Assembly: GCA_029262065.1 (NCBI GenBank)
Contig: JAJDAC010000015.1
Coordinates: 1 to 64,000, forward strand
DNA length: 64,000 nucleotides
From: Candidatus Krumholzibacteriota bacterium
Lineage (GTDB): Bacteria > Krumholzibacteriota > Krumholzibacteriia > JAJRXK01
Direction: 5' to 3'
Shown here: positions 1 to 64,000 of the stretch, one piece after another
Position numbering within the stretch: the first letter of the stretch is position 1
How the letters are laid out: every line of letters begins with the position of its first letter
Translations under genes and position numbers: made by a program
The notes under the pieces: generated by a model
The model's database searches: none
What the model was told of the DNA's origin: nothing
What the model saw: the letters and a program-made list of their open reading frames with translations, nothing else

Positions 1-2598
1 GGCATAAAGCGCTCCACCCGAGACCGTCGCGATGTTGCCTTCGAACCGGCAGCTCTGAATTAAGGGCGATCCGCCCTCGACCCGCATGCCCCCGCCAAGC
101 GCGGCCGTATTGGTGCTGATGACACATTCGCGTACGGTGGGGCTCGACGACTGGACAAGAACACCACCGCCCACCAGGACCCCGGTGCTATCAACTTCCC
201 CCGCACCACCCGTCAACGTGAACCCGCGCAGAACCGCCGAAGAACCCTCCCCCGACACACAACGAACCACGGGTGCGTTCAATCCCGTGGCATCGATGAT
301 GGTGGCCGCGGTACCTCCGGTCGACGCCACTATGATGTTTTTGCCCAGGAAGTCGATGGCTTCGGGGTAGGTGCCCGGCGCCACCGCCACCAACTCGCCG
401 ATGGATGCTGAGTCGATGGCAGCCTGAATTGTCGCGAACTGCGAAGGGACCGACAGCACACCCGACGGTGGGGCCGGTGAAGAGAAGACCCGCAAGCTAT
501 ATAGGCCGTACTTGGTACGTGTGGACTCGTGCTCGAGGCGGGCAAAGAAATCGCCCGTGCCCGGCGCAACGAAACTGACCTCCGACTCCTTCAGTATGGG
601 TCCCCGGTCGGAGTTGGCGGCAATCAGCGTGGTACCGTCGGTCTCGTACACTTCAAGCGACGTGTCGGCGTCGCCCAGCAGGCTGTACGTGCGAAAGGTG
701 TAGGCCCGTCCAGCTTCCAGGGGGACCCGCACGAAGTCCACGTCGGCTTCCGCGAAGAACGTGCGGTCCTGCTGAGCTACACCATTGGGCTGGGTGGAAC
801 TGTTGGGCAGTTCAGTGAAATCGCCAGCATCGTCCGTGTCGTTCCCGGCTTCGTCGCGCGCGAGAGTGAACCCCGTACCCGGGCTGTTCACGGTTCCGGT
901 CCAGGTCAGCCCGGGCGGCACCTCGGCCTCCGATGCCTCGGCCCCGTCGAACCGCATGAAATCCACTGCCTGCCCCAGGTCATCGTAGAGCACGCAGGCG
1001 CCGTTCCCTCCGTTGAACCACACGACACTGAACGTCAGGGCACCGCCGTAGAGGTCGGTGGCCGTGTTGTTCAGGGGGTCGCCGCGTTCGCGCACGTAGA
1101 CAAAGGCACCCGGCTCGAGGACGTAGGCGGGAAACGTGAACTCGCGTAGCTGGTCACCCGGCACCACATCGTTGCGCAGGGTCTCTATGGTCCACCCCGT
1201 GATGTCCACGGCCACGTCCGAGCTGTTGTACAACTCGATCGCGTCTTCGATGCCCACCTCGATCTCGTTGATCACGACGCCGCCCGTGGGTCCTTCCAGC
1301 GGATAACCCGGGGGCGCAAATACCATCGCGCCCGCGCTCTGATCGTCGTCTTCGAATGCATCGTCGGTAAAGCCCATGGTGTTGACCACGTTCAGGGCGT
1401 CATCAACCTCGGCCGCCAGGTACTGTTCACCAAAGATCGCCTTCCAGCCTTGGAAGAAGTCCTCGAACGTGATCGCTTCGGCCGGCGGCAGCGGCTCCAT
1501 GTAGTTCAACAGCACGTTCCATACGTCGCTGCCATCGCCGTCCAGCTGATCGTCGTCGAACCCCGGAGTCGCGTCGGGAGTATCGGGGCCATCGAAGAAG
1601 TCCCACATGGCCGAGGTCACGGCGCTCTCGTTCGACTGGCCCACCTGGCCAATCGGCGTTCCGTCGCTGAACAGCCCGGTCTCGAAGTCGTACGCGAACT
1701 CCAGCCCACTGGCGATGCCCAGCGGTGGCGGAATGGCCAGGTCGGCGTAGATGCTGACGTTGTCGTCGAAACCGCCGCGCAACGCCGTGAACTCGCGCAC
1801 CTCGCCGCAGAAGTAGGTGGGGTGACCCTCGCCGTAGGAAAGGCGCGGGTTCTGGAAATTGTCGCCGATGGAATGCGCTCCACCGGGGTTGTCGTCCTGA
1901 TGGAACAGATCCACCACGTAGTGACCGAACTCGTGCAGAATCACGGTATCGGACCAACCGTCGGTGTCACCGCTACCGGGAGAGGCGATGGTGATGTTTC
2001 GATTCGTGTAGAACGAAACGGCCGCGTTGAGCGTGGACGACCAACGAAACGAGAGATCCTCGGTGGCATTGGGATAACGGTTCAGCACCTGGGGCTGCGA
2101 CAGCCAATCCATGGCGTCGACGCCACGGTCGTAGATGTTGAACGCCTGCGCTACACCGGTGCCGTCGGTGTCCTCGATGAGCCAGGTACCCAGATCAAGC
2201 GGCGTGCCGTCGGGGTGCGCCACCGTGGTGGCGGTGGCCACGGCGTGTAGCGTCAACCCATCGGTGGTCACCCGAAGACGGTAGTTGACCGAGTTGCTGC
2301 CACTGGTCAGCACGCGTGCGGCGATGTCGATGGCCGCACCGGGATCCACGGTTATCTGGAAGTCACCGTTCGCATCGGTCGAGGCCGCACCCAGTACCTG
2401 CATCGAGTTCATGTCCAGAATCTCGACGTTGGCGAAACGCACGGGGAGATCCTGCGCGGCGCCGGTGTACCCGTTGGCATCCCATACCCGATCCTGGTAC
2501 TCGAATCGGCCGGAAACCTCGTACGGTTGGGCCAGGCCGACGCCCGCCGACGCAAGGCTCGTGAGAAGAGCCACGACAACCGAGCAAACGACGCGCAC
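1..2598 (-). CDS. Secreted metalloprotease-like protein with lamin-tail and beta-helix regions (3' end beyond window)
   Basis: The frame stays open from a GTG start through the left edge, so the C-terminus is missing. GTG is chosen because GGAGG lies about 10 nt upstream and the GTG shares one base with the stop of the upstream gene (ATAGTG), suggesting coupling. The N-terminus is a signal peptide ending near LAQP. A carboxypeptidase-regulatory-like region follows, then HEFGH (H222, E223, H226), the HExxH zinc signature, in a region like bacterial surface metalloproteases. Further on is a lamin-tail-like stretch (INEIE...ELYN...VDITGW), a pre-peptidase C-terminal-like beta domain, and repeats typical of right-handed beta-helix proteins (SVPSQFATIQAAIDSA, then GGG-rich turns). 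Probably an exported surface protein. Whether it is an active protease is unproven. Confidence 0.75.
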   Translation of the reverse strand, partial: MRVVCSVVVALLTSLASAGVGLAQPYEVSGRFEYQDRVWDANGYTGAAQDLPVRFANVEILDMNSMQVLGAASTDANGDFQITVDPGAAIDIAARVLTSGSNSVNYRLRVTTDGLTLHAVATATTVAHPDGTPLDLGTWLIEDTDGTGVAQAFNIYDRGVDAMDWLSQPQVLNRYPNATEDLSFRWSSTLNAAVSFYTNRNITIASPGSGDTDGWSDTVILHEFGHYVVDLFHQDDNPGGAHSIGDNFQNPRLSYGEGHPTYFCGEVREFTALRGGFDDNVSIYADLAIPPPLGIASGLEFAYDFETGLFSDGTPIGQVGQSNESAVTSAMWDFFDGPDTPDATPGFDDDQLDGDGSDVWNVLLNYMEPLPPAEAITFEDFFQGWKAIFGEQYLAAEVDDALNVVNTMGFTDDAFEDDDQSAGAMVFAPPGYPLEGPTGGVVINEIEVGIEDAIELYNSSDVAVDITGWTIETLRNDVVPGDQLREFTFPAYVLEPGAFVYVRERGDPLNNTATDLYGGALTFSVVWFNGGNGACVLYDDLGQAVDFMRFDGAEASEAEVPPGLTWTGTVNSPGTGFTLARDEAGNDTDDAGDFTELPNSSTQPNGVAQQDRTFFAEADVDFVRVPLEAGRAYTFRTYSLLGDADTSLEVYETDGTTLIAANSDRGPILKESEVSFVAPGTGDFFARLEHESTRTKYGLYSLRVFSSPAPPSGVLSVPSQFATIQAAIDSASIGELVAVAPGTYPEAIDFLGKNIIVASTGGTAATIIDATGLNAPVVRCVSGEGSSAVLRGFTLTGGAGEVDSTGVLVGGGVLVQSSSPTVRECVISTNTAALGGGMRVEGGSPLIQSCRFEGNIATVSGGALYA

Positions 2599-3119
2599 TA
2601 TCGTTTCCTCCGGGCCGCGTTGGTGTGTTCCAGAACTGGAGAGCCGTCGCTGGCGACCGGACTGACGCGGGTGGTCTGGTGCCTGCCCTGCGGTAGGAGG
2701 TGGATCGAGGCGCCACGAGAGAGCAGCCCGCGACCAACCTGCCCGCTGGCACGAACGAAGACCTGGAGGGGGTCGCGCTGATCGGGCACACGCACCTCGA
2801 TGGTGCGCTCGGCAGACTCTCCGGCTCCCAATCCACCCAGCTTCAGACCTGTCTCGCCCCGGACCTCAACACCGGGCATAGGCGCGAGGTCAACGACGAC
2901 CCGGCCCAGATCCTGGGCCGAAACCACGGTCAGACGGACACGGATCCACCGCCCGGGAACGACGGGGTCGAGTAGCTCGGTCTGGACCGACATAGGATGG
3001 AGCTGGTCGAGCACACACGTCGACAAAGCGCCAGCAGGCTCAGCGTCGGTTCCCGGCGCCAGGGCCCACCAGCAAAGGCCGATGAGGAGTGCCGCCACCA
3101 GCAGGGGCGGCTTATGCAT
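2598..3119 (-). CDS. Exported hypothetical protein
   Basis: This is a 173-residue protein with an N-terminal signal peptide (MHKPPLLVAALLIGLCWWAL) and a mature part that reads like a single beta-sandwich (alternating Val/Leu strands such as IRVRLTVVS and RVVVDLAPM). GGAGG precedes the ATG at good spacing. Its TAG stop overlaps by one base the GTG of the downstream metalloprotease-like gene, so the two are almost certainly co-transcribed and translationally coupled. It may be an accessory or binding partner of that protein. I do not recognise a family. Confidence 0.7.
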   Translation of the reverse strand: MHKPPLLVAALLIGLCWWALAPGTDAEPAGALSTCVLDQLHPMSVQTELLDPVVPGRWIRVRLTVVSAQDLGRVVVDLAPMPGVEVRGETGLKLGGLGAGESAERTIEVRVPDQRDPLQVFVRASGQVGRGLLSRGASIHLLPQGRHQTTRVSPVASDGSPVLEHTNAARRKR

Positions 3120-3384
3120 GGGCTACCTCCGGGGCCGAAACCCCAAAGTGGTGTCATGTAATAGTCTACCAGAATTGGCGAGCGGCGCGGCCGAAAGCCC
3201 CAGGTCAATCCCCGGACAGCCCCGGAATACCGCGCTTTGGCAAGCCGGTCAAGCCCCGGGACCCAGCTGATTTTTGTTCGAAAGTACGGGGGATACTCCA
3301 TAGGAACCGTCCCCAGGACGGTCAACTTGTGAGACAATATAGAAAGCGCTCTTGCCCTCGTTTTACAACTTACTTGGAGGACTG

Positions 3385-4014
3385 ATGAAGAAACTTGCGA
3401 CCGTCCTGGCCATCTCGGTGGCGCTCCTGACGGCCGATCTGGCTGCCAATGCTGGCGCTCCGTGCGATCCCAGCCCCGATTGCGTCTGTGGCGTCTCCAC
3501 GGTGACCGTTGGTACCGGTGCCTTCGTAGGATACTGGTGCTACACCATTGAGGCTTCGTGGGATTCCGACCACGGTCTGAGCCATCTGAATATCCTCACC
3601 GACCTGCCCGCGGCATGTCGCTGCGAGGAAGAGCTCATCACCTTCGACACGCCCGCCGGCACGAGCCAGGGTTTCGAAGACGAGAACGACACCACGCCCT
3701 GCTTCAACACCTACACGGGTGAGTACAACTGCATGGGTGACCCCAGCCTGGGTTCGCCGCTCGACCAGGTTGCCGCCATCAAGTTCGAGCCCGACACCGA
3801 ATGCGACGACAAGATCGGAACCGGAACGTTCACGTTCTACTCGCAGGCCGCGCCTGCGGGCGACGAGAACACCGTGCATACCGCGGTCATCGTCGACAAG
3901 AACGGCAACGGCGAGTGCACCGGCTCGGTCACGGGACCGCTGCCGGGTATCGAATGTGCCGTACACACCATCCAGGAGAGCCTGGGCTCGGTGCGCAAGA
4001 GGTTCGAAGAGTAG
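3385..4014 (+). CDS. Secreted Cys-rich hypothetical protein
   Basis: The 209-residue product starts at the ATG at 3385, which has GGAGG just upstream; an in-frame ATG further upstream has no such site. A classical signal peptide (MKKLATVLAISVALLTADL, cut near ANA) is followed by a mature domain with about ten cysteines, many in pairs (CDPSPDCVC, CRC), suggesting a disulfide-stabilised extracytoplasmic protein. No enzymatic motif or family is recognised. It stands alone between a minus-strand pair and the methyltransferase gene. Confidence 0.7.
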   Translation: MKKLATVLAISVALLTADLAANAGAPCDPSPDCVCGVSTVTVGTGAFVGYWCYTIEASWDSDHGLSHLNILTDLPAACRCEEELITFDTPAGTSQGFEDENDTTPCFNTYTGEYNCMGDPSLGSPLDQVAAIKFEPDTECDDKIGTGTFTFYSQAAPAGDENTVHTAVIVDKNGNGECTGSVTGPLPGIECAVHTIQESLGSVRKRFEE

Positions 4015-4037
4015 TTTCGCAACACCGCGATAACGGT

Positions 4038-4048
4038 CCCCCCCCCCC
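4038..4048. repeat. Homopolymer run of 11 C
   Basis: Eleven consecutive C residues lie in the spacer after the secreted Cys-rich protein gene and about 50 bp upstream of the methyltransferase start. Such a tract is prone to slipped-strand length change, and it is also a common sequencing-error site. Confidence 0.9.
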
Positions 4049-4066
4049 GGACTGTTCGTTCGCCAG

Positions 4067-4106
4067 GACCTTGCTCATGGCCTAGAATAGCGCCATGAGC
4101 AAGGTC
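4067..4106 (+). promoter_or_regulatory. Perfect 15-bp inverted repeat enclosing the methyltransferase start codon
   Basis: Left arm 4067-4081 (GACCTTGCTCATGGC) and right arm 4092-4106 (GCCATGAGCAAGGTC) are exact reverse complements with a 10-nt loop. The ATG at 4095-4097 and the first codons lie in the right arm, so the transcript could hide its own start codon. No Shine-Dalgarno sequence is visible outside it. It may act as a translational switch, as a DNA operator, or as a terminator of the preceding gene. Confidence 0.6.
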
Positions 4107-4808
4107 GTCCCCATCGCCATTCCGGGCATCCACGAGCGCTTCCTGCGCTTCTTCGCGCAACGTGCCCCAGATCGCCCCTATCGGGTATTGGACGTGGGCG
4201 CCGGCCACGGCGCCTTCTCGCAGACCCTGCGACAGCACGGGTACGACGTCGACGCCTGCGATCTGTTTCCCGAGATCTTCCACTACGACGAGATCGAGTG
4301 CACGCGCGCCGACCTGACCGAGGACCTGCCCTACCCCGACGCTCGGTTCGACGCGATCGTGGCGCTGGAGGTCATGGAGCACATCCTCGACCACGAGGTG
4401 TTCTTTCGCGAGGCGCGACGTACCCTGAAACCAGGCGGCGTGCTGTACCTGTCCACTCCCAACATCCTGTCGCTCAAGTCGCGATTGCGCTTTTTCCTGT
4501 CGGGCTTCTATTACAGCTTCGAACCGCTGGACCTGCACAACAATGACGGACTACAGCACGTGGCTTCGCTCACCGTGGACCAGTACCACTACCTGGCCAT
4601 TCGCAACGGACTGCAGCCGCATGAAGTGACCTACGACAAGGCCCAAAGTACATCGCGCTGGCTCATGGGCTTGTACCCGCTTATCTGGGCCTATTCGAAG
4701 CTCAAGGGCCTGCGCTCCATCCACAACGACCCGGCCATGCTCACCGGCCGCATCGTGTTTCTGGGCTATCAGCGCCCGGTCGAGGCAGATTCTTCCCCAG
4801 CCGTGTGA
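4095..4808 (+). CDS. Class I SAM-dependent methyltransferase
   Basis: The 237-residue product carries the SAM-binding motif I VLDVGAGHGAF near residues 33-43, an acidic strand end (VDACDLFPE), and the motif IV/post-I pattern DAIVALEVMEHI followed by LKPGGVLYLSTPN. This is the Methyltransf_11/23 layout seen in small-molecule, quinone and glycan methyltransferases. The C-terminal 80 residues are hydrophobic/aromatic and may form a lid. The substrate cannot be told. The ATG is embedded in a perfect inverted repeat and lacks a clear ribosome binding site, which is unusual. The gene stands alone between two genes for exported proteins. Confidence 0.8.
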   Translation: MSKVVPIAIPGIHERFLRFFAQRAPDRPYRVLDVGAGHGAFSQTLRQHGYDVDACDLFPEIFHYDEIECTRADLTEDLPYPDARFDAIVALEVMEHILDHEVFFREARRTLKPGGVLYLSTPNILSLKSRLRFFLSGFYYSFEPLDLHNNDGLQHVASLTVDQYHYLAIRNGLQPHEVTYDKAQSTSRWLMGLYPLIWAYSKLKGLRSIHNDPAMLTGRIVFLGYQRPVEADSSPAV

Positions 4809-4867
4809 TTCTCGTCGGCCCACCGCGTCCAACCCGGGTGACCACAACTCTCACCTCGGAGGACGCC

Positions 4868-6160
4868 ATGCGCTCCCTTGTCATTCCCGTTTGGGGCCTG
4901 TTGTTGCTAGCAACGCTGGTCCGCCCCGCCGCCGCCCAGTTCCCCACCGCTAACTTTGTTCAAGACGAATACATCGTCTTTGAGGCCGACACCCAGGTCA
5001 CCGTGACCATCAACGTCAGCGAAACAGCGTTCGGCGGCATCGGCCTGCAATCGGCCGATGGCACCGCCACCGCCGGCCAAGACTATACCCAGGTATCTCA
5101 GTTCGTGGGTTGGAGTGGAGACTCCATACCAGTGCAGGTCGTCGTACCTATCGTCAACGACGGGCCCGGCGAGGGTGAGGAGACCTTCACCCTCACCTTG
5201 GCCAACGGCGACGGGGTTGATCCGGGCAACCCGGCCACCACCACCATTCGCATTCGCGAAAGCGGTCCGCAGGCGTTCTTCGTCGTGGATCCGCTGATTC
5301 CCACCGATCCGTTCGGCCGGACCAGCCTGGCCTACGAGAGCGGCACCTCGGCGTTGCTTACCATGCGGCTGACCGAATTCCCCGCCAGCCCCACTACGGT
5401 GGAATACGTGGTGGAGCCCGGCGGCAGCCCCATTCCCGTGACGTTCGATGGCACGCAGGAAGTCACTATCGATGTGCCCAGCCCGCCCGTCCCCACGGGG
5501 GAAGACTTCGTACGTCGAACCGTTCGTATCATCGCGAACAAGGCCGCCAAGATCGCCGGCTTCCTGGGAGAAGTCGACCCGTGGTGGTGGACCACCAGCG
5601 ACAACTGGGAACAGTGCTTCTACTGCATGTTTGCCCTGCTCATGCAGGCCAACGGTTTCCAGCAATGCGATACCATCTGCAACGCGAATTTTGACATTGA
5701 TCTTTGTAACGAGAAGGCTGGCCCGGCGGTAGTGCCCGGCGACGTACTTCGCCAGTACCGCGACCAGATCCTGACCTCCACGCAGGGCGGACAGCACTAC
5801 GCCAACCTGTACACCAACGTATCGCGCGAACTGTTTCCGTCGCTGCTTCGCGATCCCGTTCTGGTGTATGACATCTGGCGCGCGCAGGACGACTGGATCG
5901 ACGCGTTCGCGGCCCTCAACTCCGGCAGCGGCGATTCCTACACCGTTACCGCTCAGATGCGCGACGACATGATCGATATCGTGCAACGGGTCGTGGCCCT
6001 GGGCGACCCGGGCGTGGAGGTTCTGACCGGCGAGCTGGCGGCGTTGACCGCGGTGGATATCGCGGGCATGACCATGACCCAGTTCCAGGCCCACGTCGAA
6101 TCCACCGGCGCCGTGCCCACCAGCCAGCAAAGCTGGGGAAGCGTGAAAGCGCGGTACTAG
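4868..6160 (+). CDS. Exported Calx-beta domain protein
   Basis: The 430-residue product starts at the ATG following TCGGAGGACGCC, and begins with a signal peptide (MRSLVIPVWGLLLLATL, cut near AAAQ). Residues ~25-125 match the Calx-beta fold: a TATAGQDYT turn and a VNDGPGEGEETFTLTL strand, a calcium-binding beta sandwich typical of surface adhesins. A second beta region follows, then an alpha-helical C-terminal half containing a small Cys cluster (CFYCM, CDTIC, CNEK). No catalytic motif is visible in that half. Probably cell-surface or secreted. Confidence 0.7.
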   Translation: MRSLVIPVWGLLLLATLVRPAAAQFPTANFVQDEYIVFEADTQVTVTINVSETAFGGIGLQSADGTATAGQDYTQVSQFVGWSGDSIPVQVVVPIVNDGPGEGEETFTLTLANGDGVDPGNPATTTIRIRESGPQAFFVVDPLIPTDPFGRTSLAYESGTSALLTMRLTEFPASPTTVEYVVEPGGSPIPVTFDGTQEVTIDVPSPPVPTGEDFVRRTVRIIANKAAKIAGFLGEVDPWWWTTSDNWEQCFYCMFALLMQANGFQQCDTICNANFDIDLCNEKAGPAVVPGDVLRQYRDQILTSTQGGQHYANLYTNVSRELFPSLLRDPVLVYDIWRAQDDWIDAFAALNSGSGDSYTVTAQMRDDMIDIVQRVVALGDPGVEVLTGELAALTAVDIAGMTMTQFQAHVESTGAVPTSQQSWGSVKARY

Positions 6161-6172
6161 AAGAATGCGGCA

Positions 6173-6210
6173 ATCGTCAGCGTATCATAGCCAGATGATA
6201 CGCTGACGAT
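6173..6210. terminator. Perfect 16-bp hairpin between convergent genes
   Basis: ATCGTCAGCGTATCAT at 6173-6188 pairs without mismatch with 6195-6210 across a 6-nt loop. It lies 12 bp after the Calx-beta gene stop and 24 bp before the DoxX stop on the opposite strand, a position suiting a bidirectional terminator. No U-tract is present. Confidence 0.6.
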
Positions 6211-6234
6211 CGCCAATGTCGGCCAAGCCCAACG

Positions 6235-6621
6235 TCAGCCGGGCTTGGCGCTCCGATTCAACACGCCAGTGTAGGAACCGCGGTAGGCCCAACCCAGAAA
6301 CACGGTGAGGATGAGTGTGAGTGCGGCAATGGGCAGCCCCGCCGGATCCAGCACTGTGTGAAAGTAGAAGATCACCACCACCACCGGAGCCAAGAGGATC
6401 AACGCCAAGGGGACCGTGAATCCCGCGAGCAACATGGCGCCGGTTCCAACCTCCACCACCTTCACCAGATTGATCAGTCCCGATTCGGCCAATGCGCCGA
6501 AAAACGCCCCGGCGCGCTCGTTGACTTCGGGCGGCGGCAGAAAATTGAAGAATCCGTTCAGCCCAAACACGAAGAATATGAGTCCCAGCACCAGCCGGGC
6601 TATCAACACAACCTTGGCCAT
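6235..6621 (-). CDS. DoxX-like small membrane protein
   Basis: The 128-residue, four-helix integral membrane protein starts at an ATG preceded by GGAGAG. The first helix has the DoxX-type pattern (LIARLVLGLIFFVFGLNGF), followed by a short re-entrant region and three more hydrophobic segments, the fold of DoxX/DUF417-like proteins. It lies 34 bp downstream of the peroxiredoxin selenoprotein on the same strand, so the two probably form an operon. DoxX proteins are often linked to redox and thiol-stress systems, which fits this context; its biochemical role is unknown. Confidence 0.75.
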   Translation of the reverse strand: MAKVVLIARLVLGLIFFVFGLNGFFNFLPPPEVNERAGAFFGALAESGLINLVKVVEVGTGAMLLAGFTVPLALILLAPVVVVIFYFHTVLDPAGLPIAALTLILTVFLGWAYRGSYTGVLNRSAKPG

Positions 6622-6655
6622 GGTCTCTCCTTGAATCGAGGACGCGACGAACGTC

Positions 6656-7303
6656 CTACTCGGAATCACCCTCGGGTGTCGGCACGAACGACTTGGCCGC
6701 CGACAGGACAACCTCCGGCGCCAACCTGGCCCGGTAGTTCACGTTCGTGTAAACGAAATCAATGATCTTGTCCGCGCCCACGATATACACCGCCGGCACC
6801 GGCAACAGATGATGGTCCATGCCCGTGTGCTTCTCCAACATGCCGTAATAGCCCTCGTTCGCTTCCACGAACGACAGTCCGAACGCGGTGGACGCGTGCA
6901 TGGGAGGGTCGGAATAGAATTTGGCGTCCAGCTTGTGCGCCGCACGCATCTTGCGCAAGTGCACGGGGAGATCCTGAGAGACGATCAGTATCTCGTAACC
7001 CAACGCCACCAACTCTGCTTCGATTGAACGCAGCTCACCGAGCTGCCGATTGCAGTGAGGTCACCAGACTCCCCGGTAGAACACCACAATAGCGGGTGAG
7101 TCCCCCACCGCTTCGAACAGCGTCGTCGCCTCGCCGCCGACGGTCATGACCTCGGCGTCCGGCATCGATTGTCCCGCCTGGAGCGGAGTGGTATCGGCGG
7201 GGTCGGTGGGCATCTGGGCCGACGAAGGGGTAGCGAGCATCAAAACCAGGCCCAACGGTGCAATCAGCTTGGCGGCCCCGGCCGTCCAGCGTTGTAGCTT
7301 CAT
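6656..7303 (-). CDS. AhpC/TSA-family peroxiredoxin-like selenoprotein (Sec81)
   Basis: Read through the in-frame TGA at 7063-7061, the gene gives a 215-residue protein. It has a signal peptide (ends near SSAQ), a thioredoxin-like fold start, and the active site FYRGVW-U-PHCNRQL, where family members normally have FYRGxWCPxC. Residue 81 is therefore inferred selenocysteine, with Cys84 as resolving residue (UxxC). The frame before and after the TGA is the same and both halves are family-like. A SECIS-like hairpin starts 15 nt after the TGA. The start is the ATG with GAGGAAACG upstream. It should be an exported peroxide- or thiol-reducing enzyme. A DoxX gene follows in the same operon. Confidence 0.85.
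7030..7046 (-). promoter_or_regulatory. SECIS-like hairpin of the peroxiredoxin gene
   Basis: Reading the minus strand, GCAGCTC-GGT-GAGCTGC forms a perfect 7-bp stem with a GGU loop. The loop starts 22 nt after the TGA. Bacterial SelB-binding SECIS elements sit directly 3' of UGA and need a G in the apical loop, which is met here. Confidence 0.75.
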
Positions 7304-7522
7304 CGTTTCCTCGATCCAGGGGGTGAACGCAGTAATTCTACCAGAACTGTACACCCATGCCGGAATGGGCGCGAGCCACGATTCTCCCAAGCCAGCCCGC
7401 CAAAAACCCAAGAACAGGGGCTCCAACCGCCGGCATGGATGAGAGCAGTATGAGAACCGGGCATTGTTATTGGGTTAGACTTGAAGAGGGCAAAGCTACC
7501 GAATCCGGCGTGGAGTGGAATC

Positions 7523-8200
7523 ATGAGATTGTTGGTCGTGGAAGACTATGAGGCCGTTCGCAAATCCATCGCGAAGGGCCTTCGCGAATTGGGCGCCGAG
7601 GTTTCGGTGGCGAGCGACGGCCAGGGCGGGCTGGATCATCTGCGCTCTTCTTCGTTCGACGTGGTTATTCTCGATCTCATGCTGCCCGGCGTCGATGGAC
7701 TGACGGTACTGAAACAAGCACGCGAAGCCGGTGACGACACCATGGTCCTTATTCTCACCGCCCGCAATCGCGTGCAGGACCGGGTCGACGGGCTCGATGC
7801 AGGCGCGGACGACTACCTGGCCAAACCATTTGCGTTCGAGGAACTGGTGGCCAGGGTGCGAGCCCTGTATCGACGCAAACACCAGATACGTACGCCGGTC
7901 GTCACCGCCGGCCGACTCATGCTGGACCTGAACAGCGGCACGGTACAGTTCGACGATCAGCCGGTTCCACTCTCACCGCGCGAGTACTCACTGCTCGAGT
8001 GTCTCGCATTGCGGAAGAACCGCATCGTACCCCGCGAAGCCATCTGGATGGCTCTCTACGACCTGGAAGATGAGCCAAGCAGCAACGTAGTGGATGTCTA
8101 TGTGGGCTACCTGCGGAAGAAACTCGCCGCCTTCGAGGCAGATTCTCTCATCCAGACCAGGCGCGGCCAGGGCTACATCCTGGTGGATCCGCCGGCATGA
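7523..8200 (+). CDS. OmpR/PhoB-family response regulator
   Basis: The 225-residue product starts at the ATG following TGGAGTGGAATC. The receiver domain (1-115) has the acidic pair E7/D8, phosphoacceptor D51 (VVILDLMLPG), T79 and K101 (LAKPF). A winged-helix trans_reg_C DNA-binding domain follows, with PLSPREYSLLECLA and a VDVYVGYLRKKL recognition region ending TRRGQGYIL. It overlaps the downstream sensor kinase gene by four bases (ATGA), so the pair is a co-translated two-component system. The signal and targets are not evident; the only close upstream gene is the divergent peroxiredoxin selenoprotein. Confidence 0.9.
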   Translation: MRLLVVEDYEAVRKSIAKGLRELGAEVSVASDGQGGLDHLRSSSFDVVILDLMLPGVDGLTVLKQAREAGDDTMVLILTARNRVQDRVDGLDAGADDYLAKPFAFEELVARVRALYRRKHQIRTPVVTAGRLMLDLNSGTVQFDDQPVPLSPREYSLLECLALRKNRIVPREAIWMALYDLEDEPSSNVVDVYVGYLRKKLAAFEADSLIQTRRGQGYILVDPPA

Positions 8201-9600
8201 CTTCCATTCGCTCGAAGTTCCTGGTCGGCGCGATCGGAAGTGCCCTGGTGGTGCTCTCGGTAGCAACCATGGTCACGTACCTGGCGGTCAAGAAGAGCCT
8301 GGAGGTGCAGGTCGACGACGCCCTACGCCAGGAACTGGCTCTCCTCACATCGCACGTCGAGCACGGCTCCGATGGCACCGCGTTCGACAACGAAGACCTC
8401 GACATGGGCGCCTACGAAGACGGCTCCGGATTTCTGCGCGTCGCGGTAGGTACGGAGGAAGTGTACTCTTCCCCTGACTTTCAGGGGCTCGCGCTTCAGC
8501 TGCCAACTCCAGAGAAAGAGCCCCAATTCGTGTGGGCCGCAAGCTCCCCTCGCATTCGAGCCACGGCCCAGCTGGTGCCCCCACGAATCGACCAAGAAGA
8601 TCTGGCCGAAGCCGGGCTGCCCGTCCCTCTAGCCAGCGACCTCGAACCCGTGTCCGTGCTGTTGGCTCGCCACGACAGCGCGGGTGAAGAATTTCTGCGG
8701 CAATTTCGAATCATCGCCATGGTCGTCCTACTGGCATCGATGGTATCCATGGGAGTCTTCCTGCGCGGCATCGGCAACCGAGCTTTGCGCGGCTTGGATG
8801 AGCTGGCCAACGACATAGCAACACTCCCCGCCGACGGCTCGTCTCGCTTGGACGACCACGCAAGGCCCGACGAGGCCATGCCCATTGTCACGCGCATCAA
8901 CGAGCTTTCGCAACGCGTGGAACAAGCCGTGGAACGCGAGCGTGCCTTGGGGGCCGATGTTGCCCACGAACTACGAACTCCACTCGCCGGGTTGCACAGC
9001 CTGATCGACGTGGCCTTGCATCGGCCACGCGATGTTGCCGAGTATCAGTCGACACTGCGCGATGCCCTGGACGTCGTGCATCAAACCGAGACCATGGCCG
9101 AACAGCTACTTCGACTGCATCACCTGGAAGCGCAGGGACTGAACGGAAGCCAGGTCGAGGTGGATGTGGGATCGGTGGTAGGCGAGCAATGCCACGCCCT
9201 GGAACCGCTTGCCGCGAAACGAAACGTCACGATGACCGTCGACATTGCGAACCGCACACGCGCCCATGCCGACCCCAATACGCTTCACATGCTCATCGCC
9301 AATCTCCTGGGCAACGCCGCCAGTCATGTCGATGAGGGTGGAACCATACGGGTTGAATGCACCAGACACGAATCCGGCGTGCAGCTGACCATCATCAACT
9401 CGGGCAGTCGCGTACAACCGGCTGATGTGCCCCGCTTGTTCGATCGCTTTTCCCGCGGCGACGCAGGACGCGGCAATACGGGCCATCACTCGGGACTGGG
9501 CTTGGCCATCGCAAAGCGTGAGGCCGAACTGCTCGGGGCCACGATCCAGATCACGTCCGAGCACGGTGGCGACTTTCGCGTCGACCTAATACTTGCCTAG
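8197..9600 (+). CDS. Sensor histidine kinase
   Basis: The 467-residue kinase has an N-terminal transmembrane helix (~10-32), a periplasmic loop of about 140 residues, a second helix around 175-190 (IIAMVVLLASMVSMGVF), a HAMP-like linker, then the HisKA box DVAHELRTPLAG with phosphorylatable H257. The HATPase domain shows the N box (LIANLLGNAASH), a G1-like stretch and the G2 segment GLGLAIAKREAEL. It is classical EnvZ/PhoQ-like architecture. The start overlaps the response regulator stop (ATGA), so the two are cognate. The periplasmic sensor region has no recognised ligand fold. Confidence 0.9.
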   Translation: MTSIRSKFLVGAIGSALVVLSVATMVTYLAVKKSLEVQVDDALRQELALLTSHVEHGSDGTAFDNEDLDMGAYEDGSGFLRVAVGTEEVYSSPDFQGLALQLPTPEKEPQFVWAASSPRIRATAQLVPPRIDQEDLAEAGLPVPLASDLEPVSVLLARHDSAGEEFLRQFRIIAMVVLLASMVSMGVFLRGIGNRALRGLDELANDIATLPADGSSRLDDHARPDEAMPIVTRINELSQRVEQAVERERALGADVAHELRTPLAGLHSLIDVALHRPRDVAEYQSTLRDALDVVHQTETMAEQLLRLHHLEAQGLNGSQVEVDVGSVVGEQCHALEPLAAKRNVTMTVDIANRTRAHADPNTLHMLIANLLGNAASHVDEGGTIRVECTRHESGVQLTIINSGSRVQPADVPRLFDRFSRGDAGRGNTGHHSGLGLAIAKREAELLGATIQITSEHGGDFRVDLILA

Positions 9601-9644
9601 GCATCCATGGCATCGACAGGCATCGACGGGCGTCGAATGCCTAG
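9597..9644. terminator. Inverted repeat at convergent gene ends
   Basis: CTAGGCAT at 9597-9604 pairs with ATGCCTAG at 9637-9644, and the arms include the stop codons of the histidine kinase (plus) and the TonB receptor (minus). The interior carries a short CATCGAC direct repeat and a small CGAC/GTCG stem. It may be a shared terminator; no U-tract is seen. Confidence 0.4.
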
Positions 9645-12022
9645 AATCGCCCGCTCCAGCTGACCCCCACCGAGGGAAGAATCGTGAACCACGTTTCTTC
9701 GTCGCGTTGTAGGAACTGATTGCCCGCGGCATCACGATTCTTGAAATAGTCGTAGCCAAACACATTACCGTGGTTGGTCGCGTTCACCAGCTCCACGAAC
9801 AGCTTCATATCACCGCGACCAGTGACCCATTTCTTCGTGGCCCTGAGATCCAGGCGCTGATAGTTCGGCAGCCGCGTGCCCCAGATCTTTTGCGGGCGGA
9901 CCACGAGGGTTGGATCGCCGCTCTCGCCCGTGGCCTCCACCAGGCTTTCCAACGTGCCAGGCCACCCCGAGTGGAACGTGTACGCCCCCGTCAGCGTCCA
10001 CGATGATCCCAGGGCACGGGTCAGATCCACGTTCACCGCGTGTCGTTGGTCTTGCGGCAACGAGTGGGTCGCGTCGTACTGCAGCTCGGTTGGGTCATTC
10101 ACGTTCTCCAGGGCCGTGATCGTTTCGTCGGCGGTGGACAGAGCGTAGCTGCCCCGCACCGAACTATGATCGCCCAGGCGCTGGCTGTAGTACACCTCAA
10201 CGCCACGCGCGATCGAGTTGGTGGGAAATACACGAATGCGATCCTCGTTGGATTCGGGGAACGTATCGATTCCTCCCTTCCAGTTTCGGTAGCGTGGCCG
10301 CAAGCGCGACCCATCCTTGTAGTAGCCTTCGATCCTCAGAACCGATCCGTTGTCGAACTGTTGTTCCAACCCCACGGTCCACTGCTCGGAGAGTTCGGAG
10401 GGAAAATAGCTGGCGTCGTCGTTCAAGGTAGAGGCGTCGTCGATGGGATGTGACTGTCGGTAGTAGCCCCAACCCGCACGCAGGGTACGACGCCCGCCGA
10501 TGCGAAGGGCCGCGTTCACCCTGGGGCTCAGATCGCGATCTCCCGTCCAGGACACGCGATCATATCGAACGCCGAGGTCAACGACCAAAGGCTCGCCCAG
10601 CCGCATTCGGTTCGAAAGGTAGGCCGACACGCGTGTTCCATTGTTGTTCAGGTTCCCATCGGTGGTAATGGGAAATGTACCGGGCGGAAACTCCGAGGAA
10701 TCGTTGGGGTCCTGCCCTACCACGGTGCGGACGCGGTCCGTGACGTCCAGACGCCTGGCATCGAAACCGGCCTGCACGACCCAATCGGTCGACGCTTCCA
10801 CCGTCCAATCCTGCTTGAAACCCACGACCGAGAGATCGCGTTCGTTGAAGATCTCGTACAGGGGGTCCGGCCGGTCGTCATAGGCTTCGAATCCATCGCG
10901 GCTGCGCGTAATGAGACCGGCCGAAACCAGATTACGCAGCGTGGTTCGCGTACCCAACCGGGACACCAGCGATGACCACACGTAGGAATTCCCGTATCGG
11001 TTGGTGGCGCTTTCGGTCGTTTTGAGCGTATCGAGGAAACCGGTCGTGGCCGACGCGTCAAACGTGTACTTGTCGCCGGCATGCAGTAGATCGACGACAA
11101 GTTCGTGACGATCACCCAGGCTGTACTGGAGTTTCGCGAAGACGTCGTGGTAACGCGGTGACGGAAGATCGTTCTGATTGATCAAATTGAATACCAGGTC
11201 CAGATAGCCGCTCCGGCCGGAAACAAGCCATGAACCCCGCCCATTCCCCAGCGGCCCCATGGCCATTCCCCGGGCGTTGATGAAGCTGATGCCCGCGCTG
11301 TATCTCGAATCGTCGGTACTCGGGCGACGCGAAGTAATCGAGAACACGCCACTTCGCTTGTCACCGTATTCGGCCGAGAAACCGCCCGTCATCAACTCGA
11401 CCCCCTCGATGGTTTCCGTGTCGATGATGCTCAACGCGCCCTCGTTGAAATCCTTCAGGTGATATGGTTCGTAGATCTCCAGGCCATCCAGCAGAATCAA
11501 CGTTTCATCGTGACGGCCGCCGCGAATACCAAAGTGTGCCGCGTAGTCTCCCGAGGAAAGGCCCGGCAGGCGATTCACCGCCCGGAAGACGTCTTCACCC
11601 AGCTGCGGCACCGTTTGCATGTCTTCGCGCGACATGGTCTGCCGTGAAGGAGCGCCGTTGTCCATGAACGAAAATGATCCCGGCGTAACGGTAATTTCCG
11701 CCAGCCGAATGACCCGGGGGGTCAGCTTCAGATCAAGCACCTCGTCACGAGGCAACACCAGGCCCTCTACACGAAGCACGTCGTAGCCGATGTGCCTCAG
11801 CAACAGTGTGTAGGTTCCCGACGGTATGCTCTCGAGGGTGAAAACACCGTCTGGCGCGCTTACCGCGCCGAACGCCGTGTCCTCGAGCGTCACGTTCACC
11901 AGATAGACTGGTTGTCCGCGGTCGGCGTCCCGAACGACGCCCTTCAACCCTTGAGACGCATGCACCTCACCAAAGAGGGCAACACACGCAAGTGCGCCCC
12001 ACGCAGCAACGTTGGTTTTCAT
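9641..12022 (-). CDS. TonB-dependent outer-membrane receptor with carboxypeptidase-regulatory N-domain
   Basis: The 793-residue product has a signal peptide (~1-22), a CarboxypepD_reg-like domain (~25-105; GVVRDADRGQPVYLVNVTL), a plug domain (~115-230; RQTMSREDMQTVPQ, DGLEIYEPYHL, GGFSAEYGDKRSG), and a long beta-barrel ending in a C-terminal Phe (SWSGRF), the outer-membrane insertion signal. AGGAAACGACC precedes the ATG. This is the layout of SusC/FecA-like energy-dependent uptake receptors. The substrate is unknown: no siderophore, SusD or sugar-metabolism gene is adjacent. Confidence 0.85.
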   Translation of the reverse strand: MKTNVAAWGALACVALFGEVHASQGLKGVVRDADRGQPVYLVNVTLEDTAFGAVSAPDGVFTLESIPSGTYTLLLRHIGYDVLRVEGLVLPRDEVLDLKLTPRVIRLAEITVTPGSFSFMDNGAPSRQTMSREDMQTVPQLGEDVFRAVNRLPGLSSGDYAAHFGIRGGRHDETLILLDGLEIYEPYHLKDFNEGALSIIDTETIEGVELMTGGFSAEYGDKRSGVFSITSRRPSTDDSRYSAGISFINARGMAMGPLGNGRGSWLVSGRSGYLDLVFNLINQNDLPSPRYHDVFAKLQYSLGDRHELVVDLLHAGDKYTFDASATTGFLDTLKTTESATNRYGNSYVWSSLVSRLGTRTTLRNLVSAGLITRSRDGFEAYDDRPDPLYEIFNERDLSVVGFKQDWTVEASTDWVVQAGFDARRLDVTDRVRTVVGQDPNDSSEFPPGTFPITTDGNLNNNGTRVSAYLSNRMRLGEPLVVDLGVRYDRVSWTGDRDLSPRVNAALRIGGRRTLRAGWGYYRQSHPIDDASTLNDDASYFPSELSEQWTVGLEQQFDNGSVLRIEGYYKDGSRLRPRYRNWKGGIDTFPESNEDRIRVFPTNSIARGVEVYYSQRLGDHSSVRGSYALSTADETITALENVNDPTELQYDATHSLPQDQRHAVNVDLTRALGSSWTLTGAYTFHSGWPGTLESLVEATGESGDPTLVVRPQKIWGTRLPNYQRLDLRATKKWVTGRGDMKLFVELVNATNHGNVFGYDYFKNRDAAGNQFLQRDEETWFTILPSVGVSWSGRF

Positions 12023-12185
12023 GGTCGTTTCCTGTCGGCGGCAATTGGGCCAACGGAGATTTCGTCAACTCAGGGGCCTGGGCCGACTCTAGGAAACAAC
12101 CATGAAAAGCAGGTGAGAGCAGGGCCCCGAAGATGAACTCTTCGAGGCCCGCGCGGGTGGATTGGCAACGCCGGGGAGGCAAGAA

Positions 12186-13277
12186 CTAGGGACAGGTCGA
12201 TCCCATGTGCGTGGCTATGCGGGCAACGTCCGACAAGTTCAGGTTGCCTTCCTCAGGATCGGCGAGATCAGAGCGCACGTTGTACACGCCAAAAAAGTCG
12301 CCCGCGAAGATGCCCAGGTCGGACAGGTTCACAACCCGATCGCCGTTGATGTCAGGACTGTTCGTGAATAGCGGGATTACCGCTGAAGACACTCCGCTGG
12401 TGTAGATGACCAGGCCTGTCTCGGTGTAACCACCGCCCTGCAGCGGCATCGTAAACGACGTATAGCCATTGGCATCGGTATCGAAAGCCGCCAGCGTTCC
12501 ACCCGCACATCCCAGGAATGGTGCGGTCGAGGGGTCACCCGGCGCCGGCCCCAACCAAATGTCCTGGCGCGGATACCCAGGAACCGGGGTGCCATCGGAT
12601 GTCAACTGACCGGTGACCACCAATCCGGCGCCGGCCAACGAGGGCCCCGTCCCGTCGGGACAGACCATCACCCAACCGCCGCCGTTCTCGACCGTCGCCT
12701 CCTCAATCGCCGGGTAGGCTGGCTGAATCATGGCCGCTTCCAAACGGGTCAAACCGAACTGCTCGAGCCAACCATCCAGAATTGGCGTATCGATCTGATC
12801 GATCGACGCGTACTGATACTGGGCATTGATGGTCTCGGCTACTTCGCGACCGGCGCTGCGCTCCACCAAATATCCCACCGCACAGATATTTCCGTCGCGA
12901 TCGATGAAGCAGGGACGTCGCCCGGGGAGGTCGTAGTTCGTGGGGAACGCGCCGGCTTGTGTGTACTCGTGCAGGCGATCCAGGATCCGGCCCCGCGCTA
13001 CGCGCTGGTCCTGACTCAGGTGACTGACATCGGTCTCCCGAAGCCGGGCCTCCACGTAGGCCAGGTGGGTGCGCAGGCGCAAAAGCTCGGCGTCGTCGGC
13101 GTTCGGCAGGCGGCCGAACGTATCCACGAAGCTGATATCGCCAAGAACCAGGTTAACGCTGTTAATGGGCGGTGCGACCGGCGAGGCGTCGGAAACGTGG
13201 GCGGCCGATGCCGACGCCGATAAAACCACCACCGCGACAGCAAGGCAGGCAAAGAAACGCGAGAATGACACGATCAT
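12186..13277 (-). CDS. Exported protein with C-terminal dockerin-like calcium repeats
   Basis: The 363-residue product begins with a signal peptide (ends near ASASA). The central part (~30-190) has a CFIDRDGNICAVGYL motif seen in an uncharacterised family of exported proteins; a beta-sandwich region follows. The final ~50 residues form two EF-hand-like dockerin type I repeats (DINGDRVVNLSDLGIFAGD, then a second LNLSDVARIATHMG). No cohesin gene is nearby. In this type of genome dockerin-like tails are common on secreted proteins without cellulosomes. Function unknown. Confidence 0.7.
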   Translation of the reverse strand: MIVSFSRFFACLAVAVVVLSASASAAHVSDASPVAPPINSVNLVLGDISFVDTFGRLPNADDAELLRLRTHLAYVEARLRETDVSHLSQDQRVARGRILDRLHEYTQAGAFPTNYDLPGRRPCFIDRDGNICAVGYLVERSAGREVAETINAQYQYASIDQIDTPILDGWLEQFGLTRLEAAMIQPAYPAIEEATVENGGGWVMVCPDGTGPSLAGAGLVVTGQLTSDGTPVPGYPRQDIWLGPAPGDPSTAPFLGCAGGTLAAFDTDANGYTSFTMPLQGGGYTETGLVIYTSGVSSAVIPLFTNSPDINGDRVVNLSDLGIFAGDFFGVYNVRSDLADPEEGNLNLSDVARIATHMGSTCP

Positions 13278-13418
13278 TCTCCCCTCCTTGGTATTGGGAC
13301 CCAGAGGATTGTTCGAATGTATCAGCAGGGGCGTGACCGCATTCTAGCACAAAATGTCGCCAGGCGCGGACACACAGCACAGGATAGCACCGTTGAGGGC
13401 CGCCAAAGACCATGCCGA

Positions 13419-14294
13419 TCAGACGGACATGGTGAGTATCGACACCAGGGCCGTTCCTATGAACGCCAGCATCAACAGCAAAAGGTAACTGACCGCAAGG
13501 CCCACGAATTTGGTGAACGTTTTGGGGAAACCCTGCTTGTAGACCCGCTTCATCGATACCAGCACGTACACCACTATCGCCAGGGACAATACCATCCCCA
13601 CAGGATCGGGCACGAAAATCCCGGGGATGAACATGAGAAAGGCAAAGGCGTGGACATGGAGTGCGAACACAAAGTGTTCCGCGTAGCGTCGTTTGCTTCG
13701 GACATAGACGCCGCGAAGAACCAGGGCAAACGCCGGCACCAGAAGAAACACGCCCTTGGGAAGGTTCTCGCTCATGGCGTCGTTGAACACTTCGCTTAGC
13801 TCATCATTTTCCATGGTCTCGAGGCGCCGTGAACGCTCCAACAAACGCGAGCCTACGATCGGTACCTTGCCAATTGCCTCGAGTACACCGCTGTCATCAT
13901 CCGCTACCACCGGCGTTTCAACCTGCGTGCTATCGCTAGCCGCCGAAGACCCGGTCGTACGCACGTTGCGCACGAAGCCCTCGTCGTTGAACCAGGCGAA
14001 CAGCAGGAAATACAGAAGAGACATGGCCAGATACAGCCGCAGCGGACGCACGTAGCTCACCTGCCGACCACGGATGTATTCGTTCGTCAGGAAACCGGGT
14101 CTGGTAACCAGTGCCTTGAGCGTGCGCACCACCCGCGAATCGAGCGAAAGCACATCGTCGAAGAAGTGTCCCAGCAGCTCCCTCACCGAGTGAACGGGCT
14201 CGGTCTGCTCCTGTCCGCATTCGGGGCAGAACCGAGCCAACCCCACGTTGGTCTCGCAATTGAGACAGCGTTCTTGACGGTTGCTCTCGGACAA
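13419..14294 (-). CDS. DUF3667-like zinc-ribbon membrane protein
   Basis: The 291-residue product starts with a small zinc-ribbon (CLNCETNVGLARFCPECGQ), followed by a conserved stretch (LLGHFFDDVLSLDSRVVRTL, then TRPGFLTNEYIRGRQVSYV) leading into a membrane helix. The C-terminal half has four or more hydrophobic segments. This order of CxxC ribbon, RGxR motif and helices fits DUF3667. The central loop is variable and polar. It lies 3 bp from the downstream end of the serine hydrolase gene on the same strand, hinting at co-transcription. Molecular role unknown. Confidence 0.75.
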   Translation of the reverse strand: MSESNRQERCLNCETNVGLARFCPECGQEQTEPVHSVRELLGHFFDDVLSLDSRVVRTLKALVTRPGFLTNEYIRGRQVSYVRPLRLYLAMSLLYFLLFAWFNDEGFVRNVRTTGSSAASDSTQVETPVVADDDSGVLEAIGKVPIVGSRLLERSRRLETMENDELSEVFNDAMSENLPKGVFLLVPAFALVLRGVYVRSKRRYAEHFVFALHVHAFAFLMFIPGIFVPDPVGMVLSLAIVVYVLVSMKRVYKQGFPKTFTKFVGLAVSYLLLLMLAFIGTALVSILTMSV

Positions 14295-14297
14295 CGA

Positions 14298-15377
14298 TCA
14301 GTTCCCCAGTTGGATCGCCGGAATCACGTACCTCCGCATCATATCATCTACCTGGCTGTGGGCGTAGCGGCGACCGTAGGCGCTCGCGGTCACCACGATC
14401 ACCAGCGGCTGGTCGTCGAAGACGTAGATCTTGTTGCCCCCGTTTCCGCTGCAGTAGGCAACCGGGTATTTCCTGTCATCAACCTCGAAGGTCTGTCGCC
14501 ACCAGAGATAGCCGTAACCGTAGCCGGCGTCGGTGGTCTCGTGCTTCCGCAACGATTCGCGGGCGAAGCTCTCGGGCATTATTCGGGTGCCCTGCCACTC
14601 GCCACCGCCCTTGTACAATTGCCCGAATTTCGCGAAGCCCAGCGGCGTGAGTTGAACGCCGCCCGCCGTGTTGGCCACGCGCTGCGGAGTGTGTTGCCAC
14701 TGGTAGTTGCGAATACCCAGCGGCTCGAACAACGCTGCGTCGGCAAACGCTTCCAGCCCCCCGGGCAACTCGTTGTTCAACACGTGTCCCAGCACCACGA
14801 TACCCGCCGTGAAATACGCCCAACCCTCTCCGGGCTCACGCGCCATGGGAAGGTTCAGTGTCCAATCGACCCAGTTGTCGGTTGGGTACATGTTTTCTTC
14901 GTTTCCTGGCGATTCGGGGTCGAAATCGAATCCTTCGAATCCGGAGGTCATGGTCAACAGGTGTCGCAGGGTCACCCTCGTCTTGCGAGAATCAAAGTGT
15001 TCATACGCGGTCAGGTCCACGAACTCAGATAGCGGTTGATCCAGGCTGTTCACGTAGCCCCGTTCGAGCGCGATCCCCAGCACCGCGGCCGCAAACGTCT
15101 TACCAACCGAGCGTGGATTGTGGGTGTCGTCACGTTCGGCTCCGTTGAAGTAGCGCTCTACAAGCAGCTCGCCATCGTAGATCACGATCACGCTGTTGAT
15201 GTCCTTGAACGTCTGGTTCTTCATCTCCTGATCGAGGTCTTGAAGCAGGGCTTCATCGTAGGCACGGGAGCTTGTGGGCCACCCGTTGATCAAGGGAGTG
15301 TCCTGGGCCGCGGCCCAACCAGACTGCGTCAAGGCGATGACCCCGACCAACGGAAGAATCATTGTCCACATTCGCAT
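14298..15377 (-). CDS. Exported serine hydrolase, class C beta-lactamase/PBP-like fold
   Basis: The 359-residue product has a signal peptide (ends near WAAAQ). The beta-lactamase-like catalytic region contains SVGK (SxxK nucleophile motif), a family-typical RHLLTMTSGFEGFDF segment, an AYFTAG region where the YxN tyrosine usually falls, and a C-terminal HSQ/GYGYGYLWW zone. These support a class C-like serine esterase, peptidase or amidase acting in the periplasm. Most such proteins are not antibiotic-resistance enzymes. It is followed closely by the DUF3667-like gene. Confidence 0.8.
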   Translation of the reverse strand: MRMWTMILPLVGVIALTQSGWAAAQDTPLINGWPTSSRAYDEALLQDLDQEMKNQTFKDINSVIVIYDGELLVERYFNGAERDDTHNPRSVGKTFAAAVLGIALERGYVNSLDQPLSEFVDLTAYEHFDSRKTRVTLRHLLTMTSGFEGFDFDPESPGNEENMYPTDNWVDWTLNLPMAREPGEGWAYFTAGIVVLGHVLNNELPGGLEAFADAALFEPLGIRNYQWQHTPQRVANTAGGVQLTPLGFAKFGQLYKGGGEWQGTRIMPESFARESLRKHETTDAGYGYGYLWWRQTFEVDDRKYPVAYCSGNGGNKIYVFDDQPLVIVVTASAYGRRYAHSQVDDMMRRYVIPAIQLGN

Positions 15378-15414
15378 TCACTTCTCTCTTTCGACTCGGC
15401 GGGTTGAAAAAATT

Positions 15415-16083
15415 CTACTGGGCGGCCCGGGACTCCAGCCATTCGACGATGGCTTCGAGACCCGAGGAAAGATTTATCCGCAGCGCGTTTCCGGCCGCGA
15501 CCAGGTTTTCGGCGCGGAGGGCGTCCGCCACGGCATCGTGTTCTTCCGTGGCTACACGCACGTTCTCAACCTGTCGCATGTAGGCGTGCTCATAGCGACG
15601 GGTCTTCAAAATGCTCTGGTCCACCATCGACAGGAGTTCTGTATTCGGGCAGTGCTGCAACAGCGTACGATGCCACTCATCATCGAGATCGATGATGCGT
15701 GCCACCGTGGTAGGACCAGCTTTCAGTCGCGCGTTGATCGCGTCGAGTCGGTCGAGCTGCTCGGCGCTGGGGATCCCCGCCATTTCCAGCGCGGCGACGT
15801 CCAGGATCGCCCGCAACGGATAGAGTTGCTCCAGTTCCGCCCGCGACAGGTCGCGGGCGAAGAAGCCTCGTCGTGGCTGAACTTCCACATAACCCTCGGC
15901 CGCGAGACCCGCCAATGCCTCACGCAGTGGCGTCCGACTGACGCCCATAGTCGCCGCCAGGTGCACTTCGTTCAAACGACTGCCAGCCTCGATTTCACCG
16001 TCCACCAGCATGTCGCGAAGCCGGTCGGCGAGCGCGTCGCTCAGATTCGAGCGGGTTGCCGGTTGATGTGACTTGGGTGGCAT
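15415..16083 (-). CDS. GntR-family (FCD/FadR-type) transcriptional regulator
   Basis: The 222-residue product, read from ATG 16083, has an N-terminal winged helix (SDALADRLRDMLVDGEI, then a recognition segment MGVSRTPLREALAGL) followed by an all-helical FCD ligand-binding domain with the metal/ligand motif region DLDDEWHRTLL and a C-terminal EEHDAVADAL helix. A longer start at 16119 would place the perfect palindrome TGTATACAGTATACA inside the coding sequence, so the shorter form is preferred. It probably represses itself and perhaps the divergent sulfatase-like gene. The effector is unknown, typically an organic acid for FCD members. Confidence 0.85.
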   Translation of the reverse strand: MPPKSHQPATRSNLSDALADRLRDMLVDGEIEAGSRLNEVHLAATMGVSRTPLREALAGLAAEGYVEVQPRRGFFARDLSRAELEQLYPLRAILDVAALEMAGIPSAEQLDRLDAINARLKAGPTTVARIIDLDDEWHRTLLQHCPNTELLSMVDQSILKTRRYEHAYMRQVENVRVATEEHDAVADALRAENLVAAGNALRINLSSGLEAIVEWLESRAAQ

Positions 16084-16103
16084 GGGTACGAGGGTAGGCC
16101 AAC

Positions 16104-16118
16104 TGTATACAGTATACA
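16104..16118. promoter_or_regulatory. Palindromic GntR operator candidate
   Basis: TGTATAC-A-GTATACA is a perfect 15-bp palindrome located 21 bp upstream of the GntR start and in the divergent spacer to the sulfatase-like gene. FCD-type GntR proteins typically bind GTATAC-like palindromes, so this is the likely autoregulatory site. Confidence 0.7.
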
Positions 16119-16214
16119 ATTATTATCACAGTTCTCTGACGGGTCGATCTCGCGAACCCAATGCCGATGCGCTATCCTACTGCCTTTCCCCCGTGTAACT
16201 CGTTCCGGATTAAC

Positions 16215-17609
16215 ATGTTTCGAAGCCTGTCCAAACCACTCGTCGCCGGCGTCCTGATTCTCACGGTCTCGCTCTCGGCCTGCGATTCCCAGAAAACGCG
16301 CGTGCAGGCTCTGCGCGACTCGGCCAAGGGCAAGAATGTGGTCATGGTGCTGCTGGATGCTGCAGCGTTCGGCCACTTCGGGCTGGCGGGCTACGATCGG
16401 AATACCACGCCCGTGATCGACGCTTTGGCGCGCGAAGGCATCACGTTCGACAACGCATACTCTCCCAGTGCGTCCACCGGCCACGCCGTGTACGCGATGC
16501 TCACATCGACCTACCCGTTCCTGGCCGAGAAACAGGGACTCAAGGGCATTTTGGACGACGCGTTCCGGGTTACCGAAACCACATCGCTCATGGCCGAGAA
16601 ACTTGCGCCGCGCTTCCCTCACCGAAGCGGAATCTCGGCCAACGAATGGTTCGGAGCCGAATTCGGATTTGACCGTGGCTTCACCCATTTCTACGAAACG
16701 CACACCTTGCCCGACTCCACGAGCCACCGGGCGCAGTTGGTAGTCCAACTGTTTCGCCAGGATCTGGCTGAATGGGGCGACGGGCCGGCGTTTTCCTACG
16801 TGCATTTCCTCGAGCCCCACACCCCATATACACCCCCCGACGAATTCGCGCGCATGTTCCACCCTACCGCGGCCGACAGTGTGGACGCCCGCAGCCGCGC
16901 ACTCATTCCCTACAAACGAAACGCACCGGCGCCACCGCTCCAACGCAAGATCCGCGCGCTGTACGACGGCAACCTGGCGTACGTAGACGCAATGGTGGGC
17001 GAGATCGTGGAGTCATTGAAGCAGGCCGGGAAATGGGACGACACCATCTTCGTGGTGCTGGCCGACCACGGCGAGGCCTTCTGGCAGCACGGAGCATTCG
17101 GGCACGGACGACACATCTACGAAGAGTTCATGCGCATCCCGCTGGTGGTACGCGTACCTGGGGCCGAACAATTGGCGGGAACGCGGGTGTCACCGCCGGT
17201 ATCGCTGATCGATCTCATGCCCACCTACCTCGATTGGCTTGACCTGGATCCGTCCCCGGGGCAGCGGGGAGACAGCTTGCTGCCACTCATGGCCGGATTC
17301 GCCAAGGAATACGACGAACGACCGGTTTATCTGCGCAACACGCACAGCGATGCGCCCGAGTTCGGGCTGCGCTGGACCCGGTACAAGTGGATCTACAAAG
17401 TCTACGAGGGGCGCTACGAGCTATACGACTTGCTGGAAGACCCCGGCGAGCTCCACGACCTGGTGGCCGCCAACGCCATACCACCGGCGGCTGCACCGTG
17501 GCGGGAAAAGGTGGCCTTGTGGCTCGCGGTAGGAACCGAGCGCGTGGCGCCGGTCGATGAAATCGATCCGGCGACGATGGAACGGCTGCGTGCTATTGGT
17601 TACTTCTGA
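16215..17609 (+). CDS. Sulfatase-like (alkaline phosphatase superfamily) lipoprotein
   Basis: The 464-residue product, read from ATG 16215, has a lipobox (LSACDS). The sulfatase/phosphatase core follows: a first metal Asp in VVMVLLDAAAFGHFG, YDRNTTPVIDALAREG, the catalytic region FDNAYSPSASTGHAVYAMLT, and distal metal ligands LADHGEAF and FGHGRH. The formylglycine signature CxPSR is absent. A Thr remains at the position used as nucleophile by phosphatase-type members, but the following Pro-Ser is replaced. It may be a phosphodiesterase or transferase rather than a sulfatase. It is divergent from the GntR gene. Confidence 0.75.
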   Translation: MFRSLSKPLVAGVLILTVSLSACDSQKTRVQALRDSAKGKNVVMVLLDAAAFGHFGLAGYDRNTTPVIDALAREGITFDNAYSPSASTGHAVYAMLTSTYPFLAEKQGLKGILDDAFRVTETTSLMAEKLAPRFPHRSGISANEWFGAEFGFDRGFTHFYETHTLPDSTSHRAQLVVQLFRQDLAEWGDGPAFSYVHFLEPHTPYTPPDEFARMFHPTAADSVDARSRALIPYKRNAPAPPLQRKIRALYDGNLAYVDAMVGEIVESLKQAGKWDDTIFVVLADHGEAFWQHGAFGHGRHIYEEFMRIPLVVRVPGAEQLAGTRVSPPVSLIDLMPTYLDWLDLDPSPGQRGDSLLPLMAGFAKEYDERPVYLRNTHSDAPEFGLRWTRYKWIYKVYEGRYELYDLLEDPGELHDLVAANAIPPAAAPWREKVALWLAVGTERVAPVDEIDPATMERLRAIGYF

Positions 17610-17620
17610 TCGAAACAAGA

Positions 17621-17648
17621 AAGGGCGGAGGCAACTGCCCCCGCCCTT
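17621..17648. terminator. Bidirectional terminator hairpin
   Basis: AAGGGCGGAGGCA at 17621-17633 pairs with 17636-17648 with a single A-C mismatch. It lies between the convergent ends of the sulfatase-like gene and the small CxxC protein gene, and is flanked by short U-rich stretches in both directions (CTATTTC on plus, TTTCTTGTTT on minus). Confidence 0.75.
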
Positions 17649-17671
17649 CTATTTCATCAAGATCGATGATG

Positions 17672-18148
17672 TTACTTGGACTCGGTGTGCGCCGCTTCCA
17701 TCTTCTTCATTTCATGGATGGTGGTCTTGGCGATCTTCTTCAGCTGCATCGCGACCGCGGGGTCGGATGAAGTCATGAGGGCGATCTTGCCACCAATGGT
17801 TTCGAAGTCCTGCGTCTGGACCTTGCCACTCTTCATGACGTCCATGTAACTCGTGCAGAAATTGCACAGGTGGGCTTCCGCGCCACCCATGATCTTCGCA
17901 CCTTCAGCTTCCATATTGCTGTGGACCGCGGCGAACTTGTCCTTAAAGTCTTCTTCCACCACGGTGACCATCATCCAACCGTTTTCGAGAACGTGGTTTT
18001 CCCAACCAACGTTCTCCATGAAGCCGGGCTCGGCGGCCATGTGCTTGCACATCTGGCAATTGACCATGTCGAACCAGGGGCCGTCGCCAGCGACGGCGAA
18101 CGTCGGTAAGGCCATTACTACGGCCATCATCACAAGGATCTTCTTCAC
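17672..18148 (-). CDS. Exported protein with two CxxC motifs
   Basis: The 158-residue product has a signal peptide (MKKILVMMAVVMALPTFAVA). The mature protein carries CQMC near residue 32 and CNFC near residue 95, plus a conserved DMVNC context, and is otherwise a Met-rich helical protein. The two CxxC pairs suggest disulfide redox or metal binding in the periplasm. The family is not recognised. It is transcribed divergently from the DUF3179 selenoprotein gene, which may indicate a shared redox role. Confidence 0.7.
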   Translation of the reverse strand: MKKILVMMAVVMALPTFAVAGDGPWFDMVNCQMCKHMAAEPGFMENVGWENHVLENGWMMVTVVEEDFKDKFAAVHSNMEAEGAKIMGGAEAHLCNFCTSYMDVMKSGKVQTQDFETIGGKIALMTSSDPAVAMQLKKIAKTTIHEMKKMEAAHTESK

Positions 18149-18433
18149 GTCGGTCTCCTAGGTAACTTGTACTTACAATTTTTCTTGGGCGGCATCCACC
18201 AGGGACTGCGAAATTTCCGAGGTTGATATCGGGGCGCGCCGCGCACCACCTACCATAGTCAGAGGTACACAACGGCCGCAATCGGGGAATCGGCCGGAAT
18301 CCCACAAGTACCGTAACTTCAATGTTTTGAACGATGTCAACTGCTGACGGTGCGGGGTCGGGTCAACGTCGCGCCGCCTGGAGGTTTTGCCGGAATTGCC
18401 TTATGATGAAAGCCCCCTAGATCGAGGCCCATC
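18149..18433. other. Divergent intergenic region
   Basis: This 285-bp spacer separates the minus-strand CxxC protein gene from the plus-strand DUF3179 gene and must hold both promoters. I see no long inverted repeat or further open frame with a credible start. Confidence 0.5.
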
Positions 18434-19138
18434 ATGCGCGGACGGATCCTGCTCGTTTGCTGCGCCCTGACCGTCGTCGCCTGCTCGGACAACACAATCG
18501 AGTTCCTGGGCGATTCCCAGTTCGTCGATGAGAACGACAACCGCATCGTACTCACCGACATGAACGGTATCGACTACGACATCACCCACGCGGTCACACA
18601 CTACGGGTTCGCGGCCCAGAAGTTCAGAGGCGGGGCCGGCTGGCAACGCTTCTGGCCGTTCGTGGGTCCGCGGTTCTCGGAACCCGGAGACGGCGACTAC
18701 CCCGCGCCATTCGACCCCATGGAAGTCATCGGTGTGGAATTGAACGGCGAATGCCGGGCCTACGCCTTGGCCGACCTGGACGGAATCGAGATCGTCGACG
18801 AAGTGTTTGGAGACGCGCACGTCGCGGTGGGTTGGTGACCACCGGCTGAACTGGCTGTCGTGTACAGCCGCCAGATCGACGGAAACATCCTGACCCTCGC
18901 CAGCTCCAGCTTTACCTACGACAAGATCTTCGTGCTGGTGGACTACGAAACCCAGAGCCTGTGGTACCACATGGCCCCGGGCCTCGTTTGTATCTCCGGT
19001 CACTACCAGGACCGGATTCTGCCCGAAATTCCGCACGAGCAAACCACCTGGGCCCAATGGCGCGACGGTCACCCCGAGACCTGGTTCTTCGATGCCCGCG
19101 CCAGTGCTCGCTACGAACCGTCCGTCGACAATCCTTGA
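18434..19138 (+). CDS. DUF3179-family lipoprotein selenoprotein (Sec135)
   Basis: Read through the TGA at 18836-18838, this is a 234-residue lipoprotein (lipobox VVAC). Both halves are DUF3179-like: VIGVELNGECRAYAL and IEIVDEVFGDAHVAVGW before the TGA; VVYSRQIDGNILTL and VLVDYETQSLW after it. Ordinary members have V-A-V-T-Y-C-P-L-C at this point; here it is V-A-V-G-W-U-P-P-A, so the TGA falls exactly on the first Cys and the second Cys is Ala. A SECIS-like hairpin begins 15 nt downstream. The gene's terminal TGA overlaps the ATG of the next gene. DUF3179 has no settled function; a periplasmic redox or metal-binding role is inference. Confidence 0.8.
18853..18869 (+). promoter_or_regulatory. 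SECIS-like hairpin of the DUF3179 gene
   Basis: GGCTGT-CGTGT-ACAGCC forms a perfect 6-bp stem with a 5-nt loop containing G at its second position. The loop starts 21 nt after the TGA, the same geometry as in the other three TGA-interrupted genes of the window. Confidence 0.7.
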
Positions 19139-19947
19139 TGCTACTTCGCCTGGCCATTTGCACCGCGCTGATGCTGGCGGGACCGATCGACCGCGCGCTC
19201 GCTGGCGCCTGGACCCAGCCTGCGCGCGGTTCATACCTGAAGCTGAGTTACGCCTACTCCACGGCCGGCCGAGTACTCAACGGACAATCAGGAATTGGGT
19301 ACGACAGTCACGCGCTCTATTTCTACGGCGAGGTTGGCGTTACCAACCAACTCACCCTGATCGCCAGCGTGCCCGTGCTTCGCCGCGCGGTCAACCAGGT
19401 CGACGCTATCCGGGGCACGACCCGCGGCGCGTTCTCGGGCGACATCGAGCCACGAGTTCGCTACGGCATCTTGCAGCGACAGTGGGCGATTGCGATCGAA
19501 GCGGGAGGAAAGATTCCCGCCGGGTATGAAACGATCCACGACCCTCCGTTTGGCAACGGCGAAACCGACTTCGACCTGGGTATAGCCATCGGCCGTTCGC
19601 TGTTTCCACTCCCCGCCTACTTCAGCTTGAACTTCACCCATCGCTGGCGCGGCGGCGATTTCATCGACGAGTTTCGCGGTGCGATCGAGGCCGGCTGGTG
19701 GCTACGCGCCCGGTGGATGCTGAAGGGCATGGCCGACGGCGTCACCGCCGTGCGCACAACCGGAAGCAACAGCGACCTGTTTGGGTTCCCCCTGGATCAA
19801 GAGCAACTACGTGTCGGCGGCGCCGTGGTGGTACGCCTGTTGGATCGCATGGAACTGGACCTTACGTGGTTGCAAACCATTGGTGGCGAGAACGTCCTGC
19901 GCAGCTCGGAACTATTCTTGGGAGTTGCCCTGAAATCCGGCCAGTAG
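19138..19947 (+). CDS. Outer-membrane beta-barrel protein
   Basis: The 269-residue product has a signal peptide (MLLRLAICTALMLAG, cut near ALAGA). The mature protein is built of alternating amphipathic beta strands with aromatic girdles (SYLKLSYAYS, LYFYGEVGVTNQLTLIA, YFSLNFTHRW), the pattern of small transporter-type barrels of the phenol-degradation meta-pathway/porin group. Its ATG overlaps the TGA stop of the DUF3179 selenoprotein (TGATG), so the pair is translationally coupled. The two may work together at the envelope; the transported compound is unknown. Confidence 0.7.
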   Translation: MLLRLAICTALMLAGPIDRALAGAWTQPARGSYLKLSYAYSTAGRVLNGQSGIGYDSHALYFYGEVGVTNQLTLIASVPVLRRAVNQVDAIRGTTRGAFSGDIEPRVRYGILQRQWAIAIEAGGKIPAGYETIHDPPFGNGETDFDLGIAIGRSLFPLPAYFSLNFTHRWRGGDFIDEFRGAIEAGWWLRARWMLKGMADGVTAVRTTGSNSDLFGFPLDQEQLRVGGAVVVRLLDRMELDLTWLQTIGGENVLRSSELFLGVALKSGQ

Positions 19948-19992
19948 CGACCCACCGTTCTTGCCCGGTTCGAAGCCTGGACTGGGAAGAAG

Positions 19993-21819
19993 TCACTGCC
20001 ATTCCAGTAGCATGCCGGCGTCGCCAACCTCCATTGTGAAACCGGGGGCCACGATCTGATCAAACGATCCACTGTAGCCAAACCAGTTGAAGATCAGGAA
20101 CTGATCTCCCGCGGCTGGTGAGTGCAACAAGTTGACCTCTACTCGACCATTCAAGACCACTTCGTGCGTGAAGCCCACGCGCTCGGTATACACGTTCGAA
20201 GCAGGACCGGGAATGTCGAGCTGAATGAGCGACGTGTCGGTGAGTACCGCGTCTCCCTTGATGTCGATGCGAGCGGGATCACTGCCGATGCCGGGTGAAA
20301 TGGTGCCCGCGAACAGGTTGGACGTGGCGCTGGAAACGTCGATCACCACGTTGGTGTTGAAAAGGGCTGCGGTGCCTCCGCCTAGGATCAGCGAGTTCTC
20401 GCCATGCACAAAGGCCGCAAAGGGTTTCATCTGACCGCCGCGCAACTCCAGGACGCCTTGGTTCGTGAAATCGAATTCAAGCCGCGTGGCCGGCCCGCCG
20501 GCAACGATGAACTCGCCACGGTTCAGAAACGTGGGGCTGGTTCCGGCCTCCACTTCCAGACGACCGCCGTCGGGCAGGTCCCATGTGGCCCCAGTTTCAT
20601 TTACCGCCGAAGCTCCTTCACCAAACACGATCCCATGGTATCCATCAAAGGTTGTGGTTCCCCGATTGATCCACGTGGACGACCGCAGTGTCTTGACCGA
20701 CGCGCTGGCAACACGCGCCTCGGCCCCTGCCTCAATGGTGACGGTGGGAACGCCGTCGATCGTCCCGCCGAAGTAGCCCAGTTCCTGCGTGATACTCAGG
20801 TCGGCGGGACCGGTGAGCGTGGATGGGTTGTAGATGTGGAGGGTGGGAATGGAGAACACCTCGCCGGCGTTTTCGCCGAACTGATGATCACCTCTCATTT
20901 CAACCCTCCCCGTGCTCGAGAAGCCCGAGCGATAGGTTCCCGCCTCGAGACGGAGCGTGGCATCGGTGGCCACGGTAACGTTGGCCGTCCAGAGCGCATC
21001 GCTGGAGAACCGCAGTATGCCGGTGTCCACGCGAACGGTTCCGCCCACGGTCATCTGGACCGGCAGCGCAGCCACAAACGCCGTGAAGGTTCCGGCGGTT
21101 TTCCGAATCGAACCCACCGAGTGGATCTGGGCCTCCAGGAACTGCTGCAGAGTACCGTCGCCCTTGAAGTCGATGATTCCACCGACCTTGTTGTCCACGT
21201 ATGAGCTCTCCAGGATCACTCGGGTGGTGCCAACGATGTTGAAACGACCTTCGATCTCCAACCGCCCCTTGAAGCGCAGGTCGGTTCCAGGGGAGTTGGC
21301 CGATAGCGTGCCCCCTGACGCAACAAGGATCGTTCCCTCGCCCTCCATGTTGCCGCCTGTCCACTGCAACTGTCCCTGAATGGCAACGTCGCCCGCGAAA
21401 TGAAAGGCAGAGTGATTCTTCTGGTCGGTCGAGTGCCCCACAAGAAGCAATGCGTTGCTGCCGATCGAAGCATCAATCACGTCCAGCGTGTGGCCACCGG
21501 TATTCAGGGCGTGCGAACCCGTCGCCCCCCCGAAGGTCAGCGAACCCACTTCGACCGGTTCGGTCATGACTATCGCGTACGCGCCGGGCGAATCGATGAT
21601 CACCTCGTCGCCCGGGGCGGGAACGCGACCCCGATCCCAATTGGTCGGCTCCTCCCAATCGCCGCTGATAGCTCCGTTCCAACGGATCGTCTCACCGTCG
21701 GGTGGATCGGGCGGGTCGGGGGGATCATTGGGATTGCCGGGTCCGGGCCCGGTGGGACCATCATCGCCGCCGCAGGCAACGAACAGAAAGGCGGCCAGGG
21801 CCAAGGCGTAGATCCGCAT
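19993..21819 (-). CDS. Surface lipoprotein with repetitive beta-helix region
   Basis: The 608-residue product has a lipobox (LFVACGGDD), followed by a Gly/Pro/Asp-rich linker (repeated PPDP) and about 550 residues of short repetitive beta strands (VEVGSLTFGG, GTLSANSPG, TLRLEAGTY). This resembles the passenger region of autotransporter-like or G8-like beta-helix proteins (start WNGAISGDWEEPTNWDRG is a common module opening). No catalytic residues are apparent. It is probably an anchored surface adhesin or structural protein. Confidence 0.65.
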   Translation of the reverse strand: MRIYALALAAFLFVACGGDDGPTGPGPGNPNDPPDPPDPPDGETIRWNGAISGDWEEPTNWDRGRVPAPGDEVIIDSPGAYAIVMTEPVEVGSLTFGGATGSHALNTGGHTLDVIDASIGSNALLLVGHSTDQKNHSAFHFAGDVAIQGQLQWTGGNMEGEGTILVASGGTLSANSPGTDLRFKGRLEIEGRFNIVGTTRVILESSYVDNKVGGIIDFKGDGTLQQFLEAQIHSVGSIRKTAGTFTAFVAALPVQMTVGGTVRVDTGILRFSSDALWTANVTVATDATLRLEAGTYRSGFSSTGRVEMRGDHQFGENAGEVFSIPTLHIYNPSTLTGPADLSITQELGYFGGTIDGVPTVTIEAGAEARVASASVKTLRSSTWINRGTTTFDGYHGIVFGEGASAVNETGATWDLPDGGRLEVEAGTSPTFLNRGEFIVAGGPATRLEFDFTNQGVLELRGGQMKPFAAFVHGENSLILGGGTAALFNTNVVIDVSSATSNLFAGTISPGIGSDPARIDIKGDAVLTDTSLIQLDIPGPASNVYTERVGFTHEVVLNGRVEVNLLHSPAAGDQFLIFNWFGYSGSFDQIVAPGFTMEVGDAGMLLEWQ

Positions 21820-21908
21820 GGGGTTCCTCCGGGAAGTTGGGGCCTACTTCCAGAAAGGCACATTCGCGAGGAAACCGCACAACGCAGCGGTCCACGTATC
21901 CGAGAATC

Positions 21909-23195
21909 CTATTGGTCGAACAGGGGTCCGCTGAGGTCGCCCAGGCGTTGTTGGAGGAACTGGCGAACAGCACGGTTCGAGGTGAGTTCGGCCGCGCGAC
22001 GGTAGGAGACGGCGGCCAGGTCGCGCGCCCCGCTCTGTTCGAGCATTCGACCGTGGCTCGCCCAGTACGGGTAGAAGCTGTGCAGTACCTGATGCTGTTG
22101 GACCAGTATCTCCAATTGGTCCAATCCCACCTGCGGCCCCTTCCACTCGGCCAGGGCCACCGCTCGGTTCAACGCCGCTACCGGCGAAGTCGCCCTTTCG
22201 AGCAGGGCGTCGTACGCCTCCACGATCAGCGCCCAGTTGGTCTGCTCGTAGCTGGGCGCCAAGGCGTGCGCACCAGCGATTTCCGCCTCCAGGTGAAATC
22301 GGGTCAAGACCTTGCCCCGGGCCGATTGACGCAGGTGTCGCGCGCCACGCTGAAGCAGCTTGCGGTCCCAGCGACTGCGATCCTGTTGCGACAGCAAGAC
22401 CAGGTCGCCGCCCGGATCGGTTCGCGTGACGAACCTACTCATCTGGAAACAGAACAGGGCCGCCAGTGCATCCACGTCGGGGCGATTCACGGCGGAATGC
22501 GCAGCCAGTCGTTCGGTCAGCCGAAGCGCTTCGCGGCAAAGATCCTGGCGAAGCAATTCGTCGCCTGATTGCGCGGAGTAACCCTCGTTGAACAACAGGT
22601 ACAAGACTTCCAACACCGAATCGACACGGGACGGTAGCTCGACCGGCTCGGGAATCTCCATGCTTACGGCTTGCTCGCGAAGGCGTTGTTTGGCCCGCAC
22701 GATACGTTGAGCAATGGTGGCATCCTTGGTAAGGAATGCTCGGCCAATCTCCGAGACGCCGAACCCGCACACCACCTTCAGAGTCAGGGACACCTGAGCG
22801 TCACTGGAGAGGGCCGGATGACAGCAGGCAAAAATGAGCGCCAGCTGGTCGTCGTCCAGCTCACCCGCGAATGCCACCGGTTGCGCCGACTCGGGCTGAT
22901 CGAAACGTCGCTGCAACACTTCGCCACGCTCGTTCCACAATGCGTGCCGACGTAATGCGTCGAGCGCTCGGTTTCGCGCGACCGTCCACAACCATCCCTC
23001 GGGGTTCTCGGGCTCGCCGTGGTATGGCCAAATGTTCAGGGCCGACACGAACGCATCCTGGACGACTTCTTCGGCCAGGTCGAGGTGCTCGATGCCAAAC
23101 GTGCCCACCAGTCGCGCGACCATCTGCCCCGCCACGCGGCGAAACAGATGATCGACGGACCAATGGAACTGCGATTGACCCATGCTCTCAGCCAT
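21909..23195 (-). CDS. ECF42-like RNA polymerase sigma factor with C-terminal helical extension
   Basis: The 428-residue product has a sigma-70 region 2 (LAEEVVQDAFVSAL, then PEGWLWTVARNRALD), a region 4 (QVSLTLKVVCGFGVSEIGRAFL and IVRAKQRLR), and then about 230 residues of helical, TPR-like extension. This size and the adjacent YCII/DGPF gene are the hallmarks of ECF42 sigma factors. ATG 23195 overlaps the YCII stop (ATGGCTGA), so the genes are coupled. In the ECF42 group the C-terminal extension, not an anti-sigma factor, is thought to control activity. The regulon cannot be read from the window. Confidence 0.85.
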   Translation of the reverse strand: MAESMGQSQFHWSVDHLFRRVAGQMVARLVGTFGIEHLDLAEEVVQDAFVSALNIWPYHGEPENPEGWLWTVARNRALDALRRHALWNERGEVLQRRFDQPESAQPVAFAGELDDDQLALIFACCHPALSSDAQVSLTLKVVCGFGVSEIGRAFLTKDATIAQRIVRAKQRLREQAVSMEIPEPVELPSRVDSVLEVLYLLFNEGYSAQSGDELLRQDLCREALRLTERLAAHSAVNRPDVDALAALFCFQMSRFVTRTDPGGDLVLLSQQDRSRWDRKLLQRGARHLRQSARGKVLTRFHLEAEIAGAHALAPSYEQTNWALIVEAYDALLERATSPVAALNRAVALAEWKGPQVGLDQLEILVQQHQVLHSFYPYWASHGRMLEQSGARDLAAVSYRRAAELTSNRAVRQFLQQRLGDLSGPLFDQ

Positions 23196-23544
23196 GGATC
23201 TCGTGAATTTCACGAACTTCGATCTTGGAGCCGTACTTCAGGTGAGGACAATCCCGGCAAAGTTCCACCGCTTCGTCGTAGTTGGCCGCGCTCACCAGGA
23301 AGTAGCCACCCACGATTTCCTTGGCCTCGGCGAACGGACCATCGACGACCCTCATCTTGCCGCCGTCGTTGGTAAGCAACCGGCCGCCCTCGTCGGCGAG
23401 CTTGTTCCCGCCTACCAACTTGTCCTGTGACGCGACCTTCTCGCGCCAGGCCATGTACTCGCCAACGACGCTCTGCAGCTCCTGGGGCGAAGCGTCACTC
23501 ATGTCCTGTGGATTGTCGTGAAGAATCAACATGTACTGTCCCAT
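23188..23544 (-). CDS. YCII/DGPF-domain protein
   Basis: The 118-residue product has the YCII-related fold (MGQYMLILHDNP start, DGPFAEAKEIVGGYFLV core carrying the DGPF motif, and a C-terminal KIEVREIHE). GGGAG precedes the ATG. Such proteins almost always accompany ECF42 sigma factors, as here, where the next gene overlaps its stop. Roles proposed for the family are small-molecule binding or muconolactone-isomerase-like enzymology; no substrate can be given. Confidence 0.85.
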   Translation of the reverse strand: MGQYMLILHDNPQDMSDASPQELQSVVGEYMAWREKVASQDKLVGGNKLADEGGRLLTNDGGKMRVVDGPFAEAKEIVGGYFLVSAANYDEAVELCRDCPHLKYGSKIEVREIHEIHG

Positions 23545-23699
23545 GGACCAATCTCCCGGTTCTAGGTTGTGCCCAGGCGAAAGCTTAACCCATCGCCCGG
23601 TTCATGGGATTGACGATCGAAATGGGATAGAATCGACACCGGTTCCGAAAACATGTCCGGAAATCGCAATGGCGCTGGCTGAGCTATCTGTAGATACCG

Positions 23700-25082
23700 T
23701 TAGCAGCGCTCGAATCGAGCCGAAAAGTGTCGAAGGTAGCGTGGGGCTTCGGTGATCTTCAGCCCGCCTATTTCTTCACGGCGCGCATGCACGGCCGCCA
23801 CGTTCTCGACCACGTAGTCCATATGGCTTTGCGTGTAGACCCGGCGAGGAATGGCCATCCGTACCAGCTCCTTCGGCGCGGCGTGCTCTTCACCCGTATG
23901 CGGATCGAGCCCGAACATGACGGTGCCGATCTCGACGGTTCGAATGCCGCCCTCGCGGTAGAGCTCCACCGCCAACGACTGACCCGGATACTGCAACGAC
24001 GGCACATGGGGTAGGAACCGCTTGGCATCCAGATACACGGCGTGGCCACCCGCCGGTTTCGCAACCGGAACGCCCGCCGCATCGAGCGCGTTCACGACGT
24101 AGGCCGTGGACGCAATGCGGTACGCCAGGTAGTCCTCGTGCAGCACCTCGGACAAGCCCACGGCAATAGCTTCCATGTCGCGGCCCGCCATGCCGCCGTA
24201 GGTAGAAAACCCTTCGGTAAGAATGAGCAGCTCACGCTCCTTGCGCGCCAGGTTTTCGTCGTTGGTACACAGGAATCCGCCGATGTTGGCAAACGCGTCC
24301 TTCTTGGCCGACATGGTGCACCCGTCGGCCAAGGCGAACATTTCGCGGGCAATATCCCGCACGCTCTTGTCGCGATACCCCGGCTCACGTTGCTGGATGA
24401 AGTAGGAATTCTCGGCGAAGCGGCAGGCATCGATGTAGAACGGAATTCCGTGCTCTCGGGCGATACTGCTTACCTCGCGCATGTTGGCCATGGACACCGG
24501 CTGGCCGCCGCCCGAGTTGTTGGTAACGGTGATCATGATCAGGGGAATCCGGCCAACGCCCCGCTCGGCGATGGCCTGACGCAACCCGGCCACATCCATG
24601 TTTCCCTTGAACGGAAAATCCGATTCCAGATCTTGACCTTCGACACAAGGGAGGTCCAAGGCCTCGCCCCCGCGAAACTCCACGTTGGCGCGCGTCGTGT
24701 CGAAATGGGTGTTGTTGGGCACGACCTCACCGGGCTGAACCATTACGCTGAACAGGATACGCTCCGCCGCCCGGCCCTGATGCGTGGGAACGACATGGGC
24801 AAATCCAAATATTTCCGTGACCCGCTCGCGAAAACGATACCAGCTGCGCGCACCCGCGTACGACTCGTCGCCCCGCATCATGGCGGCCCAGCCTTCGGCC
24901 GACATGGCGGACGTGCCCGAATCGGTTAGCAGGTCGATGAGAACGTCTTCGGCTCGAAGCAGAAAGGTGTTGTAGTGAACATTGCGAATGAACCCATCCC
25001 GCTGGGCGAAATTGGTCATGGCGATGGGTTCGACCGATTTGATTCGAAACGGCTCAATGATGGTCTTCGCGCCCACTGGCAC
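23700..25082 (-). CDS. tnaA: Tryptophanase (beta-eliminating lyase)
   Basis: The 460-residue product resembles TnaA and tyrosine phenol-lyase from end to end: DVLIDLLTDSG, AAMMRGDESYAG, THQGRAAE, VTNNSGGGQPVSM, FAENSYFIQQRE, and the PLP lysine in MSAKKDA. The substrate-discriminating strand reads IRTVEIG, as in tryptophanase, whereas tyrosine phenol-lyase has an Arg there (MERG). It should cleave tryptophan to indole, pyruvate and ammonia in the cytosol. No TnaC-like leader or tnaB permease gene is adjacent. The start is GTG, at 25082 or possibly 25076, which has better ribosome-site spacing. Confidence 0.85.
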   Translation of the reverse strand: MPVGAKTIIEPFRIKSVEPIAMTNFAQRDGFIRNVHYNTFLLRAEDVLIDLLTDSGTSAMSAEGWAAMMRGDESYAGARSWYRFRERVTEIFGFAHVVPTHQGRAAERILFSVMVQPGEVVPNNTHFDTTRANVEFRGGEALDLPCVEGQDLESDFPFKGNMDVAGLRQAIAERGVGRIPLIMITVTNNSGGGQPVSMANMREVSSIAREHGIPFYIDACRFAENSYFIQQREPGYRDKSVRDIAREMFALADGCTMSAKKDAFANIGGFLCTNDENLARKERELLILTEGFSTYGGMAGRDMEAIAVGLSEVLHEDYLAYRIASTAYVVNALDAAGVPVAKPAGGHAVYLDAKRFLPHVPSLQYPGQSLAVELYREGGIRTVEIGTVMFGLDPHTGEEHAAPKELVRMAIPRRVYTQSHMDYVVENVAAVHARREEIGGLKITEAPRYLRHFSARFERC

Positions 25083-25259
25083 CCTCTCTTCATGTTCGTG
25101 GTTCTGCCATCGAACAATTTAGGTACCAACCGGGCGCTCGAGCAGGGTCAGTCTTGTGATGTCTCGCGCTGCCCGGCCGGGCAGGGTTGGCACTGGGGCG
25201 ATCTGACACTATGATTCCTGAAGAGAGACTACGTAGACCAAGGACCAGGAGCCCAGCCG

Positions 25260-26027
25260 ATGCAAGTACAAGCAAACCACAGCCTCAGCCTCGCCGTGTT
25301 CATCTTGGCCACGCTCGTTCTGGCCCCCTTGGCCGGATGTTCCTCGGGCGAAAAACCCGCCCAGGACTCGGCTGCGGCATCACAGATTCCGACCGGAAGG
25401 TTCGTTGGCAATGTGGTCGAAACCATGGACGCCAGCGGCTACACCTACGTTGCTCTCGCGCGAAACGGTGAGCAGGTCTGGGCGGCCGGTCCCGAGACGG
25501 AGTTGGAAACCGGGCAGGAGATCAGCATCGACCTGAGCATGAAGATGACCGACTTCACCAGCGAGGTTCTCGATCGTACCTTCGACGCCGTGTACTTCGT
25601 GACCGACCTCGAAACGCCCAGCGCCGCGAGCAGTGCAACCAGGATCCAGGACCCGCACAGTGGTGCTTCCCGGGCCGAGTCGAAGCCCATCCAGGCAATC
25701 GACACCGCGTCCATCGAGAAGCCGGCCGACGGATACCGCGTGGCCGAGCTCTGGGAAGAACGCACCGACCTTGCCGGAACCGAGGTGGTCGTACGGGGAC
25801 GCGTGGTCAAGTCGAACCCGAACGTGATGAACCGAAACTGGCTGCACCTACAGGACGGTACCGGCGACCCGAGCAAGGGAAGCCACGACCTCACGGTCAC
25901 GAGCCAGACCAGGGCTGAAGTGGGCGATCTGGTAACCATCAGGGGTGTGGTCGCCGTGGATCGCGATTTCGGATCTGGCTACGAGTACGACCTGATCGTC
26001 GAGAAGGCCACCGTCGAGGTGCAGTAG
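25260..26027 (+). CDS. Lipoprotein with OB-fold-like domains
   Basis: The 255-residue product has a signal peptide and lipobox (PLAGCSSG). The N-terminal half (~45-130) contains an OB-like segment (GRFVGNVVETMDASGYTYV), and the C-terminal half reads VRGRVVKSNPNVMNRNWLHL followed by DLTVTSQTRAEVGDLVTI, the pattern of periplasmic NrfJ-like OB-fold proteins often found with multihaem cytochrome genes. Here it stands alone beside an antiporter remnant. It probably binds a small ligand or protein partner in the periplasm. Function not assigned. Confidence 0.65.
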   Translation: MQVQANHSLSLAVFILATLVLAPLAGCSSGEKPAQDSAAASQIPTGRFVGNVVETMDASGYTYVALARNGEQVWAAGPETELETGQEISIDLSMKMTDFTSEVLDRTFDAVYFVTDLETPSAASSATRIQDPHSGASRAESKPIQAIDTASIEKPADGYRVAELWEERTDLAGTEVVVRGRVVKSNPNVMNRNWLHLQDGTGDPSKGSHDLTVTSQTRAEVGDLVTIRGVVAVDRDFGSGYEYDLIVEKATVEVQ

Positions 26028-26056
26028 GCTCCAAAACCAGCGGGCCAGCCGGAACG

Positions 26057-26270
26057 TCATGCTTCCTGGCCATGCTGCGGAGCCAGCTTTCCCATGGCCG
26101 CAATCCATGCCGGGCTTAGCAGAAGAGTCAAGGCGATCAGCACGATCGTTCCCCGGTGGGCGAAGCCACTGATGATCCCCGACTGCAGCCCCACCGCGGC
26201 AATCACAAAACTGAACTCGCCAAGCTGGGCCTCAACGGCCGCCTGGATGAGCAGCCCGCCAACCCGCCGG
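26057..26270 (-). pseudogene. Remnant of a Kef-type cation:proton antiporter (CPA2)
   Basis: The reverse strand encodes the C-terminal two membrane helices of a CPA2/KefB-like antiporter (QLGEFSFVIAAVGLQSGI, then LIALTLLLSPAWIAAM) ending at a normal stop. Upstream, the family similarity stops abruptly near 26270: no start, no ribosome site and none of the ~350 N-terminal residues. The divergent DUF432-like gene begins 65 bp further on. This looks like a deletion relic. Confidence 0.65.
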
Positions 26271-26334
26271 TCGCCTTGCAGTGGATCGTCCCACAAGTTT
26301 GTGCAATAACATGAGCACACAGGAGGGCCACGGC

Positions 26335-27141
26335 ATGGATCGACAGTGGTGGGGAAAATACGATCTCGAAGCGGACCGGGAATACCGGTGGCGCATTGGA
26401 CCGCTGACGTTCTGGCTGCTGCGAAGCCCCACACAATGGCGAATCAACGTCGAACCCTCCGGCGATCCGTTGGATGACCGCCTGGAAGTGGAAGTACCGG
26501 CCGACGAACCGGCCCCCCAAGGCGCTGAAGTGCGCCGGTTCGGTTTCAAGTCGAGTCCCCCCATCGAGATCCGGCCCATCGCCGCTGACCGGCCCATCAT
26601 CATCAATTCGGAAACGCCATTCCTCGTCCCCCCAGGCGAGGAAGCCACGATCTTCGTGAGCACGCCCGTGTGGGTTCAATTCCACCTCGGGCGCGGTAAC
26701 CTGCCTCTGCTGGACATTCCCTGCTACCGGCCGTCGGACACCTGGTTCGGACCGTCGACCCGCTCCGGTGAACTGTGTTACGCAGCCCGGACCGGAGCAC
26801 GCCTCAACCTTCCCCACCTCCCGGTTCGACCACATCGAGCCGTATCGGTGGTAACGATCCGCAATCGAGCCAAGACCGCCCTTCCCCTCGAACGCATCCG
26901 TTTGCCGCTTCCCCACCTGAGTCTGTACGGGTCCGCCGACGGCCAACTCTGGACGGACCAGCTGACCCTCGAGCGGGAAGAAGACGGCGAGATGGCGCGG
27001 GTTTCCCTTTCGCGCGGCGGCCCCAAACAGGCCGTCGATGCCACGAAGATCGCCGAACCGCGACTCAAGCACGACAAGGGCCAGCTGCTTCGCAGCTTCG
27101 GCGGACTCATTGGACTGTCCGGAGGTTCACGCAATGAGTGA
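26335..27141 (+). CDS. DUF432-like protein
   Basis: The 268-residue protein is beta-rich and without signal peptide or membrane segment. The ATG at 26335 is chosen for the GGAGGGCCACGGC preceding it over two upstream ATGs. The opening WGKYDLEADREYRWRIGPL and the repeated short beta motifs resemble DUF432, a family known mainly from archaea and a few bacteria. Its last codons overlap the ATG of the MscS-type channel gene, so the two are co-translated; a regulatory or cap role for the channel is inference. Confidence 0.55.
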   Translation: MDRQWWGKYDLEADREYRWRIGPLTFWLLRSPTQWRINVEPSGDPLDDRLEVEVPADEPAPQGAEVRRFGFKSSPPIEIRPIAADRPIIINSETPFLVPPGEEATIFVSTPVWVQFHLGRGNLPLLDIPCYRPSDTWFGPSTRSGELCYAARTGARLNLPHLPVRPHRAVSVVTIRNRAKTALPLERIRLPLPHLSLYGSADGQLWTDQLTLEREEDGEMARVSLSRGGPKQAVDATKIAEPRLKHDKGQLLRSFGGLIGLSGGSRNE

Positions 27142-27994
27142 ATGGCTCACCCACCTCGGCTGGGCCGAGGTAGTCACTCCCGATCGCATTCTGTCGGTGG
27201 CCAGAGCAGTGGTGCTGCTCGTCGTCGGCCTGGCTCTGGCCCGCCTGGTGAGCGCCAGCGTGGGACGGGCGATTGCCCCTCGCGTCAGCCCCCAACAGTC
27301 CATGCTCACGCGGCGGTTCCTGTACTACGGTCTGTTCATTCTGGTCGTCGCCACCACGCTCCACCAATTGGGTTTCCAGCTCGGCGTTCTGTTGGGTGCG
27401 GCGGGCATATTCACGGTGGCACTGGGCTTCGCGTCGCAGACATCGGCTTCCAACCTCATCAGCGGTCTGTTCCTGATTGCGGAGCGGCCGTTTGTCGTGG
27501 GAGACGTGATACGCGTCGACGATGTATCGGGCGAAGTCCTCTCGGTGGACCTGCTCTCGGTAAAGTTGCGCACGTTCGACAACCTATCGGTTCGCATTCC
27601 CAACGAGAGCATCATCAAGTCACGCGTTACCACTCTCACTGCGTTCCCCCTGCGCCGGGTCGATGTGAAAGTGGGCGTCGCGTACAAGGAAGATCTCAGC
27701 CGGGTCAAGGAAGTGTTGCTGCGAGCGGCCGATCTGAATCCGCTGAGTCTGGAAGAACCTCCCCCGCTGTTCATCTTCAACGGATTCGGCGACTCGGCCA
27801 TCGATCTGCAGTTCTCGGTATGGGCCAAGCGGGAGAACTTCCTGGCGCTGAAGAATTCGATCCACGAGGACATCAAGAGCATGTTTGACGAAGAGGGCAT
27901 CGAAATCCCCTTCCCGCACAGGTCCATCTATACCGGATCGGCCTCGCGTCCCTTTCCGGTGCGCGTAGTCGAAAACGAGAGCGATCCTGGCTGA
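27134..27994 (+). CDS. MscS-family small-conductance mechanosensitive channel
   Basis: The 286-residue product has three hydrophobic helices (~20-40, ~65-85, ~95-125), the last being the Gly/Ala-rich pore helix (LGAAGIFTVALGFASQ), followed by the MscS beta-domain (PFVVGDVIRVDDVSGEVLSV, LRTFDNLSVRIPNESI) and the alpha/beta C-terminal domain (VDVKVGVAYKEDL). It sits in the inner membrane and vents solutes on osmotic down-shock. It overlaps the upstream DUF432-like gene by 8 bp. Confidence 0.9.
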   Translation: MSEWLTHLGWAEVVTPDRILSVARAVVLLVVGLALARLVSASVGRAIAPRVSPQQSMLTRRFLYYGLFILVVATTLHQLGFQLGVLLGAAGIFTVALGFASQTSASNLISGLFLIAERPFVVGDVIRVDDVSGEVLSVDLLSVKLRTFDNLSVRIPNESIIKSRVTTLTAFPLRRVDVKVGVAYKEDLSRVKEVLLRAADLNPLSLEEPPPLFIFNGFGDSAIDLQFSVWAKRENFLALKNSIHEDIKSMFDEEGIEIPFPHRSIYTGSASRPFPVRVVENESDPG

Positions 27995-28037
27995 AGAGTG
28001 TGAATCGCTCAATGTTCGGAGCAGCAAACCAGGTTCG

Positions 28038-30371
28038 CTATTTCGCCAGCGCAGCGAATTGTTCGGCGGATGCCGCGTCACCCCGAGCCTTATATAGGTC
28101 GGACAATGCGCCGGCTACGGTACGGCTGTGGAGATGCTTGGGGCCAAACCGTCCCGACAGCACGTCGTAGTTGCCCAGGAGCATGGGTTCGGCCTCGTCG
28201 TAGCGGCCTACCTCCACCAGCGTAATCCCGTAGCCGTATTCAGACAGCTGAATGCGTACATCGTCGGCGGGCAGAATCTTGCGAAGAACGCGTAAGCCCT
28301 CTTCGTGGTGGGGCAAGGCGTCCTGGGGCCTTCCCATGACCCGCAGTTGTTTGGCCAGGTTGTCCAGACAGTACGCGGTGGGCCAGAACTCATCGCCGTA
28401 GATCTGCCGGATCATGCCAAGAAGCATCTCGTATTTCTGCAGGGCCTGGTCATGGTCTCCTAGATCCTGGTCGATTCGTGCAAGCAGATCAAAGATGTGA
28501 CCGATCGAGGGGTGGTTCATTCCGTACTCGGCCTGAAGCTGAGCCAGGAGTCTTTCCATGGACGCCTTCGCCCGGGCCGGATCGCCTTCGACCACATCGA
28601 TGCGCGCGGTCTCGATTTCCAAGGACAACCGCTGGGTGTCGGCCGGCTCCAGCATTTCGCGCGCGTGCTCCAGGCACGGCAGGAGTTGCTCACGTGCTTC
28701 GACAAACTGCTCGCGCGCCCGGTAGACCGAACCCAGAAACAGACACGCGGTCATGAAGTCCTTCGAATCTGGATCCGAACGTTCCATGACCAGCTTGATG
28801 TCCTCGGCGATACGAGCTGCATCGTCCAGCTCGTATCCGTCGAGTTTCAATCGCCCCACGTTGTTCAGGTCACCCAACAAGCGAGGATCATCGGTGTCGA
28901 GCAACGACGATCTCGATAGCTCCAGGCCACGCGATGTGTGCATCATGGCTTTCGTCTGGTCACCAATCTCGCGGTAGGTACTGCCCATGGTGCGATGCGC
29001 GGCCGCGGCCACCTCGGGTTGATTCGCGAAGCGCTCATCGATGCTTTCGCTCGCGGCATCGAGGACATCCACCACGCGGACTTCCTTACCGCTGTTCCAC
29101 GGGTTGGGAGCCGAGATCATGTCCACCAGAAAGTCGACCAGAACGTTGGCCTTGTCCGCCTCTAGCCTGGCCCTCTGTCGCTCGCGCACGGCCGTGCTCC
29201 AACCCGCGGTGGACACGACCAGGCCCGCCACCAGAATGCCCAGGGCAATACAACCCACCGCCACCAGGCGACGGTTGCGCCGCGCGAATTTTCTGAACTG
29301 GTACACCGCACTGGAGGGACGCGCAGCAATTGGCTCGTCGTTCAGGAACCGACGTAGATCGTCAGCCAGTTCGCCGGCCGATCCGTACCGGCGATCACGA
29401 TCTTTCTCCAGACACTTTCCCACGATGGTCTCGAGATCGGCCGGATGGCGCGAGCCGACCGACGTCAGCGTCTTGGCGTCTTCATCGGTGATGATCCGGG
29501 CCGCTTCGGGCAACGAGCGACCCTTGAGTTCGTACGGAAGTTCGCCGGTCAGCAGCTCATAACACACCACGCCCAGCGCGTAGATGTCCGAGCTGGTGTC
29601 CAGATCGTCCTGCCGCCCCCCTACCTGCTCGGGACTCATGTAGGGAAGGGTGCCAATGACCTGCCCTATCTCGGTGTGCATGGTCGTGGCCTGTAGGTCG
29701 GAGTTGGTAATCCGAGCCACTCCGAAATCAACCACCTTGGGCTGCCCATCGGGCCGCACCAGGATGTTCGCCGGCTTCAGGTCACGATGGATCACGCCCT
29801 TCTGGTGAGCGTGATGCACGGCGTCGCACACCCGGCTCATCAGTTCCACCCGTTCGCGCGGCTTCAGCGCGTGGTGCGCGGCGTAGTCGGTGAGGGTCTC
29901 GCCGTCGATCAACTCCATGGCGAAGTACGGTTGCTCTCCACGACCGGTCTTGGTGGTGGCGGCATCGAAGATCTGCGCAATGCCGGGGTGATCGAGCCTA
30001 CCGAGTACCTCGGCCTCGAGCTTGAATCTCCGAAGCATGCTGTCGGAAATGATGTCACGGCGAATGAGCTTGAGAGCAACGTCCCGCCGTGGCTCGCTCT
30101 GCTCGGCTCGCAGCAGAATGCCCATTCCGCCTTCGGCGATGATGCTTTTCACCGTGTAGTGATCGATGGTCTTCCCCACCCACGTCACCGCGGGCGTGGC
30201 CAGAAAATCTCCCACCTGTTCGTCGGCCGCCAACAGTTCTTCGACATCTCTACGCAACGCGTCGTCACCCTTGCATGCTTGCTGCAAGTAGGCGCGGCGT
30301 TCAGATTCTGGTAGCTCTACGACCTTTTCGTAGAGATCCCTGAGTAGGGAGAAGCGATCGTTGGTATCCAT
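28038..30371 (-). CDS. Membrane Ser/Thr protein kinase with TPR sensor domain (lanthipeptide cluster, minus arm)
   Basis: The 777-residue product has a short N-terminal helical region (LYEKVVELPESERRAYL...ELLAADE), a Hanks kinase domain (~70-330) with EGGMGILLRAEQ, VALKLI, HRDLKPAN and DFG, all catalytic residues present, one transmembrane helix (~367-390; VAVGCIALGILVAGLVVSTAG), and a large TPR-rich C-terminal region. It is the last gene of the minus arm, 71 bp after the HlyD-like adaptor gene. It shares layout and N-terminal region with the plus-arm kinase, suggesting duplication. It may regulate cluster expression or export; substrates are unknown. Confidence 0.85.
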   Translation of the reverse strand: MDTNDRFSLLRDLYEKVVELPESERRAYLQQACKGDDALRRDVEELLAADEQVGDFLATPAVTWVGKTIDHYTVKSIIAEGGMGILLRAEQSEPRRDVALKLIRRDIISDSMLRRFKLEAEVLGRLDHPGIAQIFDAATTKTGRGEQPYFAMELIDGETLTDYAAHHALKPRERVELMSRVCDAVHHAHQKGVIHRDLKPANILVRPDGQPKVVDFGVARITNSDLQATTMHTEIGQVIGTLPYMSPEQVGGRQDDLDTSSDIYALGVVCYELLTGELPYELKGRSLPEAARIITDEDAKTLTSVGSRHPADLETIVGKCLEKDRDRRYGSAGELADDLRRFLNDEPIAARPSSAVYQFRKFARRNRRLVAVGCIALGILVAGLVVSTAGWSTAVRERQRARLEADKANVLVDFLVDMISAPNPWNSGKEVRVVDVLDAASESIDERFANQPEVAAAAHRTMGSTYREIGDQTKAMMHTSRGLELSRSSLLDTDDPRLLGDLNNVGRLKLDGYELDDAARIAEDIKLVMERSDPDSKDFMTACLFLGSVYRAREQFVEAREQLLPCLEHAREMLEPADTQRLSLEIETARIDVVEGDPARAKASMERLLAQLQAEYGMNHPSIGHIFDLLARIDQDLGDHDQALQKYEMLLGMIRQIYGDEFWPTAYCLDNLAKQLRVMGRPQDALPHHEEGLRVLRKILPADDVRIQLSEYGYGITLVEVGRYDEAEPMLLGNYDVLSGRFGPKHLHSRTVAGALSDLYKARGDAASAEQFAALAK

Positions 30372-30442
30372 GACTTCGCGGGAACGGGAATTCCACCGGC
30401 GAAGTATTATTGTACGGGTTCAGAAGGGGCCCGGTCGAGAAA

Positions 30443-31276
30443 CTAGCGGGGCCAAACGCGGACCACGGCACCGGTGGCGATCAGAAGGCCATCCAAGCCT
30501 TCCTGAGCTTGTTGGTCAAAGCGCGCTTCCGCGAACAACATGTCGGTTGCCGGATCGATCTCGGGCGAAACGCGCTCTACGACGGCTCCGATCGACTTCC
30601 CGCTCTCTTGGGCTCCGTCCAACCGTACGTCCAGGGTTGCCCCCGCGGTAAGCCAGGCCGAATCGCCAGCGGGCACGGCAAAACGAATGATAGGCGGCTC
30701 CAGACCAATGAGTCTGAGCAGACTTTCGCCGGCCTGGGCGTAGGAACCCTCCGTGCATTGCAGCAACGCCACTACGCCGTCGTAGGGAGCTTGGATGCTG
30801 GAAGCATCGAGGCGCTCGCGAAACAACGCCAACTCGGCCTGCCGCTCCTTCGTACTGGCGTTGGCCTGGTCCAGTTCGGCACGCTTGATACGGCGTTTCA
30901 GGTCGATCGCTTCCAGTTCTTCCGCCGAAAAAACCTCGTCGGCTTGTTTGCGACGTTCGAGCTGACGTTCTATGTCTTCCAGCTCGATTGCCGCCTGGGA
31001 TGCGATGGAACGTGCTCCCTGGACCGACGCCTGAGCCTGAGCTATCTGTCTTTCCAATCCGGGCACCGCGATTTCCATCAGCCCCTGTCCCGCGGCAACG
31101 GTGTCGCCCAACGCCACCGAGATCGAACGAACGGTTCCCGCCACCTCGGCCGCCATGTCGACGCTTTGGACGGGAATCACCACACCAAGATGGCCTACGG
31201 CTTCAGTAGACTCGGATTGCGCGCCCGTCGGCATGAGCGTTGCCAGTATCAACAATGTCAGAGCCAGAACTCGCAC
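30443..31276 (-). CDS. HlyD/MacA-like periplasmic adaptor (minus arm)
   Basis: The 277-residue product starts with a cleavable signal peptide (MRVLALTLLILATLMPTGA) rather than a retained membrane helix. The protein shows the adaptor layout: lipoyl half-motif (VAGTVRSISVALGDTVAAGQ), a long helical hairpin (~85-150; ELEDIERQLERRKQADEVF), the second lipoyl half (IQAPYDGVVALLQCTEGSY) and a beta-barrel tail. It starts 3 bp after the LanC stop. It differs from the plus-arm HlyD, which is membrane anchored, and no ABC ATPase lies next to it in this arm; it may help the C39 exporter reach the outer membrane. Confidence 0.8.
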   Translation of the reverse strand: MRVLALTLLILATLMPTGAQSESTEAVGHLGVVIPVQSVDMAAEVAGTVRSISVALGDTVAAGQGLMEIAVPGLERQIAQAQASVQGARSIASQAAIELEDIERQLERRKQADEVFSAEELEAIDLKRRIKRAELDQANASTKERQAELALFRERLDASSIQAPYDGVVALLQCTEGSYAQAGESLLRLIGLEPPIIRFAVPAGDSAWLTAGATLDVRLDGAQESGKSIGAVVERVSPEIDPATDMLFAEARFDQQAQEGLDGLLIATGAVVRVWPR

Positions 31277-31279
31277 GAT

Positions 31280-32575
31280 TCACCCTGCCTTCGGAACCGA
31301 AAGAAGCAACGGCCGATCCCACCCTGGGAAGTCGGTCACCAGGGCCGACGCCAACGCCAACCCTACGCCCCCGGCACCGGTCAAGTAGCCGGCATCCTCG
31401 ATGTATCCGTATTCCCACTCGCTCTCGGGCACGCGATCGGCGTTGGTCGCGCGCCATGTGGCGTAGCCGGCAATGCCTACATCATTGTGCCGCCGATCGA
31501 GGGTCAGTTGCAACCAATCGCGCGCCAGCGGCGCCAGCTCGGCATCGCCCGTCAGACGCCACAGACGATGCAATACATGGGCAACGCCAGCGTACCCGTG
31601 GCAAAGTCCGTGGTCGCGCACGCCCTGGTATTTTTCGTCGACGCTCACCGCCCGCTTGGCCAGGGAAACACCGTCGTCCAACCAGTCGGCCTGGTCGCAA
31701 CATGCGCCCGCCACGACCAGCGACGCAGCCACGCCCAGATCACCGTAGCACCAACCGAGCCGCGATCCCGATTCGTTGCGCTCCGCGTCCGTCAGCCAGC
31801 TGGAGTAACGCATGCCCGCGGAGTCCAACTTGCGTTGCCCCTGCAGCCACTGTACGGCGCCCCGAAGCAGCTCCTGGCCATTCGCGTCCAACGCGCCAAC
31901 ACGATGGGCTTGGGCCAACAACGAGACCACTCCCGGGACACCATGCGCGAGGCCCAGGTTGTAGTAGCCGCGGGGTGCGCCCTTCAATTGATGCGGTGGC
32001 AGGAGTGCGGGATCTGTCTTCCAAGTAATCCCATCTTTCGCCACTTCAGAGCCACGGTGCAAACGCGACACCACCCCGTGCAGGAGTTCCTGCGCCCGCG
32101 CGTGTGGCCATCGCTCGAGCGCATAGACTCCCAAGCCAACCCATCCCGAAATCAGATCGTAGTGGCGTGGTCCGTCCATGGTGAGACACTGCAATAGCGC
32201 GCTATCGATCTCGTCGTAGTCGAATTCTTCGTCGGGAAAGAACTCGCGTTCGAGGTGGGCGATACTCCAGGCGATACCGGCGAACCCGGGAAAAAGGCCG
32301 GTTCGGAGTCGATACTCCGAAAGACCCTGCACGGCATAGGCCATGTCGGCGCGCGCTGCATCGAACCAGTCCGCACGCTCCAGCATACGGGCCAGGTTGG
32401 CCAACACGATCGACGTGCCAATGCGACCGTCGGCCAACGACGGATCGGACGAGCGCGATCGAGAGGCTTCGGACAGCACTTCGCCCACCTGCTCGGCCGA
32501 CTGCCGCGCCAAGATGGCCCCGTCTCCGCCGAGCAGCGAGGTCGAGAGCTCGCCGGATAGATGATTCAATGTCAT
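31280..32575 (-). CDS. lanC: LanC-type lanthionine cyclase, all zinc ligands present
   Basis: The 431-residue LanC-fold protein has the repeated helical toroid glycine motifs and the full catalytic set: AHGVPG (H211), GWCYGD (C276) and LCHGYAG (C325, H326), matching the His base and the Cys/Cys/His zinc site of NisC. It should close thioether rings by adding Cys thiols to Dha/Dhb made by LanB. The start is taken at ATG 32575 (GTG 32581 also possible), placing it just after the upstream LanC-like stop; longer starts would overlap that gene by up to 220 bp. The cluster's exporter and HlyD genes support the assignment. Confidence 0.9.
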   Translation of the reverse strand: MTLNHLSGELSTSLLGGDGAILARQSAEQVGEVLSEASRSRSSDPSLADGRIGTSIVLANLARMLERADWFDAARADMAYAVQGLSEYRLRTGLFPGFAGIAWSIAHLEREFFPDEEFDYDEIDSALLQCLTMDGPRHYDLISGWVGLGVYALERWPHARAQELLHGVVSRLHRGSEVAKDGITWKTDPALLPPHQLKGAPRGYYNLGLAHGVPGVVSLLAQAHRVGALDANGQELLRGAVQWLQGQRKLDSAGMRYSSWLTDAERNESGSRLGWCYGDLGVAASLVVAGACCDQADWLDDGVSLAKRAVSVDEKYQGVRDHGLCHGYAGVAHVLHRLWRLTGDAELAPLARDWLQLTLDRRHNDVGIAGYATWRATNADRVPESEWEYGYIEDAGYLTGAGGVGLALASALVTDFPGWDRPLLLSVPKAG

Positions 32576-32583
32576 GCGCACGT

Positions 32584-33972
32584 TCAGTTCGACAGCAGAA
32601 ACAGACGATCCCAATCGGGCGGAACATCCGATACGAAGGCCAGCAACACCAGCGCGGTTCCCGCCGCCCCCACCAGCAAGCCAGGGTTGCCCGGGGCCGC
32701 CGATGGGTTGGCGGGGTTGGCCTGGTGCGCCGGATCGGTGGCCGCCAGGAAGCCGGCAATCCCGTGACCGGCCCGGCGCATCTCGAAACAGCGCGTCAAC
32801 CACCACCGCGCCCGCTCGGCCAGATCATTTCGTTCGGTACCCGGGTCCAGGCATTGGGCCATACGATTATACATGTGCGCCATCCCCGCCGCGCCATGAC
32901 ACAGCGCGTGGTTGGCAATTCCTTCGGTCGCACCACGGCCCCAAGGGATCCTGCAGGCTATATCTATAGACTGCCGACGCCACTCGAACTCCCCGGCGGC
33001 CTGGGCCGCCATCAACAGGCTCGAGGCCATGGCCAGGTCGCCGTAGACCCACCCAGGCGTGCTCGGCGCGTCGCCCGACAACAGTGTCGGGAACGCGAAC
33101 CGGCTGCCGTTCTGGGATCGGTGCGCAAGGACCCAATCAACGGCTCCACGAAGCAGGGGCCGCGTGCGTTCGTCGACTCCCACGGTCAGGCATCGGGCCA
33201 GGAACGCGATGATTCCCGCCATGCCATGGGTGTGCCCGAAATGCACGTACCCATGAGGATGATCGCGTCGCCAGTCACCGCATACCGCGGGGGGAGACTG
33301 GAGCCACGATACGCCGTTCTCGGTGAAGCTCGCGGTCTGGCTCAGAATATCGATCGTGGTACGCAAACACCGTCGTGCCCCCGGCTTGGGCCAACGCTCG
33401 AGCGCGTATACGCCACAACCCACCAGCCCGCGCGCCATTTCCAGGCCAATATTCGTGGCGACCGTGGGCAGATTGTTGGCGAGGGCCAGTTCGATTTCGC
33501 GATGCGAATCCTCCGCGCCATCCATGTCGAGAAACGCGTTCATGGCGCAAACGCCGGCAAACCCGTCGACGAGGCCAACGGGAAGAGAATCTGCCGATAG
33601 TTTGGCCAAGGCCGCGTCCTGGTAACGTCTGGCTTCGGCCGCATAGGGCTCGAGGTGGAGGGCTTGGGACAGATTCGAGAACAACAACGCGAGGCCCGCC
33701 GCCCCACCACCAAGCGTTGCATCGACAGACGACGGCGGATGGTCGCTTCGAATCGAACCCGCGATCTCCTGGACCGCTCTCAGAACGCGGTCCCGGGTGC
33801 CTTCGTCCAGAAGGGGGCTCCATTCTCGAAGCGATCGCGGTTGCACCGTCCAGCTCCTGGTTCTGGAGTGAAGCAGGGACAGCGCGGCGGCAAGAATGGC
33901 CGCCAGCGCCGTCCCAACGGAAACAAGGCCTAGCAGTTGGCGCTTGCCTCTTGGCACGGAAGGTCTGGGCAT
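32584..33972 (-). CDS. Membrane-anchored LanC-like protein lacking one zinc ligand
   Basis: The 462-residue product has an N-terminal transmembrane helix (~14-34; LLGLVSVGTALAAILAAA), unlike ordinary cytosolic LanC. The LanC toroid follows with GHTHGMAG (H247/H249 region) and ALCHGAAG (C358, H359), but the first zinc Cys is replaced: GWVYGD with V309 where the neighbouring LanC has GWCYGD. It may be a non-catalytic scaffold, an immunity factor or a cyclase with altered metal site. The ATG at 33972 overlaps the end of precursor gene A1 by 43 bp; GTG 33957 is the only later start before the membrane helix. Confidence 0.8.
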   Translation of the reverse strand: MPRPSVPRGKRQLLGLVSVGTALAAILAAALSLLHSRTRSWTVQPRSLREWSPLLDEGTRDRVLRAVQEIAGSIRSDHPPSSVDATLGGGAAGLALLFSNLSQALHLEPYAAEARRYQDAALAKLSADSLPVGLVDGFAGVCAMNAFLDMDGAEDSHREIELALANNLPTVATNIGLEMARGLVGCGVYALERWPKPGARRCLRTTIDILSQTASFTENGVSWLQSPPAVCGDWRRDHPHGYVHFGHTHGMAGIIAFLARCLTVGVDERTRPLLRGAVDWVLAHRSQNGSRFAFPTLLSGDAPSTPGWVYGDLAMASSLLMAAQAAGEFEWRRQSIDIACRIPWGRGATEGIANHALCHGAAGMAHMYNRMAQCLDPGTERNDLAERARWWLTRCFEMRRAGHGIAGFLAATDPAHQANPANPSAAPGNPGLLVGAAGTALVLLAFVSDVPPDWDRLFLLSN

Positions 33973-34112
33973 CGCGTGGGACCGAAATCCACATAGGTTT
34001 CACGCGGACACCGAGGGGCCGAGGTGTTACCACCGGAAACCTTGCCAAGATCTTCTTCGCTCAGATTGCGGATCGTCTCTTTGTTGAGTCGCAGCTGCTT
34101 CTTGTCCTTCAT
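33930..34112 (-). CDS. lanA: Lanthipeptide precursor A1
   Basis: The 60-residue precursor has a 28-residue leader (MKDKKQLRLNKETIRNLSEE to VSGG) and a 32-residue core. The leader has the LNKETI motif common to Bacteroidota-type class I precursors and ends in double Gly, the C39 peptidase site. The core has Cys at 7, 20, 25 and 32 and Ser/Thr at 2, 3, 11, 18 and 29, ending SANC, enough for up to four rings. TGGAGATGAAACG precedes the ATG. Its 3' end overlaps the LanC-like gene. The leader matches precursor A2 at 16 of 28 positions, so both are likely substrates of the one LanB. Confidence 0.85.
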   Translation of the reverse strand: MKDKKQLRLNKETIRNLSEEDLGKVSGGNTSAPRCPRETYVDFGPTRCPDLPCQEASANC

Positions 34113-34414
34113 CGTTTCATCTCCATTACAGGGGCTCTCTTGGGTTTTACGCGACCAAACACAGTCGCGTTCACCTGCTAATGCGCCGGCGGGAGACCCC
34201 CGCAGCTAAGGAAAAAACTCTTTGGCCTTTCCGGCTGGTTTTGGCGCATATGCTTGTGAGGAGGGGCTAGCCGTGCCTTCAGAGCCCCCGTTCTAGCCCT
34301 CCTGAGACACTATCCGGCCGAAAAGCCCACCGGAAAGCGGTTCAGAGGGCTGCGTCGGGGGGAACGGACGTCGTATACTTGACGAACACCATTTGCAGGA
34401 GCCCTCGTAGTTCG
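34113..34414. promoter_or_regulatory. Divergent control region between the two lanthipeptide arms
   Basis: This 302-bp spacer lies between precursor A1 (minus) and the ECF sigma gene (plus) and must hold both arm promoters. It contains an imperfect inverted repeat: AGGAGGGGCTAG at 34259-34270 against CTAGCCCTCCT at 34293-34303 (one bulged G), with a ~22-nt spacer, which could be an operator or attenuator. GGAAC at 34361-34365 resembles an ECF -35 element, but I cannot place a matching -10. Confidence 0.5.
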
Positions 34415-35020
34415 ATGCCCGAGAGTCTGACCCAGCTGCTTCACAAGGCCGCCAACGGTGATTCCCGTGCGGCCAACGACGTTCTACCGCTCGTGTACGA
34501 TGCCATGCGCCAACTTGCGCGGCGAAAAATGGCCAGCGAAGGCCCCGGCCACACGCTCCAGCCCACCGCTCTGGTACACGAGGCCTATCTGCGTCTGGTC
34601 CGGGACACCGACGCCAGCTGGAAGAACCGGCGACACTTCTTCGCGGCGGCATCCGAGGCGATGCGGCGCATCCTTATTGAACGCGCCCGGCGGGTTCACC
34701 GAATCAAGCACGGTGGGCACCTCCAGCGCGTGCCGCTGGATGAACAGGCGATCGAACAAGACATGCCAAGCGAACGCCTATTGGCGCTCGACGAAGCCCT
34801 CTCGCGCTTCGAGGTACTCTATCCCCGCAAAGCAAGCGTGGTGAAGCTACGCTACTTCGTGGGCATGTCGCAGGAAGAGACCGCGCAGACCCTCGAGGTT
34901 TCGCTGGCCACCGTGAAACTGGACTGGAGTTTCGCGCGAGCCTGGCTGGGCAAGGAAACAGCCCGCACTTCATCGGCAATAGCACCGCCGCTTCTCAGGG
35001 TCCGGCGAGGTAGCGCGTGA
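34415..35020 (+). CDS. ECF sigma factor of the kinase-linked (TIGR02999-like) type
   Basis: The 201-residue sigma factor has a region 2 (LVHEAYLRLV, RRHFFAAASEAMRRILIERARR) and region 4 (VVKLRYFVGMSQEETAQTLEVSLATVKLDW), the pattern of the TIGR02999 sigma group that typically sits next to Ser/Thr kinases. ATG 34415 is used. The stop overlaps the GTG of the kinase gene by four bases (GTGA). It heads the plus arm of the lanthipeptide cluster and probably directs its transcription when the kinase signals. Confidence 0.85.
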   Translation: MPESLTQLLHKAANGDSRAANDVLPLVYDAMRQLARRKMASEGPGHTLQPTALVHEAYLRLVRDTDASWKNRRHFFAAASEAMRRILIERARRVHRIKHGGHLQRVPLDEQAIEQDMPSERLLALDEALSRFEVLYPRKASVVKLRYFVGMSQEETAQTLEVSLATVKLDWSFARAWLGKETARTSSAIAPPLLRVRRGSA

Positions 35021-37794
35021 AGCATCAACCACTGCGCCAGGTGGAGCGGATCTTTCATCTCGTGGCCGGCCTCGACTCGTCCGAGCGTGTTCTGTTGCTC
35101 GATGAGCTTTGTGGCGACGACGACGAGTTGCGGGGCGAAGTGCTCACCCTACTGCAGGGCCACGACGCTGAGAACATCTTGGATGAACCCATCGAAGTCG
35201 ATGGGCTGGCGGCCGGGTCATCGAGTTCGTTGGCGGGAGATCTGCTGCGGCCGGGTACGTCCGTAGGACCCTACAGAATTCTGCGACCGCTGGGTCGCGG
35301 CGGCATGGGTGCGGTGTACCTGGCCGAGCAGATGCTGCCGGTGCACCGACAGGTTGCGCTCAAGCTCATCCACCATGGCCTGGCTTCGGATGAAGTACTA
35401 CGGCGCTTCGAAGCCGAGCGTCAGGCACTGGCTCTATTGGAGTGCCCCAATATCGCGCGCATTGTCGATGCAGGAACGACCAACGATGGGCGCCCCTACT
35501 TCACGATGGAACACGTCGACGGGGCGCCGATCACGCGCTACGCCGACGATCACCAGTTGGATGTACGGCAGCGGCTGCAGCTCTTTCTGCAGGTTTGCAA
35601 TGGAATCCGCCACGCCCATCAGCGCGGTATCGTCCACCGGGACATCAAACCCACCAACGTTCTCGTGACCGATATCGACGGTGAACCGGTAGTCAAGATC
35701 ATCGATTTCGGGGTCGCGCGAATCCTGCAGCCTACCCTGGCCAGTGGCGACCGAACCATGGCCGGCGTTGTCCTGGGAACACCCGAGTACATGAGCCCCG
35801 AGCAATCCGACAGCGGCGGGCGAGATGTAGACATTCGTTCGGACGTGTACTCGGCGGGCGTGTTGTTGTTTGAACTCCTGGTGGGCGACCTCCCGTTCTC
35901 ACGCGAAGAGCTTCTCGAAACCCAGGGGCCTCATCGCAAGACAACACCGGCCCCGAGCCAGCGCCTCACGGAGCTTCCCGACGGTGGCGTCACTGAGGCC
36001 AAGTACCGGCACGTCTCGGCCCACGATCTACGCCGCGCCCTGCGCGGCGAGCTGGATTGGATCTGCCTGCGCGCGCTCGAGTCCGATCGCGAGGAGCGGT
36101 ACCAGACCGTTGGAGCCCTCGCCGATGACATCGACCGGGCGTTGCGAAACGAAGCCGTATTGGCCGGACCGCCGAGCGCGGCCTACCGCGTTCGAAAGTT
36201 CGCCCGACGGCACCGCCTGCTGATCGCCGCTTCCTCGTTGGTTCTGACTGGCCTGATCGCGGCTACCGCGATCAGCGCAGCATTCTATCTGCGTGAGCAA
36301 ACGGCTCGATCGGAGGCCGAGAAGGCATTGGAATTGGCGGACGAAGGGCGTCGCCGGTCAGAGGCAGTGGCTGAGTTCAGTCGGAAGGTCCTGGCTGAGC
36401 TTTCGTCGCTCCGCAACACCGAGTCGGCCGAAGTCCTCGACCGTGCCCTTTTGGCCGCGATCGACCACGTCGAAAATGACGGAGAACTCGACCCCCGCGA
36501 CCGTGCCCTCGTGCGAGTAACCCTGGGGCATCTGTGCCTGCAGAACGGTGACATCGGTGCGGCCGGGCGACTCTACAAGCTGGCCGAGGCGGGATTCGCG
36601 GAACAGGTTGACGCGAATGCCTACGACTACGCCGAGTGCCTCATGGATATTGCCGGGTACAAGCTGCACCACGAGCACGAGGAACAACAGGCCAAGGAGT
36701 ACACCGCCCGAGCCCGTGAAATCGTAGGTCGAGGCTTCGCGATCAACACGTTCGAGCACGTCGCGATCGAAGTAATGGCGGGCGATCTGCTCATGCAAAC
36801 CGACGACAAGCAAGGCGCATTGGACGCATTGCGCAAAGTGCGCATGAGCTTTCGTTCCGTTGAGGTTCTTGAATCCAATCGAGCCAACCTTGCGCAGTGG
36901 AGAATAACAGGCCTTACGCATCTCTTTCGCAGCCTCATGGATATGGGGGAGCTCGAAGAGGCGAACGAAGTTCTGACCGAGGCTAAACGGGTTGCCAAAG
37001 AGAACGAACTGAATGACGAAGTCACGCGGTTGAACTTCCACAAGAGCCAGGCAACCTTGAGTCGCAAGCTGGACCGTTGGGAAGCGGCGGCGGCCGCCTA
37101 CGATTCCACGCATGCCATCTATCTCGACATTTTTGGTGAATTCTCCGCCACAACAACGTTCTACGCCGGTCGTCACGCCGACGCACTTGCCCGCTGCGGT
37201 CGTTTCGATGAGGCCCAATCCATCTTCGATGCCACCATCAAGACCTGCGAAAATGACACGAACCTGGCAAAAATCGCGCTCTACCGGATCGTGCTTTTCC
37301 GCGGGGACATGCTGAGACTCCGCGGGAACCTCGATGCCGCCGCCCAGGACTACACACGGGCCGATGCAGGTTTCAAGACTATATACTTCAAAGGCAACGA
37401 GGACGGGCCCGCGCGCGTGGATCACCGTCGCGGGCTGCTCAACTTCGCATGGAACAACCTGGAGCAGGCCGAGCACCATTTTGAGCGCGCTCACGAAGTG
37501 ATGTCCCGACGCAAGGGACCAAAAGCCCTGGAAGCGCTCGAGAGCGCGCACTGGTTGGCTCGCGTACGCGTGAAACGCGGTGACTTCGCAACCGCGGAGC
37601 CGCTGGCACTGTCGACGCATGAACTTCGGGCCTCCGCCCTCGGTCCCGAAGCACCAGCAACTCTTGAATCCGTCGCCCTGATCGAAGAGATGTACGAGCA
37701 ATGGTCAAGACCGGATGCCCTTGGCGCCTGGAAAACCCAGCGCGACAATTCGGTCGCGGCCGTGGCAAGTCGTTCTGCAACCAACAACCCGTAG
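35017..37794 (+). CDS. Membrane Ser/Thr protein kinase with TPR domain (lanthipeptide cluster, plus arm)
   Basis: The 925-residue product has an N-terminal helical region (~1-80), a Hanks kinase domain (~86-360) with GRGGMGAVYLAE, K116, HRD (207-209, HRDIKPTN) and DFG (230-232), one transmembrane helix (~402-426; LLIASS...), and a ~480-residue TPR-like C-terminus outside the membrane. The GTG start overlaps the sigma stop (GTGA). The gene is followed 9 bp later by precursor A2. This sigma-kinase pairing suggests phosphorylation control of the sigma factor, a mode proposed for planctomycete and acidobacterial homologues. Confidence 0.85.
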   Translation: MKHQPLRQVERIFHLVAGLDSSERVLLLDELCGDDDELRGEVLTLLQGHDAENILDEPIEVDGLAAGSSSSLAGDLLRPGTSVGPYRILRPLGRGGMGAVYLAEQMLPVHRQVALKLIHHGLASDEVLRRFEAERQALALLECPNIARIVDAGTTNDGRPYFTMEHVDGAPITRYADDHQLDVRQRLQLFLQVCNGIRHAHQRGIVHRDIKPTNVLVTDIDGEPVVKIIDFGVARILQPTLASGDRTMAGVVLGTPEYMSPEQSDSGGRDVDIRSDVYSAGVLLFELLVGDLPFSREELLETQGPHRKTTPAPSQRLTELPDGGVTEAKYRHVSAHDLRRALRGELDWICLRALESDREERYQTVGALADDIDRALRNEAVLAGPPSAAYRVRKFARRHRLLIAASSLVLTGLIAATAISAAFYLREQTARSEAEKALELADEGRRRSEAVAEFSRKVLAELSSLRNTESAEVLDRALLAAIDHVENDGELDPRDRALVRVTLGHLCLQNGDIGAAGRLYKLAEAGFAEQVDANAYDYAECLMDIAGYKLHHEHEEQQAKEYTARAREIVGRGFAINTFEHVAIEVMAGDLLMQTDDKQGALDALRKVRMSFRSVEVLESNRANLAQWRITGLTHLFRSLMDMGELEEANEVLTEAKRVAKENELNDEVTRLNFHKSQATLSRKLDRWEAAAAAYDSTHAIYLDIFGEFSATTTFYAGRHADALARCGRFDEAQSIFDATIKTCENDTNLAKIALYRIVLFRGDMLRLRGNLDAAAQDYTRADAGFKTIYFKGNEDGPARVDHRRGLLNFAWNNLEQAEHHFERAHEVMSRRKGPKALEALESAHWLARVRVKRGDFATAEPLALSTHELRASALGPEAPATLESVALIEEMYEQWSRPDALGAWKTQRDNSVAAVASRSATNNP

Positions 37795-37803
37795 GAGATG
37801 ACA

Positions 37804-38016
37804 ATGACAGACAGGAAGAAACTCAAGCTGAACAAGGACACCCTGAGAGACCTCACATCGGAGGATCTGCAGAGAGTGTTGGGAGGGACCGAGGGTCAAC
37901 CAGCTCCGACCAACAGAAACCCATGTGCCCACCCAGGCGAGGATCCAAGCGATGGGACGTGCACTGCAGTTCCCACGGATCAACCGTGCGTTGAAAACCC
38001 TTCGACCAACTGCTAG
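37804..38016 (+). CDS. lanA: Lanthipeptide precursor A2
   Basis: The 70-residue precursor starts at the second of two ATGs: GGAG lies 6 nt upstream of 37804 but abuts the ATG at 37798, and this start also gives a 28-residue leader, the same length as in A1. The leader carries LKLNKDTLRDL and SEDLQRVLGG. The 42-residue core has Cys at 13, 25, 34 and 42 and eight Ser/Thr (1, 8, 21, 24, 26, 30, 39, 40), ending STNC like the SANC of A1. Many Pro residues may limit ring patterns. It lies between the kinase and the exporter genes. Confidence 0.85.
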   Translation: MTDRKKLKLNKDTLRDLTSEDLQRVLGGTEGQPAPTNRNPCAHPGEDPSDGTCTAVPTDQPCVENPSTNC

Positions 38017-38029
38017 GTCCAAGGTCACC

Positions 38030-39028
38030 ATGAGGCCATCCACGGAAACGACATCCCCGCGCGATCGCGAGGCGCCCGACGGCACGCCGCTGGGCAGCGC
38101 GCTGTTCCGCGATCGCGCGCGGCGGGCGGCGGAAACGCCCCGTCACGAAGGCGACCTGCTGCGCCTGTCGCCCAGTTGGGCGCGTAGCGTGTACTGGGTA
38201 CTTTTGGGAATGTCGCTCCTGCTTATCGTGGGTGGTCTGGTGGGCCGATCTCGTGAATTCGCATCGGGACCCGCCGTGTTGCGCGTTGGCAACGGCCTCC
38301 GCCTCACGGCCCTTGCGGCGGGGACCGTCGAACGCCTCGATGTAATAGCGGGTGAACACGTTGTGGCTGGCCAATCCCTGGTGCAATTCCACTCCGAGGA
38401 TGAACGCAACGTTCTGTCACACCTGCAAACCGAATTCGACCTGCACCTGGTACATCTGCTGCGTGAACCAGGTGACAAGATGGCCCGGAATACATTGGCC
38501 GGCCTGCGCGCTCAACGAAAGCTCGCCGAGGCACGCCTCGCCGAGCGTACGCTGGTCGCGCCCACCGAAGGCTGGGTCCAGGACGTCCGCATCCGACCCG
38601 GACAGCGGTTGGCGGCGGGCGAGACCGTAGTGAGCTTGGTGGCGCGACAAGAACAGCACACTCTGATGGCTTTCCTACCCGGCGAGTTTCGTCCGCTGCT
38701 CAAGGTTGGCCAACCATTGAACCTGATTCCCGTGGGCTATCCGCACTCTCGAATTCGCATGTCAGTCGAAAGCGTGCAGGAGGAAGTGGTGACCGCGCAG
38801 GCGGCCCTCGCGCCCCTGGGCGTTGAATGGCAGAACGCGATTCAACTACAAGGCTCGGTAACCGTCGTAACCGCCACCCTGCCGGCCACGACGTTTCAAG
38901 CGGACGGGCAAGAGCGGCCGTTGTACAGCGGAATGCAGGGCAAAGTCGAAGTGTGCGTGCGCGAACAGGCGATTCTCCTGACCCTCATTCCGGGACTCGA
39001 ATCGTTGGTGGAGAGGTTCCGAAACTAG
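38030..39028 (+). CDS. HlyD-family membrane fusion protein (plus arm)
   Basis: The 332-residue product, read from ATG 38030, 13 bp after precursor A2. It has a short cytosolic tail, one transmembrane helix (~54-72; VYWVLLGMSLLLIVGGLVG), lipoyl halves (LAAGTVERLDVIAGEHVVAG and LVAPTEGWVQDVRIRPGQRL), a short hairpin, and a beta-barrel with a LIPVGYPHSRI segment. The end is joined to the exporter start (TAGATG). It should bridge the C39 ABC transporter to an outer-membrane channel for peptide export; no TolC gene is in the window. Confidence 0.85.
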   Translation: MRPSTETTSPRDREAPDGTPLGSALFRDRARRAAETPRHEGDLLRLSPSWARSVYWVLLGMSLLLIVGGLVGRSREFASGPAVLRVGNGLRLTALAAGTVERLDVIAGEHVVAGQSLVQFHSEDERNVLSHLQTEFDLHLVHLLREPGDKMARNTLAGLRAQRKLAEARLAERTLVAPTEGWVQDVRIRPGQRLAAGETVVSLVARQEQHTLMAFLPGEFRPLLKVGQPLNLIPVGYPHSRIRMSVESVQEEVVTAQAALAPLGVEWQNAIQLQGSVTVVTATLPATTFQADGQERPLYSGMQGKVEVCVREQAILLTLIPGLESLVERFRN

Positions 39029-41272
39029 ATGCGCGCGGAAAGAGCACAACCACCCCCTTCTGACGGGCAAGGCCTCAAGGATCGCTTTCCGGCTCTGCGC
39101 CGACTCGAGCGCCACCGACCCCGTCGCGTTCCCGTGGTCGAACAGAATCACGTGGCCGATTGCGGCCCCGCCTGCCTTGCCGCGGTATTGCGATACTTCG
39201 GCAGCCAGGTACGACTGCCCGATGTCCGAGATCAGTTTGGCGCTGGACGCGACGGCGTAACCGCGCAGTCATTGCTCGACGTGGCCAAGCGGCACGGTTT
39301 GCTGGGCCGCGCGGTTCGTATGGAACTGGAAGATCTGAAGCTGCTACCGCAAGGCACCATTTTGCACTGGGAAATGAGTCACTTCGTGGTTCTCGATCGC
39401 GTCCGGCGCGACGGCATAGACATCATGGATCCCGCCCGTGGACGCCGGCACGTAGGGGCCAAGGAACTCGACGACGCCTTTACCGGAATTGCTCTGCTGT
39501 TCGAGACCACGCAGCGGTTCGCTCCCGTCAAAGGTGATCGCTCGCGCGTGCTGCAATACGTGAAAGAACTGCTGCTTCATTCGGGGCTCATCGGCCGAAT
39601 CATGATCACGTCGCTACTCATCCAGGTGTTCGCGCTTGGGTTGCCCGTTCTGACCGGGCTCATCGTCGACCGCGTGGTCCCTCATGGTGACACCGACCTA
39701 CTGCGCGTGGCCATAGGCGGCGTGGCCATGATCACCGTCTTCAGCCTTCTATCGAACCTACTGCGGTCGTACCTGCTCATACAGCTCCAAACCAATCTCG
39801 ACATGCGCCTGACCCTGAACTTCGTCGATCACATGATGCGGCTCCCGTTCGAGTTCTTCCAGCTGCGCCAAACGGGCGATCTGCTGATGCGACTGAACAG
39901 CAACACGACCATCCGCGAGATGCTGACTTCCACGGCGGTTACCGCCCTGCTCGACGGCGGACTGGTGTTCACCTACGTGGTGGTGCTCATGCTGGTGCAT
40001 CCGGCGCTGGGGTCTGTGGTGCTGGGCCTGGGTTTCCTACGCGTGGCGGTCTACGTTGCGACTCGCCACCGGTATCGCGATCTCACTACCGAATTGCTTC
40101 AGGCTCAGGCCGCTTCGTCGGACTACCAGGTCCAGATGCTCGAGGGCATCGAGACCATCAAGAGCACGGGGGCCGAGGGCCGCGCCGTGCAGCACTGGTC
40201 CAACCTGTTCGTGGATGTCATGAACATCTTGCTCGATCGGGGACGGCTGAACGCCGTCGTCCAGTCGACCATGGGTGCCCTTTCCGTTGCATCGCCCCTG
40301 GTTCTCCTGGGCTACGGCGCACACCTGGTACTGACCGATCAACTCAGCCTGGGTACCATGCTGGCCATGAACGCTTTGGCCGCCGGCTTTCTCACTCCGT
40401 TGTCGTCGCTAGTACAGACGGGTCTGAAACTCCAGACTCTGGGAAGCTACGTGGACCGCGTGGATGACGTACTCTCGAAGGAACCCGAACGCGGCGCCCA
40501 GGGAGCGCGTACCGCACCCGACCTGCTGGGAACCATCGAACTGAAAAACCTGTCGTTTCGTTATTCAGACGCAGGACCGTGGGCGGTGGACGACGTGTCG
40601 GTGGAAATACCATCGGGTTCTCGCGTGGCCGTGGTCGGGCGCAGCGGCTCAGGCAAGTCCTCGCTGGCGCGGTTGCTGGTAGCCCTGTATCAACCGGAAC
40701 AAGGAGCGATCCTCTACGACGGCCTGGACCTGCGCGACCGCGACGTGGATACGATCCGGCGTCAGATCGGCTTCGTTCCCCAGTTTCCGTTCCTGTTCGG
40801 CGCATCGATTCGAGACAACATCTCGCTTACCGACCCCGACGCACCGTTGGAAACCATCGAACGCGCCGCGCAAATGGCTTGTATCCACGATGAGATCGTC
40901 CAGATGCCGCTGCACTACGAAACGCCGGTCGCCTCGGGTGGCGCGTCGCTGGCTGGCGGGCAGTGCCAGCGCATCGCCATGGCTCGAGCTCTGCTTCGAC
41001 GTCCGCCGATTCTGGTGCTCGACGAAGCCACCAGCAATCTGGACGCGATCGCCGAACGGAAGATCCACGAGAACCTCAGCAGTATCCAATGTACCCAGGT
41101 CATCATTGCCCATCGCTTGAGCACCGTGGTCGACGCCGATCTCATACTGGTAATGGACCACGGGAAGGTTATAGAACGCGGCACCCACGACGAACTCCTG
41201 GCCCGTCGTGGCTCCTACGCCAACCTGTTCGAGAACCAGATGAAGGGGGTTCGCGATCGGTCGGCCGAATGA
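39029..41272 (+). CDS. lanT: C39-peptidase-containing ABC exporter (PCAT)
   Basis: The 747-residue transporter has three parts. An N-terminal C39 cysteine peptidase (~35-150) shows Q39, C45 (NHVADCGPACL), H118 (SHFVVLD) and D134 (MDPARG). A six-helix ABC_membrane region follows (~185-465). The nucleotide-binding domain (~515-735) has Walker A GRSGSGKSS, signature LAGGQCQR, Walker B ILVLDEAT and the H-loop IIAHRL. It should cut both precursors after the double Gly and export the modified core. It starts immediately after the HlyD stop. Confidence 0.9.
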   Translation: MRAERAQPPPSDGQGLKDRFPALRRLERHRPRRVPVVEQNHVADCGPACLAAVLRYFGSQVRLPDVRDQFGAGRDGVTAQSLLDVAKRHGLLGRAVRMELEDLKLLPQGTILHWEMSHFVVLDRVRRDGIDIMDPARGRRHVGAKELDDAFTGIALLFETTQRFAPVKGDRSRVLQYVKELLLHSGLIGRIMITSLLIQVFALGLPVLTGLIVDRVVPHGDTDLLRVAIGGVAMITVFSLLSNLLRSYLLIQLQTNLDMRLTLNFVDHMMRLPFEFFQLRQTGDLLMRLNSNTTIREMLTSTAVTALLDGGLVFTYVVVLMLVHPALGSVVLGLGFLRVAVYVATRHRYRDLTTELLQAQAASSDYQVQMLEGIETIKSTGAEGRAVQHWSNLFVDVMNILLDRGRLNAVVQSTMGALSVASPLVLLGYGAHLVLTDQLSLGTMLAMNALAAGFLTPLSSLVQTGLKLQTLGSYVDRVDDVLSKEPERGAQGARTAPDLLGTIELKNLSFRYSDAGPWAVDDVSVEIPSGSRVAVVGRSGSGKSSLARLLVALYQPEQGAILYDGLDLRDRDVDTIRRQIGFVPQFPFLFGASIRDNISLTDPDAPLETIERAAQMACIHDEIVQMPLHYETPVASGGASLAGGQCQRIAMARALLRRPPILVLDEATSNLDAIAERKIHENLSSIQCTQVIIAHRLSTVVDADLILVMDHGKVIERGTHDELLARRGSYANLFENQMKGVRDRSAE

Positions 41273-41294
41273 CACCCATGAATGCACATTCGCC

Positions 41295-44200
41295 GTGGTA
41301 CGCACCCCCCTACTGCCGGCGAACGCGTTTCTCGAAGAGATGGCACCGGCAGGAACGTACGAGGCCCGGCGCGAGGTTGCGGTGCGGCGCATGCGCGAGC
41401 TGGTGGCGCGCCCTGACGTACGCGACGCACTGTACGTAGCCTCACCCGGACTGTTGAATCGACTGGACGCGTGGCTACAGAAGCCTGAACCGGGAACCGT
41501 GGACCTGGCCGTTACGCGGTACCTGGAGCGCATGTCCCTACGTTGTACGCCCTTCGGTCTGTTCGCCGGGGTCAGTGTGGCAGCGGTCGGACTCGACACC
41601 GCGCTCCGTTTGGGACCGGCAACCGAGTACGTTCGCCACACTCGACTGGATACTGGTTACCTGACCGAGTTTATCGAGCGCATCGCCGCGGACCCCGCGG
41701 TGCGCGCCGAGTTGTTGTTCCAACCCAACTCGAGCCTGTACCGAGCCGGGCGACGCCTCCACTACTTCGAGGCACGCCAGGGACCCAAGGGGCGCGGCTA
41801 CTTCCTGGTGGCCGTTGACGAAGACGAAACCCTGCGCGAGATGCTCGACCAGGCGCGCGACGGGGTACGGCTGGGCTTGCTGGTCGATGCGCTCGTGTCC
41901 GACGAGATCTCCACGGAAGACGCCGAAGCCTACGTCGACGAGCTCGTAGAAGCACAGCTACTCGTACCCCAGTTGGGTCCCACGGTAACCGGCTCTCATG
42001 CACTGAACGATGTGATCGATCAGTTGAAGGCAGTCCCCGCCACCGCCGACGTAAGCCGGGAACTCAAGAGCATTGTCCATGCACTGGCCCGCCTCGATAC
42101 CGCCGGAGTGGGCGTTGCAACCGACCAGTCTCTGGCCATCCAGGCGCGCTTGAAGGAACTCCAGCCCAAGGCCGACCCCGGGCGCCTGCTGCAGGTAGAC
42201 CTGACGAAGCCAAGTAGGAAGCTTCAGTTGGACGAAGCTGTCATCGACGACATCCAACGGTCCTTCGGCGTGCTTCACGACCTGTTTGCCGCACAAGTTA
42301 CCGATCGCCTGGACTCGTTTCGGCGGCAATTCCAGAGTCGATACGGCGACGCCGAACTGCCGTTGGTGGAAGTTCTCGACGAAGAAGTCGGTATTGGTTT
42401 TCGCGCGGCCCAGGGGCCGGTGGGCGAAGCAGCCCCGTTGCTGGCTGGGTTGCACTTGGCCGCTCCAACGGCCGACCCGAGCGTTTCCCGCAACGCTGTG
42501 GACCGCTTCCTCATGCGAAAACTCTGCGAAGCACTGAACTCGGGAGCCGTGGAGATCGAGGTTACCGACGCAGAGGTCGCCTCCGTCCGCGATCAACAGA
42601 CGGGCAAGCGTCTGCCACTACCCGATGCCTACGGCGTCATGGCCTGTGTGTGGACCTCTGTCGATGGCCACGAAGTAGCCATTCAAGGCGGCGGCGGACC
42701 CTCGGGGGCACGACTCCTGGCAAGGTTCTGCCCGCTCGACGCCCAACTGGACCAACACGTCAAAGAACATCTAAGGGCCGAGGAGGCTCTTCAACCCGCC
42801 AAACGATTCTTCGAGATCGTGCACCTGCCCGAGGGGCGAATGGGCAACGTCTTGGGCCGCACGGTGCTGCGCGACTACGAACTGACCTTTCTGGGCCGTT
42901 CTGGAGTCGAACCGGAACGCCAGTTGAACATCAACGACCTGCTGATCTCCATGCGGGACGACCGGATCGTGCTGCGATCGCGACGCCTGAACTGCGAGGT
43001 CGAACCCCGGCTAAGCTCGGCCCACAACGCGGCTCACCGATCTACGGGCGTGTATCGTTTTCTGGTGGAACTACAACAACAGGGCGTGATAACCGGCCTA
43101 CGTTGGAGCTGGGGCACTCTGGACGAGGCGCCCATGCTACCCCGGGTCCGTTACGGACGAACGGTTCTATCGCCCCAGCGCTGGAACATCCGGCTGGAGG
43201 AACTGGACTCGTTTCGCAACCACGACCCCGAGCCGTTCTACGAGGCCTTTCGTGGTTGGGCCAGCAAGCGCGGCCTACCTCGGCATTTCACACTGGTTGA
43301 ATCCGATCGCATGCTGCCCATCGACGTCGAAAATCCTCTCTCGGTCGAGGCCTTCTGGGACCTGGCTTGCAAGCGATCGACGTTCACGCTGGAAGAGTGC
43401 GTGCCGCCCCTGGATCGATGCGCGGCCACTGGGCCCGAGGGTCCGTTCGTGCACGAGCTGGTCGTACCGTTCGTGCGACGGACACCGTTGACTTCAGCAG
43501 CCAAGGGACGTCCGGTGGAGACCTCGAATGCGCGACGCCCGATCGGCAGTGATTGGCTGTACGCCAAGATCTTCTGCGGCAAAGCTGCGGCCGACCGCGT
43601 GCTGACTGATCATGTCGCCCCGCTGCAACGCGCCCTGACCGCACGGGGATTGACCGATCGCTGGTTCTTCATTCGATACGCAGACCCCCAGCCTCACCTT
43701 CGGTTGCGCATGCACGGCAACCCCGAGTCACTGACTCGCGAGGCATATCCCCTTCTGGTGGAAGCGCTATCGTCGCTACAAGCCGACAGAACCGTATGGC
43801 TGTTCCAACTCGATGCCTACGACCAGGAACTCGTGCGCTACGGCGGCGAGCAAGCGATGCCCCTTTGCGAGGAGATCTTCGCCGCCGATAGCGAAGCGGT
43901 TATCGAATGTCTGCGGCTGCTTCGTGGCGACGAGCATGCCGACACCCGTTGGAAAACCACGCTGCGCGGCATGGACGCGTTGCTGGAAGACTTCGGGCTG
44001 GACCCGCTGCTCAAGTATGCGCTGGCTGACCGGCTCAGCGCGGGCTTTCGCCGTGAATTCCTGCACGAACGCCTCGTGAAGAAGCAGGTCTCGAAACGAT
44101 TTCGGCAAGAGCGCGCTCAGGTGGAGTCGGCGTTGTCCAACAACGGCAGCATTCCTCAGGATATCGAGCGTAGCCTGCCACTGTTCGAGCAGCGTTCACG

Positions 44201-44447
44201 ACGCATCCAACCCGCGGTAGCCGCTCTCAAAGACCTGGAAGCAAGGGGCGTCTTGATCACACCCATGCCGGACATCGCCGCCAGCATGCTACACATGCAC
44301 GCCAACCGCATGCTCCGAGCCGCGGCCCGCGCGCAGGAAATGGTGCTGTACTCGATGCTCGCCGAACACCACGACTCGCAACTGGCCCGGCGCGGCATCA
44401 AAGGGAAAGAGCGGGAGCGTCAACTGAAGGCCCTGGATCAGTCCTAG
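41295..44447 (+). CDS. lanB: Full-length class I lanthipeptide dehydratase LanB
   Basis: The 1050-residue product joins an N-terminal Lant_dehydr_N glutamylation domain (~1-680; VRTPLLPANAF, RYLERMSLRCTPFGLFAGV) to a C-terminal SpaB_C elimination domain (~750-1040; GSDWLYAKIFCGKAAADR, DRWFFIRYADPQPHLRLRM). It is the complete NisB-type enzyme that dehydrates core Ser/Thr using glutamyl-tRNA. GTG 41295 is used because two upstream ATGs are out of frame. The gap after the exporter stop is 22 bp and a terminator follows. Both precursors probably share this one dehydratase. Confidence 0.92.
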   Translation: MVRTPLLPANAFLEEMAPAGTYEARREVAVRRMRELVARPDVRDALYVASPGLLNRLDAWLQKPEPGTVDLAVTRYLERMSLRCTPFGLFAGVSVAAVGLDTALRLGPATEYVRHTRLDTGYLTEFIERIAADPAVRAELLFQPNSSLYRAGRRLHYFEARQGPKGRGYFLVAVDEDETLREMLDQARDGVRLGLLVDALVSDEISTEDAEAYVDELVEAQLLVPQLGPTVTGSHALNDVIDQLKAVPATADVSRELKSIVHALARLDTAGVGVATDQSLAIQARLKELQPKADPGRLLQVDLTKPSRKLQLDEAVIDDIQRSFGVLHDLFAAQVTDRLDSFRRQFQSRYGDAELPLVEVLDEEVGIGFRAAQGPVGEAAPLLAGLHLAAPTADPSVSRNAVDRFLMRKLCEALNSGAVEIEVTDAEVASVRDQQTGKRLPLPDAYGVMACVWTSVDGHEVAIQGGGGPSGARLLARFCPLDAQLDQHVKEHLRAEEALQPAKRFFEIVHLPEGRMGNVLGRTVLRDYELTFLGRSGVEPERQLNINDLLISMRDDRIVLRSRRLNCEVEPRLSSAHNAAHRSTGVYRFLVELQQQGVITGLRWSWGTLDEAPMLPRVRYGRTVLSPQRWNIRLEELDSFRNHDPEPFYEAFRGWASKRGLPRHFTLVESDRMLPIDVENPLSVEAFWDLACKRSTFTLEECVPPLDRCAATGPEGPFVHELVVPFVRRTPLTSAAKGRPVETSNARRPIGSDWLYAKIFCGKAAADRVLTDHVAPLQRALTARGLTDRWFFIRYADPQPHLRLRMHGNPESLTREAYPLLVEALSSLQADRTVWLFQLDAYDQELVRYGGEQAMPLCEEIFAADSEAVIECLRLLRGDEHADTRWKTTLRGMDALLEDFGLDPLLKYALADRLSAGFRREFLHERLVKKQVSKRFRQERAQVESALSNNGSIPQDIERSLPLFEQRSRRIQPAVAALKDLEARGVLITPMPDIAASMLHMHANRMLRAAARAQEMVLYSMLAEHHDSQLARRGIKGKERERQLKALDQS

Positions 44448-44506
44448 ATCCAGACACGGACTACTACATCGGCGCAAGCGGCAGCCTCGCGGCCGTATAT
44501 GATAAC

Positions 44507-44532
44507 GGGCGGCCGGGAATCCCCAGCCGCCC
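44507..44532. terminator. Bidirectional terminator after lanB
   Basis: GGGCGGC at 44507-44513 pairs with GCCGCCC at 44526-44532, with a further GGG/CCC inner stem. It lies between the convergent ends of lanB and the double-rhodanese gene. Confidence 0.6.
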
Positions 44533-44563
44533 TTCCAGAGCGCGAAATTCGAACTCTAGTCCA

Positions 44564-45628
44564 TCAGTTGGTCACCACCGGATACGCCTCCATGGGATCG
44601 GTAATCGGAGTGAACGCGTGGTCGTTGATGGTGTCGACGGTGTAGCAGAGGTCCTGCACACCGTACAGCAGGCTGTAGGTCTCATACCCCAGGATGTTCA
44701 GATACGCGGTGACCTGGGCGGAAGTCTGCCCCGTCCAGCAATACACCAGGATCTTCTTGTCCGTGGGCAGCGTCTTCAGGAATGAGTCGCTGGCCAGGTC
44801 GGCATTGGGCTGGTAACGAACCGCACCCGGAACGTGACCCGCGTCGTAGTTGGCCGCGGGGAAGTAGTTCACGATGAACCACTCGTTCTGGGTGTTGTCC
44901 ACGAACATGATGTCCCAAAGCGTGTCGTCGCTGATCTTGTTCCAGCCGGTGCCCATCTGATTCATCTGGCCCTTCAGGTACGCATCGGCGCGGGCCTTGA
45001 GAATCTCGACGGCCTGTCTCTCGCCCGTATCGAATTCGGGTGGAGTCGTGGCGGCGGGACGGGCGTTGTTGGTGACCTCGAACACCGGCACCCAATCGTC
45101 TTCCATGGGATAGTTCGGCGTGGTAGTTCCCAGCAAGTCGCTGTTTCCCTGGTAGGTCCATCCGTGCATGCCGAACTTCAGGTTGATCGCGTTGTAGCCC
45201 AGCTCCATGCCCAGCATGTTCAGCACCGACGTGGCGGTACTGGCCGTCTGGCCGGAGTAACACACGTTCAGGATGACTTTGTCGGTTGGAAACTGCGCTA
45301 GATTGTCGACCAGGTCGGCGAGCGCCATGTTGACCGCGCCTTCGATGTGACCGTTCGCATAGTGAGCCGAGCTTCTCCAGTCCACGATGAAATAGTCGTT
45401 CGTCAGATCGGCGTCGATCATCGTGGCGTACACGGCGGCCGCGTCGGTATTGACCGATCCTCCGTCGGGACGCTTGTAGGGAATGAAGTAGTCGTCGCCG
45501 ATGTCGGCAACCAAAGCGAACTCGTCGACCGCGGTCGGCGGGGTCACCGGATCGTCGTCGTCGCTACAAGCTGCCAATCCCAACACAAGGATGAGCGCCA
45601 TGAGCGAGAGGATCCACTTGCTTCTCAT
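44564..45628 (-). CDS. Lipoprotein with two rhodanese-like domains
   Basis: The 354-residue product has a lipobox (GLAACSDDDD). Two rhodanese-like domains follow: the first has the active-site loop NVCYSGQTAS, the second LVYCWTGQTSAQ, each with the catalytic Cys. GHIEGAVNMALADL and GHVPGAVRYQPNADL are the matching CH2A-like motifs. It should transfer sulfane sulfur or selenium at the outer face of a membrane. It is the third gene of an operon with TetR and the multihaem cytochrome selenoprotein, an arrangement resembling the Geobacter ext (selenite/tellurite reduction) loci. Confidence 0.85.
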   Translation of the reverse strand: MRSKWILSLMALILVLGLAACSDDDDPVTPPTAVDEFALVADIGDDYFIPYKRPDGGSVNTDAAAVYATMIDADLTNDYFIVDWRSSAHYANGHIEGAVNMALADLVDNLAQFPTDKVILNVCYSGQTASTATSVLNMLGMELGYNAINLKFGMHGWTYQGNSDLLGTTTPNYPMEDDWVPVFEVTNNARPAATTPPEFDTGERQAVEILKARADAYLKGQMNQMGTGWNKISDDTLWDIMFVDNTQNEWFIVNYFPAANYDAGHVPGAVRYQPNADLASDSFLKTLPTDKKILVYCWTGQTSAQVTAYLNILGYETYSLLYGVQDLCYTVDTINDHAFTPITDPMEAYPVVTN

Positions 45629-45713
45629 TGTCTTGCCTCCTGTTCGAGCGCGGGGCCGGCGTTTGCCGATCCGCGCCGATGACCCGGGCGGTGACGCTCA
45701 CGCGAGTTTGGAA

Positions 45714-47042
45714 TCACCAGGTATCTGGTGAACCGTCCGGCACTATCAGATGGGCGTTGGCTGCGGCTTCCACCGCCGGCAGATCCGCCAGGTCCGAAGC
45801 CCTGAGGAACCAACCGTCCGGCCCATCTTCACTCTGATGACACGCCAGGTAGCAGTCCTGTCCGTCATCTACTTCGGTTCTCGCCGTCCATCTACGAATG
45901 TTGTGCGGCGAGGCGTACTTCCACGTGGGCTCGTCTTCGAACCCGCTAAGGTCGGTCAGACCCCACGAGGCGTAGGTATCGGTGGCCACGGGTACGTGGC
46001 GCAGTAGCACATAATCCTGGTCACGAAGGTCGGGGATCGGGTTCTTGCCGATCTTGAACGATGCATACGAGGCCTCGCTCAGGCCTTCGCCGGTATGACA
46101 GCCGTTGCAACTCTTGTAGGTCTGGCTGTGACATACCTGACAGCTCATGTCCTCGATATGCGCATCGTGATACGTGTTGGCCGCGACCGCGTCGGCGTGG
46201 CAATCCAGGCACGCCGGCATGGCCTCTACCTCGTAGCGGTAGGTCGGTCGGCTGCCGTCCCCGTGCATTTCGTCACCGGTGTGACAATCCATGCAATCCA
46301 TGGCCAGGGGGCGATAGTGGACATCGGCGCCGGCGTACTCGTTGGCGCCACGGTACTCGTCGCCGATGCGACTCCCGTGGCACGCCGTGCAGTTGCGGGT
46401 CATGTCCGGTCGCTTGTTGATGCGGTGTGCACTGACCAGACCGCCACCCACGTTCTTGGGCGAACTGATGTGGCAGTCTCCACAACTGGCGTGGCACGAC
46501 GAGCAATCGGATTCGAATCCGGCCAGAAGTTCGGGGTGCTCGTCGAACTCCAAACCCGATCGGGTTTCGATCATCCGAATGTAACCGGCTTGCGTGGTGT
46601 GGGCCGCACGTACGTACGAGGGTCCGTCGGCGTGGCAGTAGTCGGTGCAGGTGTTGTTGAACCCCTCACTGGGGTCCGCGCGCATGCCCGTATGAGCCTC
46701 ATCCTTGGATAGGATCCCCTCTTCGCCACCGTGACATCCAATGCAGCCTCGTTCGGCGTGCAAGCTGGCCAGGAAATCCTCGCCGTCCGCGCCGCCGATG
46801 AACACCTTGACCCATCCCTCCACCGGAGGGACAGAGCCACCTCAGCCTTCACCTTCGTCTTCGGGGAGTTCCGGATCCGGCACGACGGTCGCCTGCAACA
46901 TGGCACCATCGGTATGGCACCCCTCGCAAGTCGACTTGTCCAACACCGGAGCTTGCATATCCACTGGATCGTCTGAGCATCCAACGAGCAGGATCGTGAG
47001 AAGAACGAGGATGAAACCCCAGATGAGAATTCGATTCGACAT
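45714..47042 (-). CDS. Multihaem cytochrome c lipoprotein, selenoprotein (Sec67)
   Basis: Read through the TGA at 46844-46842, this is a 442-residue lipoprotein (lipobox LVGCSDD) with nine CxxCH motifs (first CEGCH before the TGA, then CIGCH onward) and two CxxxCH motifs (CTDYCH, CYLACH). The TGA lies in EDEGEG-U-GGSVPP, a Gly/Glu-rich linker, so the gene either encodes Sec or ends as a 66-residue lipoprotein followed by a headless cytochrome; no ribosome site precedes the second part. A SECIS-like hairpin begins 12 nt downstream. ATG 47042 has GGAGG 7 nt upstream. It probably moves electrons at the cell surface. TetR lies upstream, rhodanese downstream. Confidence 0.8.
46816..46830 (-). promoter_or_regulatory. 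SECIS-like hairpin of the cytochrome gene
   Basis: On the minus strand CCCTCC-GGT-GGAGGG forms a perfect 6-bp stem with a GGU loop. The loop starts 18 nt after the TGA. Geometry and loop match the other three elements in the window. Confidence 0.75.
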
Positions 47043-47054
47043 GACCACGCCTCC

Positions 47055-47708
47055 TCAGGTGGCGTATTCCTCGCGCTGAGGGCCCGACCGGCCCTGCTCA
47101 GCCTCTGGCGACGCCAGAAGCCCGCGCGCGAAGATGGGTACGTTATTGTTCACGACGTCGTGGGTGTCGTAGCAGACCCCATCGAGCCGGTTCCAGACCT
47201 GGGCATTGACGGCGCAACCAATGACCATGCCCACGTAGCATCGAGCTGTAATGCCGGGGTTGACCTTCAGCAAATCGCCGCTGTCGACGCGACGCTGAAG
47301 TTCGGAAGTAAGAAAGTCGATGTAGGGCCGACGGAACTTCTGCAAGAGCGGCTGGGCCTCTTCTTCGCCGGTCATCGATGTCAGCAACAGGAGCCGAAGC
47401 ACTTCGGGCTGGCGCCGAACCGTGGAAAGCAGATGTAGTGAGACACCGCGCAGCATGTCTTCGACGCGGAATTCCCGCCGAAACGCGGTCAGGTCCTCCT
47501 GGATCTTCAGGCTTTGGGAACGAGCCCCGATCACTTGTTCGAAGAGTGCGAGCTTGCTGGGGAAGTGTCGGTAGATGGCCGGAGCAGAGATGCCGACCTC
47601 GCGGGCCAAAGCCCGCATGGAGGTTCCCGTGTAGCCCGCGCTGGCGAAGTGTCGGGTGGCGACCTCGAGGATCTGCTCGCGTCTTTTCTTGCCTGCCGCT
47701 GCCAACAT
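47055..47708 (-). CDS. TetR-family transcriptional regulator
   Basis: The 217-residue product, read from ATG 47708 (GGAAGG eight nt upstream), has the TetR helix-turn-helix (RREQILEVATRHFASAGY, then GISAPAIYRHFPSKLALFEQV) and a helical ligand-binding C-terminus. Its stop lies 12 bp before the cytochrome start, so it heads the cytochrome/rhodanese operon and probably represses it. Effector unknown; a link to selenium, tellurium or another electron acceptor is inference from the neighbours. Confidence 0.85.
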   Translation of the reverse strand: MLAAAGKKRREQILEVATRHFASAGYTGTSMRALAREVGISAPAIYRHFPSKLALFEQVIGARSQSLKIQEDLTAFRREFRVEDMLRGVSLHLLSTVRRQPEVLRLLLLTSMTGEEEAQPLLQKFRRPYIDFLTSELQRRVDSGDLLKVNPGITARCYVGMVIGCAVNAQVWNRLDGVCYDTHDVVNNNVPIFARGLLASPEAEQGRSGPQREEYAT

Positions 47709-47853
47709 GACCAACGCCTTCCAGTGGGGCAAACGGTCGTTAACCTCGCCGGCAAGAAGGTTTGCATGAAGGCGCTTGGCCGCAACGAATCGGCGGCCGG
47801 ATATCACAAAACCAAAGTACGATAGTGTGACGGCAACAAGCAGGTGTGGCGGG

Positions 47854-47891
47854 AGGTGTGGTCCACGCCTGCAAAGGCGAAGACCACACCT
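47854..47891. terminator. Two-part hairpin downstream of the repeat-containing serine hydrolase
   Basis: AGGTGTGGTC at 47854-47863 pairs with 47882-47891 (10 bp), enclosing a second stem CGCCT/AGGCG. It lies 9 bp after the stop of the serine hydrolase gene on the minus strand and is a likely terminator, although no U-tract follows. Confidence 0.6.
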
Positions 47892-47899
47892 GGGACCGA

Positions 47900-49996
47900 C
47901 TACTTGGTGAGTATGACCTTGCGACTATCCGTCCCGTCGGCGGTTTCGGCCCGGACGATATAGGCACCTGAAGCCACGGAGACTCCTTGCCCATCCTTGC
48001 CGTTCCATGGCACGGAGTGCGATCCGGCTTCGCGCCACTCGTTGACCACGTCGCGAACCTTGCGGCCCTGAAGGTCGAAAACAGAGAGCCGCACCACACC
48101 GGGCTGCGACATGTTGAAACGCAGGCTCGTGCTGGGGTTGAACGGATTGGGAACGTTGGCCTCCAGATACACCGAACGCTCGGCCACCGCGGTCGCCGGC
48201 GGGGCATCGGTGGGGCAGGTCGCCAGGCTGCTACGAATCAGATCCCGGAACATCTCCGCTGCAACTCCAAGTCGATTGTCGGCGCTGGCCGCACCCACGG
48301 CTTCGTCGATGAACAGGCCAAATACGTATTCCTTCGAATTCACCGACGAGCCGTTGCACGTAGGCAAACTCACGTAGCCCGCGACCGAGCGATACTCTTC
48401 GCAGGTCGGCCAGCACAACGTGTAGCCACCCGGCTTCCAGGCCAACTCCACGTTGGCCCAGTAACTATTCGCGGCGTCGGGAATGCCCAGACTGGCCGCT
48501 TCCTGGTTCACGATGTCGCGCAGATCGGTGGTGAACCACCACTGCTCGGCCGGTGGCGTCGTGTCGCTCTGCATGAGGTCGTAGAAATCGTCGCGCGCGG
48601 TTCCATTGATCAGTACGCCCTGGGCCACTCCCTCGAAGAGCGAGGCGGCGTTTCGCAATGACAGCCGATTGCTGAGTGCAGGGTCACCATTGGGTGGCCC
48701 GCAACCCAGAGTGTGATTCAATTCGGTTTCGGTCATGCCCGCCCAGAAGTTTGCCGTGAGCTCGATCGCGCCGGCCCCGAAGCGGTCGGAGATTCCCTTG
48801 GTGGCCGCGTTGTCGGAGTACCACATCATACGCCGCAGCGTCTCGCGCAGGGTCTGCGACTCGAAGGGAGATCCTCCGATGGGACACGAGCCGTTCAGGT
48901 TCCCGGAATAGACCACGTTGTTGTCCAGATCGTCGTTACCGAAGTAGACCTCTCGCATCGCATGGAGATGATGGATGATCTTGAGCGTGCTGGCGGGCTC
49001 GAAGGCGTACGCGGTATTGAGCGAAGCGTGCACGGGACCACCTACCTCCTTCAGGTACAGTCCGGTGGCACCGTTGCTACCGTAGCCCAGATCCGAGGCG
49101 ATATCGGTCGTCAACGCGTTGGAGTTGTTGATCATCGCCACGGCGAACTTCTTGATGGAAAACGTGCCCGCGGGCTCCCAGTAGGGCTGGACATCGATGA
49201 TACGGGACCCGTGTTGCTCAATGAGCGCGCTTACATCAGCCGCCGTCTGACCCCACCACCACCACCAGTTGGTACCCTGCGGATTCGACTTCAGCACCAC
49301 ATTGAAATACCTCGTACCGTTGCTGAGGTAGGTATCAAGGTCGAGAATCCGAGCGCCGGTACTGTTCAACAACGAGGTGACGCCGCTGGCCGTCTGGCCC
49401 CAGTACCACCACCAGCTCGACGCATCGGCGCCGGTGTTGGATATCGTAACCACGTCGAAATAGCGCGTGGTACCTATTACGTAGGACTCCAGGTCCACGA
49501 TCCGAGCGTTGTTACTGCTGACAAGGCTGCTCACCTGGGCCTGGGTCTGCCCCACCCACCACCACCAACTCTTGGCGTACGATCCAGAATTTCGCACCAG
49601 GACGGCCGCGTACTGGGTCCCCCCTCCAATTACCGAATACCTTTCGAGGTCGATGATTCGCGCATCGTTCTCGGCGATGAAATTCGACAGAGAAGTCACG
49701 GTCTGGCTGGTCAACCACCACCAATCGGTTCCGTATTCGCCGCTGTTCTTGACGAACGCCGCGCTGAACAGCCAAGGACTGGAGGATTCAACCTCCAGGT
49801 CGACCAGGCGGGCGCCTTCGTCGTTGATCAAATCGGTAATCTGCGTGGCCGTCACGCCATGGAGCCACCACCACGCGGTAGGCGTACTCAGCGATCGTTC
49901 GATATCGGCCTGGGCCGGGGGCGGTCCAATGAGCGTCAGCAGCAAGACGAGGGAGATGGCAATGGACCCGATATATACCAACTTGTTTCTTTTCAT
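47900..49996 (-). CDS. Exported serine hydrolase with five Trp-rich tandem repeats and FlgD-like C-terminus
   Basis: The 698-residue product has a signal peptide (~1-30; ends PAQA). Five repeats of about 48 residues follow (~35-275), each with a WWW block, a GQT-type turn and an ARIVDLE motif, like the bacterial tandem repeat domain BTRD1 of polyglycine hydrolases. The catalytic part (~290-590) has EPASTLK (SxxK) and MWYSDNAAT (SDN), the class A beta-lactamase-like pattern. The C-terminal ~80 residues are an FlgD-like Ig module (VPNPFNPSTS, GRKVRDV) with a tail typical of sorted surface proteins. It may cut a peptide or ester substrate outside the cell. Confidence 0.8.
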   Translation of the reverse strand: MKRNKLVYIGSIAISLVLLLTLIGPPPAQADIERSLSTPTAWWWLHGVTATQITDLINDEGARLVDLEVESSSPWLFSAAFVKNSGEYGTDWWWLTSQTVTSLSNFIAENDARIIDLERYSVIGGGTQYAAVLVRNSGSYAKSWWWWVGQTQAQVSSLVSSNNARIVDLESYVIGTTRYFDVVTISNTGADASSWWWYWGQTASGVTSLLNSTGARILDLDTYLSNGTRYFNVVLKSNPQGTNWWWWWGQTAADVSALIEQHGSRIIDVQPYWEPAGTFSIKKFAVAMINNSNALTTDIASDLGYGSNGATGLYLKEVGGPVHASLNTAYAFEPASTLKIIHHLHAMREVYFGNDDLDNNVVYSGNLNGSCPIGGSPFESQTLRETLRRMMWYSDNAATKGISDRFGAGAIELTANFWAGMTETELNHTLGCGPPNGDPALSNRLSLRNAASLFEGVAQGVLINGTARDDFYDLMQSDTTPPAEQWWFTTDLRDIVNQEAASLGIPDAANSYWANVELAWKPGGYTLCWPTCEEYRSVAGYVSLPTCNGSSVNSKEYVFGLFIDEAVGAASADNRLGVAAEMFRDLIRSSLATCPTDAPPATAVAERSVYLEANVPNPFNPSTSLRFNMSQPGVVRLSVFDLQGRKVRDVVNEWREAGSHSVPWNGKDGQGVSVASGAYIVRAETADGTDSRKVILTK

Positions 49997-50157
49997 GGCC
50001 TTAACCGATCGGTACGAGAGCGACCCCCCGGTGCCGGGGAGCCGAGAGTGCATGTACAGAGGGAACGGACGAGGTGCGGCAACCGAACACTGCTTGCCGT
50101 GGTCCCCCAGCCACCTGTTTCATGGCGCAAACCAAAGGAAGAAACCGGGGAGACCGA

Positions 50158-51288
50158 ATGACACGCCTGCCGCGCATCCTGCTCGTTGTAGTTGTCCTGA
50201 CGATCGCCTGCTCCAGTGCCTCGGCCGACAGAGATGTATTGGTATTCCGGATGGCCAACGAAAGCCGCGAGGGCTTGTTCCAGATCGAGGCCATCAATCC
50301 GTTCGATGGCGAAGCGTTCTATCTGAGCAACGAAATTGCGCTGAGCACGGCGCTGGCCGACACGGTACGAGTTGACGAGAGTCAACTGGGTTCACCCCAG
50401 CTGGCGCTGATCTTCAACGCCGAAGGCGCTCGCCGACTCGCCGTGCTGACGGCCGCCAATCTGGGGCGGCAGCTGGCCATCGTCCACGGCGACGAAGTAT
50501 TGAACGCGCCCATCATCCGCGGACGTATACAAGGTGGCCGGGTCAACGTTGCTTTCGACGACCCCGACAAGCTGCGGTCCGTCCTTGAAGAGTTCGAGGC
50601 CGCGGGTATCGCAGTGGGAGAGCCCGTTTCACCCCAGCCGAAACTCTCCACGTACGAGATGGAGAAGCAACTTCTAAGGCGGCGCAATGAGTACGCACAG
50701 GCAGTGCGCTCCAAGGCGGGAAACTACAGCGCCGCCGACTCGAGTGCGGTACTTACCCTGGTCGAGATGGTTTCCGTATCCCGTTCGTTCGACAATGACG
50801 ATTCCGAAAACGAAGTATGGCGCGTGGTCGAATCCATGTGGCCAGTCGCCGCCCCGACCGACTGGGCCACGCGCGCTAGCATCCTGGTGGATCTACTCAA
50901 ATCCGCGGTGCGTCGGGACGATCTGGTCGGGGCCGGGGCCCATGCATCCGAGCTGCTCGGTTTGCTGGAGCAACATTCGTTGCCGCCGCGCCGCATGGGC
51001 ATCATCACCAACTGGGGATTGGCGTCGTTGGCCGACGCCTACACGGCAAGCGGGCGCGAGGCCGACGCCGAAGCGTTGTGTCGCCGCGCCGTGGCTACCG
51101 ACATGAACTTCCTGATGCCTGGCCCCTTCGAGCGATTGCTTCGAACCCTGGAGGCACGACAGGAGTTGGCGGAAGTGCGTGTCTGGTGTCGCCTGGTCCT
51201 GGAAAGGGCTGAAGAACTCCACGGGCAATCGATGCTGGTCGAGATGGCCGAAGAGGCATTGGAACGCGTTGGCGACGAAGCGGAGTGA
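50158..51288 (+). CDS. Lipoprotein with SecD-P1-head-like domain
   Basis: The 376-residue product, read from ATG 50158 (GGGGAG upstream; two earlier in-frame ATGs lack this), has a lipobox (TIACSSASA). Residues ~60-150 resemble the SecDF P1 head (LALIFNAEGARRLAVLT, GRQLAIVHGDEVLNAPIIRG), a fold shared by SecD and several stand-alone periplasmic lipoproteins. The rest is helical and TPR-like (repeats around LPPRRMGIITNWGLASLADAY). It is divergent from the serine hydrolase. It may act in protein handling outside the inner membrane; no partner is evident. Confidence 0.65.
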   Translation: MTRLPRILLVVVVLTIACSSASADRDVLVFRMANESREGLFQIEAINPFDGEAFYLSNEIALSTALADTVRVDESQLGSPQLALIFNAEGARRLAVLTAANLGRQLAIVHGDEVLNAPIIRGRIQGGRVNVAFDDPDKLRSVLEEFEAAGIAVGEPVSPQPKLSTYEMEKQLLRRRNEYAQAVRSKAGNYSAADSSAVLTLVEMVSVSRSFDNDDSENEVWRVVESMWPVAAPTDWATRASILVDLLKSAVRRDDLVGAGAHASELLGLLEQHSLPPRRMGIITNWGLASLADAYTASGREADAEALCRRAVATDMNFLMPGPFERLLRTLEARQELAEVRVWCRLVLERAEELHGQSMLVEMAEEALERVGDEAE

Positions 51289-51323
51289 CTGGCCTGGAAT
51301 GACTGGCCTGGAGTGACTGGCCG
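51282..51323. repeat. Three tandem 14-bp repeats at a gene end
   Basis: Units at 51282, 51296 and 51310 read GGAGTGACTGGCCT, GGAATGACTGGCCT and GGAGTGACTGGCCG. The first contains the TGA stop of the SecD-like lipoprotein gene. Probably a slippage duplication. Confidence 0.9.
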
Positions 51324-51344
51324 GTAACGACGGGGTCAGAATGA

Positions 51345-51962
51345 CTATTCGCCTTCTGGCTTGTACCCCGCGTTCTTCATGCGCCGGCCCGACTCCTGGT
51401 AGTCGGCGGCCGGCATGTCCTGAACTCCGGCGGCGCCGACCCATTTGTTGTAGAAGTTGAACAGCGCGCAGACCGTAATGGCATCGTAGAGCGCTTCGTC
51501 GCTCCAGCCCAACGACCGTAGTTGGTCGAGTTCGCTCTTTTCGATCGACGGACTGTCGGTATTGATGCGTTCGATAAAGTCGAACAAGAATTTGTCAGCA
51601 TCTGAAATGGGTGCATTGCGATGATCATCGAGTACCGCGTCGACCAAGGCGCGGTCTTCCAGGAGTTCCGCCGCGACCGCGGCGTGACTACCCACTCAAA
51701 AACGGCACTCGTTCTTGCGGGATGTGAATGCGGCAATGAGCTCGCGTTGTCCGGCCGACAATGGCGACTCACCCCGCATGACCCCATCGGTAAAGCGGGT
51801 CAGGTGCTGGGTACGATCAAACCTATAGGCCAATAGGTGCAGTATCTGAGGAACATTCTGCGCTTCTTCGCGCATGCGCTGGATGCGATCGTGGTAGGGA
51901 CTATCCCCCTCCGCACCTTCCACGCCGGGCAAGAACATGGGATCCATGGAGTTCGCTGACAT
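51345..51962 (-). CDS. AhpD-like (carboxymuconolactone decarboxylase family) selenoprotein (Sec89)
   Basis: Read through the TGA at 51698-51696, this is a 205-residue AhpD-type protein. The TGA falls in the active site RKNECRF-U-VGSHAAVA, where relatives read NxCxYCxxxH, so the motif becomes CxxU with Cys86 and Sec89 and the proton-relay His kept. The downstream half (ELLEDRALVDAVL, a second helical part) is in the same frame and family-like. GGAGGGCCAC precedes the ATG. A SECIS-like hairpin with a GGUC loop begins 12 nt downstream. It should reduce peroxides or act as a disulfide reductase in the cytosol. Confidence 0.85.
51669..51684 (-). promoter_or_regulatory. SECIS-like hairpin of the AhpD-like gene
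   Basis: On the minus strand CGCCGC-GGTC-GCGGCG is a perfect 6-bp GC stem with a GGUC tetraloop, close to classical bacterial SECIS loops. The loop starts 18 nt after the TGA. Confidence 0.8.
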
Positions 51963-52078
51963 GTGGCCCTCCTTTGCCCCGAGTCTAGCGGTCCATGGGC
52001 TGAATGCCAGGCGTTTCTAACAAGTCACCGGTGCCCGCCTCGCGCAATGGCACGAGGCGGGCGTTGGATTCCAACCCG

Positions 52079-53587
52079 TCAGCCTACCGGCCGCGTGCTC
52101 CGCAGAAATGCGAAGCGTTGGGAGGTTTCGCCTTCCACGGTCAGACGAACGCCCTCGTCGAGGTTGGCCTTCGACAACCGTTTTCGAAAGTCCTGAACGT
52201 CGGTGACCTTGGTTTCGCCAATGGCCACAATCAGGTCGTTCACACGCAGCCCGGCCCGTGCGGCGGCGCCGATCGGATCCACCTGGGTGACGAGCACGCC
52301 TTCCTCCACGCCGTCTCTCCCCAGGCGTTGCGCGAGGTCCGGAGTCAGAGTTCGAACCGACATGCCCAGAGCCAGCGCCGGTTTGTCGGTGCCCTCGACA
52401 CTGGCGAGGTTGCTTTCGAGCTCGCCCAATTGCACTTGAAGTAGTTTGTCCGACCCATCCCGAAACACTTCTACGTCGACCTTCGAACCGGGCTTGGTCG
52501 CGGCAACCTGGGATCGGAAGCGTTCGATCGACGCGACTTCCTTGCCGTCGAATCGCGCCACGATGTCGCCGGCCCGCAAGCCCGCGTCGTCAGCCGGACT
52601 TGTAGGTGAGACGTCACCGATCAAGACCCCTCCCTTGCCCTCGTAACCGAAGGAACGCGCGAGACCCGGCTCGAGTCTTTGAATATTCACTCCCAGCCAG
52701 CCGCGCGCAACGCGGCCGTCTTCGATCAGGCTGGTCATGATTGAGCGAGCCATGTTGATGGGAATGGCGAAACCGATTCCCATGTAGCCGCCGGATCGGG
52801 AGAAAATGGCCGTGTTGATGCCGACCACCGCTCCGTCCAGATTGACCAGCGGGCCCCCACTGTTGCCAGGATTGATGGCCGCATCGGTTTGGATGAAGTC
52901 TTCGTAGTCGGCAATCCCCACGTTGGCGCGGCCCGTTGCACTCACGATGCCCGCCGTCATGGAAGACGCTAGCCCGAACGGATTGCCGGCCGCGACGACC
53001 CATTCACCCACGTGTAGCTGGTCTGAATCGCCGAGCTTGGCCGGCACGAGTTCATCGGCCTCGACCCGCAGAACCGCCAGGTCGGTGTGCGGATCGGTCC
53101 CCACGACCTCGGCAGTGAGGGTCCGTTCGTCGAGAAGTCGAACCGTGACCTCGTCGGCGTCCTCGACCACATGGTTGTTGGTGAGGATGTAGCCGTCTTC
53201 GAGGATGACCCCCGAGCCCTGGCCGCGTTGTACGAAGTCGCGGCCACGGTCGGGCGGAACCAGACGGAAGCGCTCGAAGAAGTTGCCTCCGAAGAATTCG
53301 TGGAACGGCTGCATCGACGGCCCACGGACAACTGAGTTGGAACCGCGCCGAGCCGAGGTGATGTTTACGACTGATGGCTTGACCCGTTCGGCCGCCGAGG
53401 CGAATGCCTTCGAAAGTGCGTGAGCAGTGACAACCGCGTCGCTTTGGGCTTCGTCGCGGGCGACATCGGTCGTAGCTGCGTCCTGCGCAACCGCACACGA
53501 GTGAGGTCCTTCGAACACCGCGAACGCCGCGAACAGCGCCAGCACCGCCGCGGTGCCACCCAGCCATTTGAGTTTGGTGCCTGACAT
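52079..53587 (-). CDS. htrA: DegP/HtrA-type periplasmic serine protease
   Basis: The 502-residue product has a signal peptide (~1-34). The trypsin-like domain has the His (LTNNHVVEDADE), Asp (PHTDLAVLRV) and Ser (NPGNSGGPL) of the catalytic triad. Two PDZ domains follow (~295-385; GWLGVNIQRL and ~400-490; GMSVRTLTPDLAQRL). ATG 53587 has GGAGG upstream; an in-frame TTG two codons earlier is less likely. It degrades and refolds misfolded envelope proteins. The neighbouring Hsp20 gene suggests a heat or envelope stress context. Confidence 0.92.
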   Translation of the reverse strand: MSGTKLKWLGGTAAVLALFAAFAVFEGPHSCAVAQDAATTDVARDEAQSDAVVTAHALSKAFASAAERVKPSVVNITSARRGSNSVVRGPSMQPFHEFFGGNFFERFRLVPPDRGRDFVQRGQGSGVILEDGYILTNNHVVEDADEVTVRLLDERTLTAEVVGTDPHTDLAVLRVEADELVPAKLGDSDQLHVGEWVVAAGNPFGLASSMTAGIVSATGRANVGIADYEDFIQTDAAINPGNSGGPLVNLDGAVVGINTAIFSRSGGYMGIGFAIPINMARSIMTSLIEDGRVARGWLGVNIQRLEPGLARSFGYEGKGGVLIGDVSPTSPADDAGLRAGDIVARFDGKEVASIERFRSQVAATKPGSKVDVEVFRDGSDKLLQVQLGELESNLASVEGTDKPALALGMSVRTLTPDLAQRLGRDGVEEGVLVTQVDPIGAAARAGLRVNDLIVAIGETKVTDVQDFRKRLSKANLDEGVRLTVEGETSQRFAFLRSTRPVG

Positions 53588-53630
53588 TTTCAATCCTCCT
53601 CTGTTTCAGTTTCACACGAGCGGAGGCGTA

Positions 53631-53656
53631 CCCGTGCACGACGCATCGTGCACGGG
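53631..53656. terminator. Perfect 11-bp hairpin
   Basis: CCCGTGCACGA at 53631-53641 pairs exactly with 53646-53656 across a 4-nt loop. It lies between the hsp20 stop and the htrA start on the same strand, so it probably ends or attenuates hsp20 transcription before htrA. Confidence 0.7.
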
Positions 53657-53691
53657 ACCGCACCTCGCTCTGGTAGCTCGAAAGAAAGGGA

Positions 53692-54138
53692 CTACTTCGT
53701 GTCGATCGGAATCTGACGACCGATGTGTTGCTTGGCCTTGGGCATGGTGATGGTCATCACGCCACGATCGGCCTTGGCTGACACGCCGTCCGGATCAACC
53801 TGCATCGGCAGATGCAGCATGCGTTGGAAGCGACCGCGGAACTGCTCGGAACGCAACTCGCGTAAGTCCTCGCCCAGCTGCGGCATGTTGCGCTCACCCT
53901 TGATGGTCAGCGTCTGGTCCTGCAGGTTGATTTCGAGGTTCTTCGGATCGATCCCCGGAATGTCGAATTGCACGAAGAGATCCTTCTTTCCCTCGTACAC
54001 GTTCATCACGGGCGCCCAGTGGCTCGTGTCTTCCAGGTCCAAATTCATGCCGTCGAAGAGCCGACGGAAGAATGGGTCACGGAGCGGCGTGAAGGTGTCG
54101 ACGTCAGTTCGGGGATTCCAAGGGGCTAGCTTGACCAT
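53692..54138 (-). CDS. Hsp20/alpha-crystallin small heat-shock protein
   Basis: The 148-residue product, read from ATG 54138 with GGAGG six nt upstream, contains the alpha-crystallin domain (~45-140): a WAPVMNVYEGKKDLFVQFDIPG start, the IKGERNMP region and a short C-terminal GVMTITMPKAK strand. It is a cytosolic ATP-independent holdase. The 274-bp spacer upstream should hold its heat-shock promoter; no CIRCE repeat was seen there. A hairpin follows the gene. Confidence 0.9.
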   Translation of the reverse strand: MVKLAPWNPRTDVDTFTPLRDPFFRRLFDGMNLDLEDTSHWAPVMNVYEGKKDLFVQFDIPGIDPKNLEINLQDQTLTIKGERNMPQLGEDLRELRSEQFRGRFQRMLHLPMQVDPDGVSAKADRGVMTITMPKAKQHIGRQIPIDTK

Positions 54139-54325
54139 GTTGTTCCTCCAATCGGTTAGCCTGCGAGGCGCAGGCGAATATGAAGACTTGTCGCGCCGGA
54201 GGCGCAACTGCTCTTGCCCTAATACACAGGTCGTGCCATGGGGTTCCGATTCCATGAAACTTCAATAAACAGAATGGATTGGACGAATACCATCGATGAC
54301 ACTGAAGCTGCCACGTAGCTGTCAG

Positions 54326-54349
54326 ATTTGCCGACAGAAACTGGCAAAT
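54326..54349. terminator. Inverted repeat after the seven-gene operon
   Basis: ATTTGCC at 54326-54332 pairs with GGCAAAT at 54343-54349 across a 10-nt loop, in the 274-bp gap between the QEGLA gene stop and the hsp20 start. A weak candidate for the operon terminator. Confidence 0.35.
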
Positions 54350-54412
54350 TGTCAGACGACGTTCCCGCGCGGAAACATGCGACCGCAGACCCAACATCGT
54401 AGCGTGGTTGGG

Positions 54413-55696
54413 TCACGTTTCCACACGCGGTGCCTCGGCCAGGAGTTCGTTGAAATGCTCGCGCACCGATGGGAAGTCGACCTGACTGAGAAATGTCGAG
54501 TAGGCGAGGTAGGCCACCAGGAACCGCAGGTCCTGGGCCCACGGAGGCAGGAACCGCGGACGCACCAGCATTCCCGCCGCCGAGAGTTGGGCCAGCGCGG
54601 GCAGGTCTTCAAGGTCCAGTTTGCCACAGAAAACCAGGCGCAGACAGTCGGCGCGACCGTTGGCCACCGCGGCCCGGAAGAAGTTGTGCACGCGCAACAG
54701 ACCATCGAGGTACACCCCGTCTTTGGTGAACGGTGCTCCACCTTCGATCACTCCGCCGCGAAAAACGCGCCGCGCGTTCTCGAACGCCTGCACCGGTTCG
54801 ATTCCCCGATCCTGGAAGAACCGAACTACCTCGACAAAATCGGCTCCGTCGATCGCCATCTGGATGCCACGCACGCGTCCCACCAACCGTCCCAGCCGAT
54901 CGATGTCCATGGCGCCGGTGATGAACTCGGCGAAGACGGCCAGGCCCTCCTGCGTGCGGGTGGTACCGGGGTGGCCAGCTCCCAGAATGGGCAACTCCGA
55001 TTGGGCGCGCCCGTTGAGCGAAGTGGCCACATGGATGAACGCCTCGTGTTGGATGAGCTGCGCTACGTCCCGATCGCTGAAGCACGCATCGCGGCGCACC
55101 CGAATGCCGGACGGGCTGGCCAGCGCGTTGGCCGACAGCTCGTCGACCACTTCCACCGGAGGCGCATCCTCACCGAAGTGCGCGTCGGTGCTCTTGCGGA
55201 TCTTGTCGGCAACGCCGCTGGCCAGATGACACGCGGGTTCGGGCTCGCCCAGGTCGAGCGACGCCACCGAAGCCAGCACCGTTTCAAGGTGACCCGCCAA
55301 TTGCAGTGCGTTGGTAGATACATCGGACAGTGGAGCCGTGGGAGTTCCGTAGACACGGCTGGAGAACTCCAGGAAGCGGGGAGTGCCCGCGTGCGCCAGC
55401 ATCTGGGCGCTGTCTTCTATGGATTGCGCGGAACGCAACAGCCAGTCATCGACCGTCTGACCGGCGTGCAGCATGGCCTTGGCCCGAGCCACCGCCTCCA
55501 CCACCGGAGCTGGGTCGAACCGCGGATACTCAACTGCGGGAAGTCGGCCATCGGCCAGGAACTTTTCTCTCACCGCACCCGGCCAGGCCAGCGAACGCAG
55601 CACGCGTACCGGTCCCTCGGCTTCGCGCAGGGCTTGGGCCGCGGTCTGGATGCGGGTGCGCTCAGCTTGCGTCCATTCTTGCGCCGTCACGTCCAT
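54413..55696 (-). CDS. QEGLA-motif (DUF1704) metalloprotein
   Basis: The 427-residue product has the family's HExxxH zinc motif (QHEAFIH, H217/E218/H222) and the name-giving TQEGLAVFAE segment about 30 residues later, which supplies the third ligand. These are related to TIGR02421 proteins and to the tubulin carboxypeptidase-like MATCAP fold. Homologues are usually found near ATP-grasp ligases and N-formylglutamate amidohydrolases. It is the last gene of the seven-gene operon and probably a peptidase trimming the pathway's product. It is 67 bp from the epimerase stop. Confidence 0.85.
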   Translation of the reverse strand: MDVTAQEWTQAERTRIQTAAQALREAEGPVRVLRSLAWPGAVREKFLADGRLPAVEYPRFDPAPVVEAVARAKAMLHAGQTVDDWLLRSAQSIEDSAQMLAHAGTPRFLEFSSRVYGTPTAPLSDVSTNALQLAGHLETVLASVASLDLGEPEPACHLASGVADKIRKSTDAHFGEDAPPVEVVDELSANALASPSGIRVRRDACFSDRDVAQLIQHEAFIHVATSLNGRAQSELPILGAGHPGTTRTQEGLAVFAEFITGAMDIDRLGRLVGRVRGIQMAIDGADFVEVVRFFQDRGIEPVQAFENARRVFRGGVIEGGAPFTKDGVYLDGLLRVHNFFRAAVANGRADCLRLVFCGKLDLEDLPALAQLSAAGMLVRPRFLPPWAQDLRFLVAYLAYSTFLSQVDFPSVREHFNELLAEAPRVET

Positions 55697-55763
55697 GGGT
55701 TCTCACTCAGTCTGGGGAAGCTCAGCACCAATGGTAAGATGACCCGGTTCGTACCCGCAATGA

Positions 55764-56843
55764 CTACCGGGGACGATCCTCCGCCGGCGACCAACCCAGA
55801 CCAGACCCCTCGTGGGGCCGGAGATATCCGTCCTCGAAGATGACGGCACCGTCGGCGGGGTCGTCGACCAGGTCGAAATGACCGTCAAGATCGGCGTAGA
55901 TCACATTCTCCTGGCTTAAGCTGAAATGAAGCGCGGCGGCGATGGCCAGGGCCGACTCGTCCATACAGCCAACCATGCTCTCGATTCCTGCCGCGCGCGC
56001 GACCGTGTCGACGCGACGGGCTTTGGCCAAACCTCCCACCTTCATGAGCTTGATGTTGACCATGTCGGCCAACTCACCGCGCGCGATCCGGAACGCATCG
56101 CGTAACGTCAGTAGGCTCTCGTCCGCCATGACTGGAATGGAAGCTTTCTGCGTAACCTGCCCCAGCCGCTCCGGATGATCCCGCGATGTCGGTTGCTCAA
56201 TGAGATCCAGACCGGCCGTGAGCGTACCCTCGACGAAGTGAAGCGACTGCGACACTGAGTATCCCTGGTTTGCGTCGAATCGCAGTTGCACCGCGGATCC
56301 CAGCGCCTCGCGCACCTTCAGGACGCGGGCGATGTCCAACTCGACATCGTTTCCACCCTTGAGTTTCAGTGCACGGAAGCCAAGACGGCGAAGTTCCTTC
56401 GACCGTTCGACCGTTTCGGCCTCGGGAAGAATACCCACCGTGGCCGCCGTAATGATCCGACGGCGGAATCCGCCCAGGAGAACCCACAGCGGCAGATTGG
56501 CCACCTTGCCCAGAATATCGTGCAGGCACATGTCCACCGCGGCCAGAGCCGAAGGTTGACCCACCAGCAATGGCTCGACATCGGCCAATCTCCGGTTGAG
56601 CCGAAGCGGGTCCTTGCGCAGCAACACGTCACGAACCGCGCCATTGAGGACCTCCAGGGTTTTGTCGGCGGTTTCCCCGGTCACTTCGAGATCAGGGGTG
56701 GCGCAACCGTATCCCACGACACCACGGTTCGTTTCGACACGAACAAAAACGTTCGCGGTGCGGTCCACCACCTCGTAGGCAATGGTGTACGGCTCGGCCA
56801 ACGCCGATTCTACGATCCAGGCGGTCACGTTCGTGATTTGCAT
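55764..56843 (-). CDS. Dipeptide-epimerase-like enzyme (enolase superfamily)
   Basis: The 359-residue product, read from ATG 56843, has a capping domain and a TIM barrel with the superfamily acid-base Lys (ALKLKGG), metal ligands (RFDANQGY, IEQPTSRDH, VMADESL) and the second Lys (NIKLMKVGG). The C-terminal MVGCMDES and DLDGHFD are typical of L-Ala-D/L-Glu epimerase relatives and of the N-acetyl-D-glutamate racemase DgcA. It should epimerise an acylated or peptidyl amino acid. It follows the PP-loop/creatininase fusion by 16 bp. A DUF1611 gene in the same operon (the DgcN family) strengthens a D-glutamate-type role. Confidence 0.85.
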   Translation of the reverse strand: MQITNVTAWIVESALAEPYTIAYEVVDRTANVFVRVETNRGVVGYGCATPDLEVTGETADKTLEVLNGAVRDVLLRKDPLRLNRRLADVEPLLVGQPSALAAVDMCLHDILGKVANLPLWVLLGGFRRRIITAATVGILPEAETVERSKELRRLGFRALKLKGGNDVELDIARVLKVREALGSAVQLRFDANQGYSVSQSLHFVEGTLTAGLDLIEQPTSRDHPERLGQVTQKASIPVMADESLLTLRDAFRIARGELADMVNIKLMKVGGLAKARRVDTVARAAGIESMVGCMDESALAIAAALHFSLSQENVIYADLDGHFDLVDDPADGAVIFEDGYLRPHEGSGLGWSPAEDRPR

Positions 56844-56859
56844 GGCTCTGTCTTCCGTT

Positions 56860-59193
56860 TCAGTACCGGCGTTGGTGGATCTCATCCAGGGTCAGGTGCT
56901 TGATATCCTCGACCAGTTCCACGAGGTTGCGAACGATGGCGGCCCACATGCGTTCGCCCTTTTCCCGACTGGCCTTGGCGGGGTCTCCCATGACCCCCGA
57001 GGGAGACATGGGCGCGGTACGCGCGTACCACCCCACGCCGCGTTTGGACGTGAAGTCCAGATACTCGCTGGAGAAGCGAAGTATGTGCGTTTCCGCGCGA
57101 TCCATCTTCACCAGGTGCGGGCGGAGCGCCAACGAAGTGCTGGTTTCTACTTCGCCTGCATGCACATCGTTGGGAGTCTCGGTCATGGATTCTATATCGG
57201 TATCGCTGGTCTCGCCGGTGTCGACACAGGTAAAGATGCGCCCGTCGCGATTGATCATCTGCGCGGCGAAGTGCAGAGCGGGACCATTTCCTCCGTGGCC
57301 GTTTACGATTATCAGCTTCTTCACACCGTTGCGTACTGCCGCCATACCGATTTCGTAGACCAGGCGCGACAGTGTGTCAGGGCCAATGCTCAACGTGCCC
57401 GCGAAGTCATCGTGGTGGTAGGAGACGCCGTACGGTATGAGCGGAAGCACCAGCGGATGCGGCGTAGTACAGGCCCGCGCCACGTCACACGCGAGTCGTT
57501 CGGCGTCGTAGGCGTCGGTATCCAGTGGCAGGTGCGGACCGTGCTGCTCGATGGCTCCCACGGGCAAGAGCGCCACGTCAACGGCGCGGAAACTCTCCTG
57601 CGCCTCGGGCCAGGTAAGCTCGCCCAGAATGAAGCCGCCGCCGTCGGACGCGGGATCGCTCGGCCCAGCGAATCCGTAAGGGGTCGCAAGCGCCTCGCCC
57701 ACCAGGGGGTCGATGGTAACCCAGTTTCGGTCTCGCCGCTGGACCGCACCCTCGGCGTGGGACAGGAATATTTCGTAGAGCGGCCGCCTGAGTTCCTGGG
57801 GTATGGCATCGAAGGGCGAGTGTCTGGTGTCGAAACGCAACTGCATGACTTCGGCGTGCGGGCGATGGCCCCCCGTGCTGTCAACCATTCCCTTCTCGGC
57901 CAGAAGGTGAAGCACGTGCTCACCGCACGCTGCCTCCTGATGAACTCCCTTTTCGACCACGGCCTGGAGGCACCGATCGATCTGCTCCTGCGAGTAGCCA
58001 CAGTTGGCGGGGTTTGCCCCGAACGCCGTCATCATGGCCACGATTCGCCGACACTTCTCGCAGTTGCCGCAGGGAAACACATGGTCGTCCTTGGTGTGGG
58101 CTGCGTGGCAGGACATCTGGGTGCGCTGGAGGTCTGGGTATCGCTCGGCCAGGATCTTCAGAATCAGCAGCTCCGAGAGAGAGCGCAGAATCGAAAACTG
58201 GCCAATGCCCCAACCCTTGCGGCGGAAGTAGCGAGACATGGCGTTGTCGAAGTACCAGCTCTGATCGTACAGGCCCGCGTAGTGGGTGATTCCTTTGTGC
58301 GTCACGCGAATCGACGTATCAAATTCGTCACCAATCAACAGTCTGCCGATCTGGTGCTTGCGCATGAGCGGGAGTGCCCCGAACAGGAACACGGCCACCG
58401 TCCACAGGCGAATCGGATACTCGTCACTTCGGACCCTCGCGAAATCGGGGCGTATGAACGGAAGCTGCCGAAGCATCCAGGCAAAGACACGGTCCGAGTT
58501 GGTCCACACGCGGTGCGTGCCTTCGATTTCCTTCGAGAAGTGCCGATAGGCGTTGAGGGCCGTCAACCAATGGCGTCCGGATTCGTTTACGAACACGGAG
58601 CGCACTTCCTTGCCCATCTCCTGCATGAGGGCGAACGACAGAAGGCTGTCCTTACCGCCGCTGGACAGCACCGCGTACCGCTGGGAGTCACCACCCCAAC
58701 CCGGCCGCGCGCCGTCGGTGTGTTCGGTATCTTCCTGGCCGCTCGGAAAGGAGATCTTGGCCTGCAGGTAGGTACTCGCACGTTCGGGCAACATGCCGGC
58801 AACCGATTCGGTCAAGAACTCGTTGGGCATCAGGAACTTGTTTACGTAGATCTCGCGCGCGGTGTGGGCCGCGTAGTTTTCGAGAAAGCGCTGATCATGT
58901 CGATCGAATGCGCCATGAAACACAATCCGTGAACAGAACAGGCCGTAGTTCAGGGCCACCTGGGCGGCCACCATGTCGGCGAGATTGCGACTCGTGGGGT
59001 CGTCAGGATCGAAGACGTCTTCCTCGTAGCGGTAGATCAGTTCGGTACGTGATTCCTGGCCCTTCTGCGTAACCACGTAGGGGCAAACCAGCCGGGCCTT
59101 CTCGAGTTTCAACGGCCCCACGTCGAGGCGATCGATCACCAGAAGCCGGCGTAGCGCCTTCTCCCTGCCTCGGCCGGCAGATTTCACATTCAT
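56860..59193 (-). CDS. PP-loop ATPase / creatininase-family amidohydrolase fusion
   Basis: The 777-residue product has two enzyme domains. Residues ~170-480 are a PP-loop ATP-pyrophosphatase with SGGKDS (178-183) and a zinc cluster around 360-380 (SCHAAH, CGNCEKCRR), similar to QueC-like synthetases. Residues ~518-777 are a complete creatininase-type amidohydrolase (EQHGPHLPLDTDAYDAE, VNGHGGN, DVHAGEVETS), the group containing creatininase, FAPy deformylase and MftE. The N-terminal 165 residues are unassigned. The start overlaps the DUF1611 stop (ATGA). I know of no fused example; it may activate a carboxylate and then act on an amide in one pathway. Confidence 0.8.
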   Translation of the reverse strand: MNVKSAGRGREKALRRLLVIDRLDVGPLKLEKARLVCPYVVTQKGQESRTELIYRYEEDVFDPDDPTSRNLADMVAAQVALNYGLFCSRIVFHGAFDRHDQRFLENYAAHTAREIYVNKFLMPNEFLTESVAGMLPERASTYLQAKISFPSGQEDTEHTDGARPGWGGDSQRYAVLSSGGKDSLLSFALMQEMGKEVRSVFVNESGRHWLTALNAYRHFSKEIEGTHRVWTNSDRVFAWMLRQLPFIRPDFARVRSDEYPIRLWTVAVFLFGALPLMRKHQIGRLLIGDEFDTSIRVTHKGITHYAGLYDQSWYFDNAMSRYFRRKGWGIGQFSILRSLSELLILKILAERYPDLQRTQMSCHAAHTKDDHVFPCGNCEKCRRIVAMMTAFGANPANCGYSQEQIDRCLQAVVEKGVHQEAACGEHVLHLLAEKGMVDSTGGHRPHAEVMQLRFDTRHSPFDAIPQELRRPLYEIFLSHAEGAVQRRDRNWVTIDPLVGEALATPYGFAGPSDPASDGGGFILGELTWPEAQESFRAVDVALLPVGAIEQHGPHLPLDTDAYDAERLACDVARACTTPHPLVLPLIPYGVSYHHDDFAGTLSIGPDTLSRLVYEIGMAAVRNGVKKLIIVNGHGGNGPALHFAAQMINRDGRIFTCVDTGETSDTDIESMTETPNDVHAGEVETSTSLALRPHLVKMDRAETHILRFSSEYLDFTSKRGVGWYARTAPMSPSGVMGDPAKASREKGERMWAAIVRNLVELVEDIKHLTLDEIHQRRY

Positions 59194-60278
59194 GGCTGAC
59201 GCACCAGGTCGAGGGTCTGGACGAGATGCTGCACGAGCGCTTCGTGTCCGTGGAGAATCACGTCATAGCAAGGTAGGCCGGTCTGTTTCGTGATGTCCTC
59301 GCAGGCCCGACTCGTCTGTTCCGCCGTCATGCCCTCGTGATTTACCGTGATGGCTACGACCGGTCGTTTCGAAAGCAACTCCACGGCTTGTATCTGAACC
59401 GGCAGCGGTTCGATGGGATAGCCGAGAAAGCCGTCGTATTCCTTCCGCCCGGGAGCATGTTGAAGTACCACGGCGTGAGGACGTCCAGCGGCCAGCAGTT
59501 CGAATCCGCCCGGGTACGCCGGGTTCATCAAACTGCCTTGTCCTTCCAGCACCAGGCAATCGGGGTGAATCTCGTTCCAGGCTTGCCAGATGATGTGTTC
59601 GATCTCTCCCGATACGAAATCGTTGACCAGGGAATCCAGAATGATCCCGTAGCGAGCACCCTGCATCCACGCTGTCTGTCCCGTACCAATCAGTTCAGCG
59701 GCCAGGTCCAGCTGATTGAGCCCCTGGACCAGCTTGACCGCGGTCGTTCGTTTTCCCACGGCCGAATCGGTCCCCAGCACCGCGATGCGAGCGGATGTGA
59801 CCTCCTGGATCTTGCCGGTGAAGAAATGTAGGTCGCGCGCGGGCCGAGGCTTACGCACATCCCTCAGGCGGACACCGACCTTGGTCGCCAGGTTAACCAG
59901 ATCGGGGTCTTCGGAGATGTAGTCGTGAAGTCCGGAGTCAACGTTCAGACCGGCGCCCACGGCCGTGAGCAGCTGCTCCCGCGCCGAGGCCGGCAAGCGA
60001 CCACCATCGGGCGCGAGCCCCACCACCAGATGCGTGGCACCTTTTCCGTCGGGCGTTCGCATGGCCAGGCCGGCGGCAATGTCCTGCACCACGGGAATAC
60101 CGCAGGCCCGACCGTCCAGGATCTGTCCGGCGTCTTGCCCCGCGCACTCGCTGTCGATGACCGCCAAGACGTGATAGCGACGGGTGAACCGCACCAGTCC
60201 GTGCGCGGTCTTGCCGTTGGCGGTACGAAACGCACCTTCGCAGTACACCAACGCAATTCCCTCGGGTTGGTTGCTCAT
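59190..60278 (-). CDS. DUF1611-family P-loop protein (DgcN-like)
   Basis: The 362-residue product has an N-terminal Rossmann-like domain (ALVYCEGAFRTANGKTAHGL) and a C-terminal P-loop domain with VLGTDSAVGKRT near residue 170 and LVLEGQGSLMNPAYPG. Family members include the D-glutamate N-acetyltransferase DgcN, which pairs with a dipeptide-epimerase-like racemase as here. It overlaps both neighbours by four bases (ATGA on each side), so the three genes are strictly coupled. Probably N-acylates or otherwise modifies an amino acid intermediate. Confidence 0.8.
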   Translation of the reverse strand: MSNQPEGIALVYCEGAFRTANGKTAHGLVRFTRRYHVLAVIDSECAGQDAGQILDGRACGIPVVQDIAAGLAMRTPDGKGATHLVVGLAPDGGRLPASAREQLLTAVGAGLNVDSGLHDYISEDPDLVNLATKVGVRLRDVRKPRPARDLHFFTGKIQEVTSARIAVLGTDSAVGKRTTAVKLVQGLNQLDLAAELIGTGQTAWMQGARYGIILDSLVNDFVSGEIEHIIWQAWNEIHPDCLVLEGQGSLMNPAYPGGFELLAAGRPHAVVLQHAPGRKEYDGFLGYPIEPLPVQIQAVELLSKRPVVAITVNHEGMTAEQTSRACEDITKQTGLPCYDVILHGHEALVQHLVQTLDLVRQP

Positions 60279-61387
60279 GCTCGGCGGCCCGTGAGAATGG
60301 CCACGTAGCGATCCCCGGGAAGTGGATCGCGTTTGTGCCGATCCAAGAGGGCCAGCAGGCCCGCGGTGGAGGCGGGCAGCACGCTCAACCCCTGCTGATC
60401 ACGAATGGTCCGCGCCGCGGCCAGCATCGACTTGTCGCTGGCGGCCGCCGCCCAACCCCCGGAACTGCGAATGGCTTCCAACGCCAGATCGCCGTCGATG
60501 GAGTGCCAGTTGATGAGGGGCTCGTTCACACGTGTCTCCTTTATGCGGCTGGGGACAAGGTCCCGACAGCGATCGGCATTCTGCAGGTACGCCTGCACGA
60601 TGGGGTTCTTTCGAAACGAGGATCCGGCCACCATGCGCGGAATGCGGGAAGTCTTGCCTCGCCGGTACAGGCTGACGAATCCCCGGTAGATGCCGGCCAG
60701 CGTTGTGCCGTTGGACACGGGCACGGCCACCGCCGCCGGCGCGTCGCGCAGCTCGTCATAGATTTCCTGCGCGATGGCTCCGTAGGCCCGAATCTGAAGG
60801 TCGACGTTCGTGCCCCCGGGGTTGGCATCGTAGAACTCGTCGCGCTCGGCCCGTTCCTGGGATACGAGCACGGAAGCTTCGTAGTCACCCTCCACGCGCA
60901 GAATGTCGGATCCGTGCCGCGTCATTTCGGCCACGCGGGGCGCACCGTAACCCTGGGGCACGTAGATCACCGCTCGCAGACCGCACATCTGCGCGGCCAG
61001 CGCTATCGCCGCTCCGTAGTTGCCACAGGTGGCGACGGTTATGGTGTCAAAGCCTCGGCGCACGGCATCGAGCGCCTGAGCGAAGGCAATGCGATCTTTT
61101 TGTGTGCCTGTGGGGTTGCCGCCTTCGAACTTGAAGTGGATCTGACGCAGCTCCATTTCGCGCTCGAGGTTCCGAGCCCGCATCATGTCGGTGTCCCCGA
61201 CCTCCGAATCGATGATGTCCTCGAAGGCCTCGATGCGTTCTTCGGCCGGGCGTTTCACATCGGCTGCGATCTCGCGCTGCTTCGCTATGTCGGAATGAAG
61301 CACGAACGGCGCGGGCTCGGCGGCCTCCGATAGTGACTGCTCTGCGCCAGGCCCCGCCGTACGGGACTCGGGATCGGTGTCAGTCAT
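60275..61387 (-). CDS. Threonine synthase-like PLP enzyme
   Basis: The 370-residue fold-type II PLP enzyme has the Schiff-base Lys in NPTGTQKDR, the phosphate-binding glycine loop TCGNYGAAIA, an acidic N-terminal extension (~1-85), and a C-terminal SVLPASTAGL where the pyridine-binding Ser/Thr falls. It lacks the extra N-terminal domain of plant-type threonine synthase, and may be a beta-replacement enzyme making a non-standard amino acid. It overlaps the DUF1611 gene by four bases. The 182-bp gap to the MFS gene upstream has no credible reading frame. Confidence 0.8.
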   Translation of the reverse strand: MTDTDPESRTAGPGAEQSLSEAAEPAPFVLHSDIAKQREIAADVKRPAEERIEAFEDIIDSEVGDTDMMRARNLEREMELRQIHFKFEGGNPTGTQKDRIAFAQALDAVRRGFDTITVATCGNYGAAIALAAQMCGLRAVIYVPQGYGAPRVAEMTRHGSDILRVEGDYEASVLVSQERAERDEFYDANPGGTNVDLQIRAYGAIAQEIYDELRDAPAAVAVPVSNGTTLAGIYRGFVSLYRRGKTSRIPRMVAGSSFRKNPIVQAYLQNADRCRDLVPSRIKETRVNEPLINWHSIDGDLALEAIRSSGGWAAAASDKSMLAAARTIRDQQGLSVLPASTAGLLALLDRHKRDPLPGDRYVAILTGRRA

Positions 61388-61569
61388 CTGAACCCGCCAT
61401 TCTCATTTGATCTTGCCTGGAATTTCGTTCTCGGCCACGCCTCGAGCTTGTTGCGACATTTCCTGCGTCGTGCCGGGAATGATAATCCTCGACCCGTACG
61501 TCGAGCAACTGCCAACCCTTGTGCATGCCGTGAACGATGCCTGCATGCGTGCCCTCATTGTCTTGTCGG

Positions 61570-62919
61570 CTACGCATCGTCAGGCGATTCACTGGGTTCC
61601 AGAACGGGACGGCGCGCCAATCCCCCACTGGCCCGTATTCCCACGAAACGGCTCACCCACCGCGCACTGGACACCGGCGACGCGCGAAGCAGTTCGCGGA
61701 ACAGCACCACGGCGAGTATGGCCACCAGCACCCGGGTTACCATGCTCACCAACATCAGCGAGCGGTAGTCGCCACCCAGCAGGGGAAGGCTGAACGCCGA
61801 GGCGACGCCCGCGCCCAGTTGCGACCAGCCCACCACAAGACTCTGCGCCGCAAATAGTGATGGCCGTGTACCCCGCGTGCTGGATTCAATGAGCAACGTA
61901 AAGTACCCCAGTTCAAACCCCGACCACGACGCGCCCGAAAGTGCTTGGGCCAGGAGCACCAGACCCAGGCCGTCGGCGAACAACCACGGTAGCGGGGTCA
62001 GGGCAATGGCGGCCAGCGACAGAATCCAAACGCGCCCCGCGCCGTGGCGATCGACCTGGCTTCCCCACCAGGACGCCACGAAGAACTTGGTCACGATCAT
62101 CAGGGTCAGTGCGATCGTGTATTCGATGTAGGTGAACCGAAGAGTCTCGAGCATGAAGGCGCCGTAGTAGGGCGAACTGAGGTACGCCGCGAAGTAGCAG
62201 AGGAACGCGAATGCGATCAGGCGGGTTGCATGCGTGCCACGACGGCTGCCGAGGAACCGCCGCGCCTGATCGCGCCGGGCCAGGCCCGAAAACGGTGGTT
62301 CTGGCGTAAGCAGAAGCAGAACGGCCGACACCATCCGAAACATCGAAGCCAGCATGAACGCAACCTGGAAGCCGGTACCGCCCACCCTGGCCCCCGCGAT
62401 CGTGGGAACCGAGGGCTCCAACCCGTGCAACAGCACACCGGCGGTGATCAACCCCACCAGCGTAGCGGCGTAGATTCCCTGGTTGCGCTTGCCGAAGTAC
62501 TTGCCGCGGCCCTCCAACGGAACAAGGTCACCAAACCAGGATGACCATGCGGTGCCCGCTCCCTGCCCCATCATCTGGTACACGCACGCGAGCACGATCA
62601 GTAGGTCGGGTGTGGTCAGGCCCATTCGCTCAAGCAGGGCCAGGCCGGCCAACGCCAGCGACTGCAACCCCGCAGCGAAAACTACAATGTGCTTTCGCCT
62701 GACGCGGTGTCGCAAGAGCGCCAACACCAACAATGGTCCGGCCCCGGCGAGCGCGAGGGGAAGAGTTACCGTGAGGCTGATCTGGATCGGTGTGGCGCCA
62801 AGGCGAATGGCGTCGACGATGAAGTAGGTTTCACCCAGACCTACCATCAGGGCCCAGGCCGCACCTTCCCACAGCGACAGCCGCATGGCACGGCCACTTC
62901 GAACTGGATCTATGTTCAT
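61570..62919 (-). CDS. MFS transporter
   Basis: The 449-residue product has about twelve hydrophobic helices and MFS signature loops (a FGKRNQGIYAA-type motif after helix 4, and RRDQARRF linker between halves). It starts 39 bp after the ATP-grasp gene stop. In a biosynthetic operon it is the likely exporter of the product. No antibiotic-resistance subfamily can be assigned from sequence alone. Confidence 0.8.
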   Translation of the reverse strand: MNIDPVRSGRAMRLSLWEGAAWALMVGLGETYFIVDAIRLGATPIQISLTVTLPLALAGAGPLLVLALLRHRVRRKHIVVFAAGLQSLALAGLALLERMGLTTPDLLIVLACVYQMMGQGAGTAWSSWFGDLVPLEGRGKYFGKRNQGIYAATLVGLITAGVLLHGLEPSVPTIAGARVGGTGFQVAFMLASMFRMVSAVLLLLTPEPPFSGLARRDQARRFLGSRRGTHATRLIAFAFLCYFAAYLSSPYYGAFMLETLRFTYIEYTIALTLMIVTKFFVASWWGSQVDRHGAGRVWILSLAAIALTPLPWLFADGLGLVLLAQALSGASWSGFELGYFTLLIESSTRGTRPSLFAAQSLVVGWSQLGAGVASAFSLPLLGGDYRSLMLVSMVTRVLVAILAVVLFRELLRASPVSSARWVSRFVGIRASGGLARRPVLEPSESPDDA

Positions 62920-62958
62920 GTTTGGTGGAATCCAGCGCTCACCAAGTGAGCGTCCGAA

Positions 62959-64000
62959 TCACTCCATCTGGGGAAGTCGTTCGTGGAACGGATCCTCGAG
63001 CCGGCCCCGGTGCGAACCGGTGGCCCCGGTTTCTTCGTCGAGTATCCGCACGGTCCATTCGTAGAGTTGTTGCGCTTGTTCGTGGCTGTCACCAATGCAG
63101 GTCACACCGATCTTCCCGAACTGGGAGAGCGCCCCGATCATATGGAACAGGACCCCGCTCTGTTGCGAAGGTCTGAAGTTCAGACCGTGGTGAGCAAGGA
63201 TGTTCAGAAGGTCCTCCGGGAGCAGCCCGCGATAGAACGGCGACACCAACGCGTCGGTGGAGAAGTAGAATTTCTCCTGCCCGCCCGGCGCCACGAACAG
63301 GCCGGTCTTTTCATCCAGAGTGCCAGACGTGAGAAACTCCAACGCCTGGAACGGATGCGTCGTGCCTCCCATGCGCAGATTGATCTCGATGGCGGCGACT
63401 TCCCACTGCCCCTCCGATTGCCACGCCAGGAAATCCACCGAGAAGCGGCCGAGCACTCCGCGTTGGGCCAGAACGTCGGCCACCTTGCGCGCCTGCTCGC
63501 TGATCAACATCCGGTAGGAATCCGACGCCGGAAACTGACATCCCACGTAGGCCTGGTTGTGCGGTCCACCGAGCACCTGCTCATGCGTGGAAATGAGCGA
63601 CGGGTGGCCGTCGGGCCGAATGCGCATCTGTACGCTGGGCGCGGTCATGTTGGAGCCGGTGACCAGTTCCTCTACCACTCCACCGGCCGCGGCGAACTTC
63701 CGAAAGAACGTTGCAGTGCTCTCTTCCTCGGCGTTGAAGCTCAGTTGCTCAAGGGCCGCATCGATGGCCTGTGCGCGGTCCTTCGAACCAACCTGTTCCG
63801 GCGGAAACTGAAGCTGGGCGTTGCCTTCGCCCGAGAAGCTGTGGTTCAGCTTGACCACGGCCGCGCGCAGCCCGGGTCGGTTCTTTTCCAGATCGACCAA
63901 CGCTTCCACGCACTCTTTTCGTGTCCGCAACCCCTGGGCTCCCAGCGCGTGCGGCACGCCGGCCGCCACGAATGCCTCGCGGCTTCCCGTCTTCGTTCCC
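62959..64000 (-). CDS. PGM1-like ATP-grasp peptide ligase (5' end beyond window)
   Basis: The frame is open at the right edge, so the N-terminus is missing. The visible 346 residues include KTGSREAF near the edge, AAVVKLNHSFSGEGNA (nucleotide-binding lysine strand), FSVDFLAWQSEGQWEVAAIEINLRMGGTTHPF (metal-binding ATP-grasp strand, two segments) and a C-terminal domain (GLLPEDLLNILAHHGL) like the peptide ligase PGM1 of pheganomycin biosynthesis. It should form an amide bond between amino acids or small peptides using ATP. First known gene of the operon in the window. Confidence 0.85.
   Translation of the reverse strand, partial: GTKTGSREAFVAAGVPHALGAQGLRTRKECVEALVDLEKNRPGLRAAVVKLNHSFSGEGNAQLQFPPEQVGSKDRAQAIDAALEQLSFNAEEESTATFFRKFAAAGGVVEELVTGSNMTAPSVQMRIRPDGHPSLISTHEQVLGGPHNQAYVGCQFPASDSYRMLISEQARKVADVLAQRGVLGRFSVDFLAWQSEGQWEVAAIEINLRMGGTTHPFQALEFLTSGTLDEKTGLFVAPGGQEKFYFSTDALVSPFYRGLLPEDLLNILAHHGLNFRPSQQSGVLFHMIGALSQFGKIGVTCIGDSHEQAQQLYEWTVRILDEETGATGSHRGRLEDPFHERLPQME

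Follow-up and report, generated by a model that had tools for sequence, protein, structure and literature searches.

We analysed a 64,000-nucleotide stretch of a genome from the poorly known phylum Candidatus Krumholzibacteriota (contig JAJDAC010000015.1, positions 1 to 64,000; hereafter the window) and identified on its minus strand, at 7303..6656, what is almost certainly a genuine bacterial selenoprotein gene, as judged from the sequence and its homologs. The gene would encode a peroxiredoxin-like (Prx-like) protein of the AhpC/TSA family, 215 residues long, in which an in-frame UGA is read as selenocysteine (Sec). The explanation that we prefer as a whole, a bona fide selenoprotein gene whose predicted product is an envelope oxidoreductase with a peroxiredoxin fold and a UPHC site, is given a probability of about 0.9.

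Results

The reading frame starts with ATG at 7303, downstream of a ribosome-binding-like GAGGA (7308..7312, minus strand), and runs through 215 codons to a TAG stop with a single internal TGA. This TGA is codon 81 (7061..7063, minus strand) in FYRGVW-U-PHC, where both the frame and the homologs indicate Sec as the first position of a UxxC motif. The second position is Cys84 (TGC, 7052..7054, minus strand); the protein has no other Cys, and no Sec besides Sec81. The first-pass annotation had described an AhpC/TSA family protein with one in-frame TGA, and this was borne out by a Pfam match to AhpC-TSA (PF00578; 1.9e-18, 67 bits, cut-off 26) that covers residues 44-182 and spans the TGA. The G+C content at third codon positions is 0.80 on the 5' side of the TGA and 0.79 on the 3' side; at second positions it is 0.53 and 0.37. 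In the window TGA is otherwise an ordinary stop: of the 45 stop-to-stop frames with 300 or more codons, 24 end in it. Automated annotation would probably end the gene at the TGA and leave an 80-residue fragment.

The genome to which the window belongs (5.77 Mb, a draft of 59 contigs, 95.6% complete) contains a tRNA-Sec with the anticodon TCA (71.6 bits), SelB on contig C58 (354 bits against a cut-off of 242), SelA (468 against 268) and SelD (336 against 125). All four components were found above their cut-offs, including SelB and tRNA-Sec, without which the first-pass reading could not stand. By all of these genome markers, the organism is predicted to be able to read UGA as Sec. Detection of tRNA-Sec in 69 of 80 genomes examined from the phylum (E <= 1e-9) indicates that Sec decoding is the rule there. 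The SelD of this genome (L021, G000:C48:88900-89832) is a candidate selenoprotein in its own right, with TGA in frame within AAGUAAK. Roughly 1.7 kb separate a translational GTPase-like frame (L014, G000:C17:49623-50312) from the tRNA-Sec gene; the frame scores 79 bits to SelB, below the cut-off.

A search of the phylum at E <= 1e-15 gave matches in 4 of the 80 genomes, the window's genome among them. TGA occupies the identical codon in three further genomes of the phylum, G002 and G077 (40% identity each) and G054 (30%), and the second match in the window's own genome (contig C41) is a Cys paralogue that has no signal-like N-terminus. Of 387 genomes searched with a profile at E <= 1e-25, 27 gave a match, weaker relatives being uncounted because of this threshold; three Bacteroidota loci were added. 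Before 35 copies were compared, two rows were removed: L023, which duplicates L052, and a second frame of L048 that was spurious. L028, a weak and partial match within a long unrelated frame, was also excluded. At the Sec column, TGA stands in 13 copies from 12 genomes, counting that of the window, and TGC or TGT in 22; every one of the 35 has Cys at the second motif position. The in-frame UGA is therefore aligned with the conserved redox Cys of the homologs, as is characteristic of selenoproteins. No other TGA is found within the domain in the 13 TGA copies; L037 and L038 each carry one as the terminal stop.

Sec and Cys forms were intermixed in the tree of the 35 copies, with at least 8 state changes, and a single Sec clade was rejected (p-AU 7e-6); 13 of the 32 inner branches are shown open owing to weak support. 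The tree has two broad groups: one is rich in signal-like N-termini (the window, G002, G077 and others), and the other has for the most part a longer N-terminus that is not signal-like (L038, L045, L051, L055 and others). At L061 (G117:C101), a duplicated selenoprotein pair, two Prx-like proteins stand in tandem; both have a signal-like N-terminus, TGA at the identical site and extra sequence ahead of the domain, and their GGU hairpins are near-identical. At L059 (G381:C1), two Prx-like domains are fused in one frame, with CPFC in both.

The 7-bp hairpin with a GGU loop that had been noted downstream of the TGA is present at 7030..7046 (minus strand). Recognised by folding and homolog comparison, it is bSECIS-like and consists of a 5' arm GCAGCUC (7046-7040), the loop GGU (7039-7037) and a 3' arm GAGCUGC (7036-7030). 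We checked it by scripts against the published model because an Rfam scan of 6500-7500 gave chance-level matches only. In the text available of PMC13188914, the bSECIS model has a loop of 3-9 nt, a stem of 4-16 bp, a UGA-to-loop distance of 16-37 nt, G within the first two loop positions and an MFE <= -7.5. The window hairpin begins 15 nt past the UGA and falls within all of these limits (GGU loop, 7 bp, a 21-nt gap and -11.7 kcal/mol for +11..+36). Taken alone it is only modestly unusual, as dinucleotide shuffling of the 51-nt stretch gave an equally good fold in 26 of 200 cases and its p value against a synonymous-codon null is 0.045.

It is across the homologs, rather than in the window alone, that the predicted hairpin signal is strong. 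The MFE of +11..+36 was <= -7.5 in 12 of the 13 Sec copies versus 2 of the 22 Cys copies (Mann-Whitney on energies, p 4.9e-6). When the genes were recoded synonymously, each according to its own codon usage, the combined p was 2e-7 for the Sec copies and 0.30 for the 22 Cys copies, and among the Sec copies p was <0.05 in 8 and <0.1 in 11, with L043 (0.43, no distinctive hairpin) and L051 (0.15) counting against the signal; all hairpin p values are to be read as guides, the copies being related and the region having been chosen with knowledge of the window's hairpin (although its position lies within the published range). GGU stands at +22..+24 in 6 of the 13 Sec copies and in 1 of the 22 Cys copies; it is missing in the other 7 Sec copies, and the stem register is shifted relative to the window in the more distant ones. 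The stem positions +18/+28 are paired (GC, AU or GU) in 13/13 Sec and 12/22 Cys copies, and in G002 both sides of this pair are changed relative to the window by synonymous codons (CAG..CUG vs CAA..UUG) with the pairing kept. The comparison describes a cleanly defined Sec/Cys family with Sec forms spread across it, in which the SECIS hairpin is gained and lost along with Sec. The loop GGU also encodes the Gly of QLGEL, a position held by N, K or R in several of the Cys homologs; therefore, the protein sequence may be under constraint from the SECIS.

In the phmmer alignment to the solved structure 2cx3, a thiol peroxidase of the BCP/PrxQ type, wCphC of the query falls over fSpvC, with Sec81 on Ser and Cys84 on a Cys that we take to be the peroxidatic one. 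The Ser position of this motif is Thr in most peroxiredoxins. The earlier claim that the TGA replaces the peroxidatic Cys was thus not upheld: Sec81 lies at the Ser/Thr position of TxxC and Cys84 at the peroxidatic position, so the site is of a thioredoxin-like UxxC type. An AlphaFold model with Cys substituted for Sec (pLDDT 81, pTM 0.77; signal region <50) has a peroxiredoxin fold, with a Z score of 21.2 to S. solfataricus Bcp4 (3hjp_A; rmsd 2.1, 158 residues), and its helix 82-92 begins directly after Sec81. Foldseek matches to the model also include ResA-type thiol-disulfide oxidoreductases.

The protein is probably exported. A probable signal peptide, read by eye in a low-confidence region of the model, covers residues ~1-30 and ends in ...PSSAQ (7214..7303, minus strand). 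The gene doxX (6235..6621, minus strand) starts 34 nt downstream on the same strand, with AAGGAG just before its ATG, and the two genes are likely co-transcribed. It encodes a DoxX-family membrane protein of 128 aa without Cys (PF07681; 4.8e-07, 30.8 bits, gathering cut-off 23.6). The first-pass annotation had regarded an exported, DoxX-paired protein as an unusual setting. Export is not unusual, because signal-like N-termini are common among the relatives, Sec and Cys alike, but the pairing with DoxX was seen at the window copy only. A single-sequence search of 34 loci (~1.5 to 3 kb of flank), which a divergent DoxX could escape, found no significant DoxX beside the other copies (best E 0.13). 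Scans next to the copies in G002 and G077 gave a DJ-1/PfpI protein and a protein that matches no Pfam family. A conserved prx-doxX operon is not supported by these searches.

Discussion

The TGA could in principle be a true stop or a miscalled TGC/TGT, leaving a dead gene or an ordinary Cys enzyme, since a single base separates these codons and the assembly is a draft of 59 contigs. However, the identical codon is TGA in 12 other copies, the third-position bias and conserved residues persist 3' of it, and the hairpin enrichment is confined to the TGA copies. We consider a pseudogene or sequencing error very improbable and rejected it, the independent TGA copies counting against it. An altered genetic code in which TGA encodes Trp would keep the frame open, with just one TGA inside. 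This reading was rejected and deserves practically no credence: TGA is a normal stop that closes 24 of the window's 45 long frames, all 22 of the non-TGA copies have Cys as the homologous residue, and the genome contains the complete Sec machinery.

In the selenoprotein reading, sequence and comparison together suggest that the UGA would be decoded as Sec by the organism's own SelA, SelB, SelD and tRNA-Sec, directed by the downstream bSECIS hairpin. The product would have a peroxiredoxin fold whose thioredoxin-like UPHC site lies where helix 82-92 begins. Sec81 may attack a peroxide or a disulfide, with Cys84 as the resolving residue; because the protein has no further Sec or Cys, the catalytic cycle would close as a Sec81-Cys84 selenenyl-sulfide. 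An envelope thiol system might then re-reduce the enzyme from the cytosol, perhaps via the DsbD-family protein of this genome, in which one DsbD_TM protein scored above the cut-off. Most likely, the predicted protein is an extracytoplasmic thiol/selenol oxidoreductase, with a peroxide or an oxidised thiol of the envelope as its substrate. Its role as an envelope redox enzyme appears quite probable, and the chances are even that its substrate is a peroxide rather than a protein disulfide.

The protein might instead be a true selenium peroxidase, in which Sec81 attacks peroxide and Cys84 resolves despite the shifted position. The peroxiredoxin fold of the model and the BCP-type thiol peroxidases among the best sequence matches argue for this. 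However, the TxxC/TxxU motif is lacking, Sec being at the Thr/Ser position, and among the 6 members of A1, 5 match profiles of thiol-disulfide oxidoreductases such as ResA; we hold a true peroxidase to be plausible, at somewhat below even odds. It has also been considered that the Prx-like protein and DoxX are dedicated redox partners in the envelope, with DoxX passing membrane (quinone) electrons to the selenoenzyme. The genes adjoin on the same strand with a gap of 34 nt. Such a pair is nevertheless unlikely, given that a search with this DoxX gave nothing significant at the other loci of the comparison, that the scanned neighbours in G002 and G077 are of other kinds, and that the window's DoxX has no Cys. 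The wider idea of an extracytoplasmic branch of Prx-like selenoenzymes, which would cross the membrane as selenoproteins, work with a membrane partner (DoxX here) and clear envelope peroxides or repair oxidised thiols, is doubtful.

The envelope oxidoreductase reading can be set beside the known selenoprotein families. The best NCBIfam match was the SelL-related redox protein NF040769, but at 47.1 bits against a cut-off of 120, and membership of SelL was rejected on that score. The SelL motif is UxxU, whereas that of the window protein is UxxC. The Sec-peroxiredoxins (Prx) share the fold and the Pfam family with the window protein; however, Sec stands at the opposite end of the motif here, UxxC instead of TxxU. 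Published Sec-peroxiredoxins carry TxxU and published Prx-like selenoproteins UxxC (PMC1088965, PMC13188914, in the text available). Neighbouring subfamilies by domain in PMC13188914 (text available) are cd02970 Prx-like (UxxS) and redoxin PF08534 (UxxC); the window protein differs from the former in having UxxC and matches PF00578 better than the latter.

By its PF00578 domain and UxxC motif, the window protein is of the Prx-like thiol:disulfide oxidoreductase kind, the activity being a predicted one. According to the available portions of the sources, Sec in UxxC Prx-like proteins has been in print since 2005 (PMC1088965), 225 Prx-like 1 proteins were counted in the GOS survey (PMC2398784), and both a 2026 review (PMC13188914) and a 2022 one (PMC9312934) list the Prx-like UxxC selenoprotein as 'predicted with high confidence'. 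The kind is therefore already known. A text search of the deep-Sep paper (PMC12013277) for five terms gave no match. Our literature search, over texts available in part, turned up neither an exported Prx-like selenoprotein with UxxC nor a pairing of Prx with DoxX, which is no proof of absence, and the descriptions of the kind in the available text of PMC13188914 and PMC2398784 do not mention export. Likened by these descriptions, the window protein shares with the Prx-like thiol:disulfide oxidoreductases (UxxC/UxxU; the 'Prx-like 1' of GOS) the PF00578 domain, the UxxC motif (here UPHC) and many Cys homologs (PMC13188914, PMC2398784). What it adds, and what is particular to it within this known kind, is the probable signal peptide and the doxX neighbour.

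Follow-up and report, generated by a model that had tools for sequence, protein, structure and literature searches.

A predicted lipoprotein gene at positions 18434..19138 (+) of the window, the 64,000-nucleotide stretch of Candidatus Krumholzibacteriota DNA analysed here, appears to be broken by a stop codon, and the locus raises the question of whether this codon ends a protein or is read as selenocysteine (Sec), and of what such a residue would do in DUF3179, a family to which the literature that names it assigns no function. The reading frame runs from an ATG at 18434 through an in-frame TGA at 18836..18838 (+) to a terminal TGA at 19136-19138, and comprises 234 amino acids with a single PF11376-type repeat. 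Read through the internal TGA, the product matches PF11376 (DUF3179) across the codon with 84.9 bits, against a Pfam gathering cut-off of 27 bits, while the parts upstream and downstream of the TGA score 23.4 and 41.1 bits when searched separately. The gene boundaries and the single DUF3179 gene proposed in the first-pass annotation are thus confirmed, as is its description of the motif: the TGA provides the first residue, Sec135, of a U-P-P-A sequence with Ala at position 4. NCBIfam models returned no match to this protein or to its paralogue in the same genome, and a sequence search of solved structures with the window protein gave no significant match.

The homologue sample covered 80 genomes belonging to the phylum of the source genome and a second set of 82 genomes, from the phylum to which a KSB1 contig (L048) led; 84 N-terminal-type DUF3179 domains from the two phyla were aligned. 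The codon at motif position 1 is TGA in 66 of these domains, TGC or TGT in 10, and a Ser, His or Asn codon in the remaining 8; neither TAA nor TAG occurs at this column in any of the 84, and no aligned DUF3179 Sec form carries a second in-frame TGA within the domain. The ten Cys domains are the homologues aligning across the TGA that the first-pass annotation had suggested looking for, and the arrangement that it had named as contrary evidence, a second half encoded as a separate gene with its own start, was not seen among homologues, which are continuous over the codon. On the tree, the Cys-containing branch nearest to the window clade is L145, with motif CILA. A true stop, be it through pseudogene formation, a sequencing error or the presence of two separate genes, could draw on an in-frame GTG at 18860 in the second half, but the presence of this TGA in 66 of the homologous domains, the Cys found at that codon in ten others, the covariation of the SECIS hairpin described below and a complete Sec machinery in the genome make it exceedingly improbable. 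The selenoprotein reading is well supported by the 84 aligned domains that cross the codon, and on this comparative evidence the UGA of the window gene is almost certainly read as Sec.

The hairpin proposed to direct this decoding lies at 18852..18870 (+), starting 13 nt after the TGA, and pairs 18852-18858 with 18864-18870 around a 5-nt loop, CGTGT (18859-18863), that begins 20 nt after the TGA. It had been annotated as a SECIS-like hairpin of 6 bp; the hairpin is real, but its stem measures 7 bp when a U-G pair is counted. Published limits for bacterial SECIS elements (bSECIS) comprise a loop of 3-9 nt with an early G, a stem of 4-16 bp, 16-37 nt to the loop and a minimum free energy of at most -7.5 (PMC13188914), and the window hairpin falls within all of them (loop CGUGU of 5 nt, 7-bp stem, 20 nt to the loop, -11.3 kcal/mol). 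Taken alone, its energy is unremarkable (z -1.3 to -1.7), and the mean z against synonymous-codon shuffles is -0.74 in Sec forms, which does not set them apart from non-Sec forms, so that hairpin energy is uninformative here. The element stands out from chance because its pairs covary across homologues. Standard pairs fill 94.6% of the pair cells in 38 Sec homologues, with both-sided changes in six of the seven stem pairs (41 such cells), whereas sliding the pairing partner by 1-3 columns leaves 23-55% paired; in 10 non-Sec homologues only 38.6% of cells are paired, lower than in their own shuffles. A wider set gives the same picture, with stem pairing of 89% in 65 Sec sequences versus 36% in 17 non-Sec sequences. 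A divergent UGVC Sec form (L047, genome G024) was excluded from the 38 sequences because its hairpin is shifted, with an offset of about two bases. The UPLA Sec forms, the paralogue of the source genome included, show one mismatch in the stem, and an Rfam search of the hairpin region returned no SECIS match.

The source genome encodes SelA, SelB and SelD together with tRNA-Sec, the latter detected by both Infernal and ARAGORN. Across the phylum, SelB is matched in 77 of 80 genomes (73 above the cut-off) and SelA in 78 of 80, and with the machinery nearly universal its presence alone cannot separate Sec from non-Sec forms. The SelD gene at G000:C48:88900-89832 (L080) has an in-frame TGA of its own, so that this selenophosphate synthetase is probably a selenoprotein too. 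The domains in which Ser, His or Asn replaces the first Cys (L028-L036, L074-L077, L089-L093) lie in long open reading frames. This branch appears to be redox-dead or repurposed, despite the Sec machinery in those genomes, and it shows that the DUF3179 fold can persist without a redox residue, a point against the redox reading set out below.

Upstream of the motif, the protein begins with a putative signal peptide (18434..18487, +) in which a probable lipobox, VVAC, with Cys17 as its cysteine, can be recognized by eye. In relatives, too, the N-terminus holds a hydrophobic stretch that closes with Cys (WIGC, VAGC and LTAC, for instance), and the window protein may be lipidated. Its PF11376 match covers only profile positions 24-150, out of a full two-repeat length of 292 positions. 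In L143, L144, L147, L149 and L157 the family profile matches twice inside single open reading frames, the second match lacking the redox motif, so that full-length DUF3179 is a tandem duplication, of which the window protein corresponds to one repeat. The window protein is hence a half-length relative of the N-terminal repeat, belonging to a single-repeat clade, rather than a full-length DUF3179 protein. In the second genome set, single-repeat DUF3179 Sec genes also occur as tandem pairs (L127, L152). The single-repeat Sec clade presents DUF3179 in minimal form. Taken together, the apparently stop-broken lipoprotein gene very probably encodes a Sec-containing DUF3179 protein. In the model that we favor, its product would be a secreted lipoprotein built from one DUF3179 repeat, with the in-frame UGA decoded by SelB and tRNA-Sec under the direction of the downstream hairpin.

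The chemistry of Sec135 is a separate matter. The first-pass annotation had reasoned that, one Cys of the motif being lost, the first position must do the chemistry. In favor of this view, position 4 is freely variable (Cys, Val, Ala, Ile, Gln, Glu or Thr across the family), with 17 inferred changes on the tree versus 6 at position 1. The UPPA of the window is nested in a UPLV/UPLI clade, placing the loss of the motif Cys long before the window gene, and position-4 variation is old and common to the whole DUF3179 family, not special to this gene. The inference is weakened, however, by the homologues whose position 1 is Ser, His or Asn and by a second cysteine. Cys186 (codon 18989..18991, +; VCISG) lies 51 residues past Sec135, and 44 of the 64 Sec forms have Cys in this column, versus 1 of the 18 non-Sec forms. 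By motif, an equivalent Cys is present in 25/25 UPLV/UPLI/UPPA and 19/24 UPLC/UPIC forms, and in 0/10 UPLA and 0/3 UPLQ/UPLE forms. A Cys some 50 residues beyond Sec is therefore retained in every single-repeat Sec form that has Val, Ile or Ala at position 4, allowing for a two-residue redox pair, and the single lost Cys is no proof of monothiol chemistry. Common descent confounds the association of this Cys with Sec, although on the tree a Cys at this column appears in the single-repeat clade as well as in part of the two-repeat UPLC clade.

Two readings of the active site follow. Sec135 may act alone, in a one-Cys type of chemistry with an external thiol or a partner protein as resolver, as would suit the UPLA, UPLQ, UPLE and UPLT Sec forms, the same-genome paralogue among them, which have neither the second motif Cys nor a Cys186 equivalent; their existence implies that Cys186 is not required family-wide. 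This is a serious possibility, if short of an even chance, and it sits poorly with the retention of Cys186 in all UPLV/UPLI/UPPA forms of the window protein's own clade. In the reading adopted here, the protein would be an envelope thiol/selenol oxidoreductase with Sec135 as its redox-active residue, which would pair with Cys186 through a transient selenenylsulfide, Cys186 taking the place of the missing fourth residue of CPxC. A redox role for Sec135 and DUF3179 is likely, whereas the conservation pattern points only tentatively to Cys186 as the alternative resolving Cys.

The start of the following gene (19138..19947, +) overlaps the DUF3179 stop by one base. Its product, a predicted secreted protein, has no match in Pfam or NCBIfam, and the term beta-barrel-like accordingly describes its look only (a signal peptide and alternating amphipathic strands, judged by eye). 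At 16 distinct places a homologue of this neighbor lies next to a DUF3179 gene, versus at none of 48 control loci drawn from searches for other genes. The association holds in both genome sets and for Sec and Cys forms of DUF3179, with the genes on the same strand or convergent; the convergent cases mean that the two are not always co-transcribed. The DUF3179 protein may well work with this neighbor, although we would put a functional partnership at about an even chance. On the other side, divergent from the DUF3179 gene, 17672-18148 (-) encodes a small secreted protein in which two CxxC motifs occur (NCQMC, CNFC) and for which neither a Pfam or NCBIfam match nor a homologue adjoining other DUF3179 genes was found.

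Structure prediction offers a lead on the fold. AlphaFold2 models of the window protein and its paralogue (pLDDT 88.5 and 91.7, respectively) were compared with known structures using VIA-align, and the first 17 rows for the one and the first 33 for the other are all Rieske domains, whose Z reaches 6.3 and 7.6, respectively; the top matches align 92 residues each (rmsd 2.7 at Z 6.3 and 3.3 at Z 7.6), and the first unrelated rows fall to Z 3.5 and 3.6. Foldseek found no match in the PDB with E <= 0.001. Homology by sequence was considered and rejected, the hhalign score of 12.2 being no better than that of column-shuffled controls (11.2 +/- 2.2), and a weak match between CPxx and the Rieske CPH disappeared once the alignment was deepened and does not agree in register with the structural ranges. 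With Z below 8, no Foldseek match and no profile relation, the likeness is a fold lead and not membership, and Rieske ancestry of DUF3179 is doubtful on these models. Sec or Cys at position 135 might instead bind a metal or cofactor on a Rieske-like scaffold, as the exclusively Rieske top ranks of both models could suggest, yet the CxH...CxxH cluster ligands are absent from the window protein, and the profile comparison equals its shuffled controls. Moreover, the aligned ranges pass over no more than about five residues of the ferredoxin chain, so that Sec135 falls close to the turn linking strands 3 and 4, away from the first cluster Cys (position 46 in the carbazole ferredoxin) and off the cluster-ligand position. 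Metal or cofactor binding is therefore quite unlikely, and we retain thiol/selenol redox chemistry as the preferred role. The broadest version of this proposal, in which a cluster-free Rieske-fold domain became an envelope selenol/thiol oxidoreductase that serves a beta-barrel partner and whose resolving Cys shifted between position 4 and a CxxG site about 50 residues on, is speculative and, taken whole, rather improbable. For the preferred model, sequence comparison establishes the conservation of the Sec codon, of Cys186 and of the neighbor, the SECIS covariation and the decoding machinery, with the redox role, the Cys186 pairing, the partnership and lipidation as inferences. The minimal single-repeat form, the candidate Sec-Cys pair, the covarying SECIS and the conserved neighbor make a redox role for DUF3179 directly testable.

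Comparison with related systems places the window gene as a variant within a known category. The DUF3179 repeat resembles Rieske ferredoxin domains (e.g., 2de7, 2qpz) in its predicted fold (Z 6-8), but it lacks both the cluster-ligand motif and sequence support. Its paralogue in the same genome (L001, G000:C53:28215-29090), a second DUF3179 gene with motif UPLA, carries its in-frame TGA at the equivalent column and likewise has Ala at position 4, but differs in its two-repeat length, in the lack of a Cys186 equivalent and in its single SECIS stem mismatch. Two reviews (PMC9312934, PMC13188914) tabulate DUF3179 among the bacterial selenoprotein families, give its motif as UxxC/T and refer the listing to Zhang and Gladyshev 2007. 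The window protein belongs to the same Pfam family, PF11376, and has Sec at the same motif position, but it is a single repeat with UPPA and a Cys about 50 residues downstream, whereas UxxC/T is the only motif given in the reviews. Beyond the existing listing, it adds a single-repeat clade, an old, family-wide variation at position 4 and a Cys retained about 50 residues after Sec.

Follow-up and report, generated by a model that had tools for sequence, protein, structure and literature searches.

The window analysed here, a 64,000-nucleotide stretch of DNA from a Candidatus Krumholzibacteriota bacterium (contig JAJDAC010000015.1), raises the question of why a lanthipeptide cluster should encode, beside an intact LanC cyclase, a second protein of the LanC fold in which a zinc ligand has been replaced. 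A sequence-only reading of the locus had proposed a membrane-anchored pseudo-cyclase that could hold the modified peptide at the exporter, serve in immunity, or work in a heterocomplex with the intact LanC. The open reading frame on which that proposal was based (32584-33972) does exist. Its strand, which was not given, is the minus strand (33972 to 32584, 462 codons from the ATG), and the plus-strand translation of the same interval is not this gene. The encoded protein matches Pfam LANC_like (PF05147) at 89.3 bits against a cut-off of 23.2, over profile positions 2-350 of 350, and the neighbouring gene product, with GWCYGD and CHG motifs, scores 125.7 bits. Thus, the observation that a second LanC-fold protein lies directly upstream of an intact LanC holds. 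Both genes belong to a complete class I lanthipeptide cluster comprising two precursors, two LanC genes, LanB, a C39-ABC exporter, and two HlyD proteins:

28038-30371, minus strand: Ser/Thr protein kinase with TPR repeats (Pfam)
30443-31276, minus strand: HlyD/RND-type periplasmic adaptor, the next gene after the intact LanC (Pfam HlyD_3, TIGR01730)
31280-32575, minus strand: intact LanC, with D141, H212, C284, C330, and H331 present; start 8 bp past the stop of the deficient copy
32584-33846, minus strand: zinc-site-deficient LanC-like gene, probable true coding sequence of 420 aa from GTG 33846, with AGGAG at 33854-33858; based on the Pfam match, the Shine-Dalgarno sequence, the start position of homologues, and the AlphaFold (AF2) model
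33930-34112, minus strand: class I lanthipeptide precursor 1, 60 aa, first gene of the operon with both LanCs (NF038153 lant_leader_L1a, 28.3 bits, cut-off 22)
34379-35020, plus strand: ECF sigma factor, divergent from the precursor-LanC operon (Pfam Sigma70_ECF, 196.6 bits)
35017-37794, plus strand: second Ser/Thr protein kinase with TPR repeats (Pfam)
37798-38016, plus strand: class I lanthipeptide precursor 2, 72 aa, from ATG 37798 or 37804 (NF038153, 23.2 bits, cut-off 22)
37925-39028, plus strand: HlyD-type adaptor, whose true start probably lies past precursor 2 (Pfam HlyD_3)
39029-41272, plus strand: C39-peptidase-containing ABC exporter (Pfam Peptidase_C39, ABC_membrane, ABC_tran)
41295-44447, plus strand: full-length LanB dehydratase, N and C domains (Pfam Lant_dehydr_N, 506.6 bits; Lant_dehydr_C, 219.7 bits)

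The two TPR kinases and the ECF sigma factor that flank the lanthipeptide operons may be regulators. Elsewhere in the same genome there is a second class I cluster (contig C31, 58000-77000) with LanB, HlyD, C39-ABC, and one intact LanC, which adjoins a precursor-like ORF. On contig C6 (34000-51736), at about 6538-10261 of that segment on the plus strand and downstream of a subtilase, an APH-type kinase (PF01636), a HopA1-type protein (PF17914, 80.3 bits), and a LanC-like protein (PF05147, with WCHG and CHG motifs) follow in succession. This split kinase/lyase/cyclase arrangement resembles class V lanthipeptide machinery, but the cyclase is of the LanC type.

The product of the zinc-site-deficient gene is referred to below as the deficient LanC. 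Like a class I LanC, it is co-encoded with LanB and a precursor. Modeled from the GTG start, it has the alpha/alpha toroid of the LanC fold (pLDDT 93), and its best matches in the PDB are MadC (8byk, Z 39.3) and NisC (2g02, Z 36.4), with class III domains lower (Z 24-29). The predicted model thus shares its fold with NisC and MadC over 367-390 aligned residues (Z 36-39), and the gene context of LanB, exporter, and precursor is shared as well. It differs from them in having Val284, Thr280, and Glu141, in its 17-18% sequence identity, and in adjoining a second, intact LanC.

The active-site lesion

In LanC proteins, the zinc activates the Cys thiol, while His212, together with Asp141, carries out the acid-base steps (PMC9934072, PMC9889658, PMC10604976). 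Catalytic positions were assigned from an alignment of about 80 relatives together with NisC. Among the LanC sequences scored, 76 have all five catalytic or zinc residues (D-H-C-C-H) intact; the corresponding residues of the deficient LanC are E-H-V-C-H. The zinc motif GWCYGD has become GWVYGD, as follows:

33046-33048, minus strand: codon GTC, Val at the zinc-ligand position of NisC Cys284 (alignment)

The earlier statement that Val stands at the first zinc ligand while the CHG ligands are kept is therefore accurate; the three ligands Cys284, Cys330, and His331 of NisC are V, C, and H here. Since GTC is two base changes away from any Cys codon, a single-base sequencing error does not explain the Val. 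Two further active-site changes had been missed, Asp141 to Glu and Arg280 to Thr; His212 is kept. Glu at position 141 is also seen in five LanCs whose zinc site is intact (L079, L081, L104, L110, and L113), so this change alone is no sign of inactivity, and from these sequences it seems to be tolerated in LanCs. The other conserved positions that have been lost are the Ala before His212, now Thr, the Asp four residues before Cys330, now Asn, and two small residues.

The distribution of these losses is informative. Conservation in at least 90% of intact LanCs defines 31 columns, of which the deficient LanC has lost seven: 5 of 10 active-site columns and 2 of 21 others (Fisher p 0.022, with active-site columns assigned by motif and literature rather than by distances in the model, a division of our own). 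The losses are thus concentrated in the active site, which indicates that the catalytic center has been relaxed whereas the fold has not. The idea of a pseudo-cyclase is consequently backed by a lesion in the active site of a protein that has kept its fold, and the protein is probably inactive as a cyclase.

A competing view, which we consider unlikely, is that the deficient LanC is a specialized cyclase that still works, perhaps for one precursor or one ring. In this case, some other group would complete a zinc site with Cys330 and His331, or the reaction would be metal-independent, as in class III LanKC. Such activity is consistent with the retention of Trp283 and Tyr285 as well as His212, Cys330, and His331, and with the presence of two precursors and two LanCs in the cluster. 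Class III LanKC proteins (ThurKC, PneKC, SalKC) likewise have a LanC-like toroid without the canonical zinc ligands, and ThurKC closes rings with Ser726, Phe770, and Asp771 in place of all three (PMC10604976). However, LanKC domains are fused to a kinase and a lyase and have lost all three ligands family-wide, whereas the deficient LanC is only a free-standing LanC domain, lies in a LanB cluster, and has lost one. Furthermore, Cys284 is invariant among the zinc-site-intact LanCs of the alignment and is called vital, with reference to nisin and subtilin work, in PMC3091789; Arg280 and the residue preceding His212 are changed in addition; and the three other broken copies described below have lost different, often more, residues.

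Broken LanCs beside intact ones, and the question of decay

LanC is rare in the phylum of the window (6 of 80 genomes). A scan of genome contigs with the deficient LanC as a single query revealed no relative, but an alignment-based scan of about 85,000 species genomes did, yielding 79 LanC loci; a scan of viral contigs with the LanC alignment found nothing. In addition, the LanC family and two of the broken copies served as queries against 145 Myxococcales genomes, and the broken copy of the deltaproteobacterial locus L061 served as query against 289 genomes of the class that contains this locus. Five clusters with two LanCs were found, and in four of them one copy is broken. In Archangium lansinium (L055), a broken GHGWF copy lies in tandem with a DHCCH copy, and the two are sisters (99% SH-aLRT). 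In a Myxococcales genome (G196, locus L131), a broken GHERR copy lies about 4 kb from a LanC-LanB pair whose LanC is EHCCH. In a deltaproteobacterium (L061/L133), a broken GRCCH copy is divergent from a DHCCH copy, and the contig of L061 includes just part of LanB. These three resemble the window in that an incomplete catalytic site is found in the same cluster as a zinc-intact LanC and LanB; they differ from it in that their lesions are not EHVCH and often involve more residues. In the fifth cluster (L067, 6670-9153), both LanC genes are intact and divergent, about 90 bp apart.

Other loci are of a different kind. As far as could be seen, broken copies stand alone in L077/L010 (GHCCE), in whose genome there is no LanB match, and in L040 (GRCCH), which has no LanB on its 7-kb contig. 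The orphan GHCCE gene (L077, 7728-9149), from the same class as the window, adjoins sigma-factor-like and anti-sigma-like ORFs. In L131 (5513-10727), a NodU-type carbamoyltransferase and two ORFs with no Pfam match come after the GHERR LanC, convergent with the LanB-LanC pair; this is possibly the cluster of a carbamoylated lanthipeptide. The deltaproteobacterial genome of L079 (G149) has ten LanC-family genes, none of which is adjacent to another.

Two LanC genes within one class I cluster were reported in 2010 for Frankia EAN1pec (Franean1_1333 and Franean1_1336; PMC3091789). In the literature covered, where subscription journals are thinly represented and silence is accordingly weak evidence, there is no description of free-standing LanC paralogues with a broken active site beside an intact LanC. 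Two-LanC clusters and zinc-free class III domains were known, and what appears to be new is the recurrence of free-standing, active-site-broken LanCs beside an intact one.

The broken copies might be thought to belong to a single ancient subfamily. A clade of the window, L055, and L061 copies is rejected (p-AU 0.00059), and the losses in these three are therefore independent. The origin of the deficient LanC itself has been approached with a quick tree, in which its terminal branch and that of its intact neighbor are similar in length (1.22 and 1.08, respectively). Although the first tree parted the two copies, the AU test found a sister arrangement at least as good (p-AU 0.64), and a foreign origin is not claimed. 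Since the sister relation is not rejected, it is possible, judging from these sequences, that local duplication gave rise to both LanCs.

The deficient LanC could be a decaying duplicate or a relic with no present function, an account to which we assign the same low probability as to a working cyclase. Its lesion is unique. None of the other genomes searched yielded an orthologue that carries it; close relatives are without it, and searches for orthologues of the broken copies of L055 and L131 (145 Myxococcales genomes) and of L061 (289 genomes) were likewise negative. A possible common origin with the neighboring LanC would fit this account, as would the independent losses at different residues elsewhere, which look like repeated decay. 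However, the deficient LanC is only about 30% identical to its neighbor, and its 420 codons contain no stop. When unselected substitution was simulated (substitutions only), the frame stayed open in about 2% of the runs when 25% of residues had changed, and in 0 of 200 when 40% had. Because the divergence lies far beyond the survival of an unselected frame, these results argue that the frame has been maintained for most of its history; they say nothing of the present, and the loss of Cys284 could be late. Decay is also hard to reconcile with the conservation of structural columns, the confident predicted fold, and the intact position in the operon.

The start codon and the hydrophobic stretch

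The N-terminal transmembrane helix of the earlier proposal depends on the start at ATG 33972, which adds the following segment:

33847-33972, minus strand: 5' extension of the longest ORF, hydrophobic between 33868 and 33936; shares sequence with the precursor gene and probably does not belong to the translated protein

Read from this ATG, the long ORF has 42 codons ahead of GTG 33846, which begin within the gene for precursor 1 and then cross the gap behind it. If this start were used, the protein would be a pseudo-cyclase with a membrane anchor, tethering the peptide at the exporter. Residues 13-35 are indeed strongly hydrophobic (Kyte-Doolittle 19-mer 2.33), as occurs by chance in 0.05-0.75% of comparable stretches, and the frame is open throughout the 83-bp gap between the stop of precursor 1 (33930) and GTG 33846, in which the hydrophobic stretch falls. 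However, ATG 33972 lies within the core-peptide codons of precursor 1 and has no Shine-Dalgarno sequence, whereas GTG 33846 has AGGAG 7 nt upstream, a motif that recurs at several other starts in the window. GTG 33846 is also where relatives begin, a few residues ahead of a W-x-P-L-L motif: L010 has a GTG with GGAG at the identical offset of 8 residues from the motif, and L024 and L031 have an ATG at 7. Among about 80 relatives, there is no convincing case of an N-terminal helix. The codon usage of the extension is neither coding-like nor noncoding-like. Because several Corallococcus LanC frames also have hydrophobic stretches upstream of a plausible start, there is precedent for an anchor that is an artefact.

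Taken together, these sequence features suggest that the stretch lies outside the coding sequence, and the N-terminal membrane helix is probably an artefact of annotation. As the helix most likely precedes the true start, tethering to the membrane is not supported, and an anchored pseudo-cyclase is quite improbable. It had been proposed that relatives with Cys at this position and no helix would speak for a recent mutation or a mis-set start. Relatives do have the Cys and no helix, and the start was probably mis-set, but the copy is too far from its intact neighbor for the change to be called recent. A role in immunity or self-protection, by binding of the mature lanthipeptide, is very improbable: the gene adjoins a precursor gene, and a LanC pocket might bind modified peptide, but we know of no immunity protein with the LanC fold, no LanI- or LanFEG-like feature or other support was found in the sequence, and a protein with neither signal nor anchor would be cytosolic, whereas the secreted lanthipeptide acts outside.

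A possible non-catalytic partner in maturation and export

The explanation that we prefer, and to which we give about an even chance, is that the deficient LanC is a non-catalytic partner in a maturation-export complex of LanB, LanC, and the exporter. In this model, a soluble LanC-fold paralogue would have lost zinc-activated ring closure through the changes of Cys284 to Val, Arg280 to Thr, and Asp141 to Glu, while keeping the fold and the rest of the pocket. Made from one operon with precursor 1 and the intact LanC, it would replace or pair with LanC in the LanB-LanC-exporter complex and hold the (dehydrated) precursor, and this holding would set the timing or order of ring closure or the hand-over to the exporter. 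Such a helper role is suggested by the fact that at least four clusters contain a broken copy alongside a working one. In contrast, two of the three zinc ligands, His212, and Tyr285 are kept, which is more than a pure scaffold needs, and with no orthologues across species the recurrence could be repeated decay of duplicates. Of the roles first suggested, the heterocomplex with the intact LanC is supported as a possibility by the 8-bp spacing in one operon, the retained fold, and the recurrence.

There is precedent for LanC as a structural part. A NisB2-NisC1-NisA1 complex forms, for which the substrate is needed (PMC5294574), and at the membrane both NisC and NisB are bound by NisT (PMC8546558). 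A structural role for LanC, separate from catalysis, is disputed in the nisin system, where two reports disagree: in one, catalytically dead NisC H331A was reported not to restore secretion, contrary to an earlier report cited and discussed in the same paper (PMC7378552). Such a role could be examined with native parts in clusters where a broken and an intact LanC occur together naturally.

More generally, and tentatively, two-component cyclases may have arisen repeatedly in the class I lanthipeptide clusters of Gram-negative bacteria, each made up of an active LanC and a catalytically dead paralogue that pairs with it and governs precursor binding, ring order, or export; we hold this broader hypothesis to be somewhat less probable than the partner role in the window itself. 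Should the broken copy prove necessary, an active-site check would have to be added wherever lanthipeptide genome mining takes every PF05147 gene for a cyclase.

Follow-up and report, generated by a model that had tools for sequence, protein, structure and literature searches.

The window analysed here, by which we mean the whole 64,000-nt stretch of contig JAJDAC010000015.1 from a Candidatus Krumholzibacteriota bacterium (GCA_029262065.1), carries a gene for a predicted multihaem c-type cytochrome lipoprotein, with a rhodanese lipoprotein gene directly downstream and a regulator gene directly upstream (Table 1). Both strands were read, and the cytochrome reading frame opens with an ATG at 47042 and closes with a TGA stop as codon 443. 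When the internal TGA at codon 67 is decoded as selenocysteine (Sec), the product comprises 442 amino acids, the N-terminus reads MSNRILIWGFILVLLTILLVGC and the immediate surroundings of the Sec are DEGEGUGGSVPPVEGW. The initial annotation had described a cytochrome interrupted by an in-frame TGA at these coordinates, which hold, and had left the minus strand unstated. It had also recognized a lipobox and one haem motif before the TGA and eight canonical haem motifs after it, all of which stand, but its haem total fell short through two overlooked CX3CH motifs (CTDYCH and CYLACH). Together with nine CxxCH motifs, these bring the window cytochrome to 11. The CTDYCH position is an ordinary CxxCH in relatives, and both CX3CH positions are CxxCH in most members from a second phylum; the family is therefore taken to have 11 haem sites.

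Table 1. Features of the selenocysteine cytochrome locus within the analysed window
Feature	Position	Strand	Basis
Predicted Sec-containing 11-haem c-type cytochrome lipoprotein	45714..47042	-	Translation; homologues in two phyla
Signal peptide and lipobox LVGC (Cys22)	46977..47042	-	Sequence; L-x-G/A-C type lipobox in own-phylum orthologues
Haem motif 1, CEGCH, the sole haem motif before the TGA	46914..46928	-	Sequence; invariant in alignment
In-frame TGA, Sec codon 67, within GEGUGG	46842..46844	-	TGA column in 16/18 first homologues and 47/47 aligned rows
Bacterial SECIS hairpin UCCCUCC-GGU-GGAGGGA	46815..46831	-	Folding; positional test; PMC13188914 constraints
Haem motifs 2-11 (eight CxxCH, two CX3CH)	45837..46745	-	Sequence; alignment
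Tandem rhodanese-domain lipoprotein (LAAC lipobox), directly downstream	44564..45628	-	Pfam PF00581, E 2.1e-24
TetR-type regulator, directly upstream	47055..47807	-	Pfam PF00440

Elsewhere in the window, positions 37925-44447 encode a HlyD-like protein, a peptidase-type ABC exporter and a lantibiotic dehydratase with both of its Pfam domains, which are likely a lanthipeptide modification and export set. The region 47900-50053 encodes a protein with numerous WWWW-type repeats, a serine hydrolase domain resembling beta-lactamases and a C-terminus of the FlgD type.

A contig search with the single window protein gave one relative only. Through a search of 58 relatives, we recovered homologues that in nearly every case contained exactly one in-frame stop, always TGA, and this codon aligned within a [DE]GU[GA]G motif in 16 of the first 18. 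Within its own phylum the family was present in 29 of 80 genomes, of which 25 had exactly one TGA, two lacked it and two had further stops in addition, whilst in the second phylum it occurred in 48 of 395 genomes, with exactly one in-frame TGA in 50 of 54 matches. A chance TGA is excluded by this recurrence, which amounts to 75 homologues across two phyla, all of those read carrying a [DE]GU[GA]G-type arm. The initial annotation had proposed a search for cytochrome selenoproteins with EGEGUGG-like linkers. Full-score homologues of ExtKL and ExtM suggest that the second phylum is Desulfobacterota; NCBI taxonomy places the taxon of one of its records in Myxococcota.

Downstream of the UGA, the window transcript folds into a hairpin of 7 bp with a GGU loop, its stem beginning at nucleotide 11 and its loop about 17-18 nt after the UGA (folding energy of the stretch, -20.5 kcal/mol). 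A GGU-loop hairpin had been noted here previously, with a 6-bp stem 12 nt downstream, and both of those figures are superseded. We took the constraints of the bacterial SECIS model from PMC13188914, and the window hairpin agrees with every one quoted there; a scan of the window against Rfam gave no match. Across the family, a hairpin (defined as five or more perfect stem pairs closed by a G[GU]-type loop, at the position expected) was detected in 47 of 55 Sec genes, against 3.0 expected from synonymous recoding, and at 2.6% of other positions in the same genes. The eight genes that failed this strict perfect-stem rule included several with a single mismatch. Most own-phylum relatives have their hairpin one codon further downstream than the window's family does, and in 12 with this placement 96.9% of cells pair, compared with 24-51% for slid partners, and one pair covaries from C-G to A-U. 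Minimum free energy z-scores are modest for many single genes, and the positional test is the discriminating one.

As is expected of a bacterial selenoprotein, protein sequence is conserved on both sides of the in-frame UGA and the source genome encodes SelA (E 5e-116) and tRNA-Sec (71.6 bits; ARAGORN anticodon tca). In the second phylum, selA scored above cut-off in 44 of the 48 carrier genomes. The gene was also observed within the same gene run as the Sec cytochrome in two genomes (G177 and G304). At L131 4340-11713 and L132 3011-10420, in two genomes, selA and the Sec cytochrome share a single run with genes for a pseudouridine-synthase-like protein, two rhodanese-like proteins and a 620-residue multihaem membrane protein. 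Sec was replaced in three orthologues, by Trp (G024, TGG), Gln (G044) and Tyr (G419), each with its haem motifs kept. None of the three has the hairpin, with two, zero and zero pairs at the site, respectively, and all three genomes retain selA, so that the loss concerns Sec in the protein and leaves the genome's machinery in place. A Cys version of the Sec position was not seen among the homologues in the two phyla. The initial annotation had named a conserved start after the TGA, with a signal peptide in relatives, as the observation that would speak against it; the relatives have no signal-peptide-like sequence there, and it is the signal peptide and haem 1 ahead of the TGA that are conserved.

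Profile comparison ranked ExtM first (99.7% probability), followed by the octahaem family TIGR04315 (97.5%) and ExtKL (92%), so ExtS, the comparison suggested earlier, is not the closest one; the nearest relative found is ExtM, and the known Sec cytochrome of those loci is ExtKL, a different family. ExtM (NF040943) is homologous over haems 2-11 (298 columns) and was the commonest NCBIfam match among 47 family members (best E 8e-13). The 12-haem ExtM belongs to the Geobacter extHIJKLMNOPQS selenite/tellurite cluster, which, like the loci described here, also encodes a rhodanese (ExtH) and a Sec cytochrome (PMC5877670). However, the window protein scored 29.4 bits against a model cut-off of 800, and three ExtM sequences that we read lacked both an in-frame TGA and a Sec arm between haems 1 and 2. 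Neither the window protein nor the family scored above the cut-off of any NCBIfam model.

ExtKL (NF040886), a predicted Sec cytochrome of Geobacter (PMC1914089, PMC5877670), is likewise a multihaem c-type cytochrome with one Sec and a rhodanese gene in its cluster. It differs in having five haems followed by Sec in GHxIPDGU, and its profile similarity to the window family is just 92% over 155 columns. Identity with ExtKL was rejected, as the window cytochrome had no NF040886 match at E up to 1 (cut-off 250 bits); the best match genome-wide lay at another locus and reached 26 bits. ExtKL-type genes in tandem, without any in-frame TGA, were also observed at two loci (G107:C12:96118-98740 and G283:C132:36179-38365), in a family described as lacking non-Sec homologues. 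Sec has been predicted earlier in octahaem TIGR04315 cytochromes too (PMC13188914), some of which carry it between haems 1 and 2. These proteins have eight haems, against 11 here, and an NNF[UC]I motif with Cys versions. Membership was rejected, since only two of the 47 members matched TIGR04315 (best E 1.7e-4), the cut-off of 375 bits was not reached and the proteins have 11 haem motifs. TIGR04315 octahaem genes were also encountered separately (L135, L139 and L140); many such genes of the second phylum contain a single in-frame TGA, within NNFU between haems 1 and 2, at the position where others have Cys. At one locus (L145 235-4044, G443) a separate Cys-type gene of that family directly precedes the Sec cytochrome and rhodanese genes.

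Sec cytochromes were therefore already known by prediction, and the 119-family selenoprotein catalogue of 2026 includes none of this architecture, a comparison that leaves an earlier mention possible in Haft and Tolstoy 2025 or the Olavius selenoproteome paper. The catalogue's 'Hypothetical protein DG', with motif GUxG, was considered and set aside, being described as without a conserved domain and with Cys homologues; our NCBIfam scan of 47 members gave no match to a DG model, provided that release 20.0 includes it. Given the content of the catalogue, the family appears new among Sec cytochromes in its architecture and in its near-constant rhodanese partner, and it is apparently a widespread selenoprotein family without an existing name.

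Across 47 aligned members, the invariant residues include the Gly-Sec of the arm, all haem His, nine further His and haem 1, and there is no invariant Cys outside the haem motifs. The Sec consequently has no conserved thiol partner, and the earlier placement of the residue in a Gly-rich linker and not in a CxxC or CxxU pair is strongly supported. The protein is almost certainly an exported, membrane-anchored 11-haem cytochrome whose single Sec sits between haems 1 and 2 on a flexible arm, GEGUGG. Counting nine non-motif His against 11 haems, at least two haems would have no invariant His on their other side. An AlphaFold2 model (pLDDT 75.9, pTM 0.76) had low confidence around the Sec arm (residues 39-50), consistent with a flexible arm. 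Its best solved fold was the octahaem tetrathionate reductase 1SP3, a middling match (VIA-align; Z 8.7, 267 residues, 4.2 A), and a Foldseek search returned no match at E up to 0.001. One Sec cytochrome (L079, G330) has an N-terminal extension and 17 haem motifs altogether.

The downstream rhodanese passes the PF00581 gathering score (86.3 bits, two domains) and has a Cys loop in both domains (CYSGQTA and CWTGQTS). This gene, absent from the initial annotation, offers the best pointer to function. Such a gene occurred downstream, within 1.5 kb, in 53 of the 55 family loci with enough sequence, spanning both phyla. One exception was the Gln variant, whose surrounding 16 kb yielded no rhodanese, and the other was one of two copies in a second-phylum genome (L059). 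In the Tyr variant, which occupies a long branch in the tree, the cytochrome and tandem rhodanese are fused into a single protein of 711 residues, indicating that the pairing can outlive Sec. A TetR-like gene likewise lies upstream at three other loci (L003, L009 and L144). In the tree, the window protein and G001 share a clade and the rows of the two phyla are mostly separate, with two second-phylum copies (L058 and L059) among own-phylum rows at 95/95 support; transfer or deep duplication is thus possible.

The downstream position in 53 of 55 loci, the fusion and the absence of a rhodanese beside the Gln variant count in favour of joint action, and we give roughly even chances to an explanation in which the Sec-arm 11-haem cytochrome works with the adjoining rhodanese lipoprotein. 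What we observed are the signals for Sec insertion, the number of haems, the conservation of the arm, the pairing with a rhodanese and a single fusion; the transfer, arm movement, substrate and direction that follow are what we infer. Thiosulfate, polysulfide or a selenium compound would most likely give rise to a rhodanese persulfide or perselenide, whose sulfane atom would pass to the selenolate of Sec. The arm so loaded would swing to a haem that has no protein ligand on one of its sides, whereupon the haem chain would reduce the adduct, releasing sulfide or selenide, or operate in the opposite direction. That the rhodanese persulfide supplies the arm with sulfane sulfur or selenium, which the haems then reduce or oxidize, seems to us slightly short of an even proposition. 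A little more tentatively, the two proteins may form a respiratory module in which the rhodanese loads a Sec carrier arm and the haem chain reduces or oxidizes the load, as a selenium-based, haem-wired counterpart of the SoxY arm. For the Sec arm, the nearest analogue is SoxY, whose carrier Cys is likewise a chalcogen residue set between glycines on a flexible arm (GGCGG; PMC6067878), although SoxY is an unrelated protein with a C-terminal Cys and no haem, and the comparison is one of analogy. Against the relay, the Tyr variant keeps its fused rhodanese without Sec, so the pairing is not strictly tied, the L059 copy has Sec without a rhodanese neighbour, and the protein, with 421 residues to 11 haems, amounts to about 4 kDa per haem. 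In PMC7096707 such values are those of pure electron carriers, catalytic cytochromes exceeding 7 kDa per haem, and by this measure electron transfer is favoured over catalysis.

The main rival to the relay is haem ligation by Sec, whereby the residue would be the distal ligand of, or lie beside, an active-site haem, the protein would directly reduce an oxyanion (selenite, tellurite, tetrathionate or similar) and the rhodanese would handle the product or supply selenium. We regard this as a credible but somewhat doubtful reading. The initial annotation had put forward haem or metal ligation and the binding of selenium/tellurium oxyanions, either of which may apply. Kinship to ExtM of the selenite/tellurite cluster and to the tetrathionate-reductase octahaem family, which also supplies the best fold match (1SP3), favours the rival, as do the NNFU members of the latter family and the haems without an invariant His partner; yet neither alignment extends to the Sec arm, the arm's Gly-rich setting, low in model confidence, does not resemble that of a fixed ligand, and the Cys versions of the octahaem family have no equivalent found in the Sec-arm family. 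Less probable still is a plain electron-transfer cytochrome whose Sec has a secondary role, be it docking, protection against oxidation or the sensing of selenium, with the rhodanese active elsewhere. Such a carrier fits the small protein mass for each haem and the haem motifs retained by the three Sec-less orthologues, but we think it unlikely given a Sec retained in 75 loci of two phyla with no Cys replacement seen, and a rhodanese partnership so consistent that it includes a fusion. That the protein is no selenoprotein, the TGA being a true stop, a sequencing error, the mark of a pseudogene or a UGA read as tryptophan, is highly improbable, for although one orthologue has TGG at the site, the TGA and its flanking protein are conserved in dozens of independent assemblies alongside SECIS, selA and tRNA-Sec, the same gene terminates with TGA, and a product begun after the internal TGA would have no export signal.

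Selenocysteine mostly acts as one partner of a thiol-like redox pair or as a metal ligand, for Mo, W or Ni. Its retention across two phyla in a flexible cytochrome arm, with no Cys partner or version seen and a rhodanese adjoining, points to chalcogen chemistry wired into respiratory electron transfer. Annotation with the standard code would end these genes at the TGA, and the signal peptide and Sec arm would consequently be missed. The cytochromes of the selenite/tellurite (ext) clusters become easier to interpret in the light of this family, and the pairing of cytochrome and rhodanese suggests a new way to join selenium chemistry with respiration.

Follow-up and report, generated by a model that had tools for sequence, protein, structure and literature searches.

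AhpD-like selenoproteins with a CxxU active site were first reported in a 2005 study of the Sargasso Sea, which found 27 of them, and the 2008 GOS study counted 299 'AhpD-like 1' (COG2128) and 70 'AhpD-like 2' proteins. The family is listed in reviews of 2022 and 2026 (PMC9312934, PMC13188914), the later of which gives it as TIGR01926 with a CxxU motif. The bSECIS model for the accompanying hairpin has a small loop with an early G, an N1/N2 loop pair, an upper stem of 4-16 bp, a spacing of 16-37 nt and an MFE of -7.5 kcal/mol or below (PMC13188914). The AhpD relay is formed by Glu118/Cys130/His132/Cys133/His137 in the M. tuberculosis protein and by Glu36/Cys48/Tyr50/Cys51/His55 in PA0269, the peroxidase activity of which is weak in vitro (PMC3141380).

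We examined a gene in the first 64,000 nucleotides of contig JAJDAC010000015.1 from a Candidatus Krumholzibacteriota bacterium (GCA_029262065.1); this whole stretch is referred to as the window. The gene has in common with the TIGR01926/COG2128 selenoproteins (GOS 'AhpD-like 1') the family, the CxxU site and a bacterial SECIS right after the UGA and, judged from the family descriptions, differs only in its taxonomic setting and sequence subgroup. Since such proteins have been on record since 2005, it adds a member to a known family; in the literature, which we covered incompletely, no description of the subgroup in Acidobacteriota or Myxococcota was found. Taken together, the sequence, its conservation and the decoding machinery argue strongly (probability of about 0.95) for a stand-alone AhpD-like selenoenzyme gene, whose UGA would be decoded as Sec89 via SelB and the hairpin.

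The reading frame and its UGA codon

The original prediction had located an AhpD-like selenoprotein at positions 51345 to 51962; these coordinates are right, and the strand, which had been left unstated, is the minus strand (Table 1). With TGA read as Sec, minus-strand positions 51962-51345 form one frame of 205 residues up to the terminal stop, and its only internal TGA is at 51698-51696. The AAGGAGG ahead of the ATG gives the frame a good ribosome-binding site. The predicted product, MSANSMDP...TSRKNECRF[U]VGSHAAVAAELL...KPEGE, contains the peptide NECRF[U]VGSH that had been singled out beforehand. A plus-strand reading of the same interval was ruled out by in-frame stops other than TGA.

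Table 1. Positions of the selenoprotein gene, its elements and its upstream neighbour in the window.
Feature	Position	Strand	Remarks
AhpD-like (TIGR01926 / CMD PF02627) selenoprotein gene	51345..51962	-	ATG 51962-51960, UAG 51347-51345; 205 aa; Sec is residue 89
In-frame UGA, predicted selenocysteine U89	51696..51698	-	Aligns with the second, reactive Cys of CxxC
C86 codon, first Cys of the CxxU site	51705..51707	-	Cys in 79/79 UGA-bearing rows
Shine-Dalgarno-like AAGGAGG	51968..51974	-	5 nt upstream of the ATG; sequence reading
Bacterial SECIS upper stem-loop, CGCCGC-GGUC-GCGGCG	51669..51684	-	Loop starts 17 nt past the UGA
Upstream neighbour, trypsin-like/PDZ (DegP/HtrA-type) protease	52079..53593	-	116 bases from the selenoprotein gene; neighbourhood not conserved among relatives

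GTDB genomes were scanned for two peptide patterns that lie apart from the Sec residue (FNFYN[KR]W and [AR][NT][SY]M[DE]PMF), and the best 80 loci, together with the window gene and a sequence from a plasmid of Gemmatirosa kalamazoonensis, made up a comparison set of 82. TGA stands at exactly the Sec codon of the window gene in 79 of these, mainly from Acidobacteriota, Myxococcota and Gemmatimonadota, and TGC in the other three. Two of the three Cys homologues (L063 and L084) are close copies in one Bryobacteraceae MAG (HOG28), the genome of which contains selB, and have TPFC in place of CxxU, with Thr at the position of C86 and Cys at that of Sec. Distant homologues from the window's own class (about 27-34% identity) whose alignment covers the Sec column have UGA at seven loci, Cys at two, Gly (GGA) at one and Ala (GCA) at one. 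The reactive residue appears to have been lost in the last two (L023 and L024), the codon of L023 being one base from TGA. Of the 79 UGA-bearing sequences, 77 have Phe directly ahead of the UGA, and 61 of these encode it by TTT; across the aligned region, TTT and TTC are used about equally, and the bias may reflect an influence of codon context on UGA decoding.

These comparisons bear on two other explanations of the UGA. The codon could stem from a mistake in sequencing or assembly, or the gene could be decaying and carry a real nonsense mutation; a search of 79 further genomes of the phylum gave no close orthologue (1 of 80 carries the gene), which might favour this view. However, the same codon is UGA in sequences from several phyla, including that on the Gemmatirosa plasmid, and both the reading frame past the UGA and the synonymous sites of the hairpin are conserved. 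An error at 51696-51698, which the original prediction had named as one way in which it might fail, cannot be upheld, given that UGA occupies this codon in dozens of independent genomes, and we regard the error or decay explanation as extremely improbable. Alternatively, the locus could consist of two genes, the first coding for a short N-terminal protein that stops at the UGA and the second being a downstream ORF (51695-51345) with a GTG start; gene callers that apply table 11 would produce this annotation. Such a split would cut through the active-site motif, whereas the two halves together align to intact proteins as a single domain, and the presence of a SECIS after the UGA and of the Sec machinery in the genome further reduces the chance of two genes to almost nil.

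The hairpin after the UGA and the decoding machinery

The two strands of the window together contain 1,623 TGA trinucleotides, and that of U89 alone has a perfect 6-bp stem closed by a GGTC loop 14-23 nt downstream; no other 6-bp GGTC hairpin occurs in the 128,000 strand-bases. It agrees with the bSECIS model in every constraint (GGUC loop, 6 bp, 17 nt and about -20 kcal/mol). Compared to shuffled sequences, its fold energy is unremarkable (z = -1.27), as the surrounding DNA is rich in GC; the case for the hairpin is made by its position and its conservation, not by its stability. A search of the whole window with Rfam at the gathering threshold, and with a lax threshold around the site, gave no SECIS match, which is uninformative since bacterial SECIS elements are short and variable.

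In the 79 UGA rows, the Ala codons within the stem are GCC in 93% at +5, GCG in 94% at +8 and GCG in 96% at +9, all at four-fold degenerate sites; over the aligned region of the same rows, the most frequent Ala codon accounts for 54%. The third positions of the stem are nearly frozen, and to differing bases for one amino acid. The pair closing the loop, formed by two synonymous third positions (n = 79), is G-C in 52 rows, A-U in 21, G-U in four, C-U in two and A-C in none, so that the N1/N2 pair covaries between G-C and A-U across the homologues (Fisher p = 3e-15, which is not a true probability because the sequences are related). The mutual information of this pair, 0.66, is the highest of all adjacent third positions (next 0.33; median 0.08, about nine-fold lower). 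Parsimony gave at least seven G-C/A-U changes on a quick tree with many weak branches, and limiting the test to independent pairs on well-supported branches left too few pairs for significance. Compensatory changes were also found in the stem: three rows have T-A in place of C-G, and one row (L050) has a rewritten stem. The GGUC-type hairpin is lost in all three Cys homologues. The uniqueness in the window, the agreement with the model and the loop-pair covariation uphold the bacterial SECIS with a GGUC loop that was originally proposed.

The source assembly (59 contigs, 95.6% complete) encodes selB (354 bits), selA (468) and selD (336), all above the curated cut-offs, as well as a tRNA-Sec with the anticodon TCA, also above its curated cut-off; the Sec machinery, whose absence had been named as a ground for rejecting the prediction, is therefore present. 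The selD gene itself has a TGA, in AAG[U]AAKL, where SelD usually has its Sec. In the 12 other gene-carrying genomes or records tested, Cys forms included, selB was always present. The Gemmatirosa kalamazoonensis plasmid 2 (NZ_CP007130.1, 1.04 Mb) carries the UGA-containing orthologue (L028; 52% identical), whose SECIS stem-loop is the same as in the window, together with a selB that exceeds the family cut-off (457157-458221), and Sec-decoding genes thus occur on a plasmid. In the proposed mechanism, SelB on the mRNA hairpin would bring Sec-tRNA(Sec) to the UGA, and ribosomes would insert selenocysteine at residue 89 and go on to the UAG.

The active site and the predicted reaction

The protein scores above the cut-offs of NCBIfam TIGR01926 "peroxidase-related enzyme" (112.3 bits, cut-off 81.8), Pfam CMD PF02627 (31.5 bits, cut-off 23) and the AhpD core domain TIGR00778 (31.3 bits, cut-off 27.8), and has solved relatives in 2pfx, 2prr, 3c1l, 6k40 and 2oyo. 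An AlphaFold2 model based on 20 homologues is all-helical (mean pLDDT 94), and its top PDB matches in Foldseek were the peroxidase-related AhpD-like structures 3c1l, 2pfx, 6k40 and 2prr, followed at lower ranks by PA0269 (E near 1e-3) and then the debrominase Bmp8. The TIGR01926 and PF02627 scores and the structure matches bear out the initial description of the protein as AhpD-like. The four top-ranking proteins contain Cys and resemble the window protein in fold, in the positions of the E/C/x/C/H relay and in length, but differ in having Cys at the reactive position where the window protein has Sec, with 23-28% identity over the fold. The M. tuberculosis AhpD (1gu9/1knc) has the same active-site helical hairpin and Glu-12-Cys-3-Cys-4-His spacing, whereas its whole-chain match to the model is weak (TM 0.38-0.40) and the window gene has no adjoining ahpC. 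The AhpD_rel_CFYUT (NF041238) selenoproteins and those of a distant AhpD homologue (NF041047) are likewise of the AhpD type with CxxU; the window protein belongs to neither, as it scored 42.9 bits against NF041238 (cut-off 175) and gave no match to NF041047.

Alignment to AhpD relatives places the Sec codon at the second position of CxxC (C86-R-F-U89), with U89 aligned to the Cys of the homologues, as had been suggested from the match of NECRF-U-VGSH to the AhpD CxxC site. The relay residues E74-(12)-C86-(3)-U89-(4)-H93 have the spacing of PA0269 and of the M. tuberculosis AhpD, and none of the 79 UGA-bearing rows departs from E, C or H at these positions. The place of His132/Tyr50 is taken by F88; 2GMY likewise has Phe there. 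In an all-helical fold, U89 would stand in for the Cys that is reactive in the CxxC site of AhpD, with C86 acting as the resolving thiol and a proton relay that includes E74 and H93. By homology, the U89 selenolate would most likely reduce a peroxide or disulfide substrate, and the selenenylsulfide formed between U89 and C86 would then be recycled by a dithiol reductant.

The predicted catalytic role is thus a Sec-dependent reduction of a hydroperoxide or disulfide. The CMD/AhpD fold is also used for disulfide exchange and for reductive dehalogenation, as in Bmp8, so the gene might encode a Sec enzyme that is no peroxidase but carries out another Sec-dependent reduction. The Bmp8 structures 6ohi and 6ohj are among the Foldseek matches, TIGR01926 is named merely 'peroxidase-related', and the peroxidase activity of PA0269 is weak. 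However, the AhpD relay residues are conserved and the nearest structures belong to the peroxidase-related subgroup rather than to Bmp8, and we consider a different reduction possible, though rather unlikely.

Distribution, gene neighbourhood and other UGA codons of the window

The absence of close orthologues from the 79 other genomes of the phylum that were searched makes the gene patchy there and its gain by transfer plausible. On the tree, the window sequence lies near Gemmatimonadota and MAGs labelled Deltaproteobacteria, with modest support. A mis-binned contig was also considered, and is argued against by two other genes of the contig that have adjacent homologues (57-59% identity) in a genome of the same class (G009 C26). 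A search of viral contigs gave no relatives of the window gene. The tree has two changes between Sec and Cys, both within Acidobacteriota. We tentatively suggest that the sequences could form an almost obligate Sec subgroup of TIGR01926 that is widespread among Acidobacteriota, Myxococcota and Gemmatimonadota of soil. Sec would be ancestral to it and Cys the result of rare secondary losses; such a subgroup may have its own substrate and would probably be split or truncated in many annotations. For the source genome, an in-frame UGA can be a true Sec codon and should be annotated as such. The 79 UGA sequences, with SECIS covariation at synonymous sites, could serve to test or train SECIS predictors, and the cultured carriers Myxococcus, Corallococcus and Gemmatirosa open the way to biochemistry.

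Conserved gene neighbours were sought in about 80 loci, which gave only within-genus synteny and widespread families, with none that points to a substrate or partner; part of one large neighbour cluster consisted of shadow ORFs opposite the selenoprotein gene itself. In the window, the gene beyond the HtrA-type protease encodes Hsp20, pointing at most to a stress-related setting.

About 44 kb from the AhpD-like gene, a minus-strand frame at 7474-6655 encodes an AhpC/TSA (peroxiredoxin-like) protein with a UGA at 7063-7061 in RGVW[U]PHC (UxxC); a hairpin with a GGT loop lies 21 nt past this UGA. Peroxiredoxin-like proteins with UxxC are a known selenoprotein family, and this frame very likely encodes another selenoprotein. 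At 46844 on the minus strand, a TGA is followed by an 11-bp GGT-loop hairpin just ahead of a 375-codon cytochrome c7-like frame starting at 46823; this hairpin is probably due to chance, or regulatory at the start of the gene, rather than connected with Sec.
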